Source: Rhodobiaceae bacterium (lineage in GTDB: Bacteria > Pseudomonadota > Alphaproteobacteria > Rhizobiales > NORP267). Taken from it: 64,000 nt of DNA. The stretch lies in assembly GCA_020441905.1 (NCBI GenBank), contig JAGRLG010000046.1, positions 1 through 64,000 on the forward strand. Reading direction: 5' to 3'. Both the position numbers and the translations under genes were made by a program. The notes under the pieces are model-generated. The model ran no database searches. It saw only the letters and a list, made by a program, of their open reading frames with translations, and had not been told where the DNA came from. Shown piece by piece: positions 1 through 64,000 of this stretch. Numbering within the stretch: position 1 is the first letter of the stretch; every line of letters starts with the position of its first letter.

Positions 1-67
1 CTCGCTCGGTGATCTGAGCCACTGCGTCCCGTTTGAAATCGTCGCTGAAATTGGCTTTGCCCATCAT
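1..67 (-). CDS. IS3-family transposase OrfA, N-terminal fragment
   Basis: OrfA is the helix-turn-helix subunit that binds IS ends and is fused to the DDE OrfB by frameshifting. The visible residues read MMGKANFSDDFKRDAVAQ, then ITER, the characteristic start of IS3 OrfA proteins. AAGGAGG lies just upstream on the minus strand (complement of 71-77). Two ATGs are in tandem (67 and 64), and the second has the better spacing. The gene runs off the left edge, so it is unknown whether it is intact. Confidence 0.75.
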   Translation of the reverse strand, partial: MMGKANFSDDFKRDAVAQITER

Positions 68-123
68 GGCCTCCTTGCCTCAAAATTAGGAAAGAAGGCG
101 TCTACGAATCTAGGGGCTATTCA
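1..123 (-). mobile_element. End of an IS3-family insertion sequence (partial)
   Basis: The first 123 bases hold the 5' end of an IS3-type orfA on the minus strand and, outside it, a likely terminal inverted repeat. Read on the minus strand from base 123, the end begins TGAATAGCCCC and continues TAGATTCGTAGACGCC, the kind of end I associate with this IS3 subgroup. The rest of the element lies left of the window, so the second inverted repeat and target duplication cannot be checked. The element cuts into the coding remnant that starts at 124. Confidence 0.7.
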
Positions 124-267
124 ATTCAGCTGATTGACGAGCCGGATTTGCCGACGGTCATTCGCGAGATCGGTGACTTCATCATGCTGGCAGCTCAAGG
201 GGCCATCGACAGCGGCCATATGCCTGGCCGTTGGTCTCCAGATGGTGGCTGGAGACCCGCCGCATGA
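124..267 (+). pseudogene. 3' remnant of an unrecognised gene cut by the IS end
   Basis: An open frame with no start enters directly from the IS end and runs for about 48 codons to TGA at 265-267. It contains stretches such as LIDEPDLPTVIREIGDF and ends GRWSPDGGWRPAA. Its stop overlaps the ATG of the next remnant by ATGA, the spacing of a translationally coupled pair. I do not recognise the family. It is most simply the tail of the partner gene of the TIR-like remnant. Confidence 0.45.
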
Positions 268-335
268 CAGAGGCCAGCCGCGACGCCATCTTCATTAGCC
301 ACGCCAAGCCGGAGGATACTATGTTTACCGCCTAG
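264..335 (+). pseudogene. Broken start of a TIR-domain-like gene
   Basis: The frame begins ATGACAGAGG and encodes MTEASRDAIFISHAKPED followed by TMFTA, then a TAG at 333-335. The run IFISHAKPED-x-x-F is the opening strand of bacterial TIR domains (typically FISHAxPEDxxFxxWLA). The stop falls where W is expected. No continuing TIR frame is visible downstream, because sspA arrives from the other strand. It appears to be a dead defence gene at the island edge. The assignment rests on about 20 residues only. Confidence 0.45.
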
Positions 336-452
336 CTGCCGGCGGTGATCGCATTATCGTTCGCCATCAGTCGGCGTGATCCAATTACGCCGTGTTGCGA
401 AAAAGCTAAGTGACCGCTCTCGGAAGCGTCATCTCGGCGAAGACGATCAGGC

Positions 453-1640
453 TCACGCCGAACGCGGCAGTTCGGTCTTCGACAGCTTGGTTAAAGCTGA
501 GTCGATCAAACTCACAGCTTCCTCAACATCCCGATCCGTCGTATCGAAACCGAGACTGAAGCGGATGGAGGATTCTGCCTCATCTACCTCCAGCCCGATG
601 GCCCTCAGTACATGTGACGGCTCGGGAATCCCGCTTGTGCACGCGGAACCAGTTGATGCCGCCAATCGTGGTTGCAAAGTGCCGAGAATGTCATGCGCCG
701 AATGCCCGATAAACTGGATATTGGCATTACCCGGATGGCGGGGATGCCCGACAGGACCGTTGACCGCTATCGGCCACGACAGATTGTCCAACTTACCGAT
801 GAATTCATCACGATGTTTCCGCAGCAGTATGCGCTTTTCTTCTGAAGCCTCGCTGGCGCACATGAGTGCCGCAGCGCCCATTCCAACGCAAAGCGGCGTT
901 GGCAATGTTCCAGAGCGAAGGCCGTTTTGCTGGCCGCCGCCATAGATAAGCGGCTCGATTTGATCTTGTAAGTCGCGCGAAATGTATATGGCTCCAACTC
1001 CTTTAGGGCCGTACATCTTGTGAGACGATAAGCAGAGAATATCCGTGTGTTCTCCAAATGACGTCATTGCCACCGCAATAGGAGATTGCGCAGCATCACA
1101 ATGAAAAATGGCTCCATGTCTTCTCACAATTCCAGATATTTCCTCAATATTTTGAATGGTCCCGATCTCGTTATTGACTGCCATAATTGACACGGCGAGA
1201 ACATCATCGCGCATTGCCTCTTCAAGGGCTGAGAGATTTATGAAACCTTCATGATCGACAGGAATTTTCTCGACTGCGTAGCCGTGTTGTTCCTCAAGGA
1301 CTCTTCCAGCAGCGAGCACGCACTTGTGCTCGATTGTGCCCATCAAGATGCGGCGGCGCTTGCCTCCAGTCGCACGGCGGCCGAGGCCCAGCAAGGCGAG
1401 GTTATTCGACTCGGTTGCCCCCGAGGTGAAGATGATTTCATCGGCGTCCGCGCCGATCAGCCGTGCGACTCGGGCGGCTGCCTCATCGACGGCGCGCGAT
1501 GTTTCCCACCCGAGGACGTGATCCGATGAATGCGGATTGCCGAAAGATTCGCTGAAATACGGCGTCATTTCGGCCAAAACACGGGAATCGACCGGTGTCG
1601 TGGCCTGATGGTCGAGATATATCGTGTTTCTTATTTTCAT
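453..1640 (-). CDS. sspA: Cysteine desulfurase SspA/DndA-like
   Basis: A PLP-dependent cysteine desulfurase that takes sulfur from L-cysteine as a persulfide, here probably for DNA phosphorothioation. At 395 residues it has normal NifS/IscS-class length. The PLP lysine is in SSHKMYGPKG (Lys208), the active Cys334 is in STGSACTSG, and the conserved His is in IEHK (about 105). It is divergent from sspB with 153 bases between starts, the usual arrangement of sspA beside sspBCD. A housekeeping IscS/NifS role cannot be excluded from the protein alone, but the neighbours make the Ssp role likely. The start is the ATG in KIRNTIYLDHQATTP, as family alignments expect. Confidence 0.85.
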   Translation of the reverse strand: MKIRNTIYLDHQATTPVDSRVLAEMTPYFSESFGNPHSSDHVLGWETSRAVDEAAARVARLIGADADEIIFTSGATESNNLALLGLGRRATGGKRRRILMGTIEHKCVLAAGRVLEEQHGYAVEKIPVDHEGFINLSALEEAMRDDVLAVSIMAVNNEIGTIQNIEEISGIVRRHGAIFHCDAAQSPIAVAMTSFGEHTDILCLSSHKMYGPKGVGAIYISRDLQDQIEPLIYGGGQQNGLRSGTLPTPLCVGMGAAALMCASEASEEKRILLRKHRDEFIGKLDNLSWPIAVNGPVGHPRHPGNANIQFIGHSAHDILGTLQPRLAASTGSACTSGIPEPSHVLRAIGLEVDEAESSIRFSLGFDTTDRDVEEAVSLIDSALTKLSKTELPRSA

Positions 1641-1793
1641 TTATTATCAATGATATATATGGAAAAAACCTTCCGGGTCGTCGCATTTCGGCATCCGCTT
1701 GCTGCTGGAGGTAGGCTCCAGCATTCGTTGACCATAGCACATCGTTCGGGCTACAGTCGAGCTGGACGTATCATCCAGCAGCCCGGGGGATAC
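1641..1793. promoter_or_regulatory. Divergent sspA/sspB intergenic region with a small inverted repeat
   Basis: This A+T-rich gap separates the outward-facing starts of sspA and sspB, so it should hold both promoters. TATCA-A-TGATA, an 11-bp inverted repeat, lies at 1645-1655, only five bases from the sspA start. That would suit a repressor site or a hairpin in the sspA leader. A purine-rich GGGGGA precedes the sspB ATG at 1794. I could not pick confident -35/-10 hexamers. Confidence 0.35.
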
Positions 1794-2753
1794 ATGGCGC
1801 GCGGACCGCTTTTTCAGAATGATTACAGCCCGCAGTTTTCGGGCCACGAAACCTTCCCGCTGCGCTACGGGTGGCTGAAAAAGGCGTTCGACCGCGTCGC
1901 CGAGACCGAGTCCGAAACCGACAACCGCGTTGCGTGTTGGGGAGACGAAGCCATAGCGAAATTCGGCGTCGGCAAAAACATGGTCGGCTCGATGCGCTAT
2001 TGGGCGAACGCCGCCCGCATCATCCGCGAGCCCGCCATCAACTCCGTTGAAACAACCGAGCTTGGACGGTTGCTCTTTAGTTCAAACGGACTCGATCCGT
2101 GGATGGAGTCTCCCGCCACGCTGTGGCTTCTTCACTGGCAGTTCGCGGCATATCACAAGAGAACAACATGGTTCTGGGCATTCAGTCATTATCCCGCCAT
2201 TACGTTTGAGCGGGACGGCTTCATCCGAAAGCTCAACCGCTTTTCAAAAGACCGCGGATGGCCAAGCGCGGCGGAAACCACGCTCAAGAATGACGTTGCC
2301 TGCTTCATCCGCACCTATGTAGCGCGTCAGCCATCTGGAAAGACCGGCCACGACGACGCCCTTGAGTCGCCGCTGACTGAATTGGGGCTCATCAAGGCGA
2401 TAGGCAAGAACGACGGCTTTCGTTTTGTGCGTGGCCCCAAATCGACCCTGAGCGACGGCGTTTTCGCCTATGCCCTTGTTGATTTCTGGTCGCGCTTCTA
2501 TGCCAATGCCGCCACGTTGTCCTTCGAAGCCATCGCACAAGCGCCGGGTAGTCCGGGACGGGTGTTTCAATTCGAAGAGAACGACGTGGCGGATCGTCTT
2601 GCCGTGCTCGACCATGTCACGGACGGTGCGCTCCGGTGGTCGGAGACCGCCGGTCTGAAACAGGTTGTCCGCAGCGTTGAGATCAGCGAAGACGCGGCAC
2701 GGTCCTGGTTGGCTGACGACTACGCTTCGCGTGTCGGAAGGGAGGCCGCCTGA
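1794..2753 (+). CDS. sspB: SspB-like DUF4007 protein
   Basis: The DUF4007 component of SspABCD phosphorothioation. SspB is reported to act as a DNA nickase that lets sulfur enter one strand. It is 319 residues from the chosen ATG and begins with the hallmark FSGHETFPLRYGWLKKAF. An open frame extends upstream to 1530 but overlaps sspA and lacks family similarity, so the ATG at 1794 with GGGGGA upstream is preferred. Its TGA overlaps the sspC ATG by one base (TGATG), indicating coupled translation of sspB and sspC. Confidence 0.85.
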   Translation: MARGPLFQNDYSPQFSGHETFPLRYGWLKKAFDRVAETESETDNRVACWGDEAIAKFGVGKNMVGSMRYWANAARIIREPAINSVETTELGRLLFSSNGLDPWMESPATLWLLHWQFAAYHKRTTWFWAFSHYPAITFERDGFIRKLNRFSKDRGWPSAAETTLKNDVACFIRTYVARQPSGKTGHDDALESPLTELGLIKAIGKNDGFRFVRGPKSTLSDGVFAYALVDFWSRFYANAATLSFEAIAQAPGSPGRVFQFEENDVADRLAVLDHVTDGALRWSETAGLKQVVRSVEISEDAARSWLADDYASRVGREAA

Positions 2754-5700
2754 TGCTTCTGGAAGACCGTGTTCGGATTGCCCGCCGCTTTCTAAGATCG
2801 GTTCGAATCGATTCCGATTACGGTGACGCCAGCGCGCTGGAAGGCTTTGTCTGCCCGCATTCCTCCGCGGACGTTCTCACGACAATGGCTCGTCATGTGG
2901 CGGAGACGGGACAGGGGGCGTTCACCTGGACCGGCCCTTATGGCAGCGGCAAGTCGAGTCTTGCCGTTGCGCTTGCGGCGCTGTTGAACGGCGACGCCGG
3001 GTTGCAGAAACAGGCAAAGAAGGTTTTCGGACAGGGCCTGACAAACACCATCTGGAAGGCTCTGCCGACTGGCACGAAGGGTTGGCGCATCCTTCCCGTC
3101 GTTGGCAGGCGGGCCGATCCCGTCACGGTTATCGGCGAAGCTGTCAAAAAGGCCGGACTGGTATTGCGGGTGCCACGCGGCGGCTGGACCGAGAGTAACC
3201 TGATAGCGACGCTCACTGATGCCGCTGCATGCAAGCCCAAGACGCATGGCGGAGTTGTCCTCTTCATCGACGAGATGGGCAAGTTCCTCGAAGCCGCCGC
3301 ACAGGATGGCTCCGACATTTATATCCTTCAGCAGCTCGCAGAGGCGGCGTCGCGCAGTAAAGGGCGTTTCCTGATCGTCGGCGTGCTGCATCAGGCTTTT
3401 GACGAGTATGCGCATCGGCTGTCGCACGATATGCGAGACGAATGGGCGAAGATTCAGGGGCGGTTTATCGATCTCGTCGTGGATACGGCGGGGGAAGAGC
3501 AGATCGACCTGATCTCACGCGCGATAGAGAGTGATCGTGTCGCGAAAAAGCCGGGCGCTCTCGCGTCTTCAGTCGCCGCATTCGCGCGTCGCGACCGGCC
3601 CCGCGAGGATGCTTCGCGGCTGGCTTCCATGCTTGAGGCCTGCTGGCCCTTGCACCCGGTCGTCGCCTCGTTGCTCGGTCCCATTTCGCGACGGCGTTTC
3701 GGCCAGAACCAACGCAGTATTTTCGGTTTTCTCAATTCATCGGAGCCACATGGTTTTCAGGACTTTCTGAGCCATACCCAAGACGACCAGCTTTACGGAC
3801 CCGATCGGCTCTGGGATTACCTGCGCGCCAATCTGGAACCGTCCATTCTGGCATCGCCCGACGGACACCGATGGGCGCTGGCGGCTGAGGCCCTGGAACG
3901 CTGTGAAACACTTGGCGGCGACGCGCTGCATGTCAGGTTGCTCAAGACAATCGCCGTTATCGACCTGTTCAAGGAACGCTCGGGACTCCTCCCGAATTCC
4001 GAGTTGTTGCGATCCTGTTTATCGGACGCGTCGACAAAGGCGATTGAGAAGGCGCTTTCCGACCTCGACGGCTGGTCGCTCACGATATTCAAGAAGTTTC
4101 TCGACGCCCGCTCCATTTTCGCCGGGAGTGACTTCGATATCGAGCGGGCCGTTCGAACGGCGCTCGATGAAATAGACGAGATCGACTTCGAGCACTTGAA
4201 ATCGCTTGCCGGTCTTCAGCCGATCCTCGCCAAGCGCCACTACCATGAAACCGGGGCGATGCGCTGGTTCGATGTGAACATCGTGCCCGTGAGCGGCATT
4301 GTCGAGTTCGCCTCCGGTTTTACGCCAAAGAACGGCGCCATCGGGCAATTCCTTCTCGCAATTCCGACGGATGGAGAAAAAGAGGGACGGGCCGAAAAGC
4401 TTTGCCGGGAAGCGGCCTCCCACAGTGGCAAGGACAAGGGCGATATCGTCGTCGGCATTTCCAAACAGTCATGGGCCGTTGTGCCGTTGGCGCGGGAACT
4501 GATCGCGCTGGAAAACGTCAGCAACGATCACCCTGAACTTGCCGGTGACTCCGTTGCGCGGCTTGAAGTTTCGGCGCGTCTCGCGGCATTGCAGGCGCTT
4601 TTGGAAACCGAGCTGCATAAAGCATTCGATAACGCTTTGTGGTTTCGCAAAAAACATCACAAGAAGCGGCTGCAACAGGCCGACCTGAACGGCATCGCCT
4701 CGGAACTGGCGGATCGCCGCTTCCCTGAATCGCCGCGTCTCCATAATGAATTGCTCAACCGGCAGCAGCCATCGGGCAGCGCCATAATGGCGCAGAACAA
4801 GTTGCTGCACCACATGGTCGTCAACGAGGGTGAAGCACGGCTTGGTATCGACGGCTTCCCGGCCGAAGGCGGATTGTTTGCCTCGATCCTGGAAAAGACC
4901 GGACTCTATGTTCGACAGGGTAAAACTTTCAGATTTGTTTCGCCGGTGACAGGTGACGATCCGTGCCGTCTGGCTCCTATGTGGCAGGCCGCGTTCGAGC
5001 ATGTAAGAGAGAACGCCCACCGGACCGTCACCGTTTCGGAGCTTTTCGAGCTGTGGCGCGAACCGCCATTCGGTATCAAGGACGGCTTGAAGCCGCTTCT
5101 CGCCGTCGCCTTTATCCAGTCTCAACGCGACAAGCTTGCCGTTTATCGCGAAGGTATTTTTAGGGTTCGTTTTGACGACGTGGATGCCGACTACCTCGCA
5201 AAGGACGCATCCATAATCCAGTTACGCTGGATGGATCTGACGGATATCGCGCGGCGTCTTCTGTCCGATATGGCGGAAGTCGTTCGCGATCTCGATCGGA
5301 CTAACGAGCTTGTGCATCTGGAGCCCATAGATGTCGGCCGCGGGTTGATGTCGATTTTCGAGCAGTTGCCGCAATGGACTTCGCGGACGATGAGGTTGTC
5401 GGCCAACGCGGCGCGTATTCGCGATCTGTTCAAACGCGCACACGATCCGAACCGGTTCCTGTTCGACGACATTCCCGGAACCCTCGGAGAGGATGTGGCC
5501 CTCGAGACGGATGCCGACTTGCGCCGGGTGATTGAGAGCGTTCGCGAAGGGCTCGAAGAGCTAGTGCAGGCCTATCCGTCGATGCTGCATCGCATGCGCG
5601 ACCTAATGCTCGCCGAGTTGCAGGTTCCGAATATTTCTCCGCAGTCTCTCGCGGAACTGCGTGACCGCGCCGAGAACATCAGGCAGCTTGCCGGGGATTT

Positions 5701-6157
5701 TCGGCTCGACGCTTTCGTCGGCCGGTTGGCCCGGTTCGACGGTTCGGACGAGATCTTCGAGGGTATTGCCAGCCTGGCCGCGAACAAACCGCCGCGCGAC
5801 TGGGTCGATCCCGATCTCGACCAGGCCGCGATCGAGCTTGCAGATATGGCACAGAAATTCCTTCGCGCGGAAACCTATGCGCGCGTGAAGGGCCGTCCTG
5901 ACAAGCGTCACGCCATGGCCGTCGTCATCGGCACGAATGGGCGACCTGCGCCGATGCTTGAGGAGTTTGATGTCGCGGACTCTGATCGTGACGCCGTGAA
6001 CGCGCTCATAGAACGTGTCGAAGCGGCGCTCGATGAGTCCGACACCAGCCGGAGCAGTATAATTCTTGCGGCGTTGGCGGAACTCAGCACGCGCTACATG
6101 CAGGACGCCCTTGCCCCCAAGGCGAATGGGAAACGAAAGGCGGCGCATCATGAGTGA
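2753..6157 (+). CDS. sspC: SspC-like large P-loop ATPase
   Basis: A 1134-residue ATPase matching SspC of the Ssp DNA-phosphorothioation system in size and position. Walker A is GPYGSGKS (61-68) and Walker B is VVLFIDE (168-174), followed by MGKF. The rest is a long region without another motif I can name. SspC is thought to power or coordinate the sulfur-transfer complex on DNA. A strong GGAAGGGAGG precedes the ATG, which overlaps sspB. The 3' end overlaps the next gene by eight bases, so sspB, sspC and the membrane gene form one transcript. Confidence 0.85.
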   Translation: MLLEDRVRIARRFLRSVRIDSDYGDASALEGFVCPHSSADVLTTMARHVAETGQGAFTWTGPYGSGKSSLAVALAALLNGDAGLQKQAKKVFGQGLTNTIWKALPTGTKGWRILPVVGRRADPVTVIGEAVKKAGLVLRVPRGGWTESNLIATLTDAAACKPKTHGGVVLFIDEMGKFLEAAAQDGSDIYILQQLAEAASRSKGRFLIVGVLHQAFDEYAHRLSHDMRDEWAKIQGRFIDLVVDTAGEEQIDLISRAIESDRVAKKPGALASSVAAFARRDRPREDASRLASMLEACWPLHPVVASLLGPISRRRFGQNQRSIFGFLNSSEPHGFQDFLSHTQDDQLYGPDRLWDYLRANLEPSILASPDGHRWALAAEALERCETLGGDALHVRLLKTIAVIDLFKERSGLLPNSELLRSCLSDASTKAIEKALSDLDGWSLTIFKKFLDARSIFAGSDFDIERAVRTALDEIDEIDFEHLKSLAGLQPILAKRHYHETGAMRWFDVNIVPVSGIVEFASGFTPKNGAIGQFLLAIPTDGEKEGRAEKLCREAASHSGKDKGDIVVGISKQSWAVVPLARELIALENVSNDHPELAGDSVARLEVSARLAALQALLETELHKAFDNALWFRKKHHKKRLQQADLNGIASELADRRFPESPRLHNELLNRQQPSGSAIMAQNKLLHHMVVNEGEARLGIDGFPAEGGLFASILEKTGLYVRQGKTFRFVSPVTGDDPCRLAPMWQAAFEHVRENAHRTVTVSELFELWREPPFGIKDGLKPLLAVAFIQSQRDKLAVYREGIFRVRFDDVDADYLAKDASIIQLRWMDLTDIARRLLSDMAEVVRDLDRTNELVHLEPIDVGRGLMSIFEQLPQWTSRTMRLSANAARIRDLFKRAHDPNRFLFDDIPGTLGEDVALETDADLRRVIESVREGLEELVQAYPSMLHRMRDLMLAELQVPNISPQSLAELRDRAENIRQLAGDFRLDAFVGRLARFDGSDEIFEGIASLAANKPPRDWVDPDLDQAAIELADMAQKFLRAETYARVKGRPDKRHAMAVVIGTNGRPAPMLEEFDVADSDRDAVNALIERVEAALDESDTSRSSIILAALAELSTRYMQDALAPKANGKRKAAHHE

Positions 6158-6677
6158 TGAAATAACGAACCGCCACCATCTCTGCTATACACAGAACTTC
6201 GAGCAAGCCCGTAGCTTGAATACGCAGATGAACCACGTCCCTGTACTGGCTATGACGCTTACTGGGGGGTTATGGTTCGGTGCTGGAGTTACAAAAGATC
6301 TTCCTGAGGAAATCAGATTTGCACTTCTGATATTTGCCGGCTTTTGCAACCTGTCCCTCATCTTCGCCGTTTTGCGCATCCGAGACGTTTTGGAAAGCTA
6401 TCTAGAGAAACTTAAAGAGTTTAACCCAGACAGCTTTGCCTCCGGAGAACCCAAAAATCCCAAACTACCGTGGTTGGGGTCCTATAGCATGATATTGATT
6501 TACTGCGCTTTAATGCTGATAGGGTCATTATTTTCATTCGTTGGCGCTTTCTGGATTTACTGGCCATTCGAGTCAGCCCGCTGGATTGGCGTCATACTGC
6601 TGCTCGCTCTTCTCACGGCCATATACCTCACATTATTCAGCCGCAGCACGGCTGCGTCGAAACATGCGGAAAGCTGA
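6150..6677 (+). CDS. Small four-helix membrane protein inserted in the ssp operon
   Basis: A 175-residue protein with about four hydrophobic segments: around VPVLAMTLTGGLWFGAG, IRFALLIFAGFCNLSLIF, SMILIYCALMLIGSLF, and WIGVILLLALLTAIYL near the end. A charged loop lies between helices 2 and 3. The N-terminus (MSDEITNRHHLCYTQNFEQ) is cytoplasmic-looking and has no signal peptide. I do not recognise a named family. It overlaps sspC by eight bases and the following methyltransferase lies two bases beyond it. Base composition is clearly less G+C-rich than sspB/C. Small membrane proteins in defence operons are often effectors that depolarise the membrane; that role here is only inference. Confidence 0.7.
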   Translation: MSDEITNRHHLCYTQNFEQARSLNTQMNHVPVLAMTLTGGLWFGAGVTKDLPEEIRFALLIFAGFCNLSLIFAVLRIRDVLESYLEKLKEFNPDSFASGEPKNPKLPWLGSYSMILIYCALMLIGSLFSFVGAFWIYWPFESARWIGVILLLALLTAIYLTLFSRSTAASKHAES

Positions 6678-6678
6678 T

Positions 6679-7323
6679 ATGCATACGCCGCATCTTGCCT
6701 CTCCGATTGAAGAAGAAAAAGCGACAAGCGAATACTATGAACGCAACGCGCAGACGTATTTTGCGACGACGCTACGCGTTGACATGTCTGCCTTATACAG
6801 CCGCTTTCTAAGGCATGTCGCGCACGGTGGGCGGATACTGGACGCAGGAAGCGGATCCGGACGCGATACGCTCGCATTTCTCCAGCGCGGCTATGAGGTC
6901 GAAGCGTTTGACGCGTCTCCTGCGCTTTGCACACTGAGCACGCAGTTGACCGGTGTTGAAGCCCAAGTTCTCCGTTTTCAGGACTTTGACAGTCCGCCCC
7001 GACACGACGGGATTTGGGCATGCGCATCATTACTACATGTGCCGAAAGACGAGTTGAGGGATGCTGTCAGTCGATTGATCGGAGCGCTCAAACCGGGTGG
7101 CGCATTGTATGTATCGTTCAAGCATGGCGCTGAGGAGCGCATCTCCACTGACGGGCGTTTTTTTCTGGATCTGAACGCGGAGTCTTTACGTCAGCTCTTT
7201 GCGGACTTTCCGAATATGACGCTAGCAGAGGTGTGGCTCTCGGTTGGTGAGGGGACGCATCAGGGAAAGGACGAGTGGCTAAATGCGATAGCCCTGAAGG
7301 CACCTGAGAGGGCCGACCAATGA
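6679..7323 (+). CDS. Class I SAM-dependent methyltransferase in the ssp operon
   Basis: A 214-residue methyltransferase with a Rossmann fold. The SAM motif I is ILDAGSGSGRDTLAF, the acidic residue ending strand 2 is in VEAFDAS, and a post-motif LKPGGALYVSFK is present. It resembles small TehB-like enzymes and lacks an obvious DNA target-recognition domain, so the substrate is unknown. The ATG at 6679 is chosen with GGAAAG upstream; an in-frame ATG at 6664 would overlap the preceding gene. The TGA overlaps the sspD ATG (ATGA at 7320-7323). It shares the lower G+C of the membrane gene before it, suggesting they came as a pair. Confidence 0.8.
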   Translation: MHTPHLASPIEEEKATSEYYERNAQTYFATTLRVDMSALYSRFLRHVAHGGRILDAGSGSGRDTLAFLQRGYEVEAFDASPALCTLSTQLTGVEAQVLRFQDFDSPPRHDGIWACASLLHVPKDELRDAVSRLIGALKPGGALYVSFKHGAEERISTDGRFFLDLNAESLRQLFADFPNMTLAEVWLSVGEGTHQGKDEWLNAIALKAPERADQ

Positions 7324-8165
7324 CCATACAACCGTCGTCGGAAAAGCACGTACTTGGTCTTTCCGGCGGGCGCGACAGCGCGGCGCTTGCCGTCTACATG
7401 CGGCAGCATCATCCCGACCTCGATATCGAGTATTTTTTCACCGACACTGGCAAGGAGCTGCCGGAGGTTTACGAATATCTCGGGCGTCTGGAGGGATTTC
7501 TCGGACAGCCGATACTGCGGCTGAACCCCGACCGCGACTTCGATTTCTGGCTCAAGCAGTATAATGATTTCCTGCCGTCGCCGCAGACGCGCTGGTGCAC
7601 GCGCCAGCTCAAGCTCCGCCCGTTCGAGCGCTGGCTTCGGCCGATGCTCGACGACGGGATGACGATTTACAGCTATGTCGCAATCCGCAGCGACGAGGAA
7701 TACCGGGAAGGGTATTCCTCGAAAAACGATAAGCTCATCGTCATGCTGCCGTTCAAGGAAGCGGGGGTAGATAAAGCGGGCGTTCTCGACATCCTGGAAG
7801 GGGCCGGGCTCGGCTTGCCGAAATACTACGAGTGGCGGACGCGCAGCGGCTGCACCTTCTGTTTTTTCCAGCAAAAAATCGAGTGGGTGCGGCTCAAGGA
7901 GCAACACCCGGAAGCGTTCGAAGAAGCCAAGGCTTATGAGAAGGACGCCGTGGAACATGGCTCGCCCTTCACCTGGAGCCAGGGCGAGTCTCTCGAGGAA
8001 CTGGAGCAGCCCGAGCGCGTCGTGCAGATCAGGGATGATCACGAACAACGGCTAGCGCGGATGAAATCCAAGGTTCAGCCAAACCCGCTCAGGCCGGACA
8101 ACGAGCCACTGGATATCGACGACTTGTACGGCAAGGCGAAAGTCTGTCTAGCATGTCACAAATAA
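7320..8165 (+). CDS. sspD: SspD/DndC-like PAPS-reductase-family protein
   Basis: An ATP-pyrophosphatase/PAPS reductase family member that activates the DNA backbone and passes sulfur into it. The pyrophosphatase motif is SGGRDS (15-20). Cysteines at 93 (RWCTRQLK), 178 and 181 (GCTFC), and 276 and 279 (CLACHK) are candidates for the Fe-S cluster known in DndC. Its 281 residues are short compared with DndC and fit SspD. It is coupled to the upstream methyltransferase by a four-base overlap. Together with sspA, sspB and sspC it makes a complete modification set. Confidence 0.85.
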   Translation: MTIQPSSEKHVLGLSGGRDSAALAVYMRQHHPDLDIEYFFTDTGKELPEVYEYLGRLEGFLGQPILRLNPDRDFDFWLKQYNDFLPSPQTRWCTRQLKLRPFERWLRPMLDDGMTIYSYVAIRSDEEYREGYSSKNDKLIVMLPFKEAGVDKAGVLDILEGAGLGLPKYYEWRTRSGCTFCFFQQKIEWVRLKEQHPEAFEEAKAYEKDAVEHGSPFTWSQGESLEELEQPERVVQIRDDHEQRLARMKSKVQPNPLRPDNEPLDIDDLYGKAKVCLACHK

Positions 8166-8186
8166 AGAAGGTGGGGGCACGGACGT

Positions 8187-8708
8187 TTGGACCTGGACTC
8201 CTTGATAGATTTTGCAAACGAGGCAACCGAGGAAATCGCCAAGTACACGGTTCCCGTCACTTTGTCGCCAGAGAAGATGATGGCGAATGAGCACGCGATT
8301 GCGGCTCTTGCGTGGGAGTCCATCGGCTACGGCGACGAAGAGCTGGACAAGGTTCCTGCCGACAAGCGCGGCATCTACGCCTTCGCGATTTGCAGGAACA
8401 GTGATGTTCTTCCGCCCCACGGATACGTTCTTTACATCGGAATCGCGGGGCGCGATTCCGAACGTCCCCTGAGGGATCGGTATAGGGACTATCTCAATGC
8501 CAGGAAGGTCAAAAAGCGCGCGCGCATCGCACGGATGATCGGAACCTGGCATCAGGTGTTACGGTTCTACTTCGCTCCCATCGACGATGACATTTCTTCA
8601 GATGACCTGAAGGCGCTCGAAAAACAACTCAACACGGCGCTGATGCCGCCGTTCTCCGAAGGAGACCTTGAAGCCGATACAAAACAAAAACGAAGGGCGT
8701 TCCGGTAA
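8187..8708 (+). CDS. GIY-YIG-type nuclease
   Basis: A 173-residue protein whose C-terminal half shows all GIY-YIG landmarks in order: RGIYAF, LYIGIAG, the catalytic Arg in LRDRYRDY, the metal-binding Glu in ALEKQL, and the Asn in NTALMPPF. Such nucleases hydrolyse DNA on one or both strands. The reading frame opens at TTG 8187 with GGTGGGGG upstream; ATG 8278 is an alternative that would remove 30 residues but leave the domain intact. It follows sspD by 21 bases and overlaps the DndB-like gene by one base. I do not know it as a standard Ssp component. It could restrict unmodified DNA or nick at modified sites. Confidence 0.75.
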   Translation: MDLDSLIDFANEATEEIAKYTVPVTLSPEKMMANEHAIAALAWESIGYGDEELDKVPADKRGIYAFAICRNSDVLPPHGYVLYIGIAGRDSERPLRDRYRDYLNARKVKKRARIARMIGTWHQVLRFYFAPIDDDISSDDLKALEKQLNTALMPPFSEGDLEADTKQKRRAFR

Positions 8709-9970
8709 TGACGAAGAAGCACAAAGAAATCGTACTGCCGGCTCTCCGTGGCGTCATGGGAGATTGGGTTTTCTATTCCTGTCTTATGGACGTGGGGGAA
8801 CTGAGTTCGCGCGTCAACTACGCGGAGGAAATTCATAAGAACGAAGCACTTTCGGACATGATACAACGACACCTCAAGAGAGGCCGGGCCGCACAGATCG
8901 CGGATTATCTCAAGAGACAGCCCGAGCGCTTCTTCAATTCCCTTGTCATCGCTACATACGGCGGCCAACCAAACTGGCATGCCCTTTCGGATGTTCGGAG
9001 TAAGACCGCCCCGGACGATCTGAAGAACCTGACCGAGGATACGGTTTCCTCCGTCGGATTTCTAACGTTCACGGGGCAGGAGAAGCTTTTTGCGCTCGAC
9101 GGCCAGCATCGTCTGGCGGGCATCAAGAAGGCTGTGAAAGACGGTCTGGACAACGACCCCTATGATGAACTCTCCGTCATATTCGTCGGACACAAGGAAA
9201 CCAAAAAAGGATTGGAGCGCACACGCCGGTTGTTCACGACCTTGAACAAGACGGCACGACCCGTTTCCAAAGGGGAAATCATCGCCCTCGATGAGGACGA
9301 TGTCATGGCCATTTGCGTAAGGAGACTCATTGAGCAAACGGAACTTTTTGCCGGTAATAGGGTCGCTTTTGTCGCCAGCAACAACATGCCGACCGCCAAC
9401 ACGACCAGTCTAACGACAATCGCCAACCTCTACGACCTGCTGACGATCCTGTTTACCAACGCGCGTTCGGATTTGAGAGAGCAGAAGGCGGATTTGCAGA
9501 GGGTACGTCCGGATGACGAGGTGCTTGAAAGGTATTTCAAGTTGGCCGAGAGCTATTTCGTAGAGCTTAGAAAGAACTTTAAGGCACTGGACGAATTTTT
9601 CAGCGCGAAGAACACCGAACCGGTGGTCAAGAAGTATCGCGGCAGCCACGGGGGACATGTTCTCTTCCGTCCAATCGGACTGGAAATCATGACCCGTGTG
9701 ATTTCCCGCTTCACAAAGGATATGAGCCTGGTGCGCGCCGTTAAGCTGGCGGCCGAGCTTCCGGACAGCCTTAATGAAGAGCCGTTTCAGTGGCTGATGT
9801 GGGAGCCGAACAAAAAGATCATGCTCAATGGCCACAAGGTGACGATACGTGAAGTTCTTTTGTACATGGTCGGGAAGAATGCAAAGAACTACACCGAGGC
9901 GACACTACTTGACAGGTATCAAAGAGAAACCGGCGATGATACGGCGGAACTGCCTGAAAAGATCAGGTGA
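8708..9970 (+). CDS. DndB-like DGQHR-domain protein
   Basis: A 420-residue protein with DGQHR at 131-135 inside FALDGQHRLAGIK, the signature of the DndB family. DndB represses dnd transcription and binds DNA in double-strand phosphorothioation systems. Here it sits in an Ssp-type operon, where sspA and sspBCD alone are normally enough for modification. Its start overlaps the GIY-YIG stop (TAATG), so the two are probably made together. It may regulate the operon or act as the recognition partner of the nuclease. The remaining sequence is rich in helices and has no other motif I can name. Confidence 0.8.
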   Translation: MTKKHKEIVLPALRGVMGDWVFYSCLMDVGELSSRVNYAEEIHKNEALSDMIQRHLKRGRAAQIADYLKRQPERFFNSLVIATYGGQPNWHALSDVRSKTAPDDLKNLTEDTVSSVGFLTFTGQEKLFALDGQHRLAGIKKAVKDGLDNDPYDELSVIFVGHKETKKGLERTRRLFTTLNKTARPVSKGEIIALDEDDVMAICVRRLIEQTELFAGNRVAFVASNNMPTANTTSLTTIANLYDLLTILFTNARSDLREQKADLQRVRPDDEVLERYFKLAESYFVELRKNFKALDEFFSAKNTEPVVKKYRGSHGGHVLFRPIGLEIMTRVISRFTKDMSLVRAVKLAAELPDSLNEEPFQWLMWEPNKKIMLNGHKVTIREVLLYMVGKNAKNYTEATLLDRYQRETGDDTAELPEKIR

Positions 9971-10059
9971 AACGTATGCCGCAAATCGGATGGGCGAGAA
10001 TGGATACGAACGACATGAACACGAAAGGTCAGGCGCATCGCACCCGCCGTGAATGAACC

Positions 10060-11718
10060 ATGACCACATCTACCGACACGCCGGACACCGCACCGGGCAT
10101 CGCGCTTCAAACTCTATTGCGCAACGCCAAGACATCGGCGTTGCGGGAGGTGATCGGTCCGTCGATCGTGGATACGCTTCACGGGCTCGACCCCGAGCTG
10201 GATTCCGGCACGCGGCTCGGGGAGCTGGCCGCCAGCCTTGTCGAACCCTCCGAGGCATTGCGCGATGCGGAGATGCGCGACCGCATCATCCGCATGCTGC
10301 CGTTACCCAAGGCGCGCGAGCTGGGCGGGCATCTCGGCGCGAAAGACGGCCGCACGCTCTACGACGATCTCTGCGCCGCCGCCGCGGACCCCGCGGCGCT
10401 GGCTGTACTGTACTCGTTCTTCGGCGTGGTCCGAGACGTTCGCGCGCCGGCGGACTCTTCACCGGACGCCATGAAGGCGGTTGCCGGTTACGCGCTGTTC
10501 GATCACCAGCGCGCCGCCGCCGAGCGTGTCGTGCACGCGTTGGCCGACGCGCCGCGCAAGGTCATTCTCCATATGCCAACCGGTGCGGGCAAGACCCGCA
10601 CGGCAATGCACATCGTCGCGCAGCATCTTCGCCGGAGCGAGCCGACTGTCGTCTGCTGGCTGGCCCAAAATGCGGAACTTCTCGACCAAGCCGCCGACGA
10701 GTTTGAGAACGCATGGCGTTTCCTCGGCAACCGGGAAACCGGACTCGTTCGGTTCTGGGGACACAGGAAACCGGATGTTCTGGACATACAGGACGGAGTT
10801 ATCGTTTCCGGCCTTGCCAAGATGTCGGCGCTCGACAACCGCGATGCCGCAACCTTGTTGCGTCTGGCCGACCGCGTCTCGTTGACGATCATCGACGAGG
10901 CTCACCAGGCGATTGCGCCGACATACGCGGCGATCCTCACGGCCCTCTACAGCAAGAGGCCGCATAACGCCTTGCTTGGGCTTACGGCTACGCCGGGACG
11001 AAGCTGGTCGGACATAGGCGAGGACCGCAAGCTTTCGGATTATTTCGACGGCCGCAAGGTCACGCTGGAAGTCGAAGGCTACGACGACCCCGTCACCTTC
11101 CTGATCGACCAGAAGTATCTTGCTCGACCGATCTTCCGCACACTCAATTCCGATGCGGGCCTCAAGCTGAGCGAGAACGATGTCAATGTGCTTTCGTCCG
11201 CAATCGACGTGCCGGAACAAATTCTGGAACGTCTGGGTACGGACACGCAGCGCAATCTGAAAATCCTGTCTGCCGTCGAAGACCTGATGACGCGGCACCG
11301 CCGCGTCATCGTGTTCGCGCCCTCTGTGGAGAACGCACGCATGCTTACGGCGATCTTGTCCATACGCGGACATGAAGCATTCGTTGTGACGGGTCAAAGC
11401 AATACAGCAGAACGAGAAAGAATAATCAGGCGTTTTAAAAGTAAAGATAATCGCGCTATGGTGGTTGTTAACTACGGTGTTCTGACCACCGGATTCGATG
11501 CGCCCGCGACAAGCGCGGCCGTCATCGCGCGCCCGACACGCTCGCTTGTTCTTTACAGCCAGATGGTTGGCAGGGCGACGCGCGGCACGCGGGCCGGTGG
11601 AAACGATGAAGCCGAGATTGTAACGGTTGTCGATCCGCACTTGCCCGGCTTTGGCAGCGTTGCCGACGCATTCAAGAACTGGGAGGACGTTTGGGATGAG
11701 CCTGACAGAAGCTGCTGA
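10060..11718 (+). CDS. DEAD/DEAH-box helicase of an SspFGH-like module
   Basis: A superfamily 2 helicase of 552 residues: Walker A PTGAGKT (173-179), motif II DEAH (279-282), motif III LTATPGRSW, and motif VI QMVGRATRG near the C-terminus. The first 140 residues form a separate helical domain. Type III/I-restriction-like helicases of this form translocate on or unwind DNA. It follows the DndB-like gene after 89 bases and overlaps the next gene by 23 bases. Helicase, GHKL ATPase and PLD protein in this order fit the SspFGH restriction module known to accompany sspBCD; which letter belongs to which gene should be checked. Confidence 0.8.
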   Translation: MTTSTDTPDTAPGIALQTLLRNAKTSALREVIGPSIVDTLHGLDPELDSGTRLGELAASLVEPSEALRDAEMRDRIIRMLPLPKARELGGHLGAKDGRTLYDDLCAAAADPAALAVLYSFFGVVRDVRAPADSSPDAMKAVAGYALFDHQRAAAERVVHALADAPRKVILHMPTGAGKTRTAMHIVAQHLRRSEPTVVCWLAQNAELLDQAADEFENAWRFLGNRETGLVRFWGHRKPDVLDIQDGVIVSGLAKMSALDNRDAATLLRLADRVSLTIIDEAHQAIAPTYAAILTALYSKRPHNALLGLTATPGRSWSDIGEDRKLSDYFDGRKVTLEVEGYDDPVTFLIDQKYLARPIFRTLNSDAGLKLSENDVNVLSSAIDVPEQILERLGTDTQRNLKILSAVEDLMTRHRRVIVFAPSVENARMLTAILSIRGHEAFVVTGQSNTAERERIIRRFKSKDNRAMVVVNYGVLTTGFDAPATSAAVIARPTRSLVLYSQMVGRATRGTRAGGNDEAEIVTVVDPHLPGFGSVADAFKNWEDVWDEPDRSC

Positions 11719-13531
11719 GTCGCAAAGGCTCGACGGAGAAATCATTCCGCCTGAACTAGCCGTGAAGGCGATGCGCGACAGCGGCTACAAAAATACCGCA
11801 TACGCGCTCGCGGAGCTGATCGACAATTCCGTTCAGGCGAACGCCAGCAATGTCGAGGTGATCTGCCTTGAGGCGTACCGGCAGGTCAACGAACGCGCCA
11901 GCCGCAGGATTCAGGCAATCGGCATCCTCGATAACGGCGACGGCATGACGCCCGAAACGCTGCGCCTCGCCCTTCAATTCGGGAACGGCACGCATCTGAC
12001 GGACCGGAAGGGTATCGGCCGTTTTGGCATGGGTCTGCCGAATTCCTCGATTTCGCAGTGCCGTCGGGTGGAAGTCTGGACGTGGCAGAACGGTCCGGAC
12101 AACGCCATGTATTCCTATCTCGATGTCGATGAAATCGAGGGGCGGCGCCTGTTCGCCGTTCCGGCCCCCGCGCACAAACCGTTGCCCGAGGAATGGCGTG
12201 CCCGTTCCGACAATGTCGAAACGACCGGCACGCTCGTTCTCTGGAGAAACTTTGACGATCATCGGCTGAGCTGGCGCGGCGCGCTGCCGACGCTGCGCCA
12301 TACGGAATCGCTTGTCGGGCGCATGTACAGAAAGTTCATCGACGACGGGCGACTGTCGATCCGGCTCCTGGCATTGCTCGAAGGCGAGGACGAGTCGACC
12401 TTCGACGAACCGGTGCGCGTCAACGACCCGCTCTACCTGATGCGCAATTCTTCGACGCCGGCGCCGTTCAACACCGAGCCCATGTTTCAGCCCTGGGGCG
12501 ATGCGGACGAGGTCTTCTCCATCGACTACGACGGCGCAAACCACGATGTGGTGGTCCGCATGAGTTGGGCGCGGGAAGAGACCGTGCCCGAGGACAGGAG
12601 CGACCGCGGCTCGAAGCCCTACGGCAAACACGCCGCCAAGAATATTGGCCTGTCCATTGTTCGCGAGGGCCGCGAACTGGACCTTGATCCCGCATGGACC
12701 AACAGCTACGACCCGACCGAACGCTGGTGGGGCGTCGAGGTCGAGTTTCCCTCGACGCTCGACGAGGTGTTCGGCGTTACGAACACCAAACAAAGCGCGA
12801 CGATCTTCTCGCACATGGCACAGTTCGACTGGAAGGCCGAAGCCAATCCCGGTGAATCGCGGTCGGAGTTTCAGGAACGCATACAAGGCGAAGGCGATCC
12901 GCGTGCGATCCTGCTGCCTATCGTCGATCACATACGCGACCAGATTCAGGAGGTGCGAAAGCGCCTCAAGAAACAGAATATCGGGCGGAGGACGAAAGAA
13001 GACCGGCATGACGAGTCGGATGTTTCCGACCTGGCCACGACGAAATTTCGCGAACGCGCCGAACAAGGACACGAGACGGAAGCGGACCGCGAAGAGTTCA
13101 CCGAGAAGGATCGCGACAATCTCGAAAAGGACCTCACCGAAGACAAACACTACAGGCAGGATGTCGCGCATGAAATCGCGCAAGCGACATTCACGCGCAA
13201 GCGGAAGGTGTTGTTCCTTGAAAAGGCGATGGAAGGCTACGCTTTTTTCAATGTCGAGCACAAACAGGGCGGGTTGACCGAAGTTGTTTTCAACAGCAAT
13301 CACCCCTTTTACGACCAGCTCATAGAATCGCTGCGGCCCCAGATCGGCGATGAAACAGACGCCGAGCTGATGGAGCGGATACACACAGCAGCCGACACGC
13401 TGGAACTGCTGTTCGCGGCCTGGGCGCGCTACGAGATGGAGGAAGTGCACCAGAAGAACCGGTTGTTCGAGATGCGGCAGGAATGGGGAAAGATGGCGCG
13501 CTTCTTCCTCACGGAAGAGGACGAAGAATGA
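11696..13531 (+). CDS. GHKL (Hsp90/MORC-like) ATPase of an SspFGH-like module
   Basis: A 611-residue protein with a GHKL ATPase domain at its N-terminus: N-box AYALAELIDNSVQA (Glu40, Asn44), G1 motif ILDNGDGM (78-84), and G2 motif GIGRFGMGLPNSS (106-118). The C-terminal half is highly charged and helical (about residues 430-530) and probably forms coiled coils. Such ATPases clamp on DNA and close on ATP binding. The ATG at 11696 has GGGAGGA eight bases upstream and overlaps the helicase gene. The PLD gene follows after one base. Its role in restriction is inferred from position. Confidence 0.8.
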   Translation: MSLTEAAESQRLDGEIIPPELAVKAMRDSGYKNTAYALAELIDNSVQANASNVEVICLEAYRQVNERASRRIQAIGILDNGDGMTPETLRLALQFGNGTHLTDRKGIGRFGMGLPNSSISQCRRVEVWTWQNGPDNAMYSYLDVDEIEGRRLFAVPAPAHKPLPEEWRARSDNVETTGTLVLWRNFDDHRLSWRGALPTLRHTESLVGRMYRKFIDDGRLSIRLLALLEGEDESTFDEPVRVNDPLYLMRNSSTPAPFNTEPMFQPWGDADEVFSIDYDGANHDVVVRMSWAREETVPEDRSDRGSKPYGKHAAKNIGLSIVREGRELDLDPAWTNSYDPTERWWGVEVEFPSTLDEVFGVTNTKQSATIFSHMAQFDWKAEANPGESRSEFQERIQGEGDPRAILLPIVDHIRDQIQEVRKRLKKQNIGRRTKEDRHDESDVSDLATTKFRERAEQGHETEADREEFTEKDRDNLEKDLTEDKHYRQDVAHEIAQATFTRKRKVLFLEKAMEGYAFFNVEHKQGGLTEVVFNSNHPFYDQLIESLRPQIGDETDAELMERIHTAADTLELLFAAWARYEMEEVHQKNRLFEMRQEWGKMARFFLTEEDEE

Positions 13532-13532
13532 T

Positions 13533-14480
13533 ATGGCGGTTGTCCTTCCCGGCGACGGTATACTTGAACTTCTAAGGGCCGCAAACGACCGGGTGGTCAT
13601 AGCAGCGCCGTACATCAAATCCCCGACCTTCCGCCGGTTGCTGGATGCCGTTCCCGAAACGGTGTCGGCATGCATCTGCGTCACGCGCTGGCTTCCCGAA
13701 GACATCGCCTCCGGCGTCTGTGATCTCGAAATCCTCGACGACGTTGCCGGGGCGCGCGGCGGACGCCTTCTGGTGCATCCGCACCTGCATGCTAAATACT
13801 ACTCGAATGGTCGGGATTCCCTTGTCGGTTCCGCCAATCTCACGGCGCGGGGCCTCGGCTGGCACACGCCCTCCAATGTCGAGTTGCTTGTTTCGCTTCC
13901 GGCCGAGTTCACAGGACTGTCCGAATGGGAACACTCACTGTTGGGCTCCGCTGTGCCAGCCACCGAAGAGTTGCGCGACCGCATTCGCCGGCAGGCGGAC
14001 GCCCTGAAAAAGGACGAGACCCCGCGCCGTCTTCCAGAGGTCGAAGATGACGCCGCGACCCAGGGGGGGCAGACATTGTGGGTGCCGCAATGCCCGACGC
14101 CGGATCGTCTCTGGCAAGTCTATCGCGGGCGCGGCGCCGATACGATGGTGAGCAGCGCGTTCGAGGCGGCGCAGGAGGATCTTGCGGCGCTGTCTCCGCC
14201 GCAGGGGCTGACGCAGGACCTGTTCACCGCCTATGTGGCGGGCATATTGAAACAGATGCCGTTGCTCGCCGAGATAGACAAGCTGGCGGCAGCCGGTTTG
14301 ACGGACACGAAGGCGTACGAGTTTCTGGCCGATAGTCTCGGCACCACGGTGTCGGAAGAGGACCACGCGCAGGTCTGGCGCGTGGTCAAACTCTGGCTGG
14401 TGCATTTCTTCCCCGACTCCTACCGGCTTGAGACCGGCCAGGAAGTGCTGGTCAAAGGCCGTGAATTGCCGCGCCGCTGA
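13533..14480 (+). CDS. Phospholipase D-like nuclease of an SspFGH-like module
   Basis: A 315-residue protein with one HKD motif: HLHAKYY (His86, Lys88), Asp95, then GSANLTARGLGW (99-110). A single HKD motif means the active site would form by dimerisation, as in Nuc/BfiI-type nucleases. It is likely the DNA-cutting subunit of the ATP-driven module and follows the GHKL gene by one base. The C-terminal 150 residues have no motif I recognise. It ends 18 bases from the convergent gene at 14499-15185, so it is the last gene of the sspB-to-PLD operon. Confidence 0.8.
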   Translation: MAVVLPGDGILELLRAANDRVVIAAPYIKSPTFRRLLDAVPETVSACICVTRWLPEDIASGVCDLEILDDVAGARGGRLLVHPHLHAKYYSNGRDSLVGSANLTARGLGWHTPSNVELLVSLPAEFTGLSEWEHSLLGSAVPATEELRDRIRRQADALKKDETPRRLPEVEDDAATQGGQTLWVPQCPTPDRLWQVYRGRGADTMVSSAFEAAQEDLAALSPPQGLTQDLFTAYVAGILKQMPLLAEIDKLAAAGLTDTKAYEFLADSLGTTVSEEDHAQVWRVVKLWLVHFFPDSYRLETGQEVLVKGRELPRR

Positions 14481-14498
14481 CGTGGGCGTAGCGCCACA

Positions 14499-15185
14499 TC
14501 AGGTCTCGATGCGGCAATCCAGCTTGACCGCTTCCGTGCGCACGCCGGACAGCGTCGCGATGCGCTTGCGCGCCCAGTCCATGACTTCGGCGATCGTATG
14601 CGGTTCGCCTGCGGCGGCTCCGCCGGCTCCTGCGGTGTCGCCGCTCTCCGAACTCTTCGCCGGTTCGCCGTCATGCTTCGCGATCAGCTCTTCGAGGGAA
14701 AAGGTCGCTATCGGCGGATACGCGACCGCCAGTCCCGACCCGACGCTGGCCGGAAGGCCGCGGTCGTCCTCGTCCAGGTTCACCCACATCCCGAAATCGT
14801 CTCTCACCGTCTGTCCGGCCTCGATCCTGGCTGCATAGGACGCGTCGAACCGCTCGCGGGTTTCCGCTGCGTCGAACCTGTGGACCTCGACGTTCCGGGG
14901 ATCGTCGCGGTCATCCACCGCCGCGACGATGACAATGTCCACGTCATCAAGGGTTTTCCATTTCGTGCCCTTCTTCAGGGGCGGGAAGGCGAACCACCTG
15001 TCCTTGGTAGTTCGAATGGACACGCGCCTACGCTGCCCGTTTTCCTCGATTTCCCAGATATTCGACCTGCCCCGTCCGGGCACCCGTTCCGGGATAAAGC
15101 CATTGTCCTCCAGCGCACGTGTGGCTGCGCCGACGAGGATGTTCCATGTTTGTGAATCCGACATATCGTTGAACTGGTTCGACAT
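14499..15185 (-). CDS. Unrecognised soluble protein, convergent to the PLD gene
   Basis: A 228-residue protein of no family I can name. The first 150 residues alternate strands and helices and contain RTTKDRWFAFPPLKKGTKWK and DDVDIVIVAAVDD, reminiscent of small nuclease or ligand-binding folds. A low-complexity Gly/Ala/Ser linker follows, then a short C-terminal helix-rich tail (EVMDWARKRIATLSG). The ATG at 15185 has GGAGAGC upstream on its strand; longer in-frame extensions cross the divergent promoter and are unlikely. It diverges from the GTPase gene across a long dyad, so the pair may be a separate system co-controlled from one site. Confidence 0.65.
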   Translation of the reverse strand: MSNQFNDMSDSQTWNILVGAATRALEDNGFIPERVPGRGRSNIWEIEENGQRRRVSIRTTKDRWFAFPPLKKGTKWKTLDDVDIVIVAAVDDRDDPRNVEVHRFDAAETRERFDASYAARIEAGQTVRDDFGMWVNLDEDDRGLPASVGSGLAVAYPPIATFSLEELIAKHDGEPAKSSESGDTAGAGGAAAGEPHTIAEVMDWARKRIATLSGVRTEAVKLDCRIET

Positions 15186-15231
15186 TGTTCGCTCTCCGCG
15201 TTCGATCAATCGTGTTTCGTGTCTCGAACTA

Positions 15232-15301
15232 TATATACCGTTATCAAACCATTCGCAAACGGTTTGTGTAGGTGCCATCTCCGTTTGATAAACGGCATAT
15301 A
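15232..15301. promoter_or_regulatory. Long inverted repeat between divergent genes
   Basis: The left arm TATATACCGTTATCAAAC (15232-15249) and the right arm at 15283-15301 are inverted copies with one mismatch and one single-base insertion. The 33-base spacer holds a second small dyad (CAAACC/GGTTTG). The right arm overlaps a perfect small palindrome, CCGTTTGATAAACGG (15281-15295). It sits 46 bases upstream of the gene starting at 15185 and about 215 upstream of the GTPase start. It looks like paired operator sites for a dimeric repressor. Confidence 0.5.
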
Positions 15302-15516
15302 CGGTATGGCGCGCCCGGCTAGGCCGGGCCGGGTTCTCGTGAACCGAACCCCGTCGGTTGCGGGTTTCGGCCATACGGCTTCGATCCCTCGCGCACAGGG
15401 GCAATGCGGTTCCGGCTGATGCCGCCTGGCCTCCACATTTGCTACAACGTGGTACAACGCTTGACGTCGTCGCCGTTCTCACGTATCAAGGCTGTTCTGG
15501 AACAACGGAGGACAAC

Positions 15517-17790
15517 ATGACGGGTCAATACACGGCATCAAAATCGCAAACCCAGAACAGGCCGGGCTGGAGCATGAGCTTTCGCCACCCGCTGCGGCCC
15601 GACGCGAGAGGCAAGCCGGGCCTGAAGGTGCGTCGCGGTCTCGGCACAGACGATGGAGACGAGGCGGACAGGCTCGTTGCTGAAATGAACGAGATTCTTT
15701 CCGACGAAAGCTGGTGGAACGCCTCGAAGCGTCAGGAGGCCGAGCGCCGGTTCTCCAAGGTCATCGTCGATGCGTTCTACGACGACATCCAGGCCGGCCG
15801 GACCGATACCTGGGCGCTCCGGGAACAGCATATTCCCCTTCCGTCCGCCGAGGACGGCTATTCCAGGGTCATGTTTGTCGGCACCACCGGGGCCGGAAAG
15901 ACTTCTCTGTTGCGGCACTTCATCGGTTCGGACCCCGAGAAGGACCGATTTCCCTCCACCTCGACCGCGAAGACGACGATCTCCGACATCGAGGTCATAC
16001 CCGCCGAAGGGCCTTTCGCCGCTGTGGTCACGTTTTTCTCCGAGCACCGTGTTCAGGCCAATGTCGAAGACTGTCTGGCGGATGCCTGCCTCGCTGTCTG
16101 GGAAGGTGCGCCTGACGAGAAGATCATCGACGAACTGTTAAACCACGACGATCAGAAGTTCCGGCTTGGCTATATTCTCGGCTCGTGGCGAAAGGCGAAG
16201 ACCCGTGTTTCCCAGGACGACTGGTCGTTCGACGATGATTCCGCCGACGACCTCGATTCGTCGGAGAGTCTGGACGACGAAATCCCGGAAGACGAGAGGC
16301 GTGAAAATCAAGCGGCGCTGGAGCGCTACCTTGATCGCATCAAGGCTCTGGCAAGCAAGGTATCTACGGCGATTTCAGGCGAGCTGGGCGAGAACATAAA
16401 GGATTTGAAGGGCTCTGACCGAGACGCCGCAGAAGACCTTTTCGAGGAATACGTTCAGCACGAACCCGATTTTGCGGAGATCGTTCACGATATCCTGGAC
16501 GACGTTCGGTCCCGCTTCGAGTTGATCGAAGCGGGCGACTTGCAACGGCGGCGTTCTGGCTGGCCGGAAATCTGGACCTATGAGACCGAAGACCGCAGCG
16601 ATTTCATCCGCCAGGTCAGGTGGTTTTCCAGCAACTATGCGCCGCAATTCGGTCGCCTCTTGACGCCTCTTGTCGATGGCGTCCGCGCCAAGGGGCCGCT
16701 CTTTCCCGGCTTTGACGACATCCAGCCCCGGCTGGTTCTTCTTGACGGCCAGGGGCTCGGCCATACGCCGGAGTCCTCTTCAAGCGTGACCACCCACATC
16801 ACGCGGCGATACCGCGACGTCGATGTGATCCTTCTTGTCGATAGTGCTCAGAACCCGATGCAGGCGGCGCCCTTGGCCGTGATGCGGTCCGTCGCATCAA
16901 GCGGTCACAACGACAAGCTCGCCATCGCGTTCACGCATTTCGACCAGGTGAAGGGCGACAATCTTCCCCGTTTCGAGGACAAGCGAAATCATGTCCTTGC
17001 CTCGGTCACCAATGCCCTGAGCAGCCTGAAAGATGTTCTCGGCGCTCCGGTCATCAGGGCGTTGGAGCGCGATCTTGACGACCGGTGTTTCATGCTGGGC
17101 GGACTGCACATCGCCACGAACAAGCTTCCCGGTGGCGTCATCAAGGAGATGAACGGGCTTCTCAAATTCTTCGAACGCGCGATTCAACCGCCGCCGCCGC
17201 CGGAAGCCTGTCCTGTCTACGACATTACGGGACTCCTGTTTGCCGTGCAGGCAGCAGCAAACGCCTTTCAACGTCCGTGGAACGCCCGTCTCGGTCTGGG
17301 TAGCCATGAAGGTGTGCGCCGCGAGCACTGGACGAGGGTAAAGGCTCTCAACAGACGTATCGCAGGTGAGCTGGATGACGAGTACGACACGCTTCGTCCG
17401 ATTGCGGACCTCGTGGCGCGGCTGAGCGAGTCGATATCCCGGTTCCTTGACTCACCTACCCGGTGGACACGAGAGCCGGAAGACGAGAGCGAGGCCGAGG
17501 CCGCAATCGCAACTGTGCGACGGGCCGTGTTCAATGACCTCCACGACTTCGTCGCCGGGCGCATGATCGGGGCGCATCTGCCGAACTGGCGCGAGGCGTA
17601 CGAGCTTCGCGGCCGTGGTTCCACTTTTGACAGAGCCCGTGAAATCCGCGGCATCTACGAAGCAGCCGCGCCCGTCCCGACTGCGGTGGTAACGCAACCT
17701 TCCGCCGAGTTCCTGCGCGACATACGGGCGCTCGTCACGCGGTCCATCCAGGACAATGGCGGCGAACTGAGCATGTCGTCAGTCGCCTGA
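15517..17790 (+). CDS. Large GTPase with an integrase-arm-like N-terminus
   Basis: A 757-residue P-loop protein. Residues about 15-62 (RPGWSMSFRHPLRP, GLKVRRGLGT) resemble the arm-type/AP2-like DNA-binding domain that begins many phage integrases. The P-loop GTTGAGKTS is at 122-130, followed by a switch-I-like STSTAKTT. LLDGQGLGH resembles the G3 loop and FTHFDQVKGDN the G4 loop. Two acidic stretches lie around 240-270 (DDDSADDLDSSESLDDE). The ATG at 15517 has CGGAGGA upstream. Dynamin-like and other large GTPases are recurrent in phage defence, but I do not know this architecture. No tyrosine-recombinase catalytic domain is present. Confidence 0.7.
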   Translation: MTGQYTASKSQTQNRPGWSMSFRHPLRPDARGKPGLKVRRGLGTDDGDEADRLVAEMNEILSDESWWNASKRQEAERRFSKVIVDAFYDDIQAGRTDTWALREQHIPLPSAEDGYSRVMFVGTTGAGKTSLLRHFIGSDPEKDRFPSTSTAKTTISDIEVIPAEGPFAAVVTFFSEHRVQANVEDCLADACLAVWEGAPDEKIIDELLNHDDQKFRLGYILGSWRKAKTRVSQDDWSFDDDSADDLDSSESLDDEIPEDERRENQAALERYLDRIKALASKVSTAISGELGENIKDLKGSDRDAAEDLFEEYVQHEPDFAEIVHDILDDVRSRFELIEAGDLQRRRSGWPEIWTYETEDRSDFIRQVRWFSSNYAPQFGRLLTPLVDGVRAKGPLFPGFDDIQPRLVLLDGQGLGHTPESSSSVTTHITRRYRDVDVILLVDSAQNPMQAAPLAVMRSVASSGHNDKLAIAFTHFDQVKGDNLPRFEDKRNHVLASVTNALSSLKDVLGAPVIRALERDLDDRCFMLGGLHIATNKLPGGVIKEMNGLLKFFERAIQPPPPPEACPVYDITGLLFAVQAAANAFQRPWNARLGLGSHEGVRREHWTRVKALNRRIAGELDDEYDTLRPIADLVARLSESISRFLDSPTRWTREPEDESEAEAAIATVRRAVFNDLHDFVAGRMIGAHLPNWREAYELRGRGSTFDRAREIRGIYEAAAPVPTAVVTQPSAEFLRDIRALVTRSIQDNGGELSMSSVA

Positions 17791-17824
17791 TACATCCTCT
17801 GACGCACCCGCCGGGATATTGCTG

Positions 17825-17849
17825 ACGGCGCGCCACCACGGCGCGCCGT
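17825..17849 (+). terminator. Strong hairpin downstream of the GTPase gene
   Basis: ACGGCGCGCC, a five-base loop and GGCGCGCCGT form a perfect 10-bp stem 35 bases after the GTPase stop. No T-run follows, so it is a weak intrinsic terminator at best. It may instead protect the 3' end of the transcript. Confidence 0.4.
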
Positions 17850-17991
17850 TCGCATTCCTGCCTGATTTACGCTGATCGGTGGCGGTAGCCTCGGCCGCCG
17901 CTGTCCCGAAGCTCATCACGCTCCTTATCCATTCAGCGGACCACGACCCGGCCTTTCATCACCGGCAGCCTGGGGCCGGCGGCCGTCGCCG

Positions 17992-18046
17992 CAAGCGGTT
18001 TTTTCCCCGCCCTGGCGGGCTTCCTCGCGCGCCAAAAAACCGCTTG
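17992..18046. repeat. 13-bp inverted repeat upstream of the ParB-like remnant
   Basis: CAAGCGGTTTTTT (17992-18004) and AAAAAACCGCTTG (18034-18046) are perfect inverted copies separated by 29 bases. They lie in the 343-base gap between the GTPase gene and the ParB-like pseudogene. I see no gene in that gap. The repeat could be a terminator-like or regulatory structure belonging to the former mobile element. Confidence 0.45.
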
Positions 18047-18133
18047 GCGTCTCCGTCCCTGCACCGGCCCCGGTTCGACTGCCGTGAAAGGCCGCGAGGG
18101 TCGCGGCCTCAATGACTGAAAGGAGTCACTAAA

Positions 18134-18685
18134 ATGAGTATTCAATCCATACAACTGGCCGATCTCAGGCCGCCCGCGCACAATCCGCGCCGCGTCATCG
18201 CCGACGATGCGCTGGACGAGCTGGCGGCGAGCATCCACAGCGACGGGCTGCTGCAGAACCTCGTGGTCGCGCCGTCACGCGGCAAGACCTACAAGTTCAT
18301 CAGCGGCGAACGGCGTTTCCGCGCACTGTAGCTGCTGTGCGAGCGCGGCGACATCGACGAGAGCTTCGAGGTTCCCGTCGAAATCCGCAGCAAGCTCAGC
18401 AAACGCGACAAGCTGCGCATCGCCACCGTCGAGAACGTGCAGCGCGAGAATCTGGCCCCGATAGACGAGGCCGAAGCCTTCGCCGAACTGGCGCGCAACG
18501 GTGTTGCGCTCGACGATATCGCGGCCGAGACCGGCAAGTCGGTCAATACCGTGAAACGCCGTCTGGCAATCGCGGGGCTGTGCGACGAGGTCAAACAGGA
18601 GCTGAGCGAGAACCGCATTTCGCTTTCCGTGGCCGAGATCATGACGCTGGGCTCGCATGACCGGCAGCGCGGCATAGACTCCGCA
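18134..18685 (+). pseudogene. ParB/RepB-like partition protein, with amber stop and truncated 3' end
   Basis: The frame opens MSIQSIQLADLRPPAHNPRR with AAAGGAGTCAC upstream and shows the ParB N-terminal nuclease-like motif GERRFRAL. TAG at 18329-18331 then interrupts it. The same frame continues (VENVQRENLAPIDEAEAFAEL, an HTH at DIAAETGKSVNTVKRRL, and SVAEIMTLG), so a single base change explains the stop. Similarity ends near GSHDRQRGI at about 18680, well short of the usual length. ParB-like proteins of this sort are typical of plasmids and integrative elements. It marks the decayed right edge of the island. Confidence 0.8.
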
Positions 18686-18775
18686 ACGAGAAATGGCGTT
18701 CGCGGTCCTTCGAAAGGATGCTTGGATCGCGTTAGACTTCTATGCCGCAGCTTGGAAAAGGCCCTGCTGATATCG

Positions 18776-18799
18776 TTGGTTGCGGGCCCCCGCAACCAA
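18776..18799. repeat. Perfect 11-bp stem hairpin
   Basis: TTGGTTGCGGG, two bases and CCCGCAACCAA form a near-ideal palindrome just beyond the truncated ParB remnant and immediately before a terminator. No tRNA can be folded around it. It may be part of a junction or attachment site, or a second terminator stem. Confidence 0.45.
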
Positions 18800-18801
18800 A
18801 C

Positions 18802-18827
18802 AACCCGCCTTTTTCGGCGGGTTTTTT
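18802..18827 (+). terminator. Rho-independent terminator
   Basis: AACCCGCC, a TTTTTC loop and GGCGGGTT are followed by an unbroken T-run to 18827. The T-run is on the plus strand, so it stops transcription leaving the island toward the convergent bdhA gene. Confidence 0.8.
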
Positions 18828-18851
18828 GTTGCGGTTTTTTGTTGGCGGCGC

Positions 18852-19634
18852 CTATTGCATGAACCAGCCATGAGAAACCACCAGCGACTGGCCGGTGAGA
18901 GCCTTGGTCTTGGTGCCGGCAAGGAAAAGCACGGCTTCGGTGACGTCTTCGAGGGTGGTGAATTCGCCGTCGACGGTGTCTTTGAGCATGACGTTTTTCA
19001 CCACCTCCTCTTCGCTGATGCCCAGTTCCCTGGCCTGTTCGGGGATCTGCTTTTCCACCAGCGGCGTGCGCACGAAACCGGGGCAGACGACATTGGCGCG
19101 CACATTATGCGCCGCGCCTTCCTTGGCCACCGCGCGGGCGAGGCCGACAATTCCGTGCTTGGCGGCGACATAGGCCGCCTTGAGCGGCGAGGCCAGCTTC
19201 GAATGGACCGATCCCATATAGACGATTGCGCCGGAATTGGCGGCATACATATGCTTGAGGCAGGCTCTGGTGGTCAAAAAGGCGCCGTCAAGATGCACGG
19301 CGAGGACCTTCCTCCAGTCGGCATAGGGGAAGGAGACGACGGGGTGGACGATCTGGATGCCGGCATTTGAAACCAGAACGTCGATGCGGCCCCAGGCGGC
19401 GTGAACGGCTTCGACGCCGGCATTGACGGCGGCCTCGTCGCTGACATCCATGGCAATGCCCATGGCGATACCGCCCGCGTCGGAAATTTTCGCGGCGGCG
19501 GTCCTGGCGGCCTCCAGGTTCAGGTCGGCGATGGCGACCCTGGCGCCTTCCCTGGCAAAGCCATGGGCGATTTCCCTGCCGATGCCGCTTGCGGCTCCGG
19601 TGACGATAACAACCTGGTCCTGGAAGCGGCTCAT
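18852..19634 (-). CDS. bdhA: 3-Hydroxybutyrate dehydrogenase-like SDR
   Basis: A 260-residue short-chain dehydrogenase that interconverts (R)-3-hydroxybutyrate and acetoacetate with NAD in polyhydroxybutyrate turnover. The nucleotide motif is VTGAASGIGREIA, the structural motif VSNAGIQ, and the catalytic set Ser in MGSVHSK and YVAAKHG (the Tyr-x-x-x-Lys). The C-terminus ALTGQSLVVSHGWFMQ is the classic BdhA ending. The adjacent patatin-type lipase fits a lipid/PHB setting but is a separate transcript with a 168-base gap. That gap holds a perfect 12-bp palindrome (GTCACCGGTGAC at 19733-19744) and no gene. Confidence 0.85.
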   Translation of the reverse strand: MSRFQDQVVIVTGAASGIGREIAHGFAREGARVAIADLNLEAARTAAAKISDAGGIAMGIAMDVSDEAAVNAGVEAVHAAWGRIDVLVSNAGIQIVHPVVSFPYADWRKVLAVHLDGAFLTTRACLKHMYAANSGAIVYMGSVHSKLASPLKAAYVAAKHGIVGLARAVAKEGAAHNVRANVVCPGFVRTPLVEKQIPEQARELGISEEEVVKNVMLKDTVDGEFTTLEDVTEAVLFLAGTKTKALTGQSLVVSHGWFMQ

Positions 19635-19802
19635 GGCGGTGTGATCCTCAAGTCGTGGTGGTTTGGTTCAAGGCGGCGGCCCCGGCCGATCCGGGGCGGG
19701 GTGTGAACTTGCTGGCAAGCTGGCGGCAAGGTGTCACCGGTGACGCCGCCGCCCGCCCGCAAGCTGTCTTTTAATATGCTGCTTCCCGCTTTGCCAGTGG
19801 CG

Positions 19803-21017
19803 CTATGAGGCGCAGCCGTCTTGGCCCGGCGCGGCCCGCGATTCGGCCCCGGCCTGTCCTTGTCCCGGTTTGGCAGGGTTCTTGGCGACCAGGATGTCGT
19901 GGACGACATCGAAAATGCGCACGCCGGTTTCGGGCGGCTGAGGCGCCAGCCAGGGCGAGGCGCGCAAGGTTGTCATGGCATCGGCCTGGCCTTGCTCCCA
20001 GCGCGCCACCATGCTGGTGCGGTTGAATTCGAAATCCTTGGACGCCCCTTGCGGTTGAAAGGGGCGATAGATGAGGTGGGCGATATCCATTTCGGTGACG
20101 CAGCCATGGGCGTGGAGCCGCTTGGCCTGTTCGGTATTGCGGATTTCCGCCGGCAGGATCTTCTCCAGCTCGTTGATGGCGTGGCGCACCTCGTGCCTGG
20201 CCTGGAAGGCGTCTGTGTTGACCCGGGTGCGGCTCGAATAGCGGATGTCCTTTTGCCGCTCGCCGACCTCCTCGAGGTTTTCCGGCAATTTGCCATAGGC
20301 CTGGAACAGGTCGACCTGAAAGCACAACCGGCTGCGCCGCGGATAGTGGTCGAGGACATATTGCAGCGGCGTGTTGGAAACCAGGCCGCCGTCCCAATAT
20401 TGCTCGCCGTCGATCTCGACCGGCGGAAACCCCGGCGGCAGGGCTGCGCTGGCCATAACATGCTCGGCGCGGATCGCGGTTTCCTGGCTGTCGAAATAGG
20501 CGAAGCGGCCGGTGCGGACATTCACCGCCCCCACGCTGAGGCGCACCTGGCCATCCTTGTTGATGCGGTCGAAATCGACCAGCCGTTCCAGCGTGTCCTT
20601 CAGGGCGCTCGTCATATAGTAGCTGGTGGGCCCTTGCAGCGACATCCAGTCATGGAGATTGCGCGGCGCGAAAAAGCCGGGCTGGCCGAACAAGAGGGCG
20701 GAAAAAGCGCCTGCCTTCTGCTGCCAGGTGCCCAGCGCGGCACCCGGGCCGGAAGGCCAATAGGCGGTGGGCAGGGTGACTTCATGCCAGAAGTTGCGCA
20801 GGGCGGCGACGCGGTCCTTCTTTGCGTTGCCGGCGATAATCGCGGCATTGACGGCGCCGATCGAAATGCCGGCCACCCAGTCGGGCTGGTAAGGCGAGGC
20901 GGAGAGCGCCTCATAGACGCCGGCCTGGTAGCTGCCCAAGGCTCCGCCGCCCTGTAGGACGAGCGCGACCTTCCTGTCATAGGAGGCCGGGCGTGCCGGA
21001 ATCTCGGTGTCTGTCAT
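19803..21017 (-). CDS. Patatin-like phospholipase (DUF3734 type)
   Basis: A 404-residue patatin-fold acyl hydrolase. The oxyanion loop is LQGGGALGSYQAGVYEAL, the nucleophile elbow GISIGAVNAA (Gly-x-Ser-x-Gly), and the catalytic Asp is in YWDGGLVSNTPL. The C-terminal half (VDLFQAYGKLPENL onward, then the helix RHEVRHAINELEKILP) is the DUF3734 extension common in alphaproteobacteria. It lies beside bdhA on the same strand, and in related genomes such pairs sit with PHB genes. There is no signal peptide, so it is cytoplasmic. Confidence 0.85.
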   Translation of the reverse strand: MTDTEIPARPASYDRKVALVLQGGGALGSYQAGVYEALSASPYQPDWVAGISIGAVNAAIIAGNAKKDRVAALRNFWHEVTLPTAYWPSGPGAALGTWQQKAGAFSALLFGQPGFFAPRNLHDWMSLQGPTSYYMTSALKDTLERLVDFDRINKDGQVRLSVGAVNVRTGRFAYFDSQETAIRAEHVMASAALPPGFPPVEIDGEQYWDGGLVSNTPLQYVLDHYPRRSRLCFQVDLFQAYGKLPENLEEVGERQKDIRYSSRTRVNTDAFQARHEVRHAINELEKILPAEIRNTEQAKRLHAHGCVTEMDIAHLIYRPFQPQGASKDFEFNRTSMVARWEQGQADAMTTLRASPWLAPQPPETGVRIFDVVHDILVAKNPAKPGQGQAGAESRAAPGQDGCAS

Positions 21018-21170
21018 CTATCCGCCGCGCTTGAAGGGCGGCAGCCGGCAGCGCAGATCAAGTTCCGCGCCACCTGCCGCCAGATCCGAACTTGCTGGCA
21101 GCTTAGCGTAAAATCCGGCCGGGGTCAGGCGCCTGATAGCATGTTGTCGGTGGTGGCCCGGCCTGGACCC

Positions 21171-22034
21171 CTAGCGCTGTCCCACCGTCAGCAGCAATTC
21201 ATTCGGTCCTTGCCAGCCGTTGTCGGTGTTGAATTCGGATAGCCGTTGCTCGATCTCGGCCCAGGCGGCGTCTTGCGCCGCTTCGTCGAGGCGGCTGAGG
21301 ATCTGCAGGATCGGGCCCGCCGACTCGCGTATGAAATCGAGGTAGTCGCTGACCGCGCCGAGACGGAAAGGCGCTGCGACCTTGGTGGTGGCGACCCTTG
21401 AAAATCCCGCGGCGACGAAAAGTTCGTCGATCAGCCCCGGTTTGCCGAGGCTCAGCAGGCCGCCGGGCTGATAGGGGTCGCGCGGCGGCAATCCGGCATG
21501 CTTGAGCGCGGTAGAAACCGAAATGACGATGCAGGGATTGGTCTGCGGCGTCGAGAAAACCATGGTGCAGGCCATGCCGCCGGGCTTCAATGCGCGGTAC
21601 ATGGCCTCAAGCCCCCTGGCGGGATCTGGAAAGAACATCAGGCCGAGGCGGCAGATGGCGGCATCGAATTCCGCTTGGCCGGCGGTAGCCATCTCGCCGT
21701 CGGCGGCCAGTGTCTCGACATTGCGATAACCGGCGCGGCGCGCATTTTCCATGGCGAATGCCAGAATGGCGGGCGAAAGGTCGGTGGCCAGCACCGAGCC
21801 TTGCGGCCCGACCCGCGCGGCGATATCGAGGGTCTGGTCGCCGGCGCCGGCGGCAACATCGAGGACGCGCCCGCCCGGCCGGATCCTGGCCATTTCGAGC
21901 ATGGCATCGGTCGAACTGGCCAGCCAGTCATGGATCTGCGCGCTCTTGCCGTTCCAGCCGGCGGCGCAGCGGTCCCACTGCTGGCGCGTGGCCTGCTTGA
22001 AAGCTTGGGGATCGAATGTGGTGGCGGTGGTCAT
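21171..22034 (-). CDS. Class I SAM-dependent methyltransferase (UbiE/MerR-type fold)
   Basis: A 287-residue methyltransferase with motif I VLDVAAGAGDQTLDIA, the strand-2 acid in LATDLSP, and the post-motif LKPGGMACTMVF. The substrate is unknown. The ATG at 22034 overlaps the stop of the upstream DoxX gene (TGATG), which fixes the start; the longer open frame to 22517 runs through doxX in another frame. The pair forms a two-gene operon divergent from a LysR regulator, which probably controls it. Confidence 0.8.
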   Translation of the reverse strand: MTTATTFDPQAFKQATRQQWDRCAAGWNGKSAQIHDWLASSTDAMLEMARIRPGGRVLDVAAGAGDQTLDIAARVGPQGSVLATDLSPAILAFAMENARRAGYRNVETLAADGEMATAGQAEFDAAICRLGLMFFPDPARGLEAMYRALKPGGMACTMVFSTPQTNPCIVISVSTALKHAGLPPRDPYQPGGLLSLGKPGLIDELFVAAGFSRVATTKVAAPFRLGAVSDYLDFIRESAGPILQILSRLDEAAQDAAWAEIEQRLSEFNTDNGWQGPNELLLTVGQR

Positions 22035-22444
22035 CAACGTGTCCTTTCTACTGAGCCCGGCCCCGGTCCCGTGACGATGACCAGCAGCATGGCTCCCATG
22101 AGGTCCAAATTCTTGAGAAAATGGATGATTTGCTGGCTGGCTTCGGCGGCATCGGAAGCATTCCAGGGGGCATGGAAATAGTAGGTGGCGGGGATCAGGA
22201 ATGCCAGCAGCAGGGCGGCGCCCCAGCGCGCCCTGTAGCCCGAGATCAGGGCAAGAGCGCCGACGATCAGCACGATGATGGCCAGCGCCAACAGAATTGA
22301 TGGCAAGGGCATGCCGGCCTCGCGCATGGCATCGGCGGTGGCGCCGAAATTGGGAATGAGGTTGGCGAGGGGGCTGACAAGGAAGATTGCGGCAAGGAGC
22401 AGGCGTCCCAGCACTGCGACCGGCGCTTGATATCTCTCCGACAT
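22034..22444 (-). CDS. DoxX-family membrane protein
   Basis: A 136-residue protein with four hydrophobic helices (LGRLLLAAIFLVSPLANLI, ILLALAIIVLIVGALALISG, WGAALLLAFLIPATYYF, LMGAMLLVIVTG). GRLLLAAIFLVSPLANL is the typical DoxX opening. Family members are small quinol- or redox-associated membrane subunits of uncertain role. It is translationally coupled to the methyltransferase and diverges from the LysR gene 96 bases away. Confidence 0.8.
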   Translation of the reverse strand: MSERYQAPVAVLGRLLLAAIFLVSPLANLIPNFGATADAMREAGMPLPSILLALAIIVLIVGALALISGYRARWGAALLLAFLIPATYYFHAPWNASDAAEASQQIIHFLKNLDLMGAMLLVIVTGPGPGSVERTR

Positions 22445-22540
22445 GGTTCACCCTGTTTTGAATGGCGGCGACGGGAAGCGATGCTACGCCCTGCCGAGCG
22501 GCGTGCATGCACGGCATGTTTGCTTAAGGGGGCAGCAGAA

Positions 22541-23440
22541 GTGCATAACGATCAGATGTTCGAGTGGAGCGACCTGAAATATTTTCTCGCCGTTGCGCGC
22601 CATGGCAGCACCATCGCGGCGGGAAAGGCGCTTGGCCTCAGCCAGTCGACCGTTCATCGCCGCCTCGATGAACTTGAAAGAATGATCGGACGCCAGCTGG
22701 TTGTCCGCCACCCCTCGGGATACCGTCTCAGTGAATTCGGCGAGGAGTTGTTGCCCTATGCCGAGCGGATCGAGGCCGCGGTCCAGGATCTCGAGCGCCA
22801 TGTGGCGGATGAATCGCGCAACCTGACCGGCGTCATCCGGGTCACCTGCCCGGAGCCGATCGTCTATCGCATGAGCGATCTCATCGAGCGCTTTCATGCC
22901 CGCTATCCCGAACTGCGGGTCGAATTCGTCACCAGCGACCGCTATCTCGATATTCTGAAGGGCGAAGCCGACATTGCCTTTCGCTCCGGCGATACGGATG
23001 GCGAAATGATCGGCCGCAAGGTCGCGGATTCGCTTTGGGCGGTCTATGCCAGCCGGGACTATATCGCGCGCCATGGCAGGCCGGAAAAGGTCGCGGACCT
23101 GGCGCGCCATCTCCTCGTTTGCTTCGACGACACCTTGGCCGGACATCGCGTGGCGAAATGGCTGAGCGAGGTTGCTCCCGATGCGACCGTGTCGGCGCGC
23201 AACAACTCCGTTCTCGGCCTGGTCTATGCCGTCAAATCGGGTGTCGGCATGGGCGCGCTGCCGACCGCGGTCGCCGATGCCGAAAATGATCTGGTTCAGG
23301 TGCTTGGGCCGATCCCGGAACTTTCCCGGGACTGGCGCATTCTCACCCATCCCGACCTCAGGCAGGTGCCGCGCATTGCCGCCTTCTTCGATTTCATTGC
23401 CGAGGAACGCGAAGCCATCAAATCGATCCTCACCGGCTGA
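22541..23440 (+). CDS. LysR-family transcriptional regulator
   Basis: A regulator of 299 residues with an N-terminal winged HTH (DLKYFLAVARHGSTIAAGKA, LGLSQSTVHRRLDELERMIG) and a two-lobed effector domain. GTG 22541 is chosen because AAGGGGG lies eight bases upstream; the in-frame ATG at 22556 gives a protein five residues shorter. It faces doxX and the methyltransferase, the usual layout for a LysR protein and its target. A 30-residue effector-domain stretch (VGMGALPTAVADAENDLV) fits the family. The ligand is unknown. Confidence 0.8.
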   Translation: MHNDQMFEWSDLKYFLAVARHGSTIAAGKALGLSQSTVHRRLDELERMIGRQLVVRHPSGYRLSEFGEELLPYAERIEAAVQDLERHVADESRNLTGVIRVTCPEPIVYRMSDLIERFHARYPELRVEFVTSDRYLDILKGEADIAFRSGDTDGEMIGRKVADSLWAVYASRDYIARHGRPEKVADLARHLLVCFDDTLAGHRVAKWLSEVAPDATVSARNNSVLGLVYAVKSGVGMGALPTAVADAENDLVQVLGPIPELSRDWRILTHPDLRQVPRIAAFFDFIAEEREAIKSILTG

Positions 23441-23491
23441 CGCGCAAGCGAGGATACGGCGGAGCATTCGGCGGAGGATGCGGCGGACGCC

Positions 23492-23529
23492 ATGACTTGG
23501 CGTTTGCGGGATGACTTGGCGCTTGCGGG
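23492..23529 (+). repeat. Tandem 19-bp repeat
   Basis: Two adjacent copies of ATGACTTGGCG(T/C)TTGCGGG differ by one base, in the gap between the LysR gene and the next methyltransferase. They open an apparent upstream extension of that frame but have no coding meaning I can see. Confidence 0.6.
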
Positions 23530-23593
23530 CCTGACCGGGGCGGCGCATCATCGCCGTCCGGCGGCAGGGGGGCGGGCGCGGAGGCGCGAGTTG

Positions 23594-24394
23594 ATGACGT
23601 CCGCCAATTTCGATGCGTGGAGCGCGGGCCAGAACTACGAGCACTATATGGGCCGCTGGAGCCGCCGGATCGCGGCCCGGTACGTTGACTGGCTGGCCGC
23701 CCCGGCAAATGCCGACTGGCTGGAAATCGGATGCGGCACCGGCGCGCTGACCGAGGCGGTGCTGGGGCGCGGGGAACCGCATTCCATAACTGCCACCGAC
23801 CAGTCCGCGGATTTTGTCGCCCATGCGCGCGCCGCGACAACCGACCCGCGCGCCCGCTTCGAGGTTGGGGATTCCAGCAGGCTGCCGGCCAGCGACGGCA
23901 GCATCGACGTCGTGACCTCGGGGCTGGTGCTGAACTTCATACCCGACCGCCCGGCGGCGCTGGCCGAAATGCACCGGGTTCTCAAGCCGAAAGGTCTGCT
24001 TTCCTTCTATGTCTGGGACTATCCAGGCGGCGGGGTCGGGTTCATCGATGGCTTCTGGAAGGCGGCCGGCGAAATCGATCCGCGGGCCGACGCGCTCAAC
24101 GAGCGCGTACGCTTTCCATTCTGCACCGGGGAGGCGCTGGCCGGGCTGTGCAGGCAAGCCGGGTTCGAGGCGCCGTTGGCGGAGCCGATCGAAATCGAAA
24201 CCCTGTTTCCCGATTTTGAAAGCTTCTGGCATCCGTTCACCCTTGGCGCCGGGCCGGCTCCGGGCTATTGCGCCAGCCTGGCGGCGGAACAGCGGGCAAT
24301 GCTCAGGGTGCGCCTTGAGCAGGAACTGGGAACGGACGGGCCGATCAGCCTTGCCGCGCGTGCCTGGGCGGTCAAGGCGCAGCGGCCCGATTGA
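23594..24394 (+). CDS. Class I SAM-dependent methyltransferase
   Basis: A 266-residue methyltransferase with motif I WLEIGCGTGALTEAVL, the acid in ITATDQSADF, and the post-motif LKPKGLLSFYVWDYPGGG. The start FDAWSAGQNYEHYMGRWSR is typical of a common small-molecule methyltransferase group in proteobacteria. The ATG at 23594 is preferred over the frame opening at 23492, which lies inside the tandem repeat and is not family-like. It stands alone between LysR and the helicase region. Substrate unknown. Confidence 0.75.
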   Translation: MTSANFDAWSAGQNYEHYMGRWSRRIAARYVDWLAAPANADWLEIGCGTGALTEAVLGRGEPHSITATDQSADFVAHARAATTDPRARFEVGDSSRLPASDGSIDVVTSGLVLNFIPDRPAALAEMHRVLKPKGLLSFYVWDYPGGGVGFIDGFWKAAGEIDPRADALNERVRFPFCTGEALAGLCRQAGFEAPLAEPIEIETLFPDFESFWHPFTLGAGPAPGYCASLAAEQRAMLRVRLEQELGTDGPISLAARAWAVKAQRPD

Positions 24395-24678
24395 CAGGGG
24401 GCGGAGCGCCATCCTGGGGCCGAAGCCGAATAAGTTTGCTATTTGGCACCGGATGTGGGAGTTACGGGCGTCCGTCACAGCGCGTAGAGGGCGATCAAAT
24501 CGCCAGCGTGGGCGTCGACCCTAGCAATTGTCCGTATCGATCGTTGCCATGAAAGCCGTGCTTGAAGAGCACATGAACTAGGCGGCTGATCTACGCAAGC
24601 TCCCTCAAACGATGAAACGCCCGCGCTGGGACCGGATATGGATTCCGGCACCGCGCGGCGAAACATGGAAGTATTAAC
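24395..24678. other. Gene-free gap before the DEAD-box gene
   Basis: These 284 bases hold no intact gene. A short plus-strand stretch near 24549-24640 (MKAVLEEHMN, stop, then AADLRKLPQTMKRPRW) looks like coding debris, possibly of a former hypothetical or transposase gene, but I cannot name it. The A+T-richer bases before 24679 probably carry the helicase promoter. Confidence 0.35.
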
Positions 24679-26100
24679 TTGAAACATTTCAACGAACTCG
24701 GCCTTGCCGAGTCCCTCCTTCGCGCGGTTGCCGCCGAAGGCTATAGCCAGCCGACGCCGATTCAGGCCCAGGTCATTCCGGCCATGCTGGAGGGCCGCGA
24801 CGTGCTCGGCACCGCCCAGACCGGCACCGGCAAGACGGCGGCCTTCGTGCTGCCGCTGCTGCATGGCCTTGCCGAGCTTCAGGCGCGGCCGGCGCCGCGC
24901 AGCTGCTCCGGTCTTATCCTGGCGCCGACCCGCGAACTGGCGGCCCAGATCGCCGATGCCGTCCGCACCTATGGCCGCTTCGGCCGCTTCTCGGTGGCGG
25001 TGATCGTCGGCGGCGTCAAGCCAGGGCCGCAGATCCGCGCCATGGCCAAGGGCGTCGACATCGTCGTCGCCACGCCGGGCCGTCTGCTCGATCATATGTC
25101 GAGCGGCGCGGTGCGCATCGATGGCGCCGCGACCGTGGTGCTCGACGAGGCCGACCAGATGCTGGACCTCGGCTTCATGCCGGCGATCCGCCGCATCATG
25201 GGCCGCCTGCCGCGCAACCGGCAGACGGTGCTGCTGTCGGCCACCATGCCGGCCCAGATCCGCAGCCTCGCCAATGATTTCCTTTCCGACCCCAAGCAGA
25301 TTGCGGTGGCGCCGGTTTCCAAGCCGATCGAACTCATCGACCAGAAGGTGATCCTGGCCGAGCGCGCCGACAAGCTGCGCCTGCTGGTCGACCTTCTGGG
25401 CGGAGCCGATGTCGAGCGCACCATCATCTTCACCAAGACCAAGCGCGGCGCCGACAAGGTCAATGTCTCGCTGCACAAGGCGGGTTTTTCCGCTGCCGCG
25501 ATCCATGGCAACAAGAGCCAGAACCAGCGCGAGCGCACCCTGGCGGCCTTCCGCTCCGGCAGCGTCAATATCCTTGTCGCCACGGATATCGCGGCGCGCG
25601 GCATCGACATCGACGGTATTACCCATGTCGTCAATTTCGAGCTGCCCAATGTGCCGGAGGCCTATGTGCACCGCATCGGCCGCACGGCGCGGGCGGGCAA
25701 GAGCGGTATCGCGATTTCGTTGTGCGATGGGTCCGAGCGCGGCCTGCTGCGCGACATTGAAAAGCTGATCAAGATGCCGATAGAGCGCCAGCGGCTTGCC
25801 GCCAAGGATGGTGCCGCCGACGGCGCCCCGGCGCTGGACCTGGTGACGCTGGAGGCCGAGCCGAGGCGCGAGCGGAGCGAGCGCGGCGAACGGGCGGCGT
25901 CCGATCACCAGCCTGGGCACAAGCCGGGGCACCAGCCGGGGCGCAAATGGCGCGGCGGCCGAAACAGCCGCAAGCCGGCATCCGGCGCCAAGGGAGGCGC
26001 GAACGGCCCGCACCGTGGATTCGCCAAGCAGCAGCCGGCCTCGCGCGGCAAGGGCAAGGGACAGAGGAGGGGCGATCAGGCTGCCGGCGGTGCGGCCTGA
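24679..26100 (+). CDS. rhlE: RhlE-like DEAD-box RNA helicase
   Basis: A 473-residue ATP-dependent RNA helicase. The Q motif is in GYSQPTPIQAQVIP, motif I is AQTGTGKT, motif II DEAD (VLDEADQM), motif III SAT, motif V ARGIDIDGITHVVNFELP and motif VI HRIGRTARAG. The C-terminus is a basic, Arg/Gly/His-rich tail (GHKPGHQPGRKWRGGRNSR) that would bind RNA loosely. The start is TTG: the nearby ATG at 24665 is in another frame and meets a stop at once. A strong terminator follows. Likely roles are ribosome assembly or mRNA remodelling in the cold. Confidence 0.9.
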   Translation: MKHFNELGLAESLLRAVAAEGYSQPTPIQAQVIPAMLEGRDVLGTAQTGTGKTAAFVLPLLHGLAELQARPAPRSCSGLILAPTRELAAQIADAVRTYGRFGRFSVAVIVGGVKPGPQIRAMAKGVDIVVATPGRLLDHMSSGAVRIDGAATVVLDEADQMLDLGFMPAIRRIMGRLPRNRQTVLLSATMPAQIRSLANDFLSDPKQIAVAPVSKPIELIDQKVILAERADKLRLLVDLLGGADVERTIIFTKTKRGADKVNVSLHKAGFSAAAIHGNKSQNQRERTLAAFRSGSVNILVATDIAARGIDIDGITHVVNFELPNVPEAYVHRIGRTARAGKSGIAISLCDGSERGLLRDIEKLIKMPIERQRLAAKDGAADGAPALDLVTLEAEPRRERSERGERAASDHQPGHKPGHQPGRKWRGGRNSRKPASGAKGGANGPHRGFAKQQPASRGKGKGQRRGDQAAGGAA

Positions 26101-26132
26101 CCACCGCTTGCCAGGAAATTCAGTGGATTGGA

Positions 26133-26165
26133 GGGGCGCCGTTCGGGCGCCCCTTTGTTTTTCAA
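26133..26165 (+). terminator. Rho-independent terminator of rhlE
   Basis: GGGGCGCC, a GTTCG loop and GGCGCCCC form a perfect 8-bp stem followed by TTTGTTTTTC. It lies 32 bases after the helicase stop and isolates it from the P450 gene. Confidence 0.85.
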
Positions 26166-26234
26166 TCCATAACTATTGCCTTCATACATAACAGTTGAAT
26201 AGACTGGAGCGATTCCAATAAAGGGGATAGCTGC

Positions 26235-27518
26235 ATGGGGATGATTTCGGCGCAGAGCGGGACCTGGCTGCCGGAGCGCCCGGCCGATCCGGACTGGAGC
26301 GAGGGGGAACGGCGTGCCATCGTCGAGGCTTTCGACCCGCGCGCGCTTCCCCACGACTTCCACGACAATCCCTACCCCTATTACCGGCTTCTGCGCGGCG
26401 CCGACCCGGTCCATCGCTGTCCCGACGGCTCGTGGTTCCTGACCCGGTATGACGATCTGCTCGCGGTCTATCGCGACACGATAAAATTCAGCTCCGACAA
26501 GAAGAAGGAATTCTTCCCGAAATACGGCGATTCGCCGCTTTACGAGCACCACACCACCAGCCTCGTGTTCAACGATCCGCCGCTGCATACCAGGGTACGG
26601 CGGCTCATCGTCGGCGCGCTGACGCCCAAGGCCATCGCCGCCATGGAGGGCGGCCTGGTGCGCCTCGTCGATGACCTGATCGCACGCGCGGCGGAGCGGG
26701 GCGAGATCGATATCGTTACCGATTTCGCGTCCCTTATCCCGATCGAGATCATCGGCAATCTGCTCGACGTGCCCCATGAGGAACGCGGCCCCTTGCGCGG
26801 CTGGTCGCTGGCCATCCTGGGCGCCCTCGAACCCGTCCTGACGCCGCAGCAGGAGGAGCTGGGCAACCGCTCGGTTTCCGATTTCATCGCCTATCTCAAA
26901 GGGCTGATTGCGAAGCGCCGGGCCAATCCCGGGGATCCGGCGAAGGACGTGCTCACGAGACTGATAATGGGCGAGGAGGACGGCGAGCGCCTGAGCGAGA
27001 AGGAACTGCTGCAAAACTGCATCTTCATTCTCAATGCCGGCCACGAGACCACCACCAATCTCATCACCAACGGGTTCTACGCGCTGATGGAATGGCCCGA
27101 TGAACGCCGCCGGCTGGTGGAGGATCCGGGACTGATCGACACCGCGGTGGAAGAATTCCTGCGCTTTGAAAGTTCCAACCAGCTTGGCAACCGCATCACC
27201 ACCTGCGAAGTGGAAATCGGCGGTATCAGGATGCCCGAGGAGAGCCGGATCACACTTTGCATCGGAGCGGCGAACCGGGATCCGGACCATTTTTCCGATC
27301 CCGACCGGCTCGACATTTCGCGCAAAGCCAACCGGCACCTGGCCTTTGCCTCCGGCGCCCATACCTGCGCCGGACTGTCGCTGGCCCGCCTCGAGGGCCG
27401 TATCGCGATTTCGCGCTTTCTTGCCAGTTTTCCCGATTATGCCCTGTGCCGCCCGGCCATCCGCTCCGGGCGGGTGCGCTTCAGAGGCTTCGATTCGATC
27501 CCGGTGCGGCTGCGCTAA
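26235..27518 (+). CDS. Cytochrome P450
   Basis: A 427-residue soluble bacterial P450 monooxygenase. The I-helix is LNAGHETTTNLI (the acid-alcohol pair is Glu-Thr), the heme-binding loop FASGAHTCAGLSLAR contains the cysteine ligand, and an E-x-x-R lies in the preceding K-helix (EEFLRF). The ATG follows AAGGGG by eight bases. No ferredoxin or ferredoxin reductase gene is adjacent, so electrons come from elsewhere. The substrate is unknown; the group resembles CYP enzymes acting on small hydrophobic acids, terpenes or aromatic compounds. Confidence 0.85.
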   Translation: MGMISAQSGTWLPERPADPDWSEGERRAIVEAFDPRALPHDFHDNPYPYYRLLRGADPVHRCPDGSWFLTRYDDLLAVYRDTIKFSSDKKKEFFPKYGDSPLYEHHTTSLVFNDPPLHTRVRRLIVGALTPKAIAAMEGGLVRLVDDLIARAAERGEIDIVTDFASLIPIEIIGNLLDVPHEERGPLRGWSLAILGALEPVLTPQQEELGNRSVSDFIAYLKGLIAKRRANPGDPAKDVLTRLIMGEEDGERLSEKELLQNCIFILNAGHETTTNLITNGFYALMEWPDERRRLVEDPGLIDTAVEEFLRFESSNQLGNRITTCEVEIGGIRMPEESRITLCIGAANRDPDHFSDPDRLDISRKANRHLAFASGAHTCAGLSLARLEGRIAISRFLASFPDYALCRPAIRSGRVRFRGFDSIPVRLR

Positions 27519-27679
27519 GGCATCGGCATTTCGGTTTCAGGCGCGGCGCGGGCCGGGTGGCGATCACCGCCTTGTGATCGGCGGCGGGGGAATAAGGAGC
27601 ACCGGCAAAGCATCTCAATGAAGAGGGGCGGCCTGTCGGGCGGCCCCGTCCATGATCCGACCTTCAAGGGAGATTTGCC

Positions 27680-28057
27680 ATGATACGTCTAGCGTTCGGC
27701 CTGCCGGCCGCGGCCCTGGTCCTCGCGCCGGTTCTTGCCCTTGCCGCGCCCGCCATGACGGCGTCCTCGGAAAAGGGCGAAATCCTCGTCAATGAACAGG
27801 GCATGACCCTCTATACCTTCGACAAGGACGAAGCCGGCAAGAGCAACTGCAACGACAAATGCGCCGCCAACTGGCCGCCGCTGATGGCCGCCGAGGGCGC
27901 CCGGGCGGAGGGCGAATGGACCATCATCGAGCGCGCCGATGGCGGCCATATGTGGGCCTATGCGGGCAAGCCGCTCTATCTGTGGGCCAAGGACCAGAAG
28001 CCAGGCGACGTCACCGGCGACGGGGTCAACAATGTCTGGCATGTCGCAAAGCCATAG
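27680..28057 (+). CDS. Exported COG4315-type small protein
   Basis: A 125-residue exported protein with a signal peptide (MIRLAFGLPAAALVLAPVLA, cut after ALA). The mature part has the repeated family pattern: MTLYTFDKDEAGKSNCNDKC with CAANWPPL, then GKPLYLWAKDQKPGDVTGDG ending NNVWHVAKP. Proteins of this type are periplasmic and of unsettled function; the paired cysteines could form a disulfide. AAGGGAG precedes the ATG. The ECF sigma gene starts 76 bases downstream, and the three genes probably form one stress-response unit. Confidence 0.8.
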   Translation: MIRLAFGLPAAALVLAPVLALAAPAMTASSEKGEILVNEQGMTLYTFDKDEAGKSNCNDKCAANWPPLMAAEGARAEGEWTIIERADGGHMWAYAGKPLYLWAKDQKPGDVTGDGVNNVWHVAKP

Positions 28058-28133
28058 CGACCACGAAGCGGCGGATGGGCGCGGCGGTCGCCGGTCGCCC
28101 GTCCGCCTTCTTGCCCATGAGGTGCGATGATCC

Positions 28134-28622
28134 ATGGCCATCGACCGGCGTGAACTGGCGGACCTGATCCCGGCGCTGCGGCGCTTCTCGCGCGCCATGG
28201 TGGCCGAGCGGGCGGCCGCCGACGACATGGTGCAGGACTGCCTGCTGCTGGCGCTTGACCGCGAGGCGCAGTTTCGCGGGCCGGCCCTGAAGCCGTGGGT
28301 CTTCGCCATTCTCGCCAATCTGGGGCGGGCGCGCTACCGCGCGCTGAAGGCGGCGCCGCCGATGGATGCCTTCGACGAGTGCGCCGATGGCGGCGGCGAT
28401 CCTGCCCTGCGCCTGACGGTCGTGATGGCCCTGGAGGGCCTGCCGGCGGAGCAGCGCAAGGTGTTGCTGCTCGTCGCGGTCGAGGGCTTCAGCTATAGGG
28501 AAGTGGCCGACATGCTGGCGCTGCCGGTGGGCACGGTGATGTCCAGGCTCTGGCGCGCCCGCAGGCTTCTCGCCGAACGGATGCAGGCGGGCACGCCGAT
28601 CGCGCTGCGGAGGGTGAAATGA
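28134..28622 (+). CDS. ECF-type RNA polymerase sigma factor
   Basis: A 162-residue group IV sigma factor with region 2 (AADDMVQDCLLLALDREAQF, the -10 recognition helix) and region 4 (LEGLPAEQRKVLLLVAVEGF, then SYREVADMLALPVGTVMSRL, the HTH for -35 contacts). There is no extra C-terminal domain. GAGGTG is upstream of the ATG. The stop overlaps the anti-sigma start by four bases (ATGA), which ties their ratio. It probably drives its own operon, including the exported protein before it. Confidence 0.85.
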   Translation: MAIDRRELADLIPALRRFSRAMVAERAAADDMVQDCLLLALDREAQFRGPALKPWVFAILANLGRARYRALKAAPPMDAFDECADGGGDPALRLTVVMALEGLPAEQRKVLLLVAVEGFSYREVADMLALPVGTVMSRLWRARRLLAERMQAGTPIALRRVK

Positions 28623-29389
28623 CGGAACGGACCCGGCCTGTCAGCGAACAGGACATCATGGCGCTGGTCGATGGCGAGCTTGACCCGGCGCGCGCCGCCG
28701 AGGTCGAGGCGTGGCTTGCCGATCATCCGGACGAGGCGCGCCAGGCCGAGGGCTGGCGGCGGCAGAACCTGGCGCTGAAATCGGCGCTCGATCCGGTTGC
28801 TGGCGAGCCGGTGCCGGGGCGGCTGTCGCGACTTGCCGGCGGCAAGAGCCGGCGCTGGCTGGCACCCGCGCTGAGCGCGGCGGCGGCGGCGATCGTCACC
28901 TTTCCCCTCGGGCTGGCGCTGGCGCCGGGCAATCGCGTCGATGTTGCTCCAGGCGCGGGCGAACGCCTGGCGCGAAGCGGTATCGCCGCCCATCGCGTCT
29001 ATGCCGTCGAGGTGCGCCATCCGGTCGAGGTGTGGGGCGACGAGGAGCAGCATCTCGTCACCTGGCTGACGCGGCGCCTCGGGGTGCCAGTCAAGGCCCC
29101 GGATCTGGCCGCCAAGGGCCTGCGCCTCGTCGGCGGGCGGCTGCTCGCCGATGGCGGGCGCCCGGCGGCGCTGCTGATGTATGAGGACAGGGGCGGGCGG
29201 CGCTACACCCTGGTGCTCGAGCGCGTGTCGCCGGCGCGCCTCACCGCCTTCCGCTATGAAAGCAGCGAGGATGTCGGCGCCTTCTACTGGGTCGATGGCG
29301 AAACCGGCTATGTGCTGAGCGGCCCGGCCGACCGGGCGGCCCTGCTGGAGGTGGCGCGGGCGGTCTATGGCCAGATCAATCCAGGCTAG
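28619..29389 (+). CDS. Membrane-anchored anti-sigma factor
   Basis: A 256-residue protein that should hold the adjacent sigma factor inactive. The N-terminal cytoplasmic part (EQDIMALVDGELDPARAAEV, EAWLADHPDEARQAEGWRRQ) is the usual anti-sigma helix bundle. One hydrophobic segment follows (WLAPALSAAAAAIVTFPLGLA), then a periplasmic domain of about 150 residues that would sense the signal. It lacks the HxxxCxxC zinc motif of the ZAS group. The gene overlaps the sigma gene by four bases and ends 23 bases from the convergent dehalogenase-like gene. Confidence 0.8.
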   Translation: MTERTRPVSEQDIMALVDGELDPARAAEVEAWLADHPDEARQAEGWRRQNLALKSALDPVAGEPVPGRLSRLAGGKSRRWLAPALSAAAAAIVTFPLGLALAPGNRVDVAPGAGERLARSGIAAHRVYAVEVRHPVEVWGDEEQHLVTWLTRRLGVPVKAPDLAAKGLRLVGGRLLADGGRPAALLMYEDRGGRRYTLVLERVSPARLTAFRYESSEDVGAFYWVDGETGYVLSGPADRAALLEVARAVYGQINPG

Positions 29390-29412
29390 ACCGGGATGCC
29401 GGAACTCGGCCC

Positions 29413-31599
29413 TCACGCCTCGTCGTGGTCGCGGTATTTTCCGGTGACATAGCTTGGAATATAGGCGTCCGGGATCTTGCCGCCGCGAGCGCGGCGCGCC
29501 AGCGCCTGTTCCACGGTTTCGGCATTTGCCGCCATTTCCAGCCCCAGCTTGCGGTCGGTCGGATAAGGTCCGAAAAGGTCGGGCGGCGGCAGGGTCGAGG
29601 CTGGGTAATGAGCGATGCCGCGGTCCGGATTGACCTTCTTTTGCGGATCGATACCGGGCCGGTTGGCGCCCTTGGCCTCCTCGACATGGTTCTTCGGATC
29701 GTAGCGGAAGGAACTGGCGCCGATGACCTCCATGTCCATCCACCATTTCTTGGCGTCATTCGGGTTGCCGAATTTGAGCTTGTCGTCGAGCCAGATTGCA
29801 AGCGGCGCCAGCACCGGCTTGGCCCACAGGGCGTGGAGGCCGAGCCATGAGCCGGCGCGGTGCAGCAGCGGGCCGTCCCAGGTGGTGTCCTTGGACAGTG
29901 GGCAGACCTTGACGCAGCGCCCGCAGCCTGAGCCCTTGTGATTGGTGGCGCGGTACATGGTGCAACGCTCGCTGTCCGGCTTCCAGGTCTCGTAGCCGTT
30001 GAAAATGACCTTATCCCCGAAGGGAATGGCCTGGCTGGGGCATTCGCGGGCGCATTTGAGGCATTTTGAACAGAAGGTCTGGACGCCGAAGTCGATCGGC
30101 TTGTCGGCATGAAGCGGCATGTCGGTGGTCAGCACCGCGGTCTTGAAGCGCATGCCGAGGAAAGGATTGATGGCGCTTTCGCCGATGCGGCTTTGCTCGC
30201 CAAGGCCGGCATGGAGCACCAGCGGCACATGGAGGACATGGCTGTCGAGGCTGGAATGGGACCTGGCCGGATAGCCCATCTCGCGGATCATCTCGGCCAT
30301 GACGCCGGTGATCTCGGCGCCGCGCAAATAGGCGCGCATGGATTGGGAGCCGGAAATCCAGTCATTGCCGCTGGCGCCGAGGAAAGTCTCGTAGCCCTGG
30401 TCGATGAGCACGACGAGGGCATATTTGTGGTAGGGCTCGATGGGCTTGCCGTGCTTGTCGTGGGAATACCAGCAATAGTCGGGGATCTCGCAGATCCCGG
30501 TGATCGCGGACCCCAGATAGTGGCTGAGCGCCTTCAAGGCTTCGCTATTGGTCTTCGCATCGCGGCTGTTTCTTGCCGGGCGGGCCGATACCTGGCCGTC
30601 CTGCAAGGGCTTCAGGGCCCACATCGGGCGCACAATGCCCTGGGCGACGGGGTGTTTCTGCGACCAGCGGTTGGCCTCGCCCTTGGCTTTTTCGCTCAGG
30701 TCGCCAAGGGCGGTGCGGACATAGAAATTGGCGCGGCTGGGAACGCGCGGCACCTCGTCGGCAAAGATGACCGTGGTCGGTTCCTCGACCCGTTTCAGGA
30801 TTTCCACCGGATAGGGGCCCAGGTGGGACGGGCGCCGCGCGCGGCGCCAGCGCTCGAGGCCGGAGACGGCGCCCGACAGTCCGAGATAATAATTGAGGTC
30901 GCGGCCGTTGCGCGCCGAGGCGGCAAGCGGCCGGTCGGCGATCAGGGTATAGTCGGTGGTGACGGCGGCAAGGGCGAAGCGCGCGCCGAGATAGGGATTG
31001 GCGATCTTGTCGCCCTCGCGCAGCGCAAGACCGGCCAGCACCGCCAGCTTTTCCAGATCGACCTCGCTGGCGCCGGTCCAGTGGGCGCGGGTGGCATAGC
31101 CCAGCGAGGAGATCTGGCCCGACAGGTCGATGGCGATTTCGGCGGCGCGCAGGGTGGCGAGCAGATGTTCGTTGCCGGCGACCCATCGCGCGGCCTCGTT
31201 GTCGGCATCGATGGGGTCGGAATATTCGACCAGGACGACGACGGCGTGGCTGTGGCCGTCTTCCTGCTTGCCGTGCCAGGCGTGAGGCGGCAACTCGCAA
31301 ATGGCGACCTGGGAGGCATCGAGGAAATAGCCGGCGCCCTTGATCTCGCGGGTGCGCGCGGCAAGATCTGGCAGCGGCGCCCGGCGCGAAAAGGGCTCCG
31401 GCTGGCGCAGTTTTTCATAGGCGCCGAGGTGGCTGGCGGCGGCGCGCACCAGGGGCGAAGCCGGATCGGCCGGTGCCGAGGCCTGGGCGCGGGCGGGGCG
31501 GGCGGCCTCGGCAATGGCGGGCGCTGCGTCGCGGGCCAGCCTTTCGGCTGGGTAGGGGCCAAATTCGACTGGACGTTTGCTGCGATTCAGACCGAACAT
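29413..31599 (-). CDS. Reductive dehalogenase-like corrinoid/Fe-S protein with internal duplication
   Basis: A 728-residue cytoplasmic RdhA-like enzyme with no Tat signal. The C-terminal half has the cobalamin-binding core (SHYLGSAI, CEIPDYCWY, GYPARSHSS, NPFLGMRFK, LTTDMPLHADKPI) and two 4Fe-4S sites: C510/C513/C516/C520 and Cys546, 559, 562 and 566. The N-terminal half repeats the same landmarks (SHLGAYE, CELPPHAW, GYATRAHWT, NPYLGARFA, VTTDYTLIADRPL) without clusters. This matches my recollection of the catabolic Nitratireductor-type enzyme, which carries an eroded duplicate. The start follows GAAGGAAA. Expression is probably controlled by the divergent MarR gene. Whether it dehalogenates or does other corrinoid chemistry is open. 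Confidence 0.8.
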   Translation of the reverse strand: MFGLNRSKRPVEFGPYPAERLARDAAPAIAEAARPARAQASAPADPASPLVRAAASHLGAYEKLRQPEPFSRRAPLPDLAARTREIKGAGYFLDASQVAICELPPHAWHGKQEDGHSHAVVVLVEYSDPIDADNEAARWVAGNEHLLATLRAAEIAIDLSGQISSLGYATRAHWTGASEVDLEKLAVLAGLALREGDKIANPYLGARFALAAVTTDYTLIADRPLAASARNGRDLNYYLGLSGAVSGLERWRRARRPSHLGPYPVEILKRVEEPTTVIFADEVPRVPSRANFYVRTALGDLSEKAKGEANRWSQKHPVAQGIVRPMWALKPLQDGQVSARPARNSRDAKTNSEALKALSHYLGSAITGICEIPDYCWYSHDKHGKPIEPYHKYALVVLIDQGYETFLGASGNDWISGSQSMRAYLRGAEITGVMAEMIREMGYPARSHSSLDSHVLHVPLVLHAGLGEQSRIGESAINPFLGMRFKTAVLTTDMPLHADKPIDFGVQTFCSKCLKCARECPSQAIPFGDKVIFNGYETWKPDSERCTMYRATNHKGSGCGRCVKVCPLSKDTTWDGPLLHRAGSWLGLHALWAKPVLAPLAIWLDDKLKFGNPNDAKKWWMDMEVIGASSFRYDPKNHVEEAKGANRPGIDPQKKVNPDRGIAHYPASTLPPPDLFGPYPTDRKLGLEMAANAETVEQALARRARGGKIPDAYIPSYVTGKYRDHDEA

Positions 31600-31660
31600 G
31601 CGATTTCCTTCAGCGTGTTATGAATCGGCAACCGGCTGGTTGCAGCGACGGCATGCAACA

Positions 31661-31680
31661 ATGTTATCATATGATAACAT
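31661..31680. promoter_or_regulatory. 20-bp perfect palindrome, likely MarR operator
   Basis: ATGTTATCATATGATAACAT is its own reverse complement. It lies in the 115-base gap between the divergent dehalogenase-like and marR starts, 35 bases before the marR TTG. Size, symmetry and position fit an operator that lets the MarR protein control both genes. The core TATCA-N2-TGATA recurs at 33833-33844. Confidence 0.75.
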
Positions 31681-31714
31681 AATTTGATAGAGAAGCGATA
31701 TCCGGAGGCGGCTT

Positions 31715-32185
31715 TTGGAAACGAAACCTGGCAAGAGCGATCAGCCGGCAAGTCCGGCGGCCAGCGATAATGTCCTGACCTTGTGCCACATGCTCTCCAA
31801 CCGGATCGGGCGGGCATTCATTTCCGACATGGCGAAATTCGACGTCACCATTCCCGAATGGCGCGTGCTGCTGACGCTGGCGCTGCACGGCAACACCTCC
31901 GGCTATATCATCGCCGGGCGCTGGGCGATGGACAAGATGGCGGTCAACCGCGCCATTGCCAGGCTGGAGGAGCGCGGCCTGATCGAGAAACAGCGCAATG
32001 ACAAGGACCGGCGCATCATCGACCTGTCGCTGACGCGGGCCGGGCGAACCATGTATGACCGGCTGATTCCGGTTGCAAATGAGCGTTACCACAAGCTGAT
32101 GGCGGGGCTGGACAGGGCCGAGGCAAGGGCGTTTCGCGATCTGCTCGCCAAGATGATCATGCACGCCGACGACATCGCGCAGTAG
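31715..32185 (+). CDS. MarR-family transcriptional regulator
   Basis: A 156-residue regulator with the MarR winged helix: ISDMAKFDVTIPEWRVLLTL, the recognition helix in MDKMAVNRAIARLEERGLI, and the wing KQRNDKDRRIIDLSLTRAG. Start TTG 31715 has CGGAGG six bases upstream. It is divergent from the dehalogenase-like gene and ends 27 bases before the convergent acyl-CoA synthetase. A palindromic operator sits in its promoter. The usual mode for the family is repression relieved by a small phenolic or aromatic ligand. Confidence 0.85.
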   Translation: METKPGKSDQPASPAASDNVLTLCHMLSNRIGRAFISDMAKFDVTIPEWRVLLTLALHGNTSGYIIAGRWAMDKMAVNRAIARLEERGLIEKQRNDKDRRIIDLSLTRAGRTMYDRLIPVANERYHKLMAGLDRAEARAFRDLLAKMIMHADDIAQ

Positions 32186-32212
32186 CGCGGCGATGGGCCG
32201 TCAGGGGCCGGA

Positions 32213-33805
32213 TCAGGGGCCGCGATCATCGGCCAGGCACCGCGCCTTAATGACATGGATCTGGGTCTTGCCGGCGGCGGTACGCGGAATTTCAGCGACG
32301 ATGAAAATGGCGCGCAGGCGCTTGTAGCCGGCGACGCGCCCGGCGACGTATTGCAGTACCGCCTTGGTGTCGATGCCGCTGTTTCGCGCCACGACGGCGG
32401 CGGCGGGCACCTCGCCCCAGACCGCGTCCTCGATGCCGAAAACAACACAATCGGCAATCTCTGGATGACCGCCGAGGACCTCTTCCAGTTCGCCGGGGAA
32501 AATGTTCAAACCGCCGGACAGGATCATGTGCTTGGAACGCCCGACGAGGCTGAAATAGCCGTTCCGGCGCACCGCGAGATCGCCCATCCAGCCCCAGGAG
32601 CCGTCGCTGCAATCGGTCTTGAAGAACGCGGCCTGGGCGTCCGGATCGTCGAGATAGCCGGTCATCAGATGGGCGCCGCGGGTTGCGACCTCGCCGGTCT
32701 CGCCCTCGCGCGCGGGTACGCCGGGAGCCTTGAAGATTTCGATGTCGAGCCGCCCGCCGGGCTGGTTGTAGCCGTCATAGACAAGTTCGCGGTCGGATCT
32801 GATCTGGGCGGCGAGATGGCCGGTTTCGGTGGAGCCATAGGCTCTGGCGCAATCCATCCACGGCATGGCGCTTTCGGCGCGCTCGATGAGGGCGCGGGTC
32901 AGCGGGGCGCCGCCAAAGACGATGCGGCGCAAGGAGCGCAGGCGTTCGGGCTCGAAGCCAGGATGATCGAGCAGCATGGCAAGCTGGGACGGCACGGCGA
33001 AGACGATGCTGATGGCATGCTCCTCGGCCTGCGCCATGAAAAGCTCTGGATCCCATTTGGGAATGATGACCCCGGTGCAGCCGGCGAGGACGGCGGGCTG
33101 GAACCAGGAAAACAGGCCGGCGGTATGAGTAAAGGGTACCGAGTAGCCGGCAACGGTGTCCGAGGTAATGCGAAAATCCTCGACCGCCGCCATGGCGGAA
33201 ACGGCGCGGGCGCGCTGCGAGGACAGCACGGCCTTGGGCCTTCCCGTGGTGCCGCCGGTGAAGATCACGGCGCCGGGGCCATCGGGGTCGATTTCGATGT
33301 CCGGCGCGGTTTCGCCGTGTCCGGCGAGCAAGGCCCAGAATTCGCCATCCTGGCCGGGCAGCGGCGCGCCGGTGGCGACAAGCAGCGGCGGACGCTCGAA
33401 AAGCGCGCTGGCCTCGCCCAGAATTCCGGCGCTGGCGGTGTCGGCGAACAGCAGCGCCGGGCGGGTCAAATTGATGGCGTGGACAAGATCGGCCGCGGTG
33501 GCGCGGGTCGGCAGGTTGACGGTGCAGCGCCCGGCGCGCGCTGCGGCGAAATGGGCAAGGGCGTATTCGGCCGAATTGGCGCCCAAGATGGCGACCGGCC
33601 CTTCGCGCCCGGCCAGGCCCGCGAGAAGGGCATGGGCAAGCTGGTTGGCGAGACTGTCGAGCTTGGCGAAGGTCCAGCGCCGCGTGCCGCAGATCAGTCC
33701 CGTCTTGCCGGGAAATCTGATCGCGGCGGATTTCAGGATCGCGCCGGTGGTGGCGACCTCCTGGCCCGGCTCCAGCGGCAGGTAGGTCGGGTGCGGGAAT
33801 GCCAT
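32213..33805 (-). CDS. AMP-dependent acyl-CoA synthetase/ligase
   Basis: A 530-residue ANL-superfamily ligase that adenylates a carboxylic acid and makes its CoA thioester. The ATP loop is VIFTGGTTGRPKAVL, motif A5 YGSTETGHLA, the hinge GRSKHMILSGGLNIFPGELE, and the final catalytic Lys is in TAAGKTQIH. The ATG at 33805 has GAGG six bases upstream; the frame also opens at TTG 33838, which lies inside the putative operator. The substrate is not evident. The shared operator core with the dehalogenase/MarR pair suggests it acts in the same catabolic route. Confidence 0.85.
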   Translation of the reverse strand: MAFPHPTYLPLEPGQEVATTGAILKSAAIRFPGKTGLICGTRRWTFAKLDSLANQLAHALLAGLAGREGPVAILGANSAEYALAHFAAARAGRCTVNLPTRATAADLVHAINLTRPALLFADTASAGILGEASALFERPPLLVATGAPLPGQDGEFWALLAGHGETAPDIEIDPDGPGAVIFTGGTTGRPKAVLSSQRARAVSAMAAVEDFRITSDTVAGYSVPFTHTAGLFSWFQPAVLAGCTGVIIPKWDPELFMAQAEEHAISIVFAVPSQLAMLLDHPGFEPERLRSLRRIVFGGAPLTRALIERAESAMPWMDCARAYGSTETGHLAAQIRSDRELVYDGYNQPGGRLDIEIFKAPGVPAREGETGEVATRGAHLMTGYLDDPDAQAAFFKTDCSDGSWGWMGDLAVRRNGYFSLVGRSKHMILSGGLNIFPGELEEVLGGHPEIADCVVFGIEDAVWGEVPAAAVVARNSGIDTKAVLQYVAGRVAGYKRLRAIFIVAEIPRTAAGKTQIHVIKARCLADDRGP

Positions 33806-33832
33806 AGCGGGGCCTCGCGGGTGCCATGATAA

Positions 33833-33844
33833 TATCAAGTGATA
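33833..33844. promoter_or_regulatory. Second TATCA-N2-TGATA site, upstream of the acyl-CoA ligase
   Basis: TATCAAGTGATA lies 28 bases upstream of the ligase start. It has the same half-sites and the same two-base spacing as the core of the 20-bp palindrome beside marR, about 2.2 kb away. It is a good candidate for a second operator of the same MarR protein. Confidence 0.6.
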
Positions 33845-33898
33845 CTATCTATGGGCCGAAGTGTCCAGCATGGCGGCCTGCCATGGCGGCCGGCGCGC

Positions 33899-34471
33899 TC
33901 AACCGCCGGCACATGCCGCTTCGGCCGCCGCCGCGTCGGCGATGGCGCGAAACAGGGCGCTGTAGCGCTTGTCCACCGGATTGGCGGCCAATGGATCATC
34001 GGGGGCGGCAAATCGCGCCGACACAGCCTGCCAGTCGGCCGCGGTCAATGCCGCTTCGGCGGCGGGGAAGAAATGGGTTTCCTCCCACTCCAAATGGGCG
34101 CGGTAGGCGGCCAGCAGCGCGTTGGCGCGATGGACCAGGTTTTGCCGCACCAAGAGGGCGCCGCGCTGGACGGCGTCGAATATCTCCACCAGTTCGCGGG
34201 TCAGTTCGGCCAGCCCCTTGTGCTGGTCTTCAAGTTCGGCGCAGCGTGCCGCCTTTCCGGGGTCGCGGCGGCGCAGCAATTCGAGCAGGGCATCCTCCTT
34301 GGCGTGGTGCCAGCAATCGAGATATTCGCTGCAATAGGCAATGCTGCCGCCCAGGATCTCGTAATCGGGCGCCTCGGCTTTCTCGAACAGTGCCAGCTGG
34401 GCCTCGAAGCGGCCCAGCATGCGCCGGATCCGTCCATGTTCCTCGATCAGGCTGTGCAATGGCTGGGTCAT
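33899..34471 (-). CDS. Hemerythrin-like di-iron protein
   Basis: A 190-residue HHE-domain protein with the iron ligands of a four-helix bundle: IEEHGRIRRM, CWHHAKEDALLEL, LEDQHKGL and HLEWEETHFFP. Hemerythrins of this group bind O2 or NO, or help repair nitrosylated Fe-S centres. It is divergent from an FmdE-like gene and nnrS, with an NsrR-like operator between them, so a nitric-oxide role is likely. The last 40 residues are an Ala-rich helix with no added motif. Confidence 0.8.
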   Translation of the reverse strand: MTQPLHSLIEEHGRIRRMLGRFEAQLALFEKAEAPDYEILGGSIAYCSEYLDCWHHAKEDALLELLRRRDPGKAARCAELEDQHKGLAELTRELVEIFDAVQRGALLVRQNLVHRANALLAAYRAHLEWEETHFFPAAEAALTAADWQAVSARFAAPDDPLAANPVDKRYSALFRAIADAAAAEAACAGG

Positions 34472-34574
34472 GTCTCACCTTCCTGGTCCAGTGTGGCATT
34501 TTCTCGGTTGCCCGGCAGAAATGGGACTAAACCGCTTTTGTAGGCGGCATTTGCCGCGGCGTGCTTGCTAAAAC

Positions 34575-34591
34575 ATGTATTTATGATACAT
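34575..34591. promoter_or_regulatory. NsrR/Rrf2-like operator
   Basis: ATGTATTTATGATACAT has perfect 6-bp arms (ATGTAT/ATACAT) around five bases. That is the form of proteobacterial NsrR sites. It lies between the divergent hemerythrin gene (start 34471) and the FmdE-like gene (start 34754). It would let an NO-sensing repressor control both directions. No nsrR gene is in the window. Confidence 0.6.
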
Positions 34592-34753
34592 ATTATAACC
34601 CGCCGGAACGGATTTGTGAATAGCGGTTTCGATCCGGCGCTTCCCCCGGGGCAAAGAAGGGGACGGTGTCGGTCTTGCCGAAGCGGGCCGGACATGTGCG
34701 CCAAACCGGAAATTGCGCCGCTGCGGCGGTTCAGAAAGCGAAAAGGAAGTTTT

Positions 34754-35362
34754 ATGGATTACCCCTCATTTTTCGACCAGGCGCCGACCATTACGGTGCG
34801 CGATCCCTTGAGCGAATTTCTCGGCAGCTTCGCCGGCGGCGTCGTCGAGTACCGCTATCTCGACGCGGTCAAGCTCTCGGGCCATTCCTGCCCCACCGTT
34901 GCCGGCGCCTATCTGATGACGCTCAAGGCGCTCAAGGCGCTTTACGGCGACGAGACGCCTGAGCGCGGCGCCATTCGCGTCTTCTTTCCCGACGATCTCG
35001 ATGCCGGCGTCACCGGAGTCATGGCCCAAGTGACGACGCTGATCACCGGCGCCGCCGGGGAGGGCGGGTTCAAGGGTATCGGACCCAATTTCGACCGCAG
35101 CGGCCTGCTCAATTTCGGCGGCGGCGGGGCCTGCGAGATCGCCTTCGAGCGCACCGATACCGGCAAACGGGTTGAGACGGCCTTCAACGCTTCGATGGTG
35201 CCGATGGCCGATGAGGCGCGCATGCTGCTGGGGCGGCTGATCGCCGGCCAGGCCAGCGCCGGGGAGTCGGCGCGCTTTGGCGAGTTGTGGCAAGATCGCG
35301 TGCGCCGGCTGATGATCGATCACGGCGACGATCCGGCGCTGGTTGCGATCCGGCTGTGCTAG
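34754..35362 (+). CDS. FmdE-like protein in a nitric-oxide response cluster
   Basis: A 202-residue protein with the FmdE-domain metal-binding start LSGHSCPTVAGAYLMTLKAL and a glycine-rich GLLNFGGGGACEI loop. FmdE domains occur with formylmethanofuran dehydrogenase and in many orphan settings, so the activity here is unknown. The ATG at 34754 has AAAAGGAAG just upstream; the frame opens earlier at 34565 inside the operator region and is not used. nnrS begins 20 bases after its stop, giving an FmdE-like/nnrS operon. Confidence 0.65.
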   Translation: MDYPSFFDQAPTITVRDPLSEFLGSFAGGVVEYRYLDAVKLSGHSCPTVAGAYLMTLKALKALYGDETPERGAIRVFFPDDLDAGVTGVMAQVTTLITGAAGEGGFKGIGPNFDRSGLLNFGGGGACEIAFERTDTGKRVETAFNASMVPMADEARMLLGRLIAGQASAGESARFGELWQDRVRRLMIDHGDDPALVAIRLC

Positions 35363-35381
35363 CGGGGACGAGGACAATACA

Positions 35382-36551
35382 GTGGCGGCGGTGACGGGCA
35401 TCAGGAGGCTGGAGAAAATGGGGTTCGCGCCCTTTTTTCTCGCCGCCACCTTGACCGGCATGGCCGGTGTGCCGGTCTGGGTGGCGACCTATCTCGGCAT
35501 CGAGGGCCCGTGGTCGGGCATGACCGCGCCGCACTGGCATGGCCATGAGATGATCTTCGGCTATGCCCTCGCGGTGCTTGGCGGATACCTCCTGACCAAG
35601 GTGACATGGCGGACCCTGCTGGCGCTGTTCGCCGCCTGGGCGGCGGGGCGCGCGGCCGGCCTTGCCGGCGAGGCGCTGCCCCCAGGCATTTCTGCACTGG
35701 CCGCTGTCGCATATCCTGCGGTGCTGGCCTTTTACGCCGGCGCGCCGTTCCTGCGCGCCGCCAAGCAGCTGCGCAGCGCCGTGCCCGGCCTTTTGCTCGC
35801 GGCGTTCCTCATCGCCGAACTCATTTTTCAGGCCGGGGTGCTCGGCCTTGTCCCGGGCGGAACCTGGATCGGACTTGGCCTCGGCGTCGATCTCATCGTG
35901 CTCATGCTGTTCCTGATGGGCGGCCGGGTGACGGCGGCGGCGACATCCGGCGCCATCCAGGCGCGCGGGCGCTATCTGCCAGGCATTGCCCAGGCGCGGC
36001 TGGAAACGGCCGGCCTGCTGGCGCTGCTGGCGATGACCCTGGTCGATTTGTCGGGGCTGGCGCCGCAGCTGGCGGGCCTGCTCGCGCTCGGCGCATCTGT
36101 TGTGGTGGCGACCCGTCTCGTCCGCTGGCAGGTATGGACGGTCGTCGATGCCCTAGATATTTCGAGCCTGCATGCCGGCTATGGCTTCATCGCCGTCGGG
36201 CTGGCGCTGAAAGCGCTGGCCCAGATCACCGGCGCCCTCGGCGTTTTCGAGGCCATGCACGGGGTGAGCGTGGGCGCGCTCGGCGTATTGTCCCTGACCA
36301 TCATGGGCCGGGTTGTGACCCAGCGCACCACCGGACTGCGCGCGCTGCCCGGCGCGGTGCGCCTTGCCATCGGCCTCGTCATCCTGGCCACGCTGGCGCG
36401 CCTGCTGGCGCTGGACGGCGCGCTGCGCCAGGACATGCTGGTCGCGGCGAGCATTGCCTGGACCATGGCGATGGCGATCTTTGCCGGCAATGTGCTGTGG
36501 TCGCTGCGCTGCTGGTGGGCGCGGGAAAAGGGCGTCGTGCTAGCCCAATAG
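35382..36551 (+). CDS. nnrS: NnrS-family membrane protein
   Basis: A 389-residue polytopic protein with about 12 hydrophobic segments and the NnrS motif WHGHEMIFGYALAVLGGYLL, plus histidines in LHAGYGFIAVG and MHGVSVGALG that likely bind heme and copper. NnrS proteins protect denitrifiers and other bacteria against nitric oxide. GTG 35382 is chosen with GAGGAC upstream. It overlaps the convergent nucleosidase gene by 12 bases. The FmdE-like gene is co-transcribed. Confidence 0.85.
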   Translation: MAAVTGIRRLEKMGFAPFFLAATLTGMAGVPVWVATYLGIEGPWSGMTAPHWHGHEMIFGYALAVLGGYLLTKVTWRTLLALFAAWAAGRAAGLAGEALPPGISALAAVAYPAVLAFYAGAPFLRAAKQLRSAVPGLLLAAFLIAELIFQAGVLGLVPGGTWIGLGLGVDLIVLMLFLMGGRVTAAATSGAIQARGRYLPGIAQARLETAGLLALLAMTLVDLSGLAPQLAGLLALGASVVVATRLVRWQVWTVVDALDISSLHAGYGFIAVGLALKALAQITGALGVFEAMHGVSVGALGVLSLTIMGRVVTQRTTGLRALPGAVRLAIGLVILATLARLLALDGALRQDMLVAASIAWTMAMAIFAGNVLWSLRCWWAREKGVVLAQ

Positions 36552-37400
36552 GCGCTTGGCCGTCGCCACGACGACCGCCAGCGCATCGGCGCTGCCATCG
36601 GCCGGACCTTTTTCGAAATCGCCTTCGACGAGGCCCATCTGATTGGTGACAAGGGCGAAACAGACCACTTGCCGGTGCCGCGCGCGGGCAAAGGCATAGA
36701 GCGCGGCGGCCTCCATTTCCACCGCCAGCAGGCCGCGCGCCCGCATGGCGGCGAGGGCGCTTTCGGTTTCGCGGTAGGGGGCATCGGTGGTCCACACCGC
36801 GCCGCGGCGCACCGGTGCCCGTATCGTGTCGTAGGCGTCGGCCAATCGCCCGATCAAGCCGTCCGGCGCCTCGGCAAAAGCTGCGGGGGGCAGATAATGG
36901 TAGCTGGTGCCCTCGTCGCGCAGCGCTTTTTCGATGAGGATGAAATAGGGCAGGGTCTTGGCCGGCGCCAGCTGGCCCGATGAGGTGATGGAGATCAGCA
37001 GCCGGCAGCCGGAGGCGAAGAGCTGCTCGGCGACGACGACGGCAAAGGAGGCGCCGACGGCGCGCGGCACGATGCCGAGGCTCAGGCCATCCTGCTCAAC
37101 GGTAAAGAGGTCGGTGTGGTAGCAGGCCCAGCCGGCGTGGCGGAGCGCCCTTCCCGCCCGCTGCATGTGGCGGGCGATGTCTCCATCGGGGTCGAGGACG
37201 CAGATATCCGGCACCGGATCGCCGGATACCGCCTTTTGCCGCCGCGCCTCGCGCAGCAGGTTCTCCGGCGTAAAGGCGGAGGGCGCGCCATAGTCCTTGG
37301 CCTCGAGAATTGGGGCCTCGAGAATAGGGGCCTCGAGAATAGGGCCCCCGAGAATGGGGGTCGCGCCAACGGGTCCTGCCACCTTGCTGTCCTTGTTCAT
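36540..37400 (-). CDS. Nucleoside phosphorylase/nucleosidase-like protein
   Basis: A 286-residue member of the uridine/purine nucleoside phosphorylase superfamily. Supporting motifs are LLISITSSGQLAP (the phosphate/ribose loop), VEMEAAALYAFA (the Glu-Met-Glu ribose-binding motif) and ALVTNQMG. The N-terminus carries a short ILEAP repeat from a 15-bp tandem repeat (37300-37359). The start is uncertain: ATG 37400 is chosen, while the frame continues to 37439. The start MNKDSKVAGPVGATP lacks a good ribosome site. The substrate is not evident. Confidence 0.7.
   Translation of the reverse strand: MNKDSKVAGPVGATPILGGPILEAPILEAPILEAKDYGAPSAFTPENLLREARRQKAVSGDPVPDICVLDPDGDIARHMQRAGRALRHAGWACYHTDLFTVEQDGLSLGIVPRAVGASFAVVVAEQLFASGCRLLISITSSGQLAPAKTLPYFILIEKALRDEGTSYHYLPPAAFAEAPDGLIGRLADAYDTIRAPVRRGAVWTTDAPYRETESALAAMRARGLLAVEMEAAALYAFARARHRQVVCFALVTNQMGLVEGDFEKGPADGSADALAVVVATAKRLLG
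37300..37359 (-). repeat. Four-copy 15-bp tandem repeat in coding sequence
   Basis: Four adjacent 15-bp units, GCCTCGAGAAT(T/A)GGG three times and a diverged fourth (CCCCCGAGAATGGGG), lie in phase with the reading frame of the nucleosidase. They encode a PILEA repeat near its N-terminus. Being a multiple of three, copy changes would lengthen or shorten the protein without a frameshift. Confidence 0.85.
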
Positions 37401-37505
37401 GGTGCCTGCTCGATTGCGCGGGGGCCTTGCCCTCGCCACGCTGGGAGTGTTTCATTTCATGTCGCGCCCTGTAAAGCGGTGCAGGAGCTAGACGGAGCGC
37501 CGGCC

Positions 37506-38108
37506 ATGAGCGATTTTCCCGACCATCCCTTCTGGACATTTTCGACCCGGCATTACTCCTGCGGCGGCGTTGCCGCCGCCTGCCTGTCGTTGCAGGAACG
37601 CCGGGGGATCGACGTCAATATACTGCTTTTCTGCATCTGGGCGGCGATAGAGCGGAACCGGCGGTTTTCCGGGCAGGACATGAGCCGCCTTGCCGGCGCG
37701 GTGGAGGACTGGCACGGCCAGGTGGTGCGGCCGCTGCGCGCCGCGCGCCAGCGCATGAAGCAAGGCGCCGAGGGCCTGGCCGAAAGCCTGGTGGCCAAGG
37801 TCAGAAAGCGGGTCATCGCCGCCGAGATCGAGTGCGAGCATATCGAGCAACTGATGCTTGCGGCAGCGGCAGAGCAAGGGAGAAAGGGCGCGCGGGGCAG
37901 CAAGGGCGCGCCGGCCGGCAGCGCCCCCGGCGATCTCGCGCTCGCCAATATCGCCGGCTATTTCCGTGTCCTGGGCTTTGAGGGCGATGACAGCGACGGA
38001 GCCGATGTGGCGGCGATCCTGGCGCCGCTGGTGCCGGACATGACAGGCAAGGCGGCGGCGCGGCTGCTGGCCGGTATCGGGGGCAAAGCGCGGGCCGGGA
38101 CGGGCTAG
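37506..38108 (+). CDS. TIGR02444-family protein
   Basis: A 200-residue protein of the TIGR02444/DUF2390 family, judged from the start FPDHPFWTFSTRHYSCGGVA, CLSLQERRGIDVNILLFCIW and the helical body ARQRMKQGAEGLAESLVAKV. The function of the family is unknown. A Gly/Ala-rich linker lies near residues 122-142. The ATG at 37506 is the family start. It is divergent from the nucleosidase and ends 10 bases from the convergent sigma-54 activator gene. Confidence 0.75.
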   Translation: MSDFPDHPFWTFSTRHYSCGGVAAACLSLQERRGIDVNILLFCIWAAIERNRRFSGQDMSRLAGAVEDWHGQVVRPLRAARQRMKQGAEGLAESLVAKVRKRVIAAEIECEHIEQLMLAAAAEQGRKGARGSKGAPAGSAPGDLALANIAGYFRVLGFEGDDSDGADVAAILAPLVPDMTGKAAARLLAGIGGKARAGTG

Positions 38109-38118
38109 GGAGCCGGCG

Positions 38119-39915
38119 TCAGAGATCGGCCGGTTTCTTCTTGCGCAACCGGTAGTCGAGCTGGTGCCGGTTCATGTTCAGCAGGCGGGCGGCGGCCGAG
38201 ACATTTCCGCCGCTCCGTTTCATGGCAGCGGCGATCAGCTCGTCCTCCAGCGATTCGAAGGTCATGTTACCGCCCTCGATGCGTTCCATCAGGCCGGCAA
38301 GCGGATCGCCGCCATCGCCGCCCGCTTCCTCGTCGACGGCGTGGAGGGTTCCTCTGGCGTCGAGCCGCATCATGGTCGAGGTCAGCAGGGTATCGGTGGC
38401 CGAGAGGTGCCCCAGATCGATCGGCTCGTTGTCCTCGGTCAGGATGACACCGCGCTCGATCAGATTTTCCAGTTCGCGGATATTGCCCGGGTAGTCGTAT
38501 TCGTAGAGCGCGTCGACGGCCCTGGTGGTGAAGCCGGTCACCGGCTTGTCGTAGATCGCCGAATATTTGCTCAGGAAATGATCCATCAGCATCGGGATGT
38601 CGTCGCGCCGGTCGCGCAAGGGAGGGATATGGATCGAGAACACGTTGAGGCGATAGAGCAGGTCGTTGCGGAAGGTACCCTCCTTCACCGCCTCGTTGAG
38701 ATCGATATTTGTCGCCGCGACCAGCCGCACATCGACCTTCCGGGTGCGGGTGTCGCCGACGCGCTCGATCTCGCCTTGCTGGATCGCGCGCAGAAGTTTG
38801 ACCTGGGCGGTGGGCGTGAGCGTTCCGACCTCATCGAGGAACAAGGTGCCGCCATCGGCGCGCTCGAAGCGCCCGGGGCGTGATTCCTGGGCGCCGGTAT
38901 AAGCGCCGCGCTGCACGCCGAACAGTTCGGACTCGATGAGATTGTCGGGAATGGCGGCGCAGTTGACGGCAATGAAGGGTTTGTGACTGCGCCTGGAAAT
39001 GCGGTGCAGGGTGCGGGCGAACATTTCCTTGCCGACCCCGGTCTCGCCGAAAAAAATCACCCGCGCCGGGGTTACCGCCACCTTTTGCAGCATGCGGCAG
39101 GCGGCGACGAAGCCGGGCGAGGCGCCGACGATGCGGTCGGCGTTGTCGCCGAAGGGGAGGTTGGGGTCGTCGCCCGCCGGGTCGCTGTCCCGGGACAGCT
39201 GGCGGTAGCGGTTGACGAATTCCTCGGGTTGGAGGGCGCGGATATCTTCCTCGGCATCTTCCCAGGATTCGATCGGCTTGCCGATGATGCGGCAATGCTT
39301 GGCCCCCATGCCGCGGCATTCGACCTCGCGGTAGAGGATCGAGCGGCCCATGAAAGTGCTGGTATAACCGGAGGCATAGCCGGTGGTCATCCAGCAGATC
39401 GGCTCGCGGGCCAGGCCATAGGCCGGGGTATGGGCGTCGACCTCGAAGGAATCGACGCTGACGAACTCGCCCAGAAAATGGCCGGTGGCGATGTCGATAT
39501 CGACCTGCACCGGTTCGAGAACCGCGCCGCCCTTGAGGGCGCGCAGCAGGGGGCCGACAAGAAAGGCCTCGGCGGTGGTGGAATGGGGCCGCAGCTTGCG
39601 CGCCAGCGCGGCGTCGCGCGAGCCTGCCGAATAGCCCATGCGGGTGAGCAGGCCGCGGGCCTTGGCAACGCCTATGGTGTCGACCAGTTCGCCGCGCAGC
39701 GAGCACAGGGTCGAAACATTGATCAGCATCACCCGGTGGGTATCGAGCCAGATGCGCCCCTCCTGGGGTACGAAGCGAAGGCGCGATACGAGATCGGAGA
39801 AATCCGGGAATTCCCGGTCCACAAGTCCGGAATTGAAGAGCTGGCCGGTGCGGCGCTGGACGGTCTCCATATCGACCGTGATTTCGCCCCCGGGCCGCGA
39901 AAAGGCCCTCAGCAT
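38119..39915 (-). CDS. Sigma-54 activator of the XylR/DmpR/MopR type
   Basis: A 598-residue enhancer-binding protein. The N-terminal sensor ends in a V4R domain whose zinc ligands (C174, E197, C200, C208) have the spacing of MopR. The AAA+ core follows, with Walker A FGETGVGKEMFARTLH, the sigma-54 loop variant ELFGVQRGAYTGA (family GAFTGA, here GAYTGA), and Walker B GGTLFLDEV. A Fis-type HTH closes it (NVSAAARLLNMNRHQLDYRL). MopR His106 and Trp134 correspond to Arg125 and Ser153, so effector choice probably differs from phenol. ATG 39915 has TGAGGA upstream. It faces the pps operon, its likely target. Confidence 0.88.
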   Translation of the reverse strand: MLRAFSRPGGEITVDMETVQRRTGQLFNSGLVDREFPDFSDLVSRLRFVPQEGRIWLDTHRVMLINVSTLCSLRGELVDTIGVAKARGLLTRMGYSAGSRDAALARKLRPHSTTAEAFLVGPLLRALKGGAVLEPVQVDIDIATGHFLGEFVSVDSFEVDAHTPAYGLAREPICWMTTGYASGYTSTFMGRSILYREVECRGMGAKHCRIIGKPIESWEDAEEDIRALQPEEFVNRYRQLSRDSDPAGDDPNLPFGDNADRIVGASPGFVAACRMLQKVAVTPARVIFFGETGVGKEMFARTLHRISRRSHKPFIAVNCAAIPDNLIESELFGVQRGAYTGAQESRPGRFERADGGTLFLDEVGTLTPTAQVKLLRAIQQGEIERVGDTRTRKVDVRLVAATNIDLNEAVKEGTFRNDLLYRLNVFSIHIPPLRDRRDDIPMLMDHFLSKYSAIYDKPVTGFTTRAVDALYEYDYPGNIRELENLIERGVILTEDNEPIDLGHLSATDTLLTSTMMRLDARGTLHAVDEEAGGDGGDPLAGLMERIEGGNMTFESLEDELIAAAMKRSGGNVSAAARLLNMNRHQLDYRLRKKKPADL

Positions 39916-40065
39916 GGCATTCCTCACCTTAGAATATTTGTAATTTTATTTTTGATATTCATAGAATTATAGCAAATCCCAGCATTATTGGCCACAGATT
40001 CATAAAATTACATAGTTCGGTGTCTTTCCAAGCGGGATGTTTTGTTCTTTTTATCGGTATGATCC

Positions 40066-40103
40066 AAAATCTTCCTAGATATCATTATAACAAAGGAGAT
40101 TTT
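40066..40103. promoter_or_regulatory. Imperfect inverted repeat, candidate activator site
   Basis: AAAATCTTCCT (40066-40076) and AGGAGATTTT (40094-40103) are inverted copies with one gap. They lie about 80 to 115 bases upstream of the sigma-54 promoter, the usual position of an enhancer for XylR-type activators. The sequence does not match a known consensus, so this is positional evidence only. The rest of the 514-base gap from 39916 to 40429 is A+T-rich on its left and holds no gene. Confidence 0.35.
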
Positions 40104-40180
40104 GCGCCCTGTTTCATATCAATATCTTGGTTCCCTAACGACAATTAGAAGCATTGCAAATTAACGCGCTCGCCAAGACT

Positions 40181-40196
40181 TGGCACGTGCTTTGCA
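40181..40196 (+). promoter_or_regulatory. Sigma-54 promoter of the pps operon
   Basis: TGGCAC, five bases and TTGCA match the -24/-12 consensus with exact spacing. It lies about 235 bases upstream of the ppsA start and immediately downstream of the divergent sigma-54 activator gene. The long leader that follows holds no convincing gene. Confidence 0.85.
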
Positions 40197-40429
40197 ATTT
40201 ATGGCGATGCGAGCAGCGGCCCGGACCCAAAAGGGGGAAGGCGGAGCGCGAAGGGAGCGTTCCTGCCGGTCATCTCCGGTCCGCCGCCTGTCTTGCATCG
40301 GCCGGGCATTCCCGCGCCACGCGATCCAAGGGCCGTGAGAGCCCGAAAGAAACCGAGTTCCGGACAACGGAGCCGGGGGAACTGTCTGCGGCGCAATCTT
40401 GAGGCCGCGCTCAAAGGGAGGTGAGCTTT

Positions 40430-42262
40430 ATGGGTATGAAATTCTCAAATCCGCACGATCTGAAATCGATTCCGGGGACCGAGGGCTGGGAGCGGATGTA
40501 TCCCTACCAGTACCAGTTCGTGACCGATGACGCGGATCGCAAGAAATATGAGGACGAGGCGTTCTGGTTCTATGACGGGTTGCATTATCCCGAGCCGCTC
40601 TATCCGTTCGACACCATCTGGGATGAAGCGTGGTATCTGGGCCTGAGCCAGTACAACACCCGCATTTTCTCGGTGCCGCCGGTCTATGGCGTCGATCACC
40701 GCATGGTCAACGGCTACATCTATATCTCGCCGGTGCCGGTCAAGGATCCCAAGGAAATCGAGGCCCGGGTCGGCGATTTCATGGAGCGCGCCGGCTACTA
40801 CTACGAGAACTGGAACCAGCTGGAGAAAAAGTGGGAAGAGAAGATGAAGGGGACCATCGACCGCCTCGAGGCGCTCGAGTTCAAGCCCCTTCCCACCCTT
40901 GAGAAGATGTCGGTGGTAACCGACGCGGAGGGCGAGTCCAGCGGATATCACCTGCTCAAGTCATATGACCAGCTGATCGATCTCGGTATCCAGTGCTGGC
41001 AGTACCACTTCGAGTTCCTCAATCTGGGCTATGCCGCCTATGTCACTTTCATGGGCCATTGCCAGAGCATATTCCCGGACATCCCGGCACAACGCGTGAC
41101 GCAGATGATCTCGGGCATCGACGTCATCATGTACCAGCCCGACGAGGAGCTCAAAAACCTGGCCCGCAAGGCGGTGGAACTGGGCATCGAGAAGTCGCTC
41201 AAGGCGAGCAAACGCTTCAGCGATGTGCGCAAGGAGCTGGAAAAGAGCAATGCCGGCCAGCAATGGCTCAAGAGCTTCGAGAAGGCGCGCTATCCCTGGT
41301 TCCACGTCTCCACCGGCACCGGCTGGTACCACCATGACAAGTCGTGGAACGACGATCTCAACATCCCGCTGGCGGCGATCAACATCTATGTCGACAAGAT
41401 CAAGGCAGGAAAGAGCATCGACCGGCCGATGGAGGAGGTGCGCCGCGAACGCGACCGCATCACCGCCGAATACCGCGACCTCATCGAGAACGACGGCGAC
41501 CGGGCGACCTTCGACCAGTTGCTGGCAACGGCCAAGACCGTGTTCCCCTATGTCGAGAACCACCTGTTCTATGTCGAGCACTGGTTCCATTCGGTGTTCT
41601 GGAACAAGGTGCGCGAGGTTGCCGCGATCATGAAGGATCACGGCTTCATCAAGGACATCGAGGATGTCTGGTATCTCAAGCGCAGCGAGATCAAGGATGC
41701 CTTGTGGGACCTCGTCACGGCCTGGGCCACCGGCGTCAAGCCGCGCGGCCCGCAGGTGTGGCCCAAGGAGATCGAGTGGCGCAAGGGGGTGATGGAGAAA
41801 TTCCGCGCCTGGTCGCCGCCGCCGGCGCTGGGGCCGGCTCCCGAAGTGATCCAGGAGCCTTTCACCATCGTGCTTTGGGGCGTCACCAACGAGTCGCTCA
41901 AGAACTGGTCTGATGTCCAGAACGCTGAAAGCCTCGATTCGATTTCCGAGTTCAAGGGCTTTGCCGGCTCGCCGGGATCGGTCGAGGGCAAGGCGCGGGT
42001 GTGCCGCACCGTCGATGAGATCGGCGATCTGCAAGACGGCGAGATCCTGGTTTCGCCGACAACCTCGCCGTCCTGGGCGCCGGCCTTCGCCAAGATCAAG
42101 GCCTGCGTCACCGATGTCGGCGGCGTCATGTGTCATGCCGCCATCGTGTGCCGCGAATACGGCATGCCGGCGGTGGTCGGCACGGGCCATGCCACCAAGA
42201 TCATCAAGACCGGCCAGATGGTGCGGGTGAACGGCACCACCGGCGAAATAACGATCATCTGA
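40430..42262 (+). CDS. ppsA: Phenylphosphate synthase, 70-kDa PEP-synthase-like subunit
   Basis: A 610-residue homologue of subunit 1 of Thauera phenylphosphate synthase, which transfers the beta-phosphate of ATP to phenol through a histidine phosphate. The mobile phosphohistidine domain near the C-terminus contains GGVMCHAAIVCREYGMPAVV. His569 is the residue number I recall for the phosphorylated His in Thauera. It lacks the ATP-grasp domain, which is in the next gene. ATG 40430 is chosen because GGGAGGTGA lies five bases upstream; GTG 40421 overlaps that site. It is the first gene after the sigma-54 promoter. Confidence 0.85.
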   Translation: MGMKFSNPHDLKSIPGTEGWERMYPYQYQFVTDDADRKKYEDEAFWFYDGLHYPEPLYPFDTIWDEAWYLGLSQYNTRIFSVPPVYGVDHRMVNGYIYISPVPVKDPKEIEARVGDFMERAGYYYENWNQLEKKWEEKMKGTIDRLEALEFKPLPTLEKMSVVTDAEGESSGYHLLKSYDQLIDLGIQCWQYHFEFLNLGYAAYVTFMGHCQSIFPDIPAQRVTQMISGIDVIMYQPDEELKNLARKAVELGIEKSLKASKRFSDVRKELEKSNAGQQWLKSFEKARYPWFHVSTGTGWYHHDKSWNDDLNIPLAAINIYVDKIKAGKSIDRPMEEVRRERDRITAEYRDLIENDGDRATFDQLLATAKTVFPYVENHLFYVEHWFHSVFWNKVREVAAIMKDHGFIKDIEDVWYLKRSEIKDALWDLVTAWATGVKPRGPQVWPKEIEWRKGVMEKFRAWSPPPALGPAPEVIQEPFTIVLWGVTNESLKNWSDVQNAESLDSISEFKGFAGSPGSVEGKARVCRTVDEIGDLQDGEILVSPTTSPSWAPAFAKIKACVTDVGGVMCHAAIVCREYGMPAVVGTGHATKIIKTGQMVRVNGTTGEITII

Positions 42263-42284
42263 GACCTTTTTGTTGAGGTCGCTA

Positions 42285-42308
42285 CCCGCCGTGCTTCGGC
42301 ACGGCGGG
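42285..42308 (+). repeat. UUCG-capped hairpin between ppsA and ppsB
   Basis: CCCGCCGTGC, TTCG and GCACGGCGGG form a perfect 10-bp stem with a stable tetraloop, 23 bases after the ppsA stop. No T-run follows. It probably sets mRNA stability or partial read-through between the two subunits rather than ending transcription. Confidence 0.65.
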
Positions 42309-42401
42309 ACTGCCTCCTGATGCCTCGCGGCAGCAGAAGCGCGAGTGGAACGAGGAGACCAGCCGTCAAGAGCTGGGCAGAAACGGGCAAGGAAACCGGA
42401 G

Positions 42402-43499
42402 ATGGGAAACGAAAACGGAAAGGCCGTGCCGGCGGTGTGCTGGTTTTCCGACTGCAACAAGAACTCGGTGCCCCTGGTGGGCGGCAAATGCTCCTCGCTG
42501 GGCGAAATGATCAATGCCGGCATCAGGGTACCGCCGGGATTTGCCGTCACCACCGAGGGCTATCGCCAGTTCATGGCCGAGGGCGGGCTTGGAAAAGAAA
42601 TCTTCGCCGGATTGGACGACGTTGACCATACCGATCTCAAGGCGCTGGAAGAGGTCAGCGCGCGGATCCGCGCCAGCATCGAGGAACGCGAGTTCTCGCC
42701 GCGGCTGGAAGACGAAATCTGCGAATTCTACCGCCGGCTGGGCCAGACGTGCTGCGTGCCGGCGGTGCCTGTGGCGGTGCGCTCCTCGGCCACGGCGGAG
42801 GACTTGCCGGGCGCCAGTTTCGCCGGCCAGCAGGACACCTATCTGTGGATCCGCGGCGCCGACGATCTGATGCGCCATGTGCGCAAGTGCTTTTCCAGCC
42901 TGTTTACCGCCCGCGCCATCGCTTACCGCAACCGCATGGACTTTGCCCATGACGCGGTGGCGATCAGCGTCGGCGTGCAGAAGATGGCCAATTCCTATGC
43001 CGCCGGAGTGATGTTCACGCTCAATCCGTCAAATGGCGACCGCTCGACCATCGTCATCAATTCCAATTTCGGTTTCGGCGAGTCGGTCGTTTCTGGAGAG
43101 GTCACGCCGGACGAGTTCCTCGTCAACAAGATTTCCCTGGAGGCTCAGGCGCGCACGATCTCCTGCAAGCAGGTCTATTACACGGTCGACCGCGAAAACC
43201 ATCGCTCGAAACTGTTCGACCTGCCCGCCGAAAGGCAGAGCGTGCAGTCGATCCTCGACGAGGAGGTCGCCGAACTGGCGGCAATGGGCAAGCTCATCGA
43301 GAAACATTACGGGCGTCCGATGGACGTCGAATGGGCGATCGACCGCGACATGTCGGCGGGAAGCAATGTCTTCATTCTTCAGGCCCGGCCGGAAACGGTG
43401 TGGAGCAACAAGAAGAAAGAACCCGTGTCCGGAGCGGCGAACAAGAACGCCACCCAGCACATTCTTGGAGCCCTGATGGCGGGGCGCAAGTTCCAGTGA
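42402..43499 (+). CDS. ppsB: Phenylphosphate synthase, 40-kDa ATP-binding subunit
   Basis: A 365-residue ATP-grasp protein equal to the N-terminal part of PEP synthase. Features include VGGKCSSLGEMINAGIRVPP, PVAVRSSATAEDLPGASFAG, and GRPMDVEWAID with ILQARPETVW at the end. In Thauera the corresponding subunit 2 binds ATP and phosphorylates the His of subunit 1. The frame opens earlier, but ATG 42402 gives the family start MGNENGKAVPAVCWFSDCNK. ubiD follows 81 bases downstream. Confidence 0.85.
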   Translation: MGNENGKAVPAVCWFSDCNKNSVPLVGGKCSSLGEMINAGIRVPPGFAVTTEGYRQFMAEGGLGKEIFAGLDDVDHTDLKALEEVSARIRASIEEREFSPRLEDEICEFYRRLGQTCCVPAVPVAVRSSATAEDLPGASFAGQQDTYLWIRGADDLMRHVRKCFSSLFTARAIAYRNRMDFAHDAVAISVGVQKMANSYAAGVMFTLNPSNGDRSTIVINSNFGFGESVVSGEVTPDEFLVNKISLEAQARTISCKQVYYTVDRENHRSKLFDLPAERQSVQSILDEEVAELAAMGKLIEKHYGRPMDVEWAIDRDMSAGSNVFILQARPETVWSNKKKEPVSGAANKNATQHILGALMAGRKFQ

Positions 43500-43580
43500 T
43501 TCAGCCGCCGAAGCAACGGCGGCACCACCAGCAACGCAGGACCGGCGCGGTCCGGCAGAAATGCAGAAAAGGAGAGAAAC

Positions 43581-45068
43581 ATGATCGATGACTTGCGCAG
43601 TTACATCAAGGCGCTCGACGACGAGGGCGAGTTGCACCGGGTCAAGGCCGAAGTCGACTGGAAATACGAGCTTTGCCACGTCTCCAAGGTCAACGAGGAG
43701 GCAAAGGGACCGGCGCTGCTCTACGAAAACGTCAAGGACAACGACATTCCGGTCTTCACCTCGGCTTTCACCACACCCAGCCGGCTGGCGATCGCGCTCG
43801 GCCAGGAGCCGGGGCTGAGCATGAGCCAGCTATCGAAGAAATGGATGGAACTGACCACCAAGGAAATGGTGCCGCCGCGCTACGTCAACGATCCGCCGGT
43901 GATGGAAAACATCATTGAGGGGGATGATGTCGATATCGAGAAATTCCCCGTGCCGTGGTTCTACCCCGAGGACGGCGGGCGCTTCTTCGTCACCTCCGGA
44001 TTCCTTGTCACCCAGGACCCGGACACCGGCTGGACCAATCTGGGCACCTATCGCTCCCAGGTTCTGGGCAAGGACATACTCGGCTCGCAGATCATCAAGG
44101 GCAAACACGGCGACTTCCACATGAAGCAGTATGCCGAGCGCGGCGAACTGATGCCGGCGGCCGCCGTTGTCGGCACCGACCCGGTGCTGTTCCTGGCTGG
44201 CTCGACCCTGGTCAGCTCCCAGGTCAGCGAATACGAGGTCGCCGGGGCGCTGCGCCAGCGGCCGGTCGATGTCTTCAAGTCCGACCTCACCGGGCTGACC
44301 CTGCCGGCCAAGGCGGAGATCATCGCCGAGGGCTATATCGATCCCAACGAGCTGATGGATGAGGGGCCGTTCGGCGAATACACCGGCTATTATTCCGGCA
44401 ACAAGGGCAAGGACTATCCCAAGCCGGTGCTGCGCATCAAGCGCATCCTCCACCGCAACAATCCGGTGATGTGGTCGACCACGGTCGGCAAGCCGATCAA
44501 CGACATTCACATGATCCAGTCGCTCAACCGCACGGCAACGCTGTGGCACGATCTGGAGACCATGAAGGTGCCCGGCATCGAGGGCGTCTATTTCCCCGCC
44601 GCCGCCACCGGGCGCTTCTGGGTCATCGTTTCGGTGCGCCAGAAATATCCCGGCCATTCCAACCATGTCGGCAATGCGGTGATCGCCTCGACCACCGGCC
44701 ATTACGGCGTCAAAGGCGTCATTACCGTCGATCACGACATCGACCCGGAAGACTGGGACCGCGTGTTGTGGGCGCTGGCCGTTCGTTTCGATCCCAAGCG
44801 TTCGGCCCAGATCATCGACCGCGGCCGCTCGACGCCGCTCGACCCGGGCCTGCCGATCGAGGCCCGCGACATCACCAGCCGCATCCTGCTCGATGCCTGC
44901 ACGCCCTATGAGTGGAAGGTCAAGCCGCAGGAGATCTGGATGGATCGCGAAGTGCTGACCAAGGTGTCGAACCGCTGGAACGAATACGGCTTCAAGGGCA
45001 ATAGCCCGGTGGCCGGCATGATCGACCGGCTGACCAAGCCGGCGGCGGTCAAGAAGGCGGCTGAATAG
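43581..45068 (+). CDS. UbiD-family prenylated-FMN carboxy-lyase
   Basis: A 495-residue UbiD-type enzyme that needs prenylated FMN. The active-site region MDEGPFGEYTGYYSG carries the catalytic Glu residues, with the conserved Arg near TYRSQVLGKD. In Thauera, phenylphosphate carboxylase uses two UbiD-like subunits plus a small subunit and a HAD-type phosphatase; here I see only one UbiD and no phosphatase partner. It probably carboxylates the phosphorylated phenol (or an analogue) to a para-hydroxybenzoate-type acid. AAAGGAGAG precedes the ATG. Confidence 0.85.
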   Translation: MIDDLRSYIKALDDEGELHRVKAEVDWKYELCHVSKVNEEAKGPALLYENVKDNDIPVFTSAFTTPSRLAIALGQEPGLSMSQLSKKWMELTTKEMVPPRYVNDPPVMENIIEGDDVDIEKFPVPWFYPEDGGRFFVTSGFLVTQDPDTGWTNLGTYRSQVLGKDILGSQIIKGKHGDFHMKQYAERGELMPAAAVVGTDPVLFLAGSTLVSSQVSEYEVAGALRQRPVDVFKSDLTGLTLPAKAEIIAEGYIDPNELMDEGPFGEYTGYYSGNKGKDYPKPVLRIKRILHRNNPVMWSTTVGKPINDIHMIQSLNRTATLWHDLETMKVPGIEGVYFPAAATGRFWVIVSVRQKYPGHSNHVGNAVIASTTGHYGVKGVITVDHDIDPEDWDRVLWALAVRFDPKRSAQIIDRGRSTPLDPGLPIEARDITSRILLDACTPYEWKVKPQEIWMDREVLTKVSNRWNEYGFKGNSPVAGMIDRLTKPAAVKKAAE

Positions 45069-45225
45069 GCAGGCGCAGCGTGACCGGTTGAAATCCTCCC
45101 TGAACGGGCGGGCGGCGGATCAGGTCGGCGCGAGAGCCGCCGCCGCCCGGCCCAAGGGGCAGGGCGTAGTGCCGGGTGAACGACAGCGCCGGGCGAGGGG
45201 CGCAACGAGCGGGAGGGGAATTGCC

Positions 45226-46488
45226 ATGGCGGCGAAAAAGGGAATCGTGATCATCTGCAACCTCGATACCCGGGGCGAGGACATCATCTTCGTCAAGGAC
45301 CTGATCGAAGGGCGCGGCCATGATGCCATCCTGCTCGATTTCTCGATGGAGGAGCCGCCGCCTTTCGCCGGCGACATTCCCTGCGAGGAGGTGGCGCGGC
45401 GCGGCGGAATGGATATAGCGGAGGTGCGCGCCTGCTACCGCTCCGACCGCGACCGGGCGACGCAGAACCAGATCAAGGGCGCGGCGGCGATCGTCGACGA
45501 GCTCTATGCGGCGGGAAAGGTGCACGGCATCTTCGGCGTCGGCGGCGGCACGGCGACGCTGGTCGCCACCTCGATCATGAAGAAGCTGCCCTTCGGCATG
45601 CCCAAGGTGATGGCCTCGCCGATGGCGGCCCATCCGCGCTACATCGACAAATATGTCGGCACGCGCGATCTCACCATGCATCACACGGTGCTCGACATCG
45701 TGAAAATGAACCCGCTGCTGAAAGCCCAGATCACCAATGCCGTCGGCGCCATCTGCGGCATGGTCGAAATGACCATGGGCACCGACATCACCTTCGACAA
45801 GCCGGTGATCGCGATCTCCGCCTTCGGCTTCGGCGAGATGGCGGTGCAGACGGCAATGGGCATGCTGGAAGAGGCCGGCTTCGCCCCGGTGGTGTGCCAC
45901 GCCCAGGGCAAGGGCGACCGGGCGATGGAGGAAATGATCGCCGACGGCGTCTTTCACGGCGTCATGGACATCTGCACCGGCGGCATCATGGAGCATCTGT
46001 TCGGGGGCAACCGGGATCCGGGGCCGGACCGGCTGATGGCGACGGTGGAAGCGGGCATTCCCGCGCTTTTTGCCCCTTGCGGCCTCGATATCCTTTCCTA
46101 TGGCGGGCGCGACGACAAACTGGCGGCGACCAGGGACCGGCCGCAATATGTGCAGGATGCGCTCAGGGTGCAGGTGCGCACCACGGCGGAGGAACTGCGT
46201 CAGGCTGCCGATGTTATCGCCGAGCGGCTCAACCGGGCGCGCGGCCCCTTCACCTTTCTCATCCCCTTGCGCGGCTGGTCGTCGCTCGATCGCGAGGGAC
46301 GGGAGATCTGGGACCCGGAGGCCGACGCCGCCTTTGTCGAACGCCTGAAACAGAAGCTCGCCAACAAGAGCGCCATCAAGGAAGTCGACCTCAATCTCTA
46401 CACGCCGGAATTCGCCCGCGCGGCGGTGGACGAATTCGTCCGCCTGTTCGAGCAGGCCAATCTGCGCGCCGCCGCATCGGCGCAGTAG
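45226..46488 (+). CDS. Tm-1-like ATP-binding (UPF0261) protein
   Basis: A 420-residue UPF0261 protein, the family of the N-terminal part of tomato Tm-1. It starts with KKGIVIICNLDTRGEDIIFV and has the glycine-rich GIFGVGGGTATLVATSIMKK and ITNAVGAICGMVEMTMG. Family members bind ATP; the bacterial function is not established. GGGAGGGG lies seven bases upstream of the ATG at 45226. It sits between ubiD and ppsC, where known anaerobic phenol operons do not, as far as I know, carry one, so it may add a step to this pathway. Confidence 0.75.
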   Translation: MAAKKGIVIICNLDTRGEDIIFVKDLIEGRGHDAILLDFSMEEPPPFAGDIPCEEVARRGGMDIAEVRACYRSDRDRATQNQIKGAAAIVDELYAAGKVHGIFGVGGGTATLVATSIMKKLPFGMPKVMASPMAAHPRYIDKYVGTRDLTMHHTVLDIVKMNPLLKAQITNAVGAICGMVEMTMGTDITFDKPVIAISAFGFGEMAVQTAMGMLEEAGFAPVVCHAQGKGDRAMEEMIADGVFHGVMDICTGGIMEHLFGGNRDPGPDRLMATVEAGIPALFAPCGLDILSYGGRDDKLAATRDRPQYVQDALRVQVRTTAEELRQAADVIAERLNRARGPFTFLIPLRGWSSLDREGREIWDPEADAAFVERLKQKLANKSAIKEVDLNLYTPEFARAAVDEFVRLFEQANLRAAASAQ

Positions 46489-46520
46489 CGCGGCGGCGAG
46501 AAGAAACGGGAGCGGAATCG

Positions 46521-47198
46521 ATGATTGTACGCAACTGGATGAATTCCAAGCCGCATACCATCACCCCGGATGTGCTGGTGACCGAAGCCAAGCGGATCCT
46601 GAGCGAGGAGAACCTGCGCGCCCTGCCGGTTGTCGACGCGGACGGGCGGCTGCGCGGCCTGGTGACGCGGGCGATCTGCCTGCGCGCCGGCGAAAATGTC
46701 ATGCGCGCCCAGGACCCTTTTGAAATCGACTATTTCACCAAGCGGCTGAAGGTGAAGGACGTCATGGTGCGCAATCCGGCCACCGTAAATGCCGACGATC
46801 CGATGGAGCACTGCCTGTTCCGCGGCCAGCAGGATCGCATGAGCCAGTTTCCGGTCCTCGATAAGGGCAGGGTGGTTGGCATCCTTTCGGCGAGCGAGGT
46901 GTTCCGCCTTGCCGCCAAGATCCTCGGGGCCTGGGAGAACTGGAGCGGCATCACGCTGAAGGTGGGCGCCAAAGAGAAGGGCGATCTTTCGCGCATCGCC
47001 GCCATTGTCGACGAGGCCGGCGCCGTCCTGACCTCGCTCTACGCGGTCGCCAGCGGCGATGCCGGCGCGCGCCGGATCATTGTCCGCTTTACCGGAGCCG
47101 ATGCGGAAGGCTTGGCGCAGGTCTATCGCGCGGCCGGCTACACCGTCGCCGAGGTCAGCGCCAATGTCTGCGAGGGGCGGCCGAAACAAGTGGCCTGA
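46521..47198 (+). CDS. ppsC: Phenylphosphate synthase, CBS-domain activating subunit
   Basis: A 225-residue protein (about 24 kDa) with two CBS domains (MIVRNWMNSKPHTITPDVLV and LKVKDVMVRNPATVNADDPM) and an ACT-like C-terminus (DLSRIAAIVDEAGAVLTSLY). Subunit 3 of Thauera phenylphosphate synthase is of this size and type and stimulates the reaction. The open frame extends far upstream across the preceding gene, but the ATG at 46521 with GGGAGCGG is the real start. All three synthase subunits are therefore in the locus. Confidence 0.85.
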   Translation: MIVRNWMNSKPHTITPDVLVTEAKRILSEENLRALPVVDADGRLRGLVTRAICLRAGENVMRAQDPFEIDYFTKRLKVKDVMVRNPATVNADDPMEHCLFRGQQDRMSQFPVLDKGRVVGILSASEVFRLAAKILGAWENWSGITLKVGAKEKGDLSRIAAIVDEAGAVLTSLYAVASGDAGARRIIVRFTGADAEGLAQVYRAAGYTVAEVSANVCEGRPKQVA

Positions 47199-47397
47199 CG
47201 GGCCAGGAATTGCGTTGTCGATCTACTTGAGCAGGCCGCATTTGGCGGGAGGAATCCGACACGACACGGACGCAACAAGAAACAATCCGGTACCACAACA
47301 ACCATAAGACATCGAACTCCCGTTTTGCCTGGATTTGAAATCACCAAGGGCGCCAGCGGCCATCGTCAAAGACAGGATTGTGGAGGGAGAATGCGAA

Positions 47398-48705
47398 ATG
47401 AGTTTCAAGACAGGGAATTTAACGAAATCCCGCCAGCAGGCGGGGATTGACCGGCGCCAATTCGTAAAATTGGCTGGAGCGGGAGCGCTTGCCGCTGGTT
47501 CAGGCATCCTTGCCGCACCCGCGGTGCATGCCGCGAAATCGGTAAGAATAGGTTTCGTCAGCCCGCAGACCGGGCCGATTTCATTCTTTGCCGATCCCGA
47601 CCAGTACATCCTCGGCCAGATGGCGAAGGTCTTTGCCGATGGCGTCAAGATCGGCGGCAAGAGCTATCCGGTCGAGATTATCACCAAGGACAGCCAGTCC
47701 AATCCCAACCGGGCGGCGGAGGTTGCCGCCGGCCTGATCCTTGGCGACGAGGTCGATCTTCTGGTCGCCGCAAATACGCCGGTGACAACCAATCCGGTGG
47801 CCGACCAGGCGGAACTGAACGGGGTGCCCTGCATCACCACCGACACGCCGTGGCAGCCGCATTTCTTCGGCCGGCGCGGCGATCCCAAAACCGGATTCGA
47901 ATGGACCAGCCATTTCTTCTGGGGTCTGGAGGACGTGGTCGAGGTCTATACCAATCTGTGGAATTCGCTCGATTCCAACAAGTCGGTCGGGGCGCTGTTT
48001 CCCAACGACGAGGACGGCAATGCCTGGGGCGGCGAACATGGATTTCCGCCGGTGCTCAAGGCCCAGGGCTATGCGCTGGCCGACCCGGGCCGCTACCAGC
48101 CGTTCTCCGATGACTTCACAGCGCAGATTGCGGCCTTCAAGGCGGCGGATTGCCAGATCGTCACCGGGGTCGTGCCGCCGCCCGACTTCACCAATTTCTG
48201 GTTGCAGGCCGGGCAGCAGAACTTCCATCCCAAGATGGTCACCGTCGGCAAGGCGCTGGAATGGCCGGCAACGGCGGCGGCCCTTGGCGAGCGCGCCGAC
48301 GGCCTGTCGGTGGAAGTGTGGTGGTCGCCGGCCCACCCGTTCTCTTCCGGCATGACCGGACAGTCCTCCAAGGACCTCGCCGATGGCTTCACTCAAGCGA
48401 CCGGCAAGCCGTGGAACGTTTCGGTCGGCTTCAAGCACGCCCTGTTCGAGGTCGCCTATGATGTCCTCAAGCGGGCAGAGGAGAAGAGCCCGGAGGCGAT
48501 CCGCGACGCCATTCGGGCGACCGACTACAAGTCGATCGTCGGCGAGGTGAATTTCTCCAAGGGGCCGGTGCCCGGCGTCGGCAAGACGCCGCTCGTCGGC
48601 GGGCAATGGCAGAAGAACGCCAAGGGCGGCCATGACCTGATGATCGTCAACAACAAGTCGGCGCCCTTCGTGCCGGTCAATGCGGAGTTCAGGCCGATGG
48701 CCTGA
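47398..48705 (+). CDS. Tat-exported ABC-type substrate-binding protein (Liv family)
   Basis: A 435-residue periplasmic binding protein of the branched-chain amino acid/aromatic-acid ABC class (PBP type I). The signal DRRQFVKLAGAGALAAGSGI, ending VHA, has the twin-arginine motif, so it is exported folded. The mature start is SVRIGFVSPQTGPISFF. GGAGGGAGA lies seven bases upstream of the ATG. No permease genes are in this operon; a liv-type transporter without its own binding protein starts at 61023 and is the obvious partner. It may import the phenolic substrate or a related acid. Confidence 0.85.
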   Translation: MSFKTGNLTKSRQQAGIDRRQFVKLAGAGALAAGSGILAAPAVHAAKSVRIGFVSPQTGPISFFADPDQYILGQMAKVFADGVKIGGKSYPVEIITKDSQSNPNRAAEVAAGLILGDEVDLLVAANTPVTTNPVADQAELNGVPCITTDTPWQPHFFGRRGDPKTGFEWTSHFFWGLEDVVEVYTNLWNSLDSNKSVGALFPNDEDGNAWGGEHGFPPVLKAQGYALADPGRYQPFSDDFTAQIAAFKAADCQIVTGVVPPPDFTNFWLQAGQQNFHPKMVTVGKALEWPATAAALGERADGLSVEVWWSPAHPFSSGMTGQSSKDLADGFTQATGKPWNVSVGFKHALFEVAYDVLKRAEEKSPEAIRDAIRATDYKSIVGEVNFSKGPVPGVGKTPLVGGQWQKNAKGGHDLMIVNNKSAPFVPVNAEFRPMA

Positions 48706-48802
48706 CGAAGAGAGACTTTGCAATCGGGCGGCGGCGGCGCGAAACTGAACCGCCGCCGCCCGAGGGAAATTGCCGACGGAAATGGCAGGGAAGGAAGATA
48801 TC

Positions 48803-49420
48803 ATGACAAGACCGCTGGTGATCGGGCTGACCGGGGCGACCGGGATGATCTATGGCGTCGAGATGCTCAAGGTGCTGCATGGGCTGTCCTATCCGACCGA
48901 GTTGATCCTGTCGGACTCGGCCAAGCGCAACATCCAGATCGAAACCGACTATTCCCTCGACGAGGTCTGCGCCCTGGCGGGGCGGGTCCATTCCAACAAG
49001 GACATGGCCGCCGCCGTGTCGTCGGGCTCCTACCGCACCTGCGGCATGGTGGTGACACCCTGCTCGATCAAGACCCTGTCGGGCATCGCCAATTCCTACA
49101 ATACCAGCCTGATCACGCGCGCCGCCGACGTTTCGCTGAAGGAAAAGCGCCGCCTGGTGCTGATGGTGCGCGAAACCCCGCTGCACAAGGGCCATCTGGA
49201 GCTGATGGCCCGCGCCGCCGATCTCGGCGCCACCATCCTGCCGCCGATGCCAGCCTTCTACCACAAGCCGGCCACCATCCTCGATCTCGTCCACCAGTCC
49301 ATCGGCAAGGCCCTTGACCAGTTCGATATCGAACATAATCTCTTTGCCCGCTGGGAAGGGCCGGAGCACAAGAAAGAGCGCGAGGCCGGGGACGGCCCGA
49401 AACTGAAATCGGCAATATGA
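48803..49420 (+). CDS. ubiX: UbiX-type flavin prenyltransferase
   Basis: A 205-residue UbiX/Pad1 enzyme that joins dimethylallyl phosphate to FMN to make the prenylated-FMN cofactor of UbiD. Motifs are IGLTGATGMIYGVEML, SSGSYRTCGMVVTPCSIKTL, and RETPLHKGHLELM. The family extension after 190 residues is short. AAGGAAG is upstream of the ATG. Its stop overlaps the LpdD-like start by four bases (ATGA), tying cofactor maker and partner together. It supports the UbiD gene at 43581. Confidence 0.9.
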   Translation: MTRPLVIGLTGATGMIYGVEMLKVLHGLSYPTELILSDSAKRNIQIETDYSLDEVCALAGRVHSNKDMAAAVSSGSYRTCGMVVTPCSIKTLSGIANSYNTSLITRAADVSLKEKRRLVLMVRETPLHKGHLELMARAADLGATILPPMPAFYHKPATILDLVHQSIGKALDQFDIEHNLFARWEGPEHKKEREAGDGPKLKSAI

Positions 49421-49863
49421 AGCCCGCCGCAGTGTCCGGCGGCGGGGGGCAGGCGGATACGGTGGAAGACAGCAGGCTGCCGGTTCACTTTTTTCAAACC
49501 AGCGATGCGGCCTACCGGCTGCATGCCCAGGCGGTCTTCGTCGGCGCCGATCTGCTGGTCTATGTCTGGGGTGGCACGCGGCCCCATATCGGCGCCATTG
49601 CCGCGGCCCAGCCGCGCCCCAGCCTCGCCAACCCGCAAGTGACGAGCGCCACGGCTTCGGTTATCACCTTTCTCGGCCACAAGGAGGATAGCGTGGTCAA
49701 GGAAGTCGGCGAAGCGCTGGCGGCGGCGCTGGGCGCCAATGTGGTCGTCACCGCCGGTATCCACTGGGACGATATCGACGCGGCGGGAATCGCCGCCGTC
49801 AATGCCGGCTGCAAGGAGCTGATCGGCCTGCTCAAGGCGGGCCTTGCCGATTCCGCGGCCTGA
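49417..49863 (+). CDS. LpdD-like prenylated-flavin chaperone candidate
   Basis: A 148-residue protein. From about residue 42 it matches what I know of LpdD-like domains: VGADLLVYVWGGTRPHIGAI, AQPRPSLANPQVTSATASVI and TFLGHKEDSVVKEVGEALAA. LpdD accompanies LpdB (UbiX-like) and LpdC (UbiD-like) in gallate decarboxylase and is proposed to help the UbiD enzyme mature. It is coupled to ubiX by ATGA and followed 13 bases later by idi. The first 40 residues vary and may be disordered. Confidence 0.75.
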   Translation: MKPAAVSGGGGQADTVEDSRLPVHFFQTSDAAYRLHAQAVFVGADLLVYVWGGTRPHIGAIAAAQPRPSLANPQVTSATASVITFLGHKEDSVVKEVGEALAAALGANVVVTAGIHWDDIDAAGIAAVNAGCKELIGLLKAGLADSAA

Positions 49864-49876
49864 GGAGAATCGAGCG

Positions 49877-50371
49877 ATGGAACAGGTTGTCCTGGTCGAT
49901 ATGGACGACAACGAGGTTGGCATCGCCGAGAAGATCGCCGCCCACCGGGACAACCTGCTGCATCGCGCCTTTTCGGTGATCCTGATGCGCGGCGGCGAGA
50001 TCCTGCTCCAGCAGCGCAATCGCGAGAAATACCATTCCGGCGGGTTGTGGGCCAATGCCTGCTGCGGCCATCCGCGGCCCGGCGAGCCGCTCGCCGCCGC
50101 CGCCGAACGGCGCCTTCGCGAAGAAATGGGCATAGCCTGCACGCTCACCTGGCGCGCCAGGACGCACTATCAATGCGCTCTGGAAGACGGCATGAGCGAG
50201 AACGAGATCGTGCATCTGTTCTTCGGCGACTATGACGGCCCGGTCGCCCCCGACCCCGATGAGGTCATGGGATGGAAATGGGTCGATTATGGGCAGTTCC
50301 GAGACAGCGCGGTGGGATCGGAAGACCTTGTCTACTGGGTGCAAGATTATGTGAAGAAAGGGCTTTTGTGA
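49877..50371 (+). CDS. idi: Type I isopentenyl-diphosphate delta-isomerase
   Basis: A 164-residue NUDIX-fold IPP isomerase. The metal and catalytic elements are NACCGHPRPGE (active Cys in the CGHP motif), REEMGI and MSENEIVHLFFG. It makes dimethylallyl diphosphate from isopentenyl diphosphate. That product, or its monophosphate, is the prenyl donor for UbiX, which makes its place here meaningful. GAGGAGA lies eight bases upstream of the ATG. It is the last gene of the tightly spaced ubiX/lpdD/idi set. Confidence 0.85.
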   Translation: MEQVVLVDMDDNEVGIAEKIAAHRDNLLHRAFSVILMRGGEILLQQRNREKYHSGGLWANACCGHPRPGEPLAAAAERRLREEMGIACTLTWRARTHYQCALEDGMSENEIVHLFFGDYDGPVAPDPDEVMGWKWVDYGQFRDSAVGSEDLVYWVQDYVKKGLL

Positions 50372-50448
50372 TTCCGCCACGGCGTTCTTGCTGTTGACTC
50401 GGCGCCCCTGGCGCGTCTTGCTTGTCACGGCAATCGGAGGAAGTCGAT

Positions 50449-50934
50449 ATGACCGATCTTGTGACCTGCGTTTGGTTTGACCACGGAGAAGCAAGCAAGG
50501 CGGCGGAATTTTATGCGGCGACCTTTCCGGACAGCCGGGTCGAGCGGGTGAATACGGCTCCCGGCGATTTTCCGGGCGGCCAGGAAGGCAGCGAACTGAC
50601 CGTCGAATTCACCGTGCTCGGGCGACGGTTTGTCGGTCTGAACGGCGGTCCGAACTTCAAGCCGAATGAATCGGTAAGTTTCATGGTTGTCACCGAGAAC
50701 CAGGAGGAGACCGATAGATATTGGGACGCCATCATCGGCAACGGAGGCGCCGCGAGCGCCTGCGGTTGGTGCAAGGATCGCTGGGGCTTCTCCTGGCAGA
50801 TCACGCCGCGGCGGCTGCTCGACCTGACAACGAGCTCCGACCGCAACGAGGCAAAGCGCGCCTTCGAGGCAATGATGACGATGAGAAAGATCGAAATTGC
50901 CACGATCGAGGACGCTGCTGCGAGGCGCAAATAA
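50449..50934 (+). CDS. PhnB-like glyoxalase-fold protein
   Basis: A 161-residue VOC-superfamily protein of the PhnB/DUF899-like kind: [20 protein letters not shown], then [20 protein letters not shown] and the end [20 protein letters not shown]. These proteins bind small ligands or are fusion partners of oxidoreductases; no catalysis can be predicted. CGGAGGAAG precedes the ATG. It sits 77 bases after idi and 62 bases before the UroD-type gene, perhaps on the same transcript. Confidence 0.75.
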
Positions 50935-50996
50935 GCCAGGCGTCCCGGTTGGCGCTTCCGCCACGAGAGGATTGCGCTGGCCGATTCGAGGGGGAT

Positions 50997-52301
50997 ATGA
51001 CCGAACAATTGCATGATGCCGGGACCGATCTTGCGGCGGGAATCAGCTTTGACAGCGCGCGTGCCGAGCAGCTTTATCGCGAACGCGCCAGGCGGCTCGA
51101 CGATGTCATAGCGCTGCGCACCCCGGACCGGGTGCCGATTATCCACTATTCCATGTTCTGGCATGCCACCTATGCCGGGATCTCGTTTCGCGACGCGATG
51201 TACGACTATGACAAGCTGGAGGCGGCCGACTCGAAGGTCATCGACCTGCTCGAGCCCGATGCCGTGGTGCCGCCCCATCCGATCAACGCGCTCGGGCCGG
51301 CGATGGAGATCATGGGCTATCGCGGCCTGGAATGGCCGGGCCACGGCGTTTCCGACCACCAGACCTATCAGTATATCGACCGCGAATATATGAGCGCGAA
51401 GGAGTATGACGACTATATCGAGGATCCGAGCTGGTTCTGCTTCACCCGCTATCTGCCGCGCCTGATCGAGGCCTGCGAGCCGCTCGACAGGCTGCCGGCG
51501 ATGGCCGGCGTGCAGCATCTGCGGCTGGTGATGGCGAGCCGTTATTTCGCCGCGGCGGGGGTTCAGGAGGCTTTTGCCCGCATGGCAAAGGCCGGCGCCG
51601 AGACCCATCGCATGCTGACCCGCGCCTCCCGCTATGCCACCGCCATGATGGCCAGGGGCTATCCCCTCGGCCATGCCGCGGCATGCAATTCGCCATATGA
51701 TTATTTCGCCGACTACCTGCGCGGCTCCAAGGGCGTCATGCTCGACATGTTCCGCAACAAGGACAAGCTGCTGGCGGCGATGGAGCGGGCGATTCCGATC
51801 ATAGCCAAGGCGCCGATCCGCGACATCGGCGACAAGCCGTGCCGTATCGTCTTCCTGCCGATGCACTGGGGGCTCGACGGCTTCATGTCGCCGGAGCAGT
51901 TCAAGACTTTCTTCTGGCCGCAACTGCGCCAGGTGCTGATGCGCCTCATCGATGCCGGGCTGACGCCGCTGGTGTTGTGGGAGGGCGATTGCACCTCGCG
52001 CATGGAGGTCATTGCCGACATCCCCAAGGGCAAGGCGATCTACTGGTTCGAGCGCGGCGACCTGTTCCGCGCCAAGGAGGTGCTGGCCGATACCGTGTGC
52101 CTGCGCGGCAACGTGCCGGCCTCGCTCTACAACACCGCGGGGCCGGCGGAAATGCGCGACTATTGCCGCAAGCTGATCGAGGTGGTCGGCAAGGATGGCG
52201 GTTTCATTCTCGACGGCGCCATCGGCATTCCCGACGAAGCGCGCACCGAGAACGTGCTGGAGATGTACAAGACCGCGCGCGAGGTCGGCCGCTACAGCTA
52301 G
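50997..52301 (+). CDS. UroD-superfamily methyltransferase-like protein
   Basis: A 434-residue protein of the uroporphyrinogen-III decarboxylase superfamily, closer in size and form to corrinoid:CoM-type and aromatic O-demethylase methyltransferases than to HemE. The barrel shows LRTPDRVPIIHYSMFWHATY at the start, with HWGLDGFMSPEQFKTFFWPQ later and a C-terminal GKDGGFILDGAIGIPDEA. Such proteins often move methyl groups to or from cobalamin. Being on the same strand after the pps genes and not far from a corrinoid dehalogenase-like gene, it may serve O-demethylation of methoxylated aromatics. That is inference. Confidence 0.6.
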   Translation: MTEQLHDAGTDLAAGISFDSARAEQLYRERARRLDDVIALRTPDRVPIIHYSMFWHATYAGISFRDAMYDYDKLEAADSKVIDLLEPDAVVPPHPINALGPAMEIMGYRGLEWPGHGVSDHQTYQYIDREYMSAKEYDDYIEDPSWFCFTRYLPRLIEACEPLDRLPAMAGVQHLRLVMASRYFAAAGVQEAFARMAKAGAETHRMLTRASRYATAMMARGYPLGHAAACNSPYDYFADYLRGSKGVMLDMFRNKDKLLAAMERAIPIIAKAPIRDIGDKPCRIVFLPMHWGLDGFMSPEQFKTFFWPQLRQVLMRLIDAGLTPLVLWEGDCTSRMEVIADIPKGKAIYWFERGDLFRAKEVLADTVCLRGNVPASLYNTAGPAEMRDYCRKLIEVVGKDGGFILDGAIGIPDEARTENVLEMYKTAREVGRYS

Positions 52302-52663
52302 GGTCAGGCCTCGATCAGGTTTCCGGCGTGGCGCGGGCGGGTCTTGACAGCAGTTCCTTGGCGGATTGATCGCGGCACCGGCGGCGATTTATGGTAATCT
52401 AGCCGCGGTTGTCGGAGTACCGCGTGATGACCGTTCCGTTGTGTTGCCTGGCCCGAGGCCGAATGGCCCGCCCGGTCCGCCGTATCGGCGGGGGCGGCAC
52501 GGCGATTTTCGCAACAAATGCAAGGGCTGTGAACGCCGTGCTCCGGCGCCGCTGAGGCGCCGGTGCGGCGGCCTTGTCGCGCCACGCTACGCCAAGGGCT
52601 GCATCAAAGACACGAAACCGGTCTGCCGGTCCTCCGCACGCCGCCAGTAGGAGGAGACACGCC
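52302..52663. other. Gap with no clear gene, likely promoter region
   Basis: These 362 bases separate the UroD-type gene from a signal-peptide gene. No convincing gene is present: apparent open frames are overlapping shadows. A weak pair, TTGATC near 52366 and TATGGT 18 bases later, could be a sigma-70-type promoter for the downstream pair. The G+C-rich 3' part contains CGG-rich stretches without a clear hairpin. Confidence 0.3.
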
Positions 52664-53170
52664 ATGAAACCGAAATCAGGTTCAATCGTTGCCGGCCTTG
52701 GTGCCGGACTTGCCGTTCTTGCCGCGCTTGGCGCGCCGCCGCCGGTGCGGGCCCAGGACATGGCAGGCGCCGAGGCCACCTATAAGGACATCGAGGCGAC
52801 GCTGGGTGCTGTGCCCGGCTTTTTCAAACTGTTTCCGGCGGTTGGCGTTGCCGGCGCATGGGCTGAATTCAAGAGCATCCAGCTCAATCCCGAAACCAGG
52901 CTGAGCGGCAAGGAGAAGGAACTGATCGGCCTGGCCGTCGCGGCGCAGATTCCCTGCACCTATTGCATTTATTTCCACACCAAGGCGGCGCTGGCCAATG
53001 GCGCGACCGCGGAGGAGGTCAAGGAGGCGGTGGCGATGGCCGCGATCACCCGCCACTGGAGCACGGTCCTCAACGGCATGCAGGTCGATTTGGCTGACTT
53101 TTCCAAGCAGACCGACGAGCTGATGGCGATGGCGGAGAAAAAAGCGGCGCAAGCCGGCAAGGCCAAGTGA
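52664..53170 (+). CDS. Exported carboxymuconolactone-decarboxylase/AhpD-like protein
   Basis: A 168-residue CMD-fold protein with a signal peptide (MKPKSGSIVAGLGAGLAVLA, processed near VRAQD). The AhpD-like redox pattern is complete: CTYC with the following His in IYFHTKAALANGATAEEV. Family members act as antioxidant or protocatechuate-pathway enzymes, but a periplasmic copy with C-x-x-C suggests thiol chemistry. GGAGGAGA lies upstream. The NTF2-like gene follows 27 bases later and is likely co-transcribed. Confidence 0.8.
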   Translation: MKPKSGSIVAGLGAGLAVLAALGAPPPVRAQDMAGAEATYKDIEATLGAVPGFFKLFPAVGVAGAWAEFKSIQLNPETRLSGKEKELIGLAVAAQIPCTYCIYFHTKAALANGATAEEVKEAVAMAAITRHWSTVLNGMQVDLADFSKQTDELMAMAEKKAAQAGKAK

Positions 53171-53197
53171 GCAAGTGAGCAGGAAAGGAGGAGCGAC

Positions 53198-53560
53198 ATG
53201 AGCGCCCAAAAAACACGCGCCAGCATGGAGACCATGCGCATGGCGATCGAGGGCGGCGACGCCAAGACGCTGGCTGCCCTGTATGCCGACAATGCGGTGA
53301 TGCGCATCATCGACCGCACCAACCCGCCGAGCCAGCCGCGCCTCATCGACGGCAAGAAAGCGATCGCCGCCTTCTATGAGGACGTATGCGGCCGCAAGAT
53401 GATCCACCATGTCGAGGACGTGCTGGTCGATGGCGACAGGCTGGCCTTTACCGAGGCCTGCGAATATCCCGACGGCAGCCGGGTCTATTGCGCGGCGCTG
53501 GCCGAGATGGCCGATGGCCGCATTTCGCGCCAGACCAATATCCAGGCCTGGGACGAATAG
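53198..53560 (+). CDS. NTF2-like/SnoaL-fold protein
   Basis: A 120-residue protein with the cone-shaped NTF2/SnoaL fold pattern: METMRMAIEGGDAKTLAALY near the N-terminus, DGKKAIAAFYEDVCG in the middle, and the end GRISRQTNIQAWDE. Such domains are small ligand-binding or isomerase/dehydratase scaffolds, and no catalytic set is obvious. AAAGGAGGAG lies upstream. It follows the CMD-family gene closely and stops 21 bases before the convergent phosphoesterase. Confidence 0.75.
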   Translation: MSAQKTRASMETMRMAIEGGDAKTLAALYADNAVMRIIDRTNPPSQPRLIDGKKAIAAFYEDVCGRKMIHHVEDVLVDGDRLAFTEACEYPDGSRVYCAALAEMADGRISRQTNIQAWDE

Positions 53561-53581
53561 GTCCCTGGCGGCGCGATTGCC

Positions 53582-54466
53582 TCAAGTGCCGGCGCCGGCG
53601 ATGATCGGCGAGGACAGAAACACCCCGGCGGGATCGAGCCGGCGGCCGGTCAGGGCGCGCTCGGCCTCGGGCAGAATATCGAGGCTCGGCCAAAGCCCGC
53701 TTTCCAGGGCGCCGGCATAGGGATCGCCGGGCCGCGCCGCGCGCAGGGCCTTGGCCGCACCGCCATGGTCATAGGCGAGCCGGTGGTGGCTGATGGCCAG
53801 CCCGCCACCGTCCGGCGTCAGCAGCGAATACCAGACATCGGGTGTGCCGTCATTGGCGGGCAGGCCGAGGGCGCCGGCATTATGCCAGGCGCGGCCCGCT
53901 CCGAGTACCTGGGTGAAAGGCAGGCCGCTATGGCCGGCGATCACCAGGTCGGCGGCGAGGATATCAGCCTCGCGGCGCTTTTCTTCCGCCGGCGTCGAGG
54001 GAAAGATGAAGCGGTTGATCCGGGTTGCGCCGCCGTGGATGGCGGTGCATCGCAACTCGCCGAGGGTGAAGTCGATCCGCCGCGGCAGCGTGCACATCCA
54101 GGCGCGCTGGCCGTCGTCAAGGGCGGACAGGGCATGGGCATACCATTGCCGGGAAAGGGCGTCGCAGGCCGAGCCGTCGTCGAAGCCGCAGCCGCAATCG
54201 GGCGCCGCGGCGGCGAACTGCTCCTCGCAATTGCCCATGACGACGGCGCAGCCCCAGTCCCGCATCAGGTCGCAGACCGCAGCCGGATCCGCGCCATAGG
54301 CGGCGATGTCGCCGGTACAGAGCGCATTGGCCGGCGCAATGGCCAGCCCGGCGGCCCGGGCGCGCATGGCGCGGAGCGCCTGGAGATTGGAATAGGGTCC
54401 GCCGAAGACCAGCACCCTGTCGCCGGGGCGGCCGGGACCGGCGAAGCCGGCGCGCGCGCCGGTCAT
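53582..54466 (-). CDS. Metallophosphoesterase
   Basis: A 294-residue calcineurin-like phosphoesterase. Ligand motifs in order are GGPYSNLQAL (a changed GDxHG), CTGDIAAYG, GNCEEQF (GNCD-like), HGG and GHSGLPF. The altered first motif and the Cys-rich insert CGCGFDDGSACDAL are unusual. Its ATG overlaps the stop of the symporter gene (ATGA), so the two form an operon. The substrate is not evident; the family covers nucleotides and phosphoproteins. Confidence 0.75.
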   Translation of the reverse strand: MTGARAGFAGPGRPGDRVLVFGGPYSNLQALRAMRARAAGLAIAPANALCTGDIAAYGADPAAVCDLMRDWGCAVVMGNCEEQFAAAAPDCGCGFDDGSACDALSRQWYAHALSALDDGQRAWMCTLPRRIDFTLGELRCTAIHGGATRINRFIFPSTPAEEKRREADILAADLVIAGHSGLPFTQVLGAGRAWHNAGALGLPANDGTPDVWYSLLTPDGGGLAISHHRLAYDHGGAAKALRAARPGDPYAGALESGLWPSLDILPEAERALTGRRLDPAGVFLSSPIIAGAGT

Positions 54467-55851
54467 CGGCTCGTTGCCGCCCGGGCCGGGCGGCTGGTCC
54501 TTTGGCCAAGGGCGAAGGCGCCGATGCCGCTGACCAGCACGACGAGGCAGATCGCCAGCAGCTTGGAATATTTGTGCTCGATGCCGAGCAGCGGCGATAT
54601 GACCGAGACATAGCCGTCGGCCTCGAGAAAATAGAGCGCGGCGCCAGCCATGGCGGCGATGAAGGCCACGGCGAAGGCCCAGGCCTCGACGTCGCGGTCG
54701 AGCCAGATCGAAAACAGCACCACGGGGGCAAGAAACATCGACGCGGTTCCGCTGACGGCGACGGCGGAGAAGAGGTCCTTGGACCCCAGGAACAGGAAGG
54801 CAAGGCCGCCAATGAGGAAGGCCGCCATGGCGATGCGGCCGTTGCGCACGCTGGGCGCCGCCAGTCCCATGTCGATCACGGTCAGCTTGGCGGCGCTGGA
54901 AAAGGTCGAATCCAGTGTCGAGATCGCCGAGATCACCAGTGCCAGGTTGAACAGCACCATGGTCGGCTCGCCGAGCAGGCGGGTCAGGGTGCGGATCATG
55001 TCCTCGCCCGGCACCTTCATCAGCCCGGCAAAGACGCCGAGCAGGCCGAAGGCAATGATGCAGGCCAGACTGATCCAGCAGGCGTGGAGGAAACTCTTGC
55101 GCGTGGTGTCGCGGTCGGCGAGAAATCCGCGGTCCATCATTACCGGGTCGTGGAGCGGATAGCTCCAGATCTGGAGCAGGGCGACGACGAGCAGCACCCA
55201 GCCGGCCGAGGACGGCTCGGGACTGCTGGCCGCCAGGGCCATGACGTCGAAGCCCTCGAGGCCGGCGGCGCGCGCCAGCAGCAGCGCGAGCACGACCAGC
55301 AGAATGCTCATTTGCAGCATGTCGGTGCGCAGCGAGGTATGAAGACCGCCAATCATCGAATAGCCCAGGGTGAGGGCGGCGACGGCGACGATGGCGCCGG
55401 TATAGGGCATGGTGCCGGCAATGCCGAATATCAGCCCCACCACCAGCAGGTTGGCGAAGACCTCGGAGAGCAGGCGCACGGCGATGACCACATTATAGGC
55501 GGTGGTGCCGGCGGCGCCGAACCGCGCGGCGAGGAAGCCCTGCACATTGGAGCAGCCGTGGCGGAAGCGGATGGCGTCGACAATGAAATAGCCGGTGATG
55601 AAGGACAGGTAATAGGCGGCATAGGCCAGCGTTCCGGCAATACCGTAGAAATAGCCGAGGATGGCGGCATTCATCAGCGAACGGGCAAAGATCCAGGTGG
55701 TGACCTGGGAGAAGGTCAGGGTCCACAGGCCGGGCGCCGTGCCGCTGGCCGAACGGCCGGCGAAGAACCCGTCCGCCGAACGCGCCTTGGGCGATATCAG
55801 GAAGCTCGCCGCCATCACGGCGGCTAGAGCCGCGATCAATGTCAATTCCAT
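54463..55851 (-). CDS. Sodium:solute symporter (SSS family)
   Basis: A 462-residue membrane protein with about 12 to 13 hydrophobic segments. It shows the SSS arrangement: PGLWTLTFSQVTTWIFARSL in helices 1-2 and DSTFSSAAKLTVIDMGLAAP later (the Ser residues fit a Na-site). The solute cannot be told; relatives move sugars, amino acids, urea or carboxylates. It is coupled by ATGA to the phosphoesterase and diverges from the sensor kinase gene with 284 bases between. That gap has a C-run near 55860 and no gene. Confidence 0.8.
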   Translation of the reverse strand: MELTLIAALAAVMAASFLISPKARSADGFFAGRSASGTAPGLWTLTFSQVTTWIFARSLMNAAILGYFYGIAGTLAYAAYYLSFITGYFIVDAIRFRHGCSNVQGFLAARFGAAGTTAYNVVIAVRLLSEVFANLLVVGLIFGIAGTMPYTGAIVAVAALTLGYSMIGGLHTSLRTDMLQMSILLVVLALLLARAAGLEGFDVMALAASSPEPSSAGWVLLVVALLQIWSYPLHDPVMMDRGFLADRDTTRKSFLHACWISLACIIAFGLLGVFAGLMKVPGEDMIRTLTRLLGEPTMVLFNLALVISAISTLDSTFSSAAKLTVIDMGLAAPSVRNGRIAMAAFLIGGLAFLFLGSKDLFSAVAVSGTASMFLAPVVLFSIWLDRDVEAWAFAVAFIAAMAGAALYFLEADGYVSVISPLLGIEHKYSKLLAICLVVLVSGIGAFALGQRTSRPARAATSR

Positions 55852-56135
55852 AGGTCCACCCCCCCCTTGCGTGTGGCCGCGCCGCGAGCCTTGGTTGTTT
55901 CTGCTATCGGGCTGCTATCCTTGTGCGATATTTGAGCATGGCCGCGTAAGCGAAAAAACGGCCCGAAGCATCAAACCCGCGTGTTCGGCGCGTGTGCGGA
56001 CAAACGGCCGTGCCATGCTGGCCACCGGCAGATCGCGCGGCCATCCGCGCCATCTGTTCATGACCGGTGCTTGCCGCTACGCTTTGCCGGCGTTTGGCCC
56101 GGCTGTGCGGGGGTGGTGGAAAAGAGGATCAGTGC

Positions 56136-58505
56136 ATGGCAGCTGCGAAGGCATTGCGCCAGCTACTCGGCAGCACCCATTTGCTCGTCTCGCGCAAATG
56201 GAAAGCGCAGTCGACATTTATCGGCCTGGGCGTTGCCGCGGTTTCGGTGGCGACGGCCATTTTTGTCCGCATGGTGCTGCTCGCCGAATTGGGGCCGCTG
56301 CTGGCCTATATCACCCTCTATCCCGCAGTAACGATTTCATCGGCGGTCGGCGGCTACCGCGCCGGCCTGGCGGCAACGGCGCTGTCGGCGGTGGGCATTA
56401 CCGTTGTGCTGGCGCCGCTGACGCATCCGGCCGACTGGCTGGGTATGGTCACCTTCCTGGTTGGCTGCGGCCTTATCGTCGGGGTGACGGAGGCCATGCA
56501 CTATGCCCAGTCCCGCGCCGTGGAAGCAGAAGCCGAAGCCCGCCATGCCGGTGAACTGGCGGAGAGCGAGGGCCGCTTCAAGGCGGTGGTCGATTCGGCC
56601 GCCGATGGCATCATCACCATCGACGAAGGCGGGATCGTCCGCTCGCTCAATCCGGCGGCGGTGAGCCTGTTCGGCTATGAGAGGGAAGATGTGACCGGAA
56701 AGAATGTCAGCATCCTGATGCCCGAGCCCTATGCCAGCCGGCACGACCATTATTTGCGGCGTTACCTGCACACCGGCGAAGCCAGGATCGTCGGCATCGG
56801 CCGCGAGGTCGAGGGGCGGCGGCGAGACGGGTCGGTGTTTCCGATGGAATTGAGCGTCAGCGAGGCGTCGCTGAAGGGTGAGCGCCTTTTCATCGGCGTT
56901 ACCCGCGACATTTCCGAACGCAGGAAAGCCGACGAGCGCCAGCAGAAGCTGACGGAGGAATTGCAGGAGTCGGAAATCGAGGCGCGGCGGCAGAAAGCGC
57001 TGTTCGAGGGCGTTTTCGACAGTGCGCCCGAGGCGATCGTGCTCTGCGATCTCGACTACCGCGCGCTGATGATCAATCCGGCCTTCCGGCGGCTTTTCGG
57101 CTATCAGGACGCAGAATTCGCCGGCCAGCCGCAACTGCGGATCTTTGCCGACAACGGGGAATGGAAGCGCGTCGAGGGCGCGCATTTCGGCAGGGCCGGC
57201 GCGCGCAATCTGGAGCCGTCGGCTGCCCGGTTCAAGAGGAAGGATGGCGAGATCTTCCCCGGCGAGATCATTGCCAGCATCTATCGCGACCAGCACGGCA
57301 CGCCCCAGGGCCATGTCTCGATCATCCGCGACCTGACGCAGGAACACCAACGCGAGGAGGCGCAGCAGAGAAGCCAGAAGCTCGAGGTGGTGGGCCAGCT
57401 CACCGGCGGCGTCGCCCATGACTTCAACAATCTTCTCACCGTGATCATCGGCAATCTCGAACTGCTGGAAATGCGGCTCGAGGAAGAACCGCTGAAGGTG
57501 ATGCTGGGCAAGGCGCTGAATGCAGCCGACATGGGCCAGCGCCTGACCGACAGCCTGCTTACCTTCGCCAGGCGCCAGACCCTGACCCCGGAACGGGTTG
57601 ATCTGAACGAAGTGGTGCTGTCGCTCACCGACATGCTGCGGCGGACGCTCGGACCCGATATCGACATGGCGACCTCCCTGAGCCCCAACCTGCGCCACGT
57701 CGTTGCCGATCGCGGCCGCATCGAGAGCGCCATTCTCAATCTCGCGCTCAATGCGCGCGATGCCATGCGCGAGGGCGGCAGGCTGGTGATCGAAACCACC
57801 AATGTCGAACTTGGGGAACATATTGCCATGGAAGACGGCGCGCCGGCGCCGGGTCCCTATGTCCGGCTTTCGGTCAGCGACAGCGGCGAAGGAATGGACC
57901 CGGACGTCCAGGAGCGTGCCTTCGAGCCGTTCTTCACCACCAAACCGACAGGCCGGGGAACCGGGCTCGGCCTGTCCACGATCTACGGCTTCGCCCGTCA
58001 GTCGGGCGGCCATGCGGTCATTGAAAGCGAGCCGGGGCGCGGCACCACGGTCTATCTCGAACTGCCCGCCGGGGCGCCGGCCTCGGCGGATTTGGAGGCC
58101 AAGACGGCCAGGCACGCGCCGCGCGACAAGGTCCAGGCCGGCCGGATCCTGGTTGTGGAGGATGACGAGCGGGTGCGCGACCTGACCGTGGCCCGTCTGC
58201 GCAACCTTGGCTATGAGGTGCTGGAGGCCGGCGACGGGCCGCAGGCGCTGCAAGTCCTCGGCGAACAGGAGCGTGTCGATCTGGTGTTCATCGACCTCAT
58301 CATGCCGGGGGGTATTTCGGGACTGGATCTGTGCGACATGGTGCGGGAAAAATGGCCGCATGTCCGGCCGCTGCTGACCTCAGGATATGCGGAGGAGCTC
58401 ACCAGTTCCGGCCATCTGGAGCGCAACCAGGTCCAGTTGCTGAGAAAGCCCTATCGCCAGGCCGAACTGGCGCGGGCAATCGAAAACACCCTTAATCCGC
58501 AATAG
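56136..58505 (+). CDS. Hybrid histidine kinase with two PAS domains and a receiver
   Basis: A 789-residue sensor. Domain order: hydrophobic helices with a MASE1-like region to about 120, two PAS domains (SEGRFKAVVDSAADGIITID near 150-270 and FEGVFDSAPEAIVLCDLDYR near 310-420), a HisKA box with GGVAHDFNNLLTVIIGNL (His in AHDFNN), an HATPase with DSGEGMDPDVQERAFEPFF and GTGLGLSTIYGF, and a C-terminal receiver (ILVVEDDERVRD; Asp in VFIDLIMPGG). The early frame start at 56067 is not used; ATG 56136 has AGAGGATC upstream. The partner regulator at 58581 is convergent and close by. Confidence 0.85.
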   Translation: MAAAKALRQLLGSTHLLVSRKWKAQSTFIGLGVAAVSVATAIFVRMVLLAELGPLLAYITLYPAVTISSAVGGYRAGLAATALSAVGITVVLAPLTHPADWLGMVTFLVGCGLIVGVTEAMHYAQSRAVEAEAEARHAGELAESEGRFKAVVDSAADGIITIDEGGIVRSLNPAAVSLFGYEREDVTGKNVSILMPEPYASRHDHYLRRYLHTGEARIVGIGREVEGRRRDGSVFPMELSVSEASLKGERLFIGVTRDISERRKADERQQKLTEELQESEIEARRQKALFEGVFDSAPEAIVLCDLDYRALMINPAFRRLFGYQDAEFAGQPQLRIFADNGEWKRVEGAHFGRAGARNLEPSAARFKRKDGEIFPGEIIASIYRDQHGTPQGHVSIIRDLTQEHQREEAQQRSQKLEVVGQLTGGVAHDFNNLLTVIIGNLELLEMRLEEEPLKVMLGKALNAADMGQRLTDSLLTFARRQTLTPERVDLNEVVLSLTDMLRRTLGPDIDMATSLSPNLRHVVADRGRIESAILNLALNARDAMREGGRLVIETTNVELGEHIAMEDGAPAPGPYVRLSVSDSGEGMDPDVQERAFEPFFTTKPTGRGTGLGLSTIYGFARQSGGHAVIESEPGRGTTVYLELPAGAPASADLEAKTARHAPRDKVQAGRILVVEDDERVRDLTVARLRNLGYEVLEAGDGPQALQVLGEQERVDLVFIDLIMPGGISGLDLCDMVREKWPHVRPLLTSGYAEELTSSGHLERNQVQLLRKPYRQAELARAIENTLNPQ

Positions 58506-58511
58506 GGCGGG

Positions 58512-58580
58512 GCCGCCCGACTGGCCGCCCGACTGGCCGCCCGACTGGCTGCCAGACTGGCCGCCCGACTGGCCGCCCGC
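58512..58580. repeat. 12-bp tandem repeat between convergent kinase and regulator genes
   Basis: About five and a half copies of GCCGCCCGACTG lie back to back; the fourth carries two changes. They fill the gap between the kinase stop (58505) and the regulator stop (58581). The unit is a multiple of three and, in some frames, would encode Ala/Ser-rich repeats if read through. It may be a transcription-stopping or slipped-strand element. Confidence 0.85.
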
Positions 58581-59315
58581 TCAGGGCTGGCGGCTGACCG
58601 TGGCCGCGAACATATAGCCCACGCCGCGCACGCTCTTGATGAGTTCGCCGCCATCGCCGCCATTGCCATCCATCTTGCGCCGCAAGCGGCCGATCTGGTT
58701 GTCGACGGCGCGGTCATTGGCGTTCCAGTCCGGGCCTCTCACCAGATCCATGATCTGATCGCGCGTCAGCACGCGGTTGGGATGGCGGGCAAAGGCTTCC
58801 AGCAGATCATATTCGGTGGTTGTGAGCGGACAGGCCCTGCCGTCCGGCGAACGCAATTCGCGGCGGTTGCAGTCGAGCACCCAACCGGCAAAGCCAAGTT
58901 GCTCGTCCGCTTGCGGCGTGCCGCGGCCCTGCTGGCGGCGCAGCACGGAACGCACGCGGGCCAGCACTTCCCGGACGTGAAACGGCTTGGCGATATAGTC
59001 GTCGGCGCCGATCTCGAGGCCGACAATACGGTCGATGGGATCGCCCTTGCCGGTGACCATGATAATCGGGACATCGGACCGCGCCCGTATTTCGCGGGCG
59101 ACGGCGAGGCCGTCTTCGCGGCCCAGCGTTAGATCGAGCGTGATCAGGTGCACCGGTCCCCGGTCGATGATGGCAAACAGCTGCGCGCCGTCGCCAGCCT
59201 CGCTGATACGGTACCCTTCCAGTTCAAGACAGGAACGAATGACGTCCCTTATTGCCGGTTCGTCATCGACGATGACGATATGAGGCGAATCTAGGTCAGT
59301 ATTCTGATTCTGCAT
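58581..59315 (-). CDS. OmpR/PhoB-family response regulator
   Basis: A 244-residue response regulator: receiver with IVIVDDEPAIRD, the phosphoacceptor Asp in LITLDLTLGREDGLAV, and Lys in YIAKPFHVREVLARV; then a winged helix (EYDLLEAFARHPNRVLTRDQ and AVDNQIGRLRRKMDGNGGDG). The last residues GYMFAATVSRQP end the C-terminal hairpin. It is the likely partner of the convergent sensor kinase or of another kinase, but the kinase has its own receiver, so a phosphorelay is not certain. It diverges from the FixK-like gene. Confidence 0.85.
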   Translation of the reverse strand: MQNQNTDLDSPHIVIVDDEPAIRDVIRSCLELEGYRISEAGDGAQLFAIIDRGPVHLITLDLTLGREDGLAVAREIRARSDVPIIMVTGKGDPIDRIVGLEIGADDYIAKPFHVREVLARVRSVLRRQQGRGTPQADEQLGFAGWVLDCNRRELRSPDGRACPLTTTEYDLLEAFARHPNRVLTRDQIMDLVRGPDWNANDRAVDNQIGRLRRKMDGNGGDGGELIKSVRGVGYMFAATVSRQP

Positions 59316-59531
59316 GTGGAATCGAGCCCTGCAAACCTGTTGTCAGGAAGCTAGCAAAGCTTTTGTGCGCCGGCCAGAGCGATGGCACGGCCGGGGGTGG
59401 CAAGAGGGCGCGGCGCTGGAACCGATACAAACGGATTCAGAGCCGATTCCGTCCCGCGAATAGCCCGGAAGCTAATTCTGCTCTTATGCCGAATGTTCTG
59501 CATCGACGAGATGCCGGCAGGAGGAAAAAGG

Positions 59532-60236
59532 ATGTCCATCGCCAGCGTAAACGATGTTCACCATGACAGAATCAACGGCAACAGGAAGCTTGCCGCAATC
59601 ACCGAACCTCTCGGGCTTGGAATCGGTTCGTCGCGACGGCTGACGCCGCGCGAACTGGTGTTCGGTGAAGGCGACCCGCGCACCCACCTGTACAGTGTCG
59701 TTGAAGGCGTCTTGTGCAGTTACAAGCTGTTGTCGGACGGCCGGCGCCAGATCGACGCCTTCTATTTTGCCGGCGAAGTGGTGGGCATAGGGGTCGGCGG
59801 CACCCATGCCGTCAACGCGGAGGCGATTTCGCCCGCGGTGGTGCGGTCGGTGCCGATCGGCACCGTCGATCGCATGGTGCATAGCCGCCCGGAATTCGGC
59901 TGGGCGCTGCTTGAGATCGCCTCGCAGCAATTGGCGGAAGCTTCCGAACATTTGCTCAATCTGGGCAAGCGCTCGGTCAACGAGCGGGTATCGGCGTTCC
60001 TCATCAGTCTGGCCGAGCGCTGCGAGCACGCCGGCCAAGACAACGCCGCGATCGTTGTGCCAATGACCCGGACCGATATGGCGGACTTTCTCGGCATGCG
60101 CCTGGAAACGGTGTCGCGCTGCGTCAACCGCTTCAAATGGCTGGGGCTGATCGAGACCCCGCAACCAAATCTGATCATTCTGAAGGACCGGCCGGCCCTG
60201 GAAGCCATGGCAGGGGGAGAGAGCAGGCCTTCGTAA
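59532..60236 (+). CDS. FixK/Crp-Fnr-type regulator
   Basis: A 234-residue Crp/Fnr-family regulator with a cyclic-nucleotide-type beta roll (RELVFGEGDPRTHLYSVVEG, RRQIDAFYFAGEVVGIG) and a C-terminal HTH (MTRTDMADFLGMRLETVSRC). The N-terminus lacks the cysteine set of FNR, so it resembles FixK rather than an Fe-S oxygen sensor; Cys residues lie elsewhere. ATG 59532 has AGGAGG seven bases upstream; the frame opens at 59382 and is not used. It could link oxygen or NO state to respiration genes. Confidence 0.8.
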   Translation: MSIASVNDVHHDRINGNRKLAAITEPLGLGIGSSRRLTPRELVFGEGDPRTHLYSVVEGVLCSYKLLSDGRRQIDAFYFAGEVVGIGVGGTHAVNAEAISPAVVRSVPIGTVDRMVHSRPEFGWALLEIASQQLAEASEHLLNLGKRSVNERVSAFLISLAERCEHAGQDNAAIVVPMTRTDMADFLGMRLETVSRCVNRFKWLGLIETPQPNLIILKDRPALEAMAGGESRPS

Positions 60237-60301
60237 CAAGGCCGGCCGAATTACAGGCCGGCGAAAAAGGGAGATCGGAGGTTCTGGCGAGAGATTGAGT
60301 A

Positions 60302-60763
60302 ATGCAGGTATCTGTTTCAGGTCGCCAGGTGCAATTGCTGCCTCTGAACGCGCAAATGGAGCCTCAATCCAGACCCAGGCTGGTCATGTCGAGCTTTTCC
60401 TCCGCCGCCGAGCTTGGCGCGGCGCTGGAAGGGCTGGGCCGGCACGGCATCGACACCGCCGACATTCTGGTGCTGACCCGTGTGCAGGATGGATACCTGC
60501 CATATGACGGCGCGCGCCAATTCGCTGGCAAGCTTGCGGGCGGGGCTGACGGCAATTTCGATCCGGCAGGTATTTCCGGGCCGCTCGGCTGGAGCAATTC
60601 GCTGTTTGCCGAAGAACTGGCGGCACAAAAGGCCAGCCATGTGTTGTTTCTCGCCATTCGCCACCGCGACCAGGAACAATGCGTGTGCCGGATCCTGCTC
60701 GAGCATGCGAGCGCGGCGGTGTTGATCCGCGACGTGCCGCGCGGCCGCGACAGCAAGGAGTGA
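60302..60763 (+). CDS. Conserved small protein, function unknown
   Basis: A 153-residue soluble protein I do not recognise. It has a Gly-rich stretch DGARQFAGKLAGGADGNFD and a C-terminal segment with two close cysteines, EQCVCRILLEHASAAVLI. No signal peptide or membrane helix is seen. ATG 60302 follows the FixK-like gene by 65 bases, with GGAGG about 20 bases upstream. It could share the regulator's transcript and ends before a strong terminator. Confidence 0.55.
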   Translation: MQVSVSGRQVQLLPLNAQMEPQSRPRLVMSSFSSAAELGAALEGLGRHGIDTADILVLTRVQDGYLPYDGARQFAGKLAGGADGNFDPAGISGPLGWSNSLFAEELAAQKASHVLFLAIRHRDQEQCVCRILLEHASAAVLIRDVPRGRDSKE

Positions 60764-60830
60764 ACTGGCGGCGATTCCCCCCGAAAAGGCAGGCGTCACC
60801 CTCCAGGATGCCGGTCGTCGCCAGAATCCG

Positions 60831-60867
60831 GACCCGGCTCGCACCCCCGCGAGCCGGGTCTTTTTTT
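60831..60867 (+). terminator. Strong rho-independent terminator
   Basis: GACCCGGCTCGC and GCGAGCCGGGTC form a perfect 12-bp stem around a six-base loop, followed by TTTTTTT. It ends the transcript of the gene at 60302-60763. It isolates the ABC operon that begins at 61023, which therefore needs its own promoter in the gap from 60868. Confidence 0.9.
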
Positions 60868-61022
60868 GGGGTGATGGCGCGCAGCGCGCGCGCTCGCCGC
60901 CCAGCCGGCAGGCGTTCGACCAACCTCATCGGAGATAAACTAAAGCTCGCCCGCTTATGGTGATTTCACCAAATATCGGATAGCGTAACAGCGGTGGATC
61001 GATGGCTGCCGGGGGGCGGTTG

Positions 61023-61748
61023 ATGGCGATTCTTGAACTCAGTCAGGTGATGAAGCGCTACGGCGCGCTCATCGTTGCCGATCAGATCGACCTTGAGCTT
61101 GCCCAAGGCGAAGCGCTCGGGATCATCGGCCCCAATGGGGCCGGCAAAACCACCTTGTTCAATCTGATTGCCGGCACCGTGCGGGTCGACGCGGGCGCCG
61201 TCAGCTTCGCCGGCCGCGACATTACCTATCTGCGCGCCGCCGAACGCTGCCGCATCGGGATTTCGCGCTCGTTCCAAATTCCCCACCCCTTTGGCGGCAT
61301 GACCGTTTTCGAGAATGTGCTGGTCGGGGCGACCTACGGCGCGGGCAAGGGCGAGCGGGCGTCCTATGGCCGGGTCATGGAAATCCTCGAACTGACGGCC
61401 TTGACCGGAAAGGCCAATGCGCTTGCGGGCGCCTTGACCCTTCTGGAGCGCAAGAGGCTGGAAATGGCGCGGGCGCTGGCGACCTCGCCGCGCCTGCTCC
61501 TGCTTGACGAAATCGCCGGCGGCCTGACCGAACCGGAATGCCGGGAACTGGTGGAAGCTGTCCGGCAGATCCGCTCCACCGGCGTCTCGATCATCTGGAT
61601 CGAACATATCGTCCATGCCCTGATTGCCGTGGTCGACCGGCTGGCAGTCATCGATTTCGGCCGCAAGATTGCCGATGGGGACCCGCGCCAGGTGATTGAA
61701 TCGCCTGAAGTGAGAGAGATCTATATGGGCATTGAAGCCGATGCATGA
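61023..61748 (+). CDS. livG: Branched-chain-type ABC transporter ATPase (LivG-like)
   Basis: A 241-residue ABC ATPase. Walker A is GPNGAGKTT (36-44) and Walker [12 protein letters not shown]. The signature loop is not LSGGQ-like: the region reads [17 protein letters not shown], a degenerate form. ATG 61023 is chosen with a GGGGGGCGG tract just upstream; the open frame starts at 61002. It overlaps livF by eight bases, so the pair is coupled. It powers import through the livH/livM permeases. The binding protein is probably the one at 47398. Confidence 0.8.
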
Positions 61749-62445
61749 TCCCATTCTCGCGGTCAGCGGCCTTGAAGCCTTTTATGGCGATTTCCGCGCC
61801 CTTCAGGGAATCTCCCTGGAGGTTGGGGAAAACGAGATCGTCGCCATCATCGGCGCCAACGGGGCGGGCAAGAGCACATTCCTGAAATGCGTCGCCGGGC
61901 TGCTGGCCAATGCCCCCGGCTCGATCCTATTTCGCGGCGAGGCCGTTGGCGCCCTGTCTGCCGACAAGATCACGGCCCGCGGCATCGCGCTGGTTCCCGA
62001 GGGGCGGCGCCTGTTTTCCTCACTCAGCGTCGAAGAAAACCTGGTCATCGGGGGCCAATTGGGGCGCGCCGGCCGCTGGTCGCTGAAACGCATCTACGAA
62101 TTGTTCCCGGTGCTGGCGCAGCGCCGCGATCTGCCGGCGACCTCGCTGTCCGGCGGTCAGCAGCAAATGGTGGCCATCGGACGCGCCCTGATGTCGAATC
62201 CCGATTTCATCATGTTCGATGAGATCAGCCTCGGCCTGGCGCCGGTGGTCATCAAGGACATTTACGCGATCCTGCCCGCCGTCATTTCGGAAGGCACCAG
62301 CGCGCTCATTGTCGAGCAGGACATCAGCCGGGCGCTCGGCATCGCGGATCGGTTCATCTGTTTTCAGGAAGGGCGGGTATCGCTGGCCGGCAAGCCCGGC
62401 GAACACGACCGGGCGGCCATTTCGGCGGCCTATTTCGGAATGTGA
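61741..62445 (+). CDS. livF: Branched-chain-type ABC transporter ATPase (LivF-like)
   Basis: A 234-residue ABC ATPase with Walker A IGANGAGKSTFLKC, signature LSGGQQQMVAIGRAL and Walker B FIMFDEISLGLAP. It is the canonical LivF pattern, and together with the LivG-like protein forms the ATPase pair. ATG 61741 overlaps the livG stop. The permease gene begins 19 bases after its stop. The C-terminal ending (EHDRAAISAAYFGM) is typical. Confidence 0.85.
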   Translation: MHDPILAVSGLEAFYGDFRALQGISLEVGENEIVAIIGANGAGKSTFLKCVAGLLANAPGSILFRGEAVGALSADKITARGIALVPEGRRLFSSLSVEENLVIGGQLGRAGRWSLKRIYELFPVLAQRRDLPATSLSGGQQQMVAIGRALMSNPDFIMFDEISLGLAPVVIKDIYAILPAVISEGTSALIVEQDISRALGIADRFICFQEGRVSLAGKPGEHDRAAISAAYFGM

Positions 62446-62464
62446 CGGGCGGAGCGGACGCGAT

Positions 62465-63331
62465 ATGGAATGGATAAACGCTATCGTTCAGGGCGTGCTT
62501 CTGGGCGGCCTCTACGCCATGTTCGCCACCGGGCTGTCGCTGATTTTCGGCGTCATGCGCCTGGTCAATATCGCCCATGGCGATCTCATCGTGCTGGCGG
62601 CCTATCTCGGCCTGGTGGTGCTGGAAGTTACCGGCCCGCTCAATCCGCTGGCGACCCTGGCCCTGGTGGTGCCGGTGATGGCGCTGATCGGCTATGTGCT
62701 GCAAAGGGGCATTTTCAACTTCACCCTCGGCAAGGACATCCTGCCGCCGCTGCTGGTCAGCTTCGGCCTTTCGATCATCCTGCAAAACAGCCTGCTGGAA
62801 ATCTTTACCGCCGACAGCCGGCGGCTCACCGCCGGGGCGCTGGAGGTGGCGAGCTTTCCGATGGTCGAGGGCGTCGATATCGGCGTGCTGCCGCTGATGA
62901 TGTTCCTGACCGCCATGGGCGTCATTGCGCTGCTGCAATTCGTCTTCTACCGCACCGCCATGGGGCGGGCCTTCCGCGCCACGTCGGATGATCCGGAGGT
63001 GGCGCGGATGATGGGGCTCAACAACCGCCATGTCTTCGCCCTGGCGATGGCGCTGTCGATGGCGGTGGTGGCGGTGGCCGGCATATTCCTTGCCATGCGG
63101 ACCAATTTCGACCCGGCGAGCGGCCCGGCGCGACTCATCTTCGGATTCGAGGCGGTGATCATCGGCGGGCTCGGCAATCTGTGGGGCACGCTGGCCGGCG
63201 GCGTCGTGGTCGGCGTGGCCCAGACGGTGGGGGCGCAGATCAACCCCGGCTGGCAGCAGCTGGCCGGCCATGTCGTCTTTCTGATCGTGCTGGCGGTGCG
63301 TCCGCGCGGCCTGTTTCCAAGGATCCTGTGA
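62465..63331 (+). CDS. livH: Branched-chain-type ABC permease (LivH-like)
   Basis: A 288-residue inner-membrane permease with about eight to nine helices. It starts MEWINAIVQGVLLGGLYAMF and includes the family hallmarks FGVMRLVNIAHGDLIVLAAY and GLNNRHVFALAMALSMAVVA, and ends LAVRPRGLFPRIL. The stop overlaps livM by one base (TGATG). The frame opens upstream inside livF but ATG 62465 is clearly the start. Confidence 0.85.
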   Translation: MEWINAIVQGVLLGGLYAMFATGLSLIFGVMRLVNIAHGDLIVLAAYLGLVVLEVTGPLNPLATLALVVPVMALIGYVLQRGIFNFTLGKDILPPLLVSFGLSIILQNSLLEIFTADSRRLTAGALEVASFPMVEGVDIGVLPLMMFLTAMGVIALLQFVFYRTAMGRAFRATSDDPEVARMMGLNNRHVFALAMALSMAVVAVAGIFLAMRTNFDPASGPARLIFGFEAVIIGGLGNLWGTLAGGVVVGVAQTVGAQINPGWQQLAGHVVFLIVLAVRPRGLFPRIL

Positions 63332-64000
63332 TGACCGCGCCCACGCCGTTCGAAGTTTCCCAGGCGACGCGCACCAGCCGGGTGGCGGGGGTCATCGCCA
63401 TTGCCGCGGTGGCGGTTCTGGCCGCGGCGCCGCTATGGGCGGGGCGGGCCGACATGCGCCTGCTCAGCGAGATCTTCACCTATCTGGCCCTGGCCAGCTT
63501 GTGGAACCTGCTCGCCGGTTTCACCGGCCTGGTGTCGGTGGGCCAGCAGGCCTTTGTCGGTTTCGGCGGCTATATGCTGTTTGCCATCGCCACTTTTGGC
63601 GGCATCCACCCCTTGGCGACCGTGCCCATCGCCGGGGTGCTGGGCGCGGCGGTTGCGGTGCCCGTCGGCATCCTGATCTTCCGCCTGTCGGGGGCCTATT
63701 TTGCCATCGGCACCTGGGTGGTGGCGGAGGTCTTCCGCCTTGTCTTTGCCCAGATTTCGACGCTGGGCGGCGGTTCGGGGAGCAGCCTGCCGGTCGCCGT
63801 CGTGCGCAGCATCGCCTCGGGGCGCGATTTGCGCGAATGGTTCACCTACTGGTGCGCGCTGGTGCTGGTCATCGGCGTATTGGCGCTGGTCTATGGCTTG
63901 CTTTCGACCCGGCGCGGCCTGGCGCTTACCGCGATCCGCGACAGCGAGGTGGCATCGGAGAGCCTCGGCATCGACATCTGGCGCACCAAGTTCCTGGTCT
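63331..64000 (+). CDS. livM: Branched-chain-type ABC permease (LivM-like), partial
   Basis: The first 223 codons of the second permease, cut by the window edge. After a short N-terminal cytoplasmic tail it has hydrophobic segments and the LivM landmark LWNLLAGFTGLVSVGQQAFV, with FRLSGAYFAIGTWVVAEVFR and ALTAIRDSEVASESLGID. The gene is coupled to livH by a one-base overlap. Its 3' end and any binding-protein gene further right are outside the window. Confidence 0.85.
   Translation, partial: MTAPTPFEVSQATRTSRVAGVIAIAAVAVLAAAPLWAGRADMRLLSEIFTYLALASLWNLLAGFTGLVSVGQQAFVGFGGYMLFAIATFGGIHPLATVPIAGVLGAAVAVPVGILIFRLSGAYFAIGTWVVAEVFRLVFAQISTLGGGSGSSLPVAVVRSIASGRDLREWFTYWCALVLVIGVLALVYGLLSTRRGLALTAIRDSEVASESLGIDIWRTKFLV

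What the first reader, a model, noticed from the sequence alone, without database searches (positions are those of the whole stretch)
15517..17790. Integrase-arm-like domain fused to a large GTPase
The first 60 residues look like the arm-type DNA-binding domain of tyrosine integrases, yet what follows is a P-loop with Ras-like switch and specificity loops rather than a recombinase. DNA-binding GTPases next to a defence operon could sense incoming DNA. I know no described family with this order.
Basis: partly seen in the sequence, partly recalled or inferred. Interest (0 to 1): 0.72.

Follow-up and report, generated by a model that had tools for sequence, protein, structure and literature searches.

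The report
Promoter-binding dynamin-like GTPase gene
This gene encodes a bacterial relative of the membrane-remodelling dynamins that carries a phage-integrase-type DNA-binding domain at its front end, and the DNA just before the gene carries a conserved set of repeats found almost only in members with that domain, so the protein probably switches its own gene off and may be a mobile anti-virus protein of a kind not described in the literature searched.

Summary
The ORF (15517-17790, 757 aa) and its two-part architecture are real and conserved in more than 60 related loci across at least nine phyla, plasmids and viral contigs. Residues 1-65 match the N-terminal DUF6538 domain of tyrosine integrases by profile comparison (hhalign P 9e-7, score 34; every control 13.5 or less). 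The rest is not Ras-like but dynamin-like (predicted fold: BDLP, mitofusin, CjDLP, Z about 16-17). The gene is an orphan: no gene of the neighbouring Ssp phosphorothioation island accompanies it elsewhere. The decisive new observation is in the DNA: arm-bearing members carry tandem GTTGTWCC octamers, spaced 10-11 bp, upstream of the -35 box and, inverted, between the -10 box and ATG. Exact sites: 68 against 0.4 expected. A tandem pair is present in 49 of 52 arm-bearing and 0 of 10 arm-less members (about five separate groups); three hold-out members also carry the sites. The arm domain therefore most likely binds its own promoter rather than sensing incoming DNA in general. A defence role is suggested by context (an arm-less relative fused to PtuA beside PtuB; GmrSD, CBASS and BREX neighbours) but is untested.

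The parts
15517..17790 (+). Dynamin-like GTPase with N-terminal integrase-arm-like DNA-binding domain (757 aa)
   Evidence: ORF and translation; family of full-length relatives; AlphaFold2 model, mean pLDDT 85, pTM 0.80
15517..15711 (+). Arm-like domain, residues 1-65; predicted strands 7-11, 18-28, 34-38 and helix 47-62; basic strand region 15-44 (9 K/R/H, 1 D/E)
   Evidence: hhalign against DUF6538: prob 91, P 9e-7, score 33.9; controls 13.5 or less; model; charge count
15853..17760 (+). Dynamin-like G domain and helical region, residues 113-748, with a mostly helical insert of about 230 residues between the strand after switch I and the Walker B strand
   Evidence: Foldseek SynDLP E 2e-6; VIA Z 16.8 CjDLP, 16.7 Mfn2, 15.8 BDLP with 378 residues aligned
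15441..15458 (-). Upstream tandem operator pair GTTGTACC-AC-GTTGTAGC (10-bp period), ending 2 bp before the -35 hexamer; orientation opposite to most relatives
   Evidence: One mismatch to GTTGTWCCNNGTTGTWCC; window scan and own-genome scan; conserved across the family
15461..15489 (+). Likely promoter: -35 TTGACG (15461-15466), 17-nt spacer, -10 TATCAA (15484-15489)
   Evidence: Sequence; TTGA[CT] hexamer found in 31 of 32 arm-bearing upstream regions; the generic promoter scan did not call it
15499..15516 (-). Downstream tandem operator pair GTTGTCCT-CC-GTTGTTCC (GGAACAACGGAGGACAAC on +), overlapping the ribosome-binding site
   Evidence: Two mismatches; one of only three matches in the 2.8-Mb genome with up to 2 mismatches, two of which are this promoter

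Best explanation
The protein is a horizontally mobile, usually stand-alone dynamin-like GTPase whose N-terminal integrase-arm-like domain binds tandem 10-11-bp GTTGTWCC repeats in its own promoter. One repeat pair lies just upstream of the -35 box and an inverted pair lies between the -10 box and the start codon. GTP-dependent dimerisation of the G domains would bring the two occupied pairs together and close the promoter, so the gene is self-repressed. A change in GTP state, or engagement of an infection cue, would release the protein, raise its expression and let the dynamin-like part act, most likely in defence against phage or other mobile DNA. Shown by computation: the ORF, the conserved fusion, the profile similarity to integrase N-termini, the predicted dynamin-like fold, and the conserved operator with its tie to the arm domain. 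Inferred: that this protein is what binds the operator, that binding represses, that GTP controls it, and that the output is defence.
For: Arm homology: hhalign against DUF6538 P 9e-7, controls 13.5 or less; 12 of 18 DUF6538 proteins carry Phage_integrase; the only non-family ORF hit by the arm profile in the loci is a tyrosine integrase. Dynamin fold. Operator: 68 exact sites against 0.4 expected (maximum 2 in 100 shuffles), 10- or 11-bp tandem period, 4 tandem pairs in 542,595 bp elsewhere; octamer information profile. Linkage: a tandem pair in 49 of 52 arm-bearing and 0 of 10 arm-less members; 5 changes of the arm state on the tree, and the operator never goes the other way. Hold-outs: all three new arm-bearing members carry octamers on both sides of the -35 box, L137 with one intact octamer per pair. 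Specificity: only this promoter stands out in the own genome; all 12 viral contigs with the four-site operator are contigs already found to carry the GTPase. Defence context.
Against: There are no binding, expression or infection data. The structural comparison of the arm domain alone was inconclusive. The sign test on independent arm losses has only 4 usable pairs (p 0.125). The G4 motif is THFD, not NKxD or TKxD, so nucleotide specificity is uncertain. No hydrophobic stretch suggests a membrane anchor, so the dynamin-like action is unknown. The upstream pair in the window and L137 is inverted relative to most relatives. The defence context has no background control, and Bradyrhizobium and G094 members sit among metabolic genes.
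Confidence: 0.6

Rival explanations
1. The arm-like domain recognises invading phage or plasmid DNA directly and the GTPase acts on that DNA.
For: Members occur in defence islands and beside restriction genes; arm domains bind DNA in integrases.
Against: The apparent cognate sites lie in the gene's own promoter; viral contigs with the four-site operator are exactly contigs that already carry the gene. Single octamers in phage genomes were not surveyed.
Confidence: 0.12
2. A host regulator, not this protein, binds the octamers; the arm-like domain has another role, such as protein or RNA binding.
For: Binding by the protein itself is inferred only; arm-less members are few and mostly on divergent branches.
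Against: The operator is kept across at least nine phyla with different regulators and no conserved neighbour; it is absent in every arm-less group; the repeat layout resembles tandem arm-type sites (general knowledge of integrases).
Confidence: 0.15
3. It is a one-protein partition or tethering system: the repeats act as a centromere-like site and the GTPase moves or anchors the element, with autoregulation as a by-product.
For: Found on plasmids and viral contigs; DNA-binding NTPases with autoregulated upstream repeats are typical of partition loci (general knowledge); E. coli CrfC is a dynamin-family protein active in nucleoid partition (PMC6374313).
Against: Several members are chromosomal, for example L012 and L141; the repeats embrace a promoter; arm-less relatives pair with nuclease systems instead.
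Confidence: 0.08

Closest known systems
Bacterial dynamin-like proteins (BDLP 2j69, CjDLP1/2 5owv/5oxf, SynDLP 7zw6, IniA 6j73) and mitofusins
   Same: Predicted G-domain fold and following helices (Z 14-17; BDLP aligned over residues 113-748); P-loop and DxxG.
   Different: N-terminal arm-like domain, about 230-residue insert inside the G domain, THFD in place of the G4 consensus, no evident membrane segment, own operator.
Tyrosine integrase N-terminal (DUF6538 / arm-type) DNA-binding domain
   Same: Profile similarity over residues 20-62, predicted strand-strand-strand-helix order, tandem roughly 10-bp repeats as likely targets.
   Different: No recombinase domain; attached to a GTPase; sites flank a promoter, not attachment sites.
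Bacterial dynamins with a reported phage or accessory role: DynA of B. subtilis (PMC8844932); LeoABC (PMC4159319)
   Same: Dynamin superfamily GTPases; DynA delays lysis and phage release.
   Different: PADLOC LeoA/LeoBC profiles touch only the P-loop (E about 0.007-0.008); no integrase-type domain or operator is mentioned in what was read of these papers.
E. coli CrfC (YjdA)
   Same: A dynamin-family protein working on DNA-associated structures; homo-oligomers bind the polymerase clamp (PMC6374313).
   Different: Its DNA association is through the clamp and nucleoid-associated proteins, not a fused sequence-specific domain; not compared by sequence here.
Septu (PtuA/PtuB)
   Same: A distant arm-less relative is fused to a PtuA-like ATPase and followed by a PtuB-like HNH gene (L133).
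   Different: The window protein has no ATPase or nuclease part.

Membership tests
Dynamin superfamily | Dynamin-type G-domain fold | tested here: met
   Top matches are bacterial DLPs and mitofusins; Z 16.8 over 251 residues, 3.8 A; based on a predicted model
Dynamin superfamily | G1, G2 and G3 nucleotide motifs | tested here: met
   GTTGAGKT, invariant T153/T154, D410-G-x-G413 in the alignment
Dynamin superfamily | G4 motif of the (N/T)KxD kind | tested here: inconclusive
   Invariant T473-H-F-D476; Lys replaced by His
Dynamin superfamily | Helical neck/trunk after the G domain | tested here: inconclusive
   BDLP aligned through residue 748, but loosely (378 residues, 6.1 A)
Dynamin superfamily | Membrane binding and assembly-stimulated hydrolysis | not testable with these tools
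   No hydrophobic segment found; needs biochemistry
Integrase arm-type DNA-binding domain (DUF6538-like) | Significant profile similarity | tested here: met
   hhalign prob 85-91, P 6e-6 to 9e-7, against shuffled, reversed and off-target controls; Pfam DUF6538 alone matches 13 of 28 members only weakly (best E 0.0068)
Integrase arm-type DNA-binding domain (DUF6538-like) | Three-stranded sheet plus helix | tested here: inconclusive
   Strand order predicted in both models, but no arm or AP2 structure ranks significantly
Tyrosine recombinase | Catalytic R-H-R-Y domain | tested here: not met
   No Phage_integrase match; the remainder is a GTPase
LeoABC | Full-length profile match | tested here: not met
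   Only P-loop residues match, E 0.0068-0.0084
Ssp phosphorothioation system | Conserved genetic linkage to ssp genes | tested here: not met
   No window ssp or effector gene within 10 kb of other members

The most novel reading that the evidence does not exclude
A single-protein immune switch: a dynamin-like GTPase that holds its own promoter closed by GTP-controlled bridging of two tandem operator pairs, so the repressor is also sensor and effector, and infection releases it for action. This would be a sequence-specific DNA-binding dynamin.
Probability: 0.3. Interest if true: 0.85.

Novelty: new variant of a known kind. Interest (0 to 1): 0.72.

Why it matters
Dynamin-family proteins are known mainly as membrane remodellers. 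A widespread family that carries an integrase-derived DNA-binding domain and a matching operator would put sequence-specific DNA binding and self-regulation into this superfamily, and it gives a compact system (one gene, one 76-bp operator) that can be tested directly. The operator also supplies a strict signature for finding and delimiting the family.

Tried and rejected
Membership in the neighbouring Ssp operon: rejected, no shared neighbours. Ras-like or housekeeping GTPase: rejected by fold search and family libraries. Structure search with the N-terminal domain alone: no significant hit; top rows are enolases, an intein and PX domains, and one AP2 protein at Z 4.0 is within noise. DUF6538 in the own genome: only background. 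PHROGs: nothing for the family, one weak hit at 0.003 for the distant L133. Phage records: no homologue in 50,697. Viral proteins by fold: mainly giant-virus dynamins and other GTPases. The extra hit L140 of the arm profile (E 0.003) has in-frame stops and was set aside as chance or debris. The apparent arm hit of L037 was discounted as an artefact of that row being in the profile. Literature searches found no described protein of this order, but only open papers are held.

Full report
Observation. The ORF at 15517-17790 (+) is 757 codons long, starts with ATG and follows a ribosome-binding site. It matches no Pfam, NCBIfam or PADLOC family beyond its P-loop, no PHROG and no PDB sequence significantly. 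A genome scan returned 42 related loci, many of them full length, from Pseudomonadota, Chloroflexota, Cyanobacteriota, Actinomycetota, Bacillota, Latescibacterota, Verrucomicrobiota, Myxococcota, Bacteroidota and others. Eleven plasmids and 16 viral contigs also carry it, but none of 60 relatives, mostly of the same order, and no annotated phage. It is rare and horizontally spread.

N-terminal domain. Residues 1-65 are among the well-conserved parts (YTASKSR..RPGWSVxFRHPxRxDxxGxxGLKVRRGLGTxDxxEADxLVxQLN). Pfam DUF6538 matches 13 of 28 members weakly (best E 0.0068). DUF6538 members were collected independently from other genomes; 12 of 18 of those proteins carry a Phage_integrase domain. Profile-profile comparison gives probability 85-91 and P 6e-6 to 9e-7. 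Forty column shuffles, reversed profiles, other segments of the GTPase and other segments of the integrases score at most 13.5 against 33.9. Among the ORFs of the loci, the arm profile's only hit outside the family is a tyrosine integrase start (E 2.9e-4). The models show three strands and a helix and the strand region is basic, but comparison of the isolated domain with solved structures was uninformative. So the arm claim rests on sequence profiles, not on structure search.

GTPase. AlphaFold2 with an alignment of 38 sequences gives mean pLDDT 85 and pTM 0.80. The best matches are bacterial dynamin-like proteins and mitofusins (Foldseek SynDLP E 2e-6; VIA Z 16.8 CjDLP1, 16.7 Mfn2, 15.8 BDLP over residues 113-748, 14.3 IniA). 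A mostly helical insert of about 230 residues separates the strand after switch I from the Walker B strand. G4 reads THFD. No hydrophobic stretch points to a membrane segment.

Context. None of the window's Ssp-type genes (SspA, SspB, SspC, SspD, DndB-like, helicase, GHKL ATPase, PLD) is found near other members, and no neighbour is shared across the family as a whole; the few shared neighbours are confined to close relatives such as the Rhodobacterales group. The class relative G094 has the GTPase alone beside an aconitase-like gene (name from sequence resemblance). The gene is therefore an orphan that happens to sit beside this island. Elsewhere it lies near MmeI-type restriction, a CBASS-type phospholipase with a nucleotidyltransferase (L047), BREX (L050), type I restriction (L135) and GmrSD (L035). 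A distant arm-less relative is fused to a PtuA-like ATPase and followed by a PtuB-like HNH gene (L133), and another precedes an AAA_15 ATPase (L039). No background rate for defence genes was measured, so this is suggestive only; Bradyrhizobium and G094 members sit among metabolic genes.

Operator. Reading the upstream DNA of the relatives showed octamers GTTGTWCC in tandem. In 34 arm-bearing upstream regions there are 68 exact sites against 0.4 expected (maximum 2 in 100 dinucleotide shuffles) and 124 with up to one mismatch against 9. All 34 have at least two; 32 have a tandem pair with a 10- or 11-bp period; 25 have pairs in both orientations; only 4 tandem pairs occur in 542,595 bp of the rest of the loci. 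The motif was read off these same regions, so the shuffle excess overstates its significance somewhat; the hold-outs below are the cleaner test. A TTGA[CT] -35 hexamer is present in 31 of 32 regions, typically between the two pairs. In the window the pairs are 15441-15458 and 15499-15516, around TTGACG-17-TATCAA. In the 2.8-Mb genome only three places match within two mismatches and two are these; the backward control pattern gives seven, so the significance lies in position and conservation, not in the count. A pattern for the full four-site operator hits 12 viral contigs, all of them contigs already found to carry the GTPase.

Linkage of arm and operator. Over 62 rows, 49 of 52 arm-bearing members have a tandem pair; the three without are L007 and L012, which keep degenerate or single sites, and L040, whose arm is truncated. 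None of 10 arm-less members has one. The tree needs five changes of the arm state. In independent pairs the operator follows the arm in 3.7 of 4 and never goes the other way, though four pairs cannot reach significance. Three new arm-bearing members found later have octamers on both sides of the -35 box, L137 with one intact octamer in each pair. In Azospirillum the operator lies ahead of a DUF4258 gene that precedes the GTPase.

Mechanism. The simplest reading is self-repression by the protein's own arm domains, with G-domain dimerisation bridging two pairs that embrace the promoter; the downstream pair also covers the ribosome site. Which molecule binds, the direction of regulation and the role of GTP are inferred. 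Defence is likely (about one in two) but not shown. Rivals are general DNA sensing, an unrelated regulator and a partition role.

Known relatives. DynA, a B. subtilis dynamin, delays lysis and phage release (PMC8844932); LeoABC are bacterial dynamins (PMC4159319); CrfC, a dynamin-family protein, binds the polymerase clamp (PMC6374313). In what was read of these papers none is said to carry a fused sequence-specific DNA-binding domain.

Noticed in passing
window 453-14480: An Ssp phosphorothioation module (SspA, SspB, SspC, SspD; PADLOC E 1e-105 or better) is followed by an unusual effector set: DndB-like DGQHR protein, RadD/PbeA-like helicase, GHKL (MzaB/MORC-like) ATPase and PLD-family protein; no SspE or SspFGH was recognised among the genes scanned.
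   Followed up: partly
window 6150-7323: Between SspC and SspD lie a small, probably membrane, protein and a methyltransferase-like gene resembling mad2 (PADLOC 1.3e-13).
   Followed up: no
window 14499-15188 (-): A 229-aa gene divergent from the GTPase with no family match; not conserved beside other GTPase members.
   Followed up: partly
L133:335-4019: Distant arm-less relative: GTPase fused to a PtuA-like ATPase, followed by a PtuB-like HNH gene, i.e. a Septu-like system with a fused dynamin-like GTPase.
   Followed up: partly
L039:9992-13820: Bacteroidales arm-less GTPase followed a few bases later by an AAA_15 ATPase gene and an overlapping 208-aa gene of unknown kind.
   Followed up: partly
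L049:11566-11989: In Azospirillum the operator precedes a DUF4258 gene that lies between it and the GTPase.
   Followed up: no
L132:1993-3993 and L022: One SAR202 genome (G559) holds two copies, one with and one without the arm domain.
   Followed up: no
L048:14269-16062: A 598-aa protein without family match begins 13 bp after the GTPase in Rhizobium, in the same direction.
   Followed up: no
window 18207-18862: ORFs resembling parts of ParB/RepB by eye follow the GTPase, possibly a plasmid-derived remnant.
   Followed up: no
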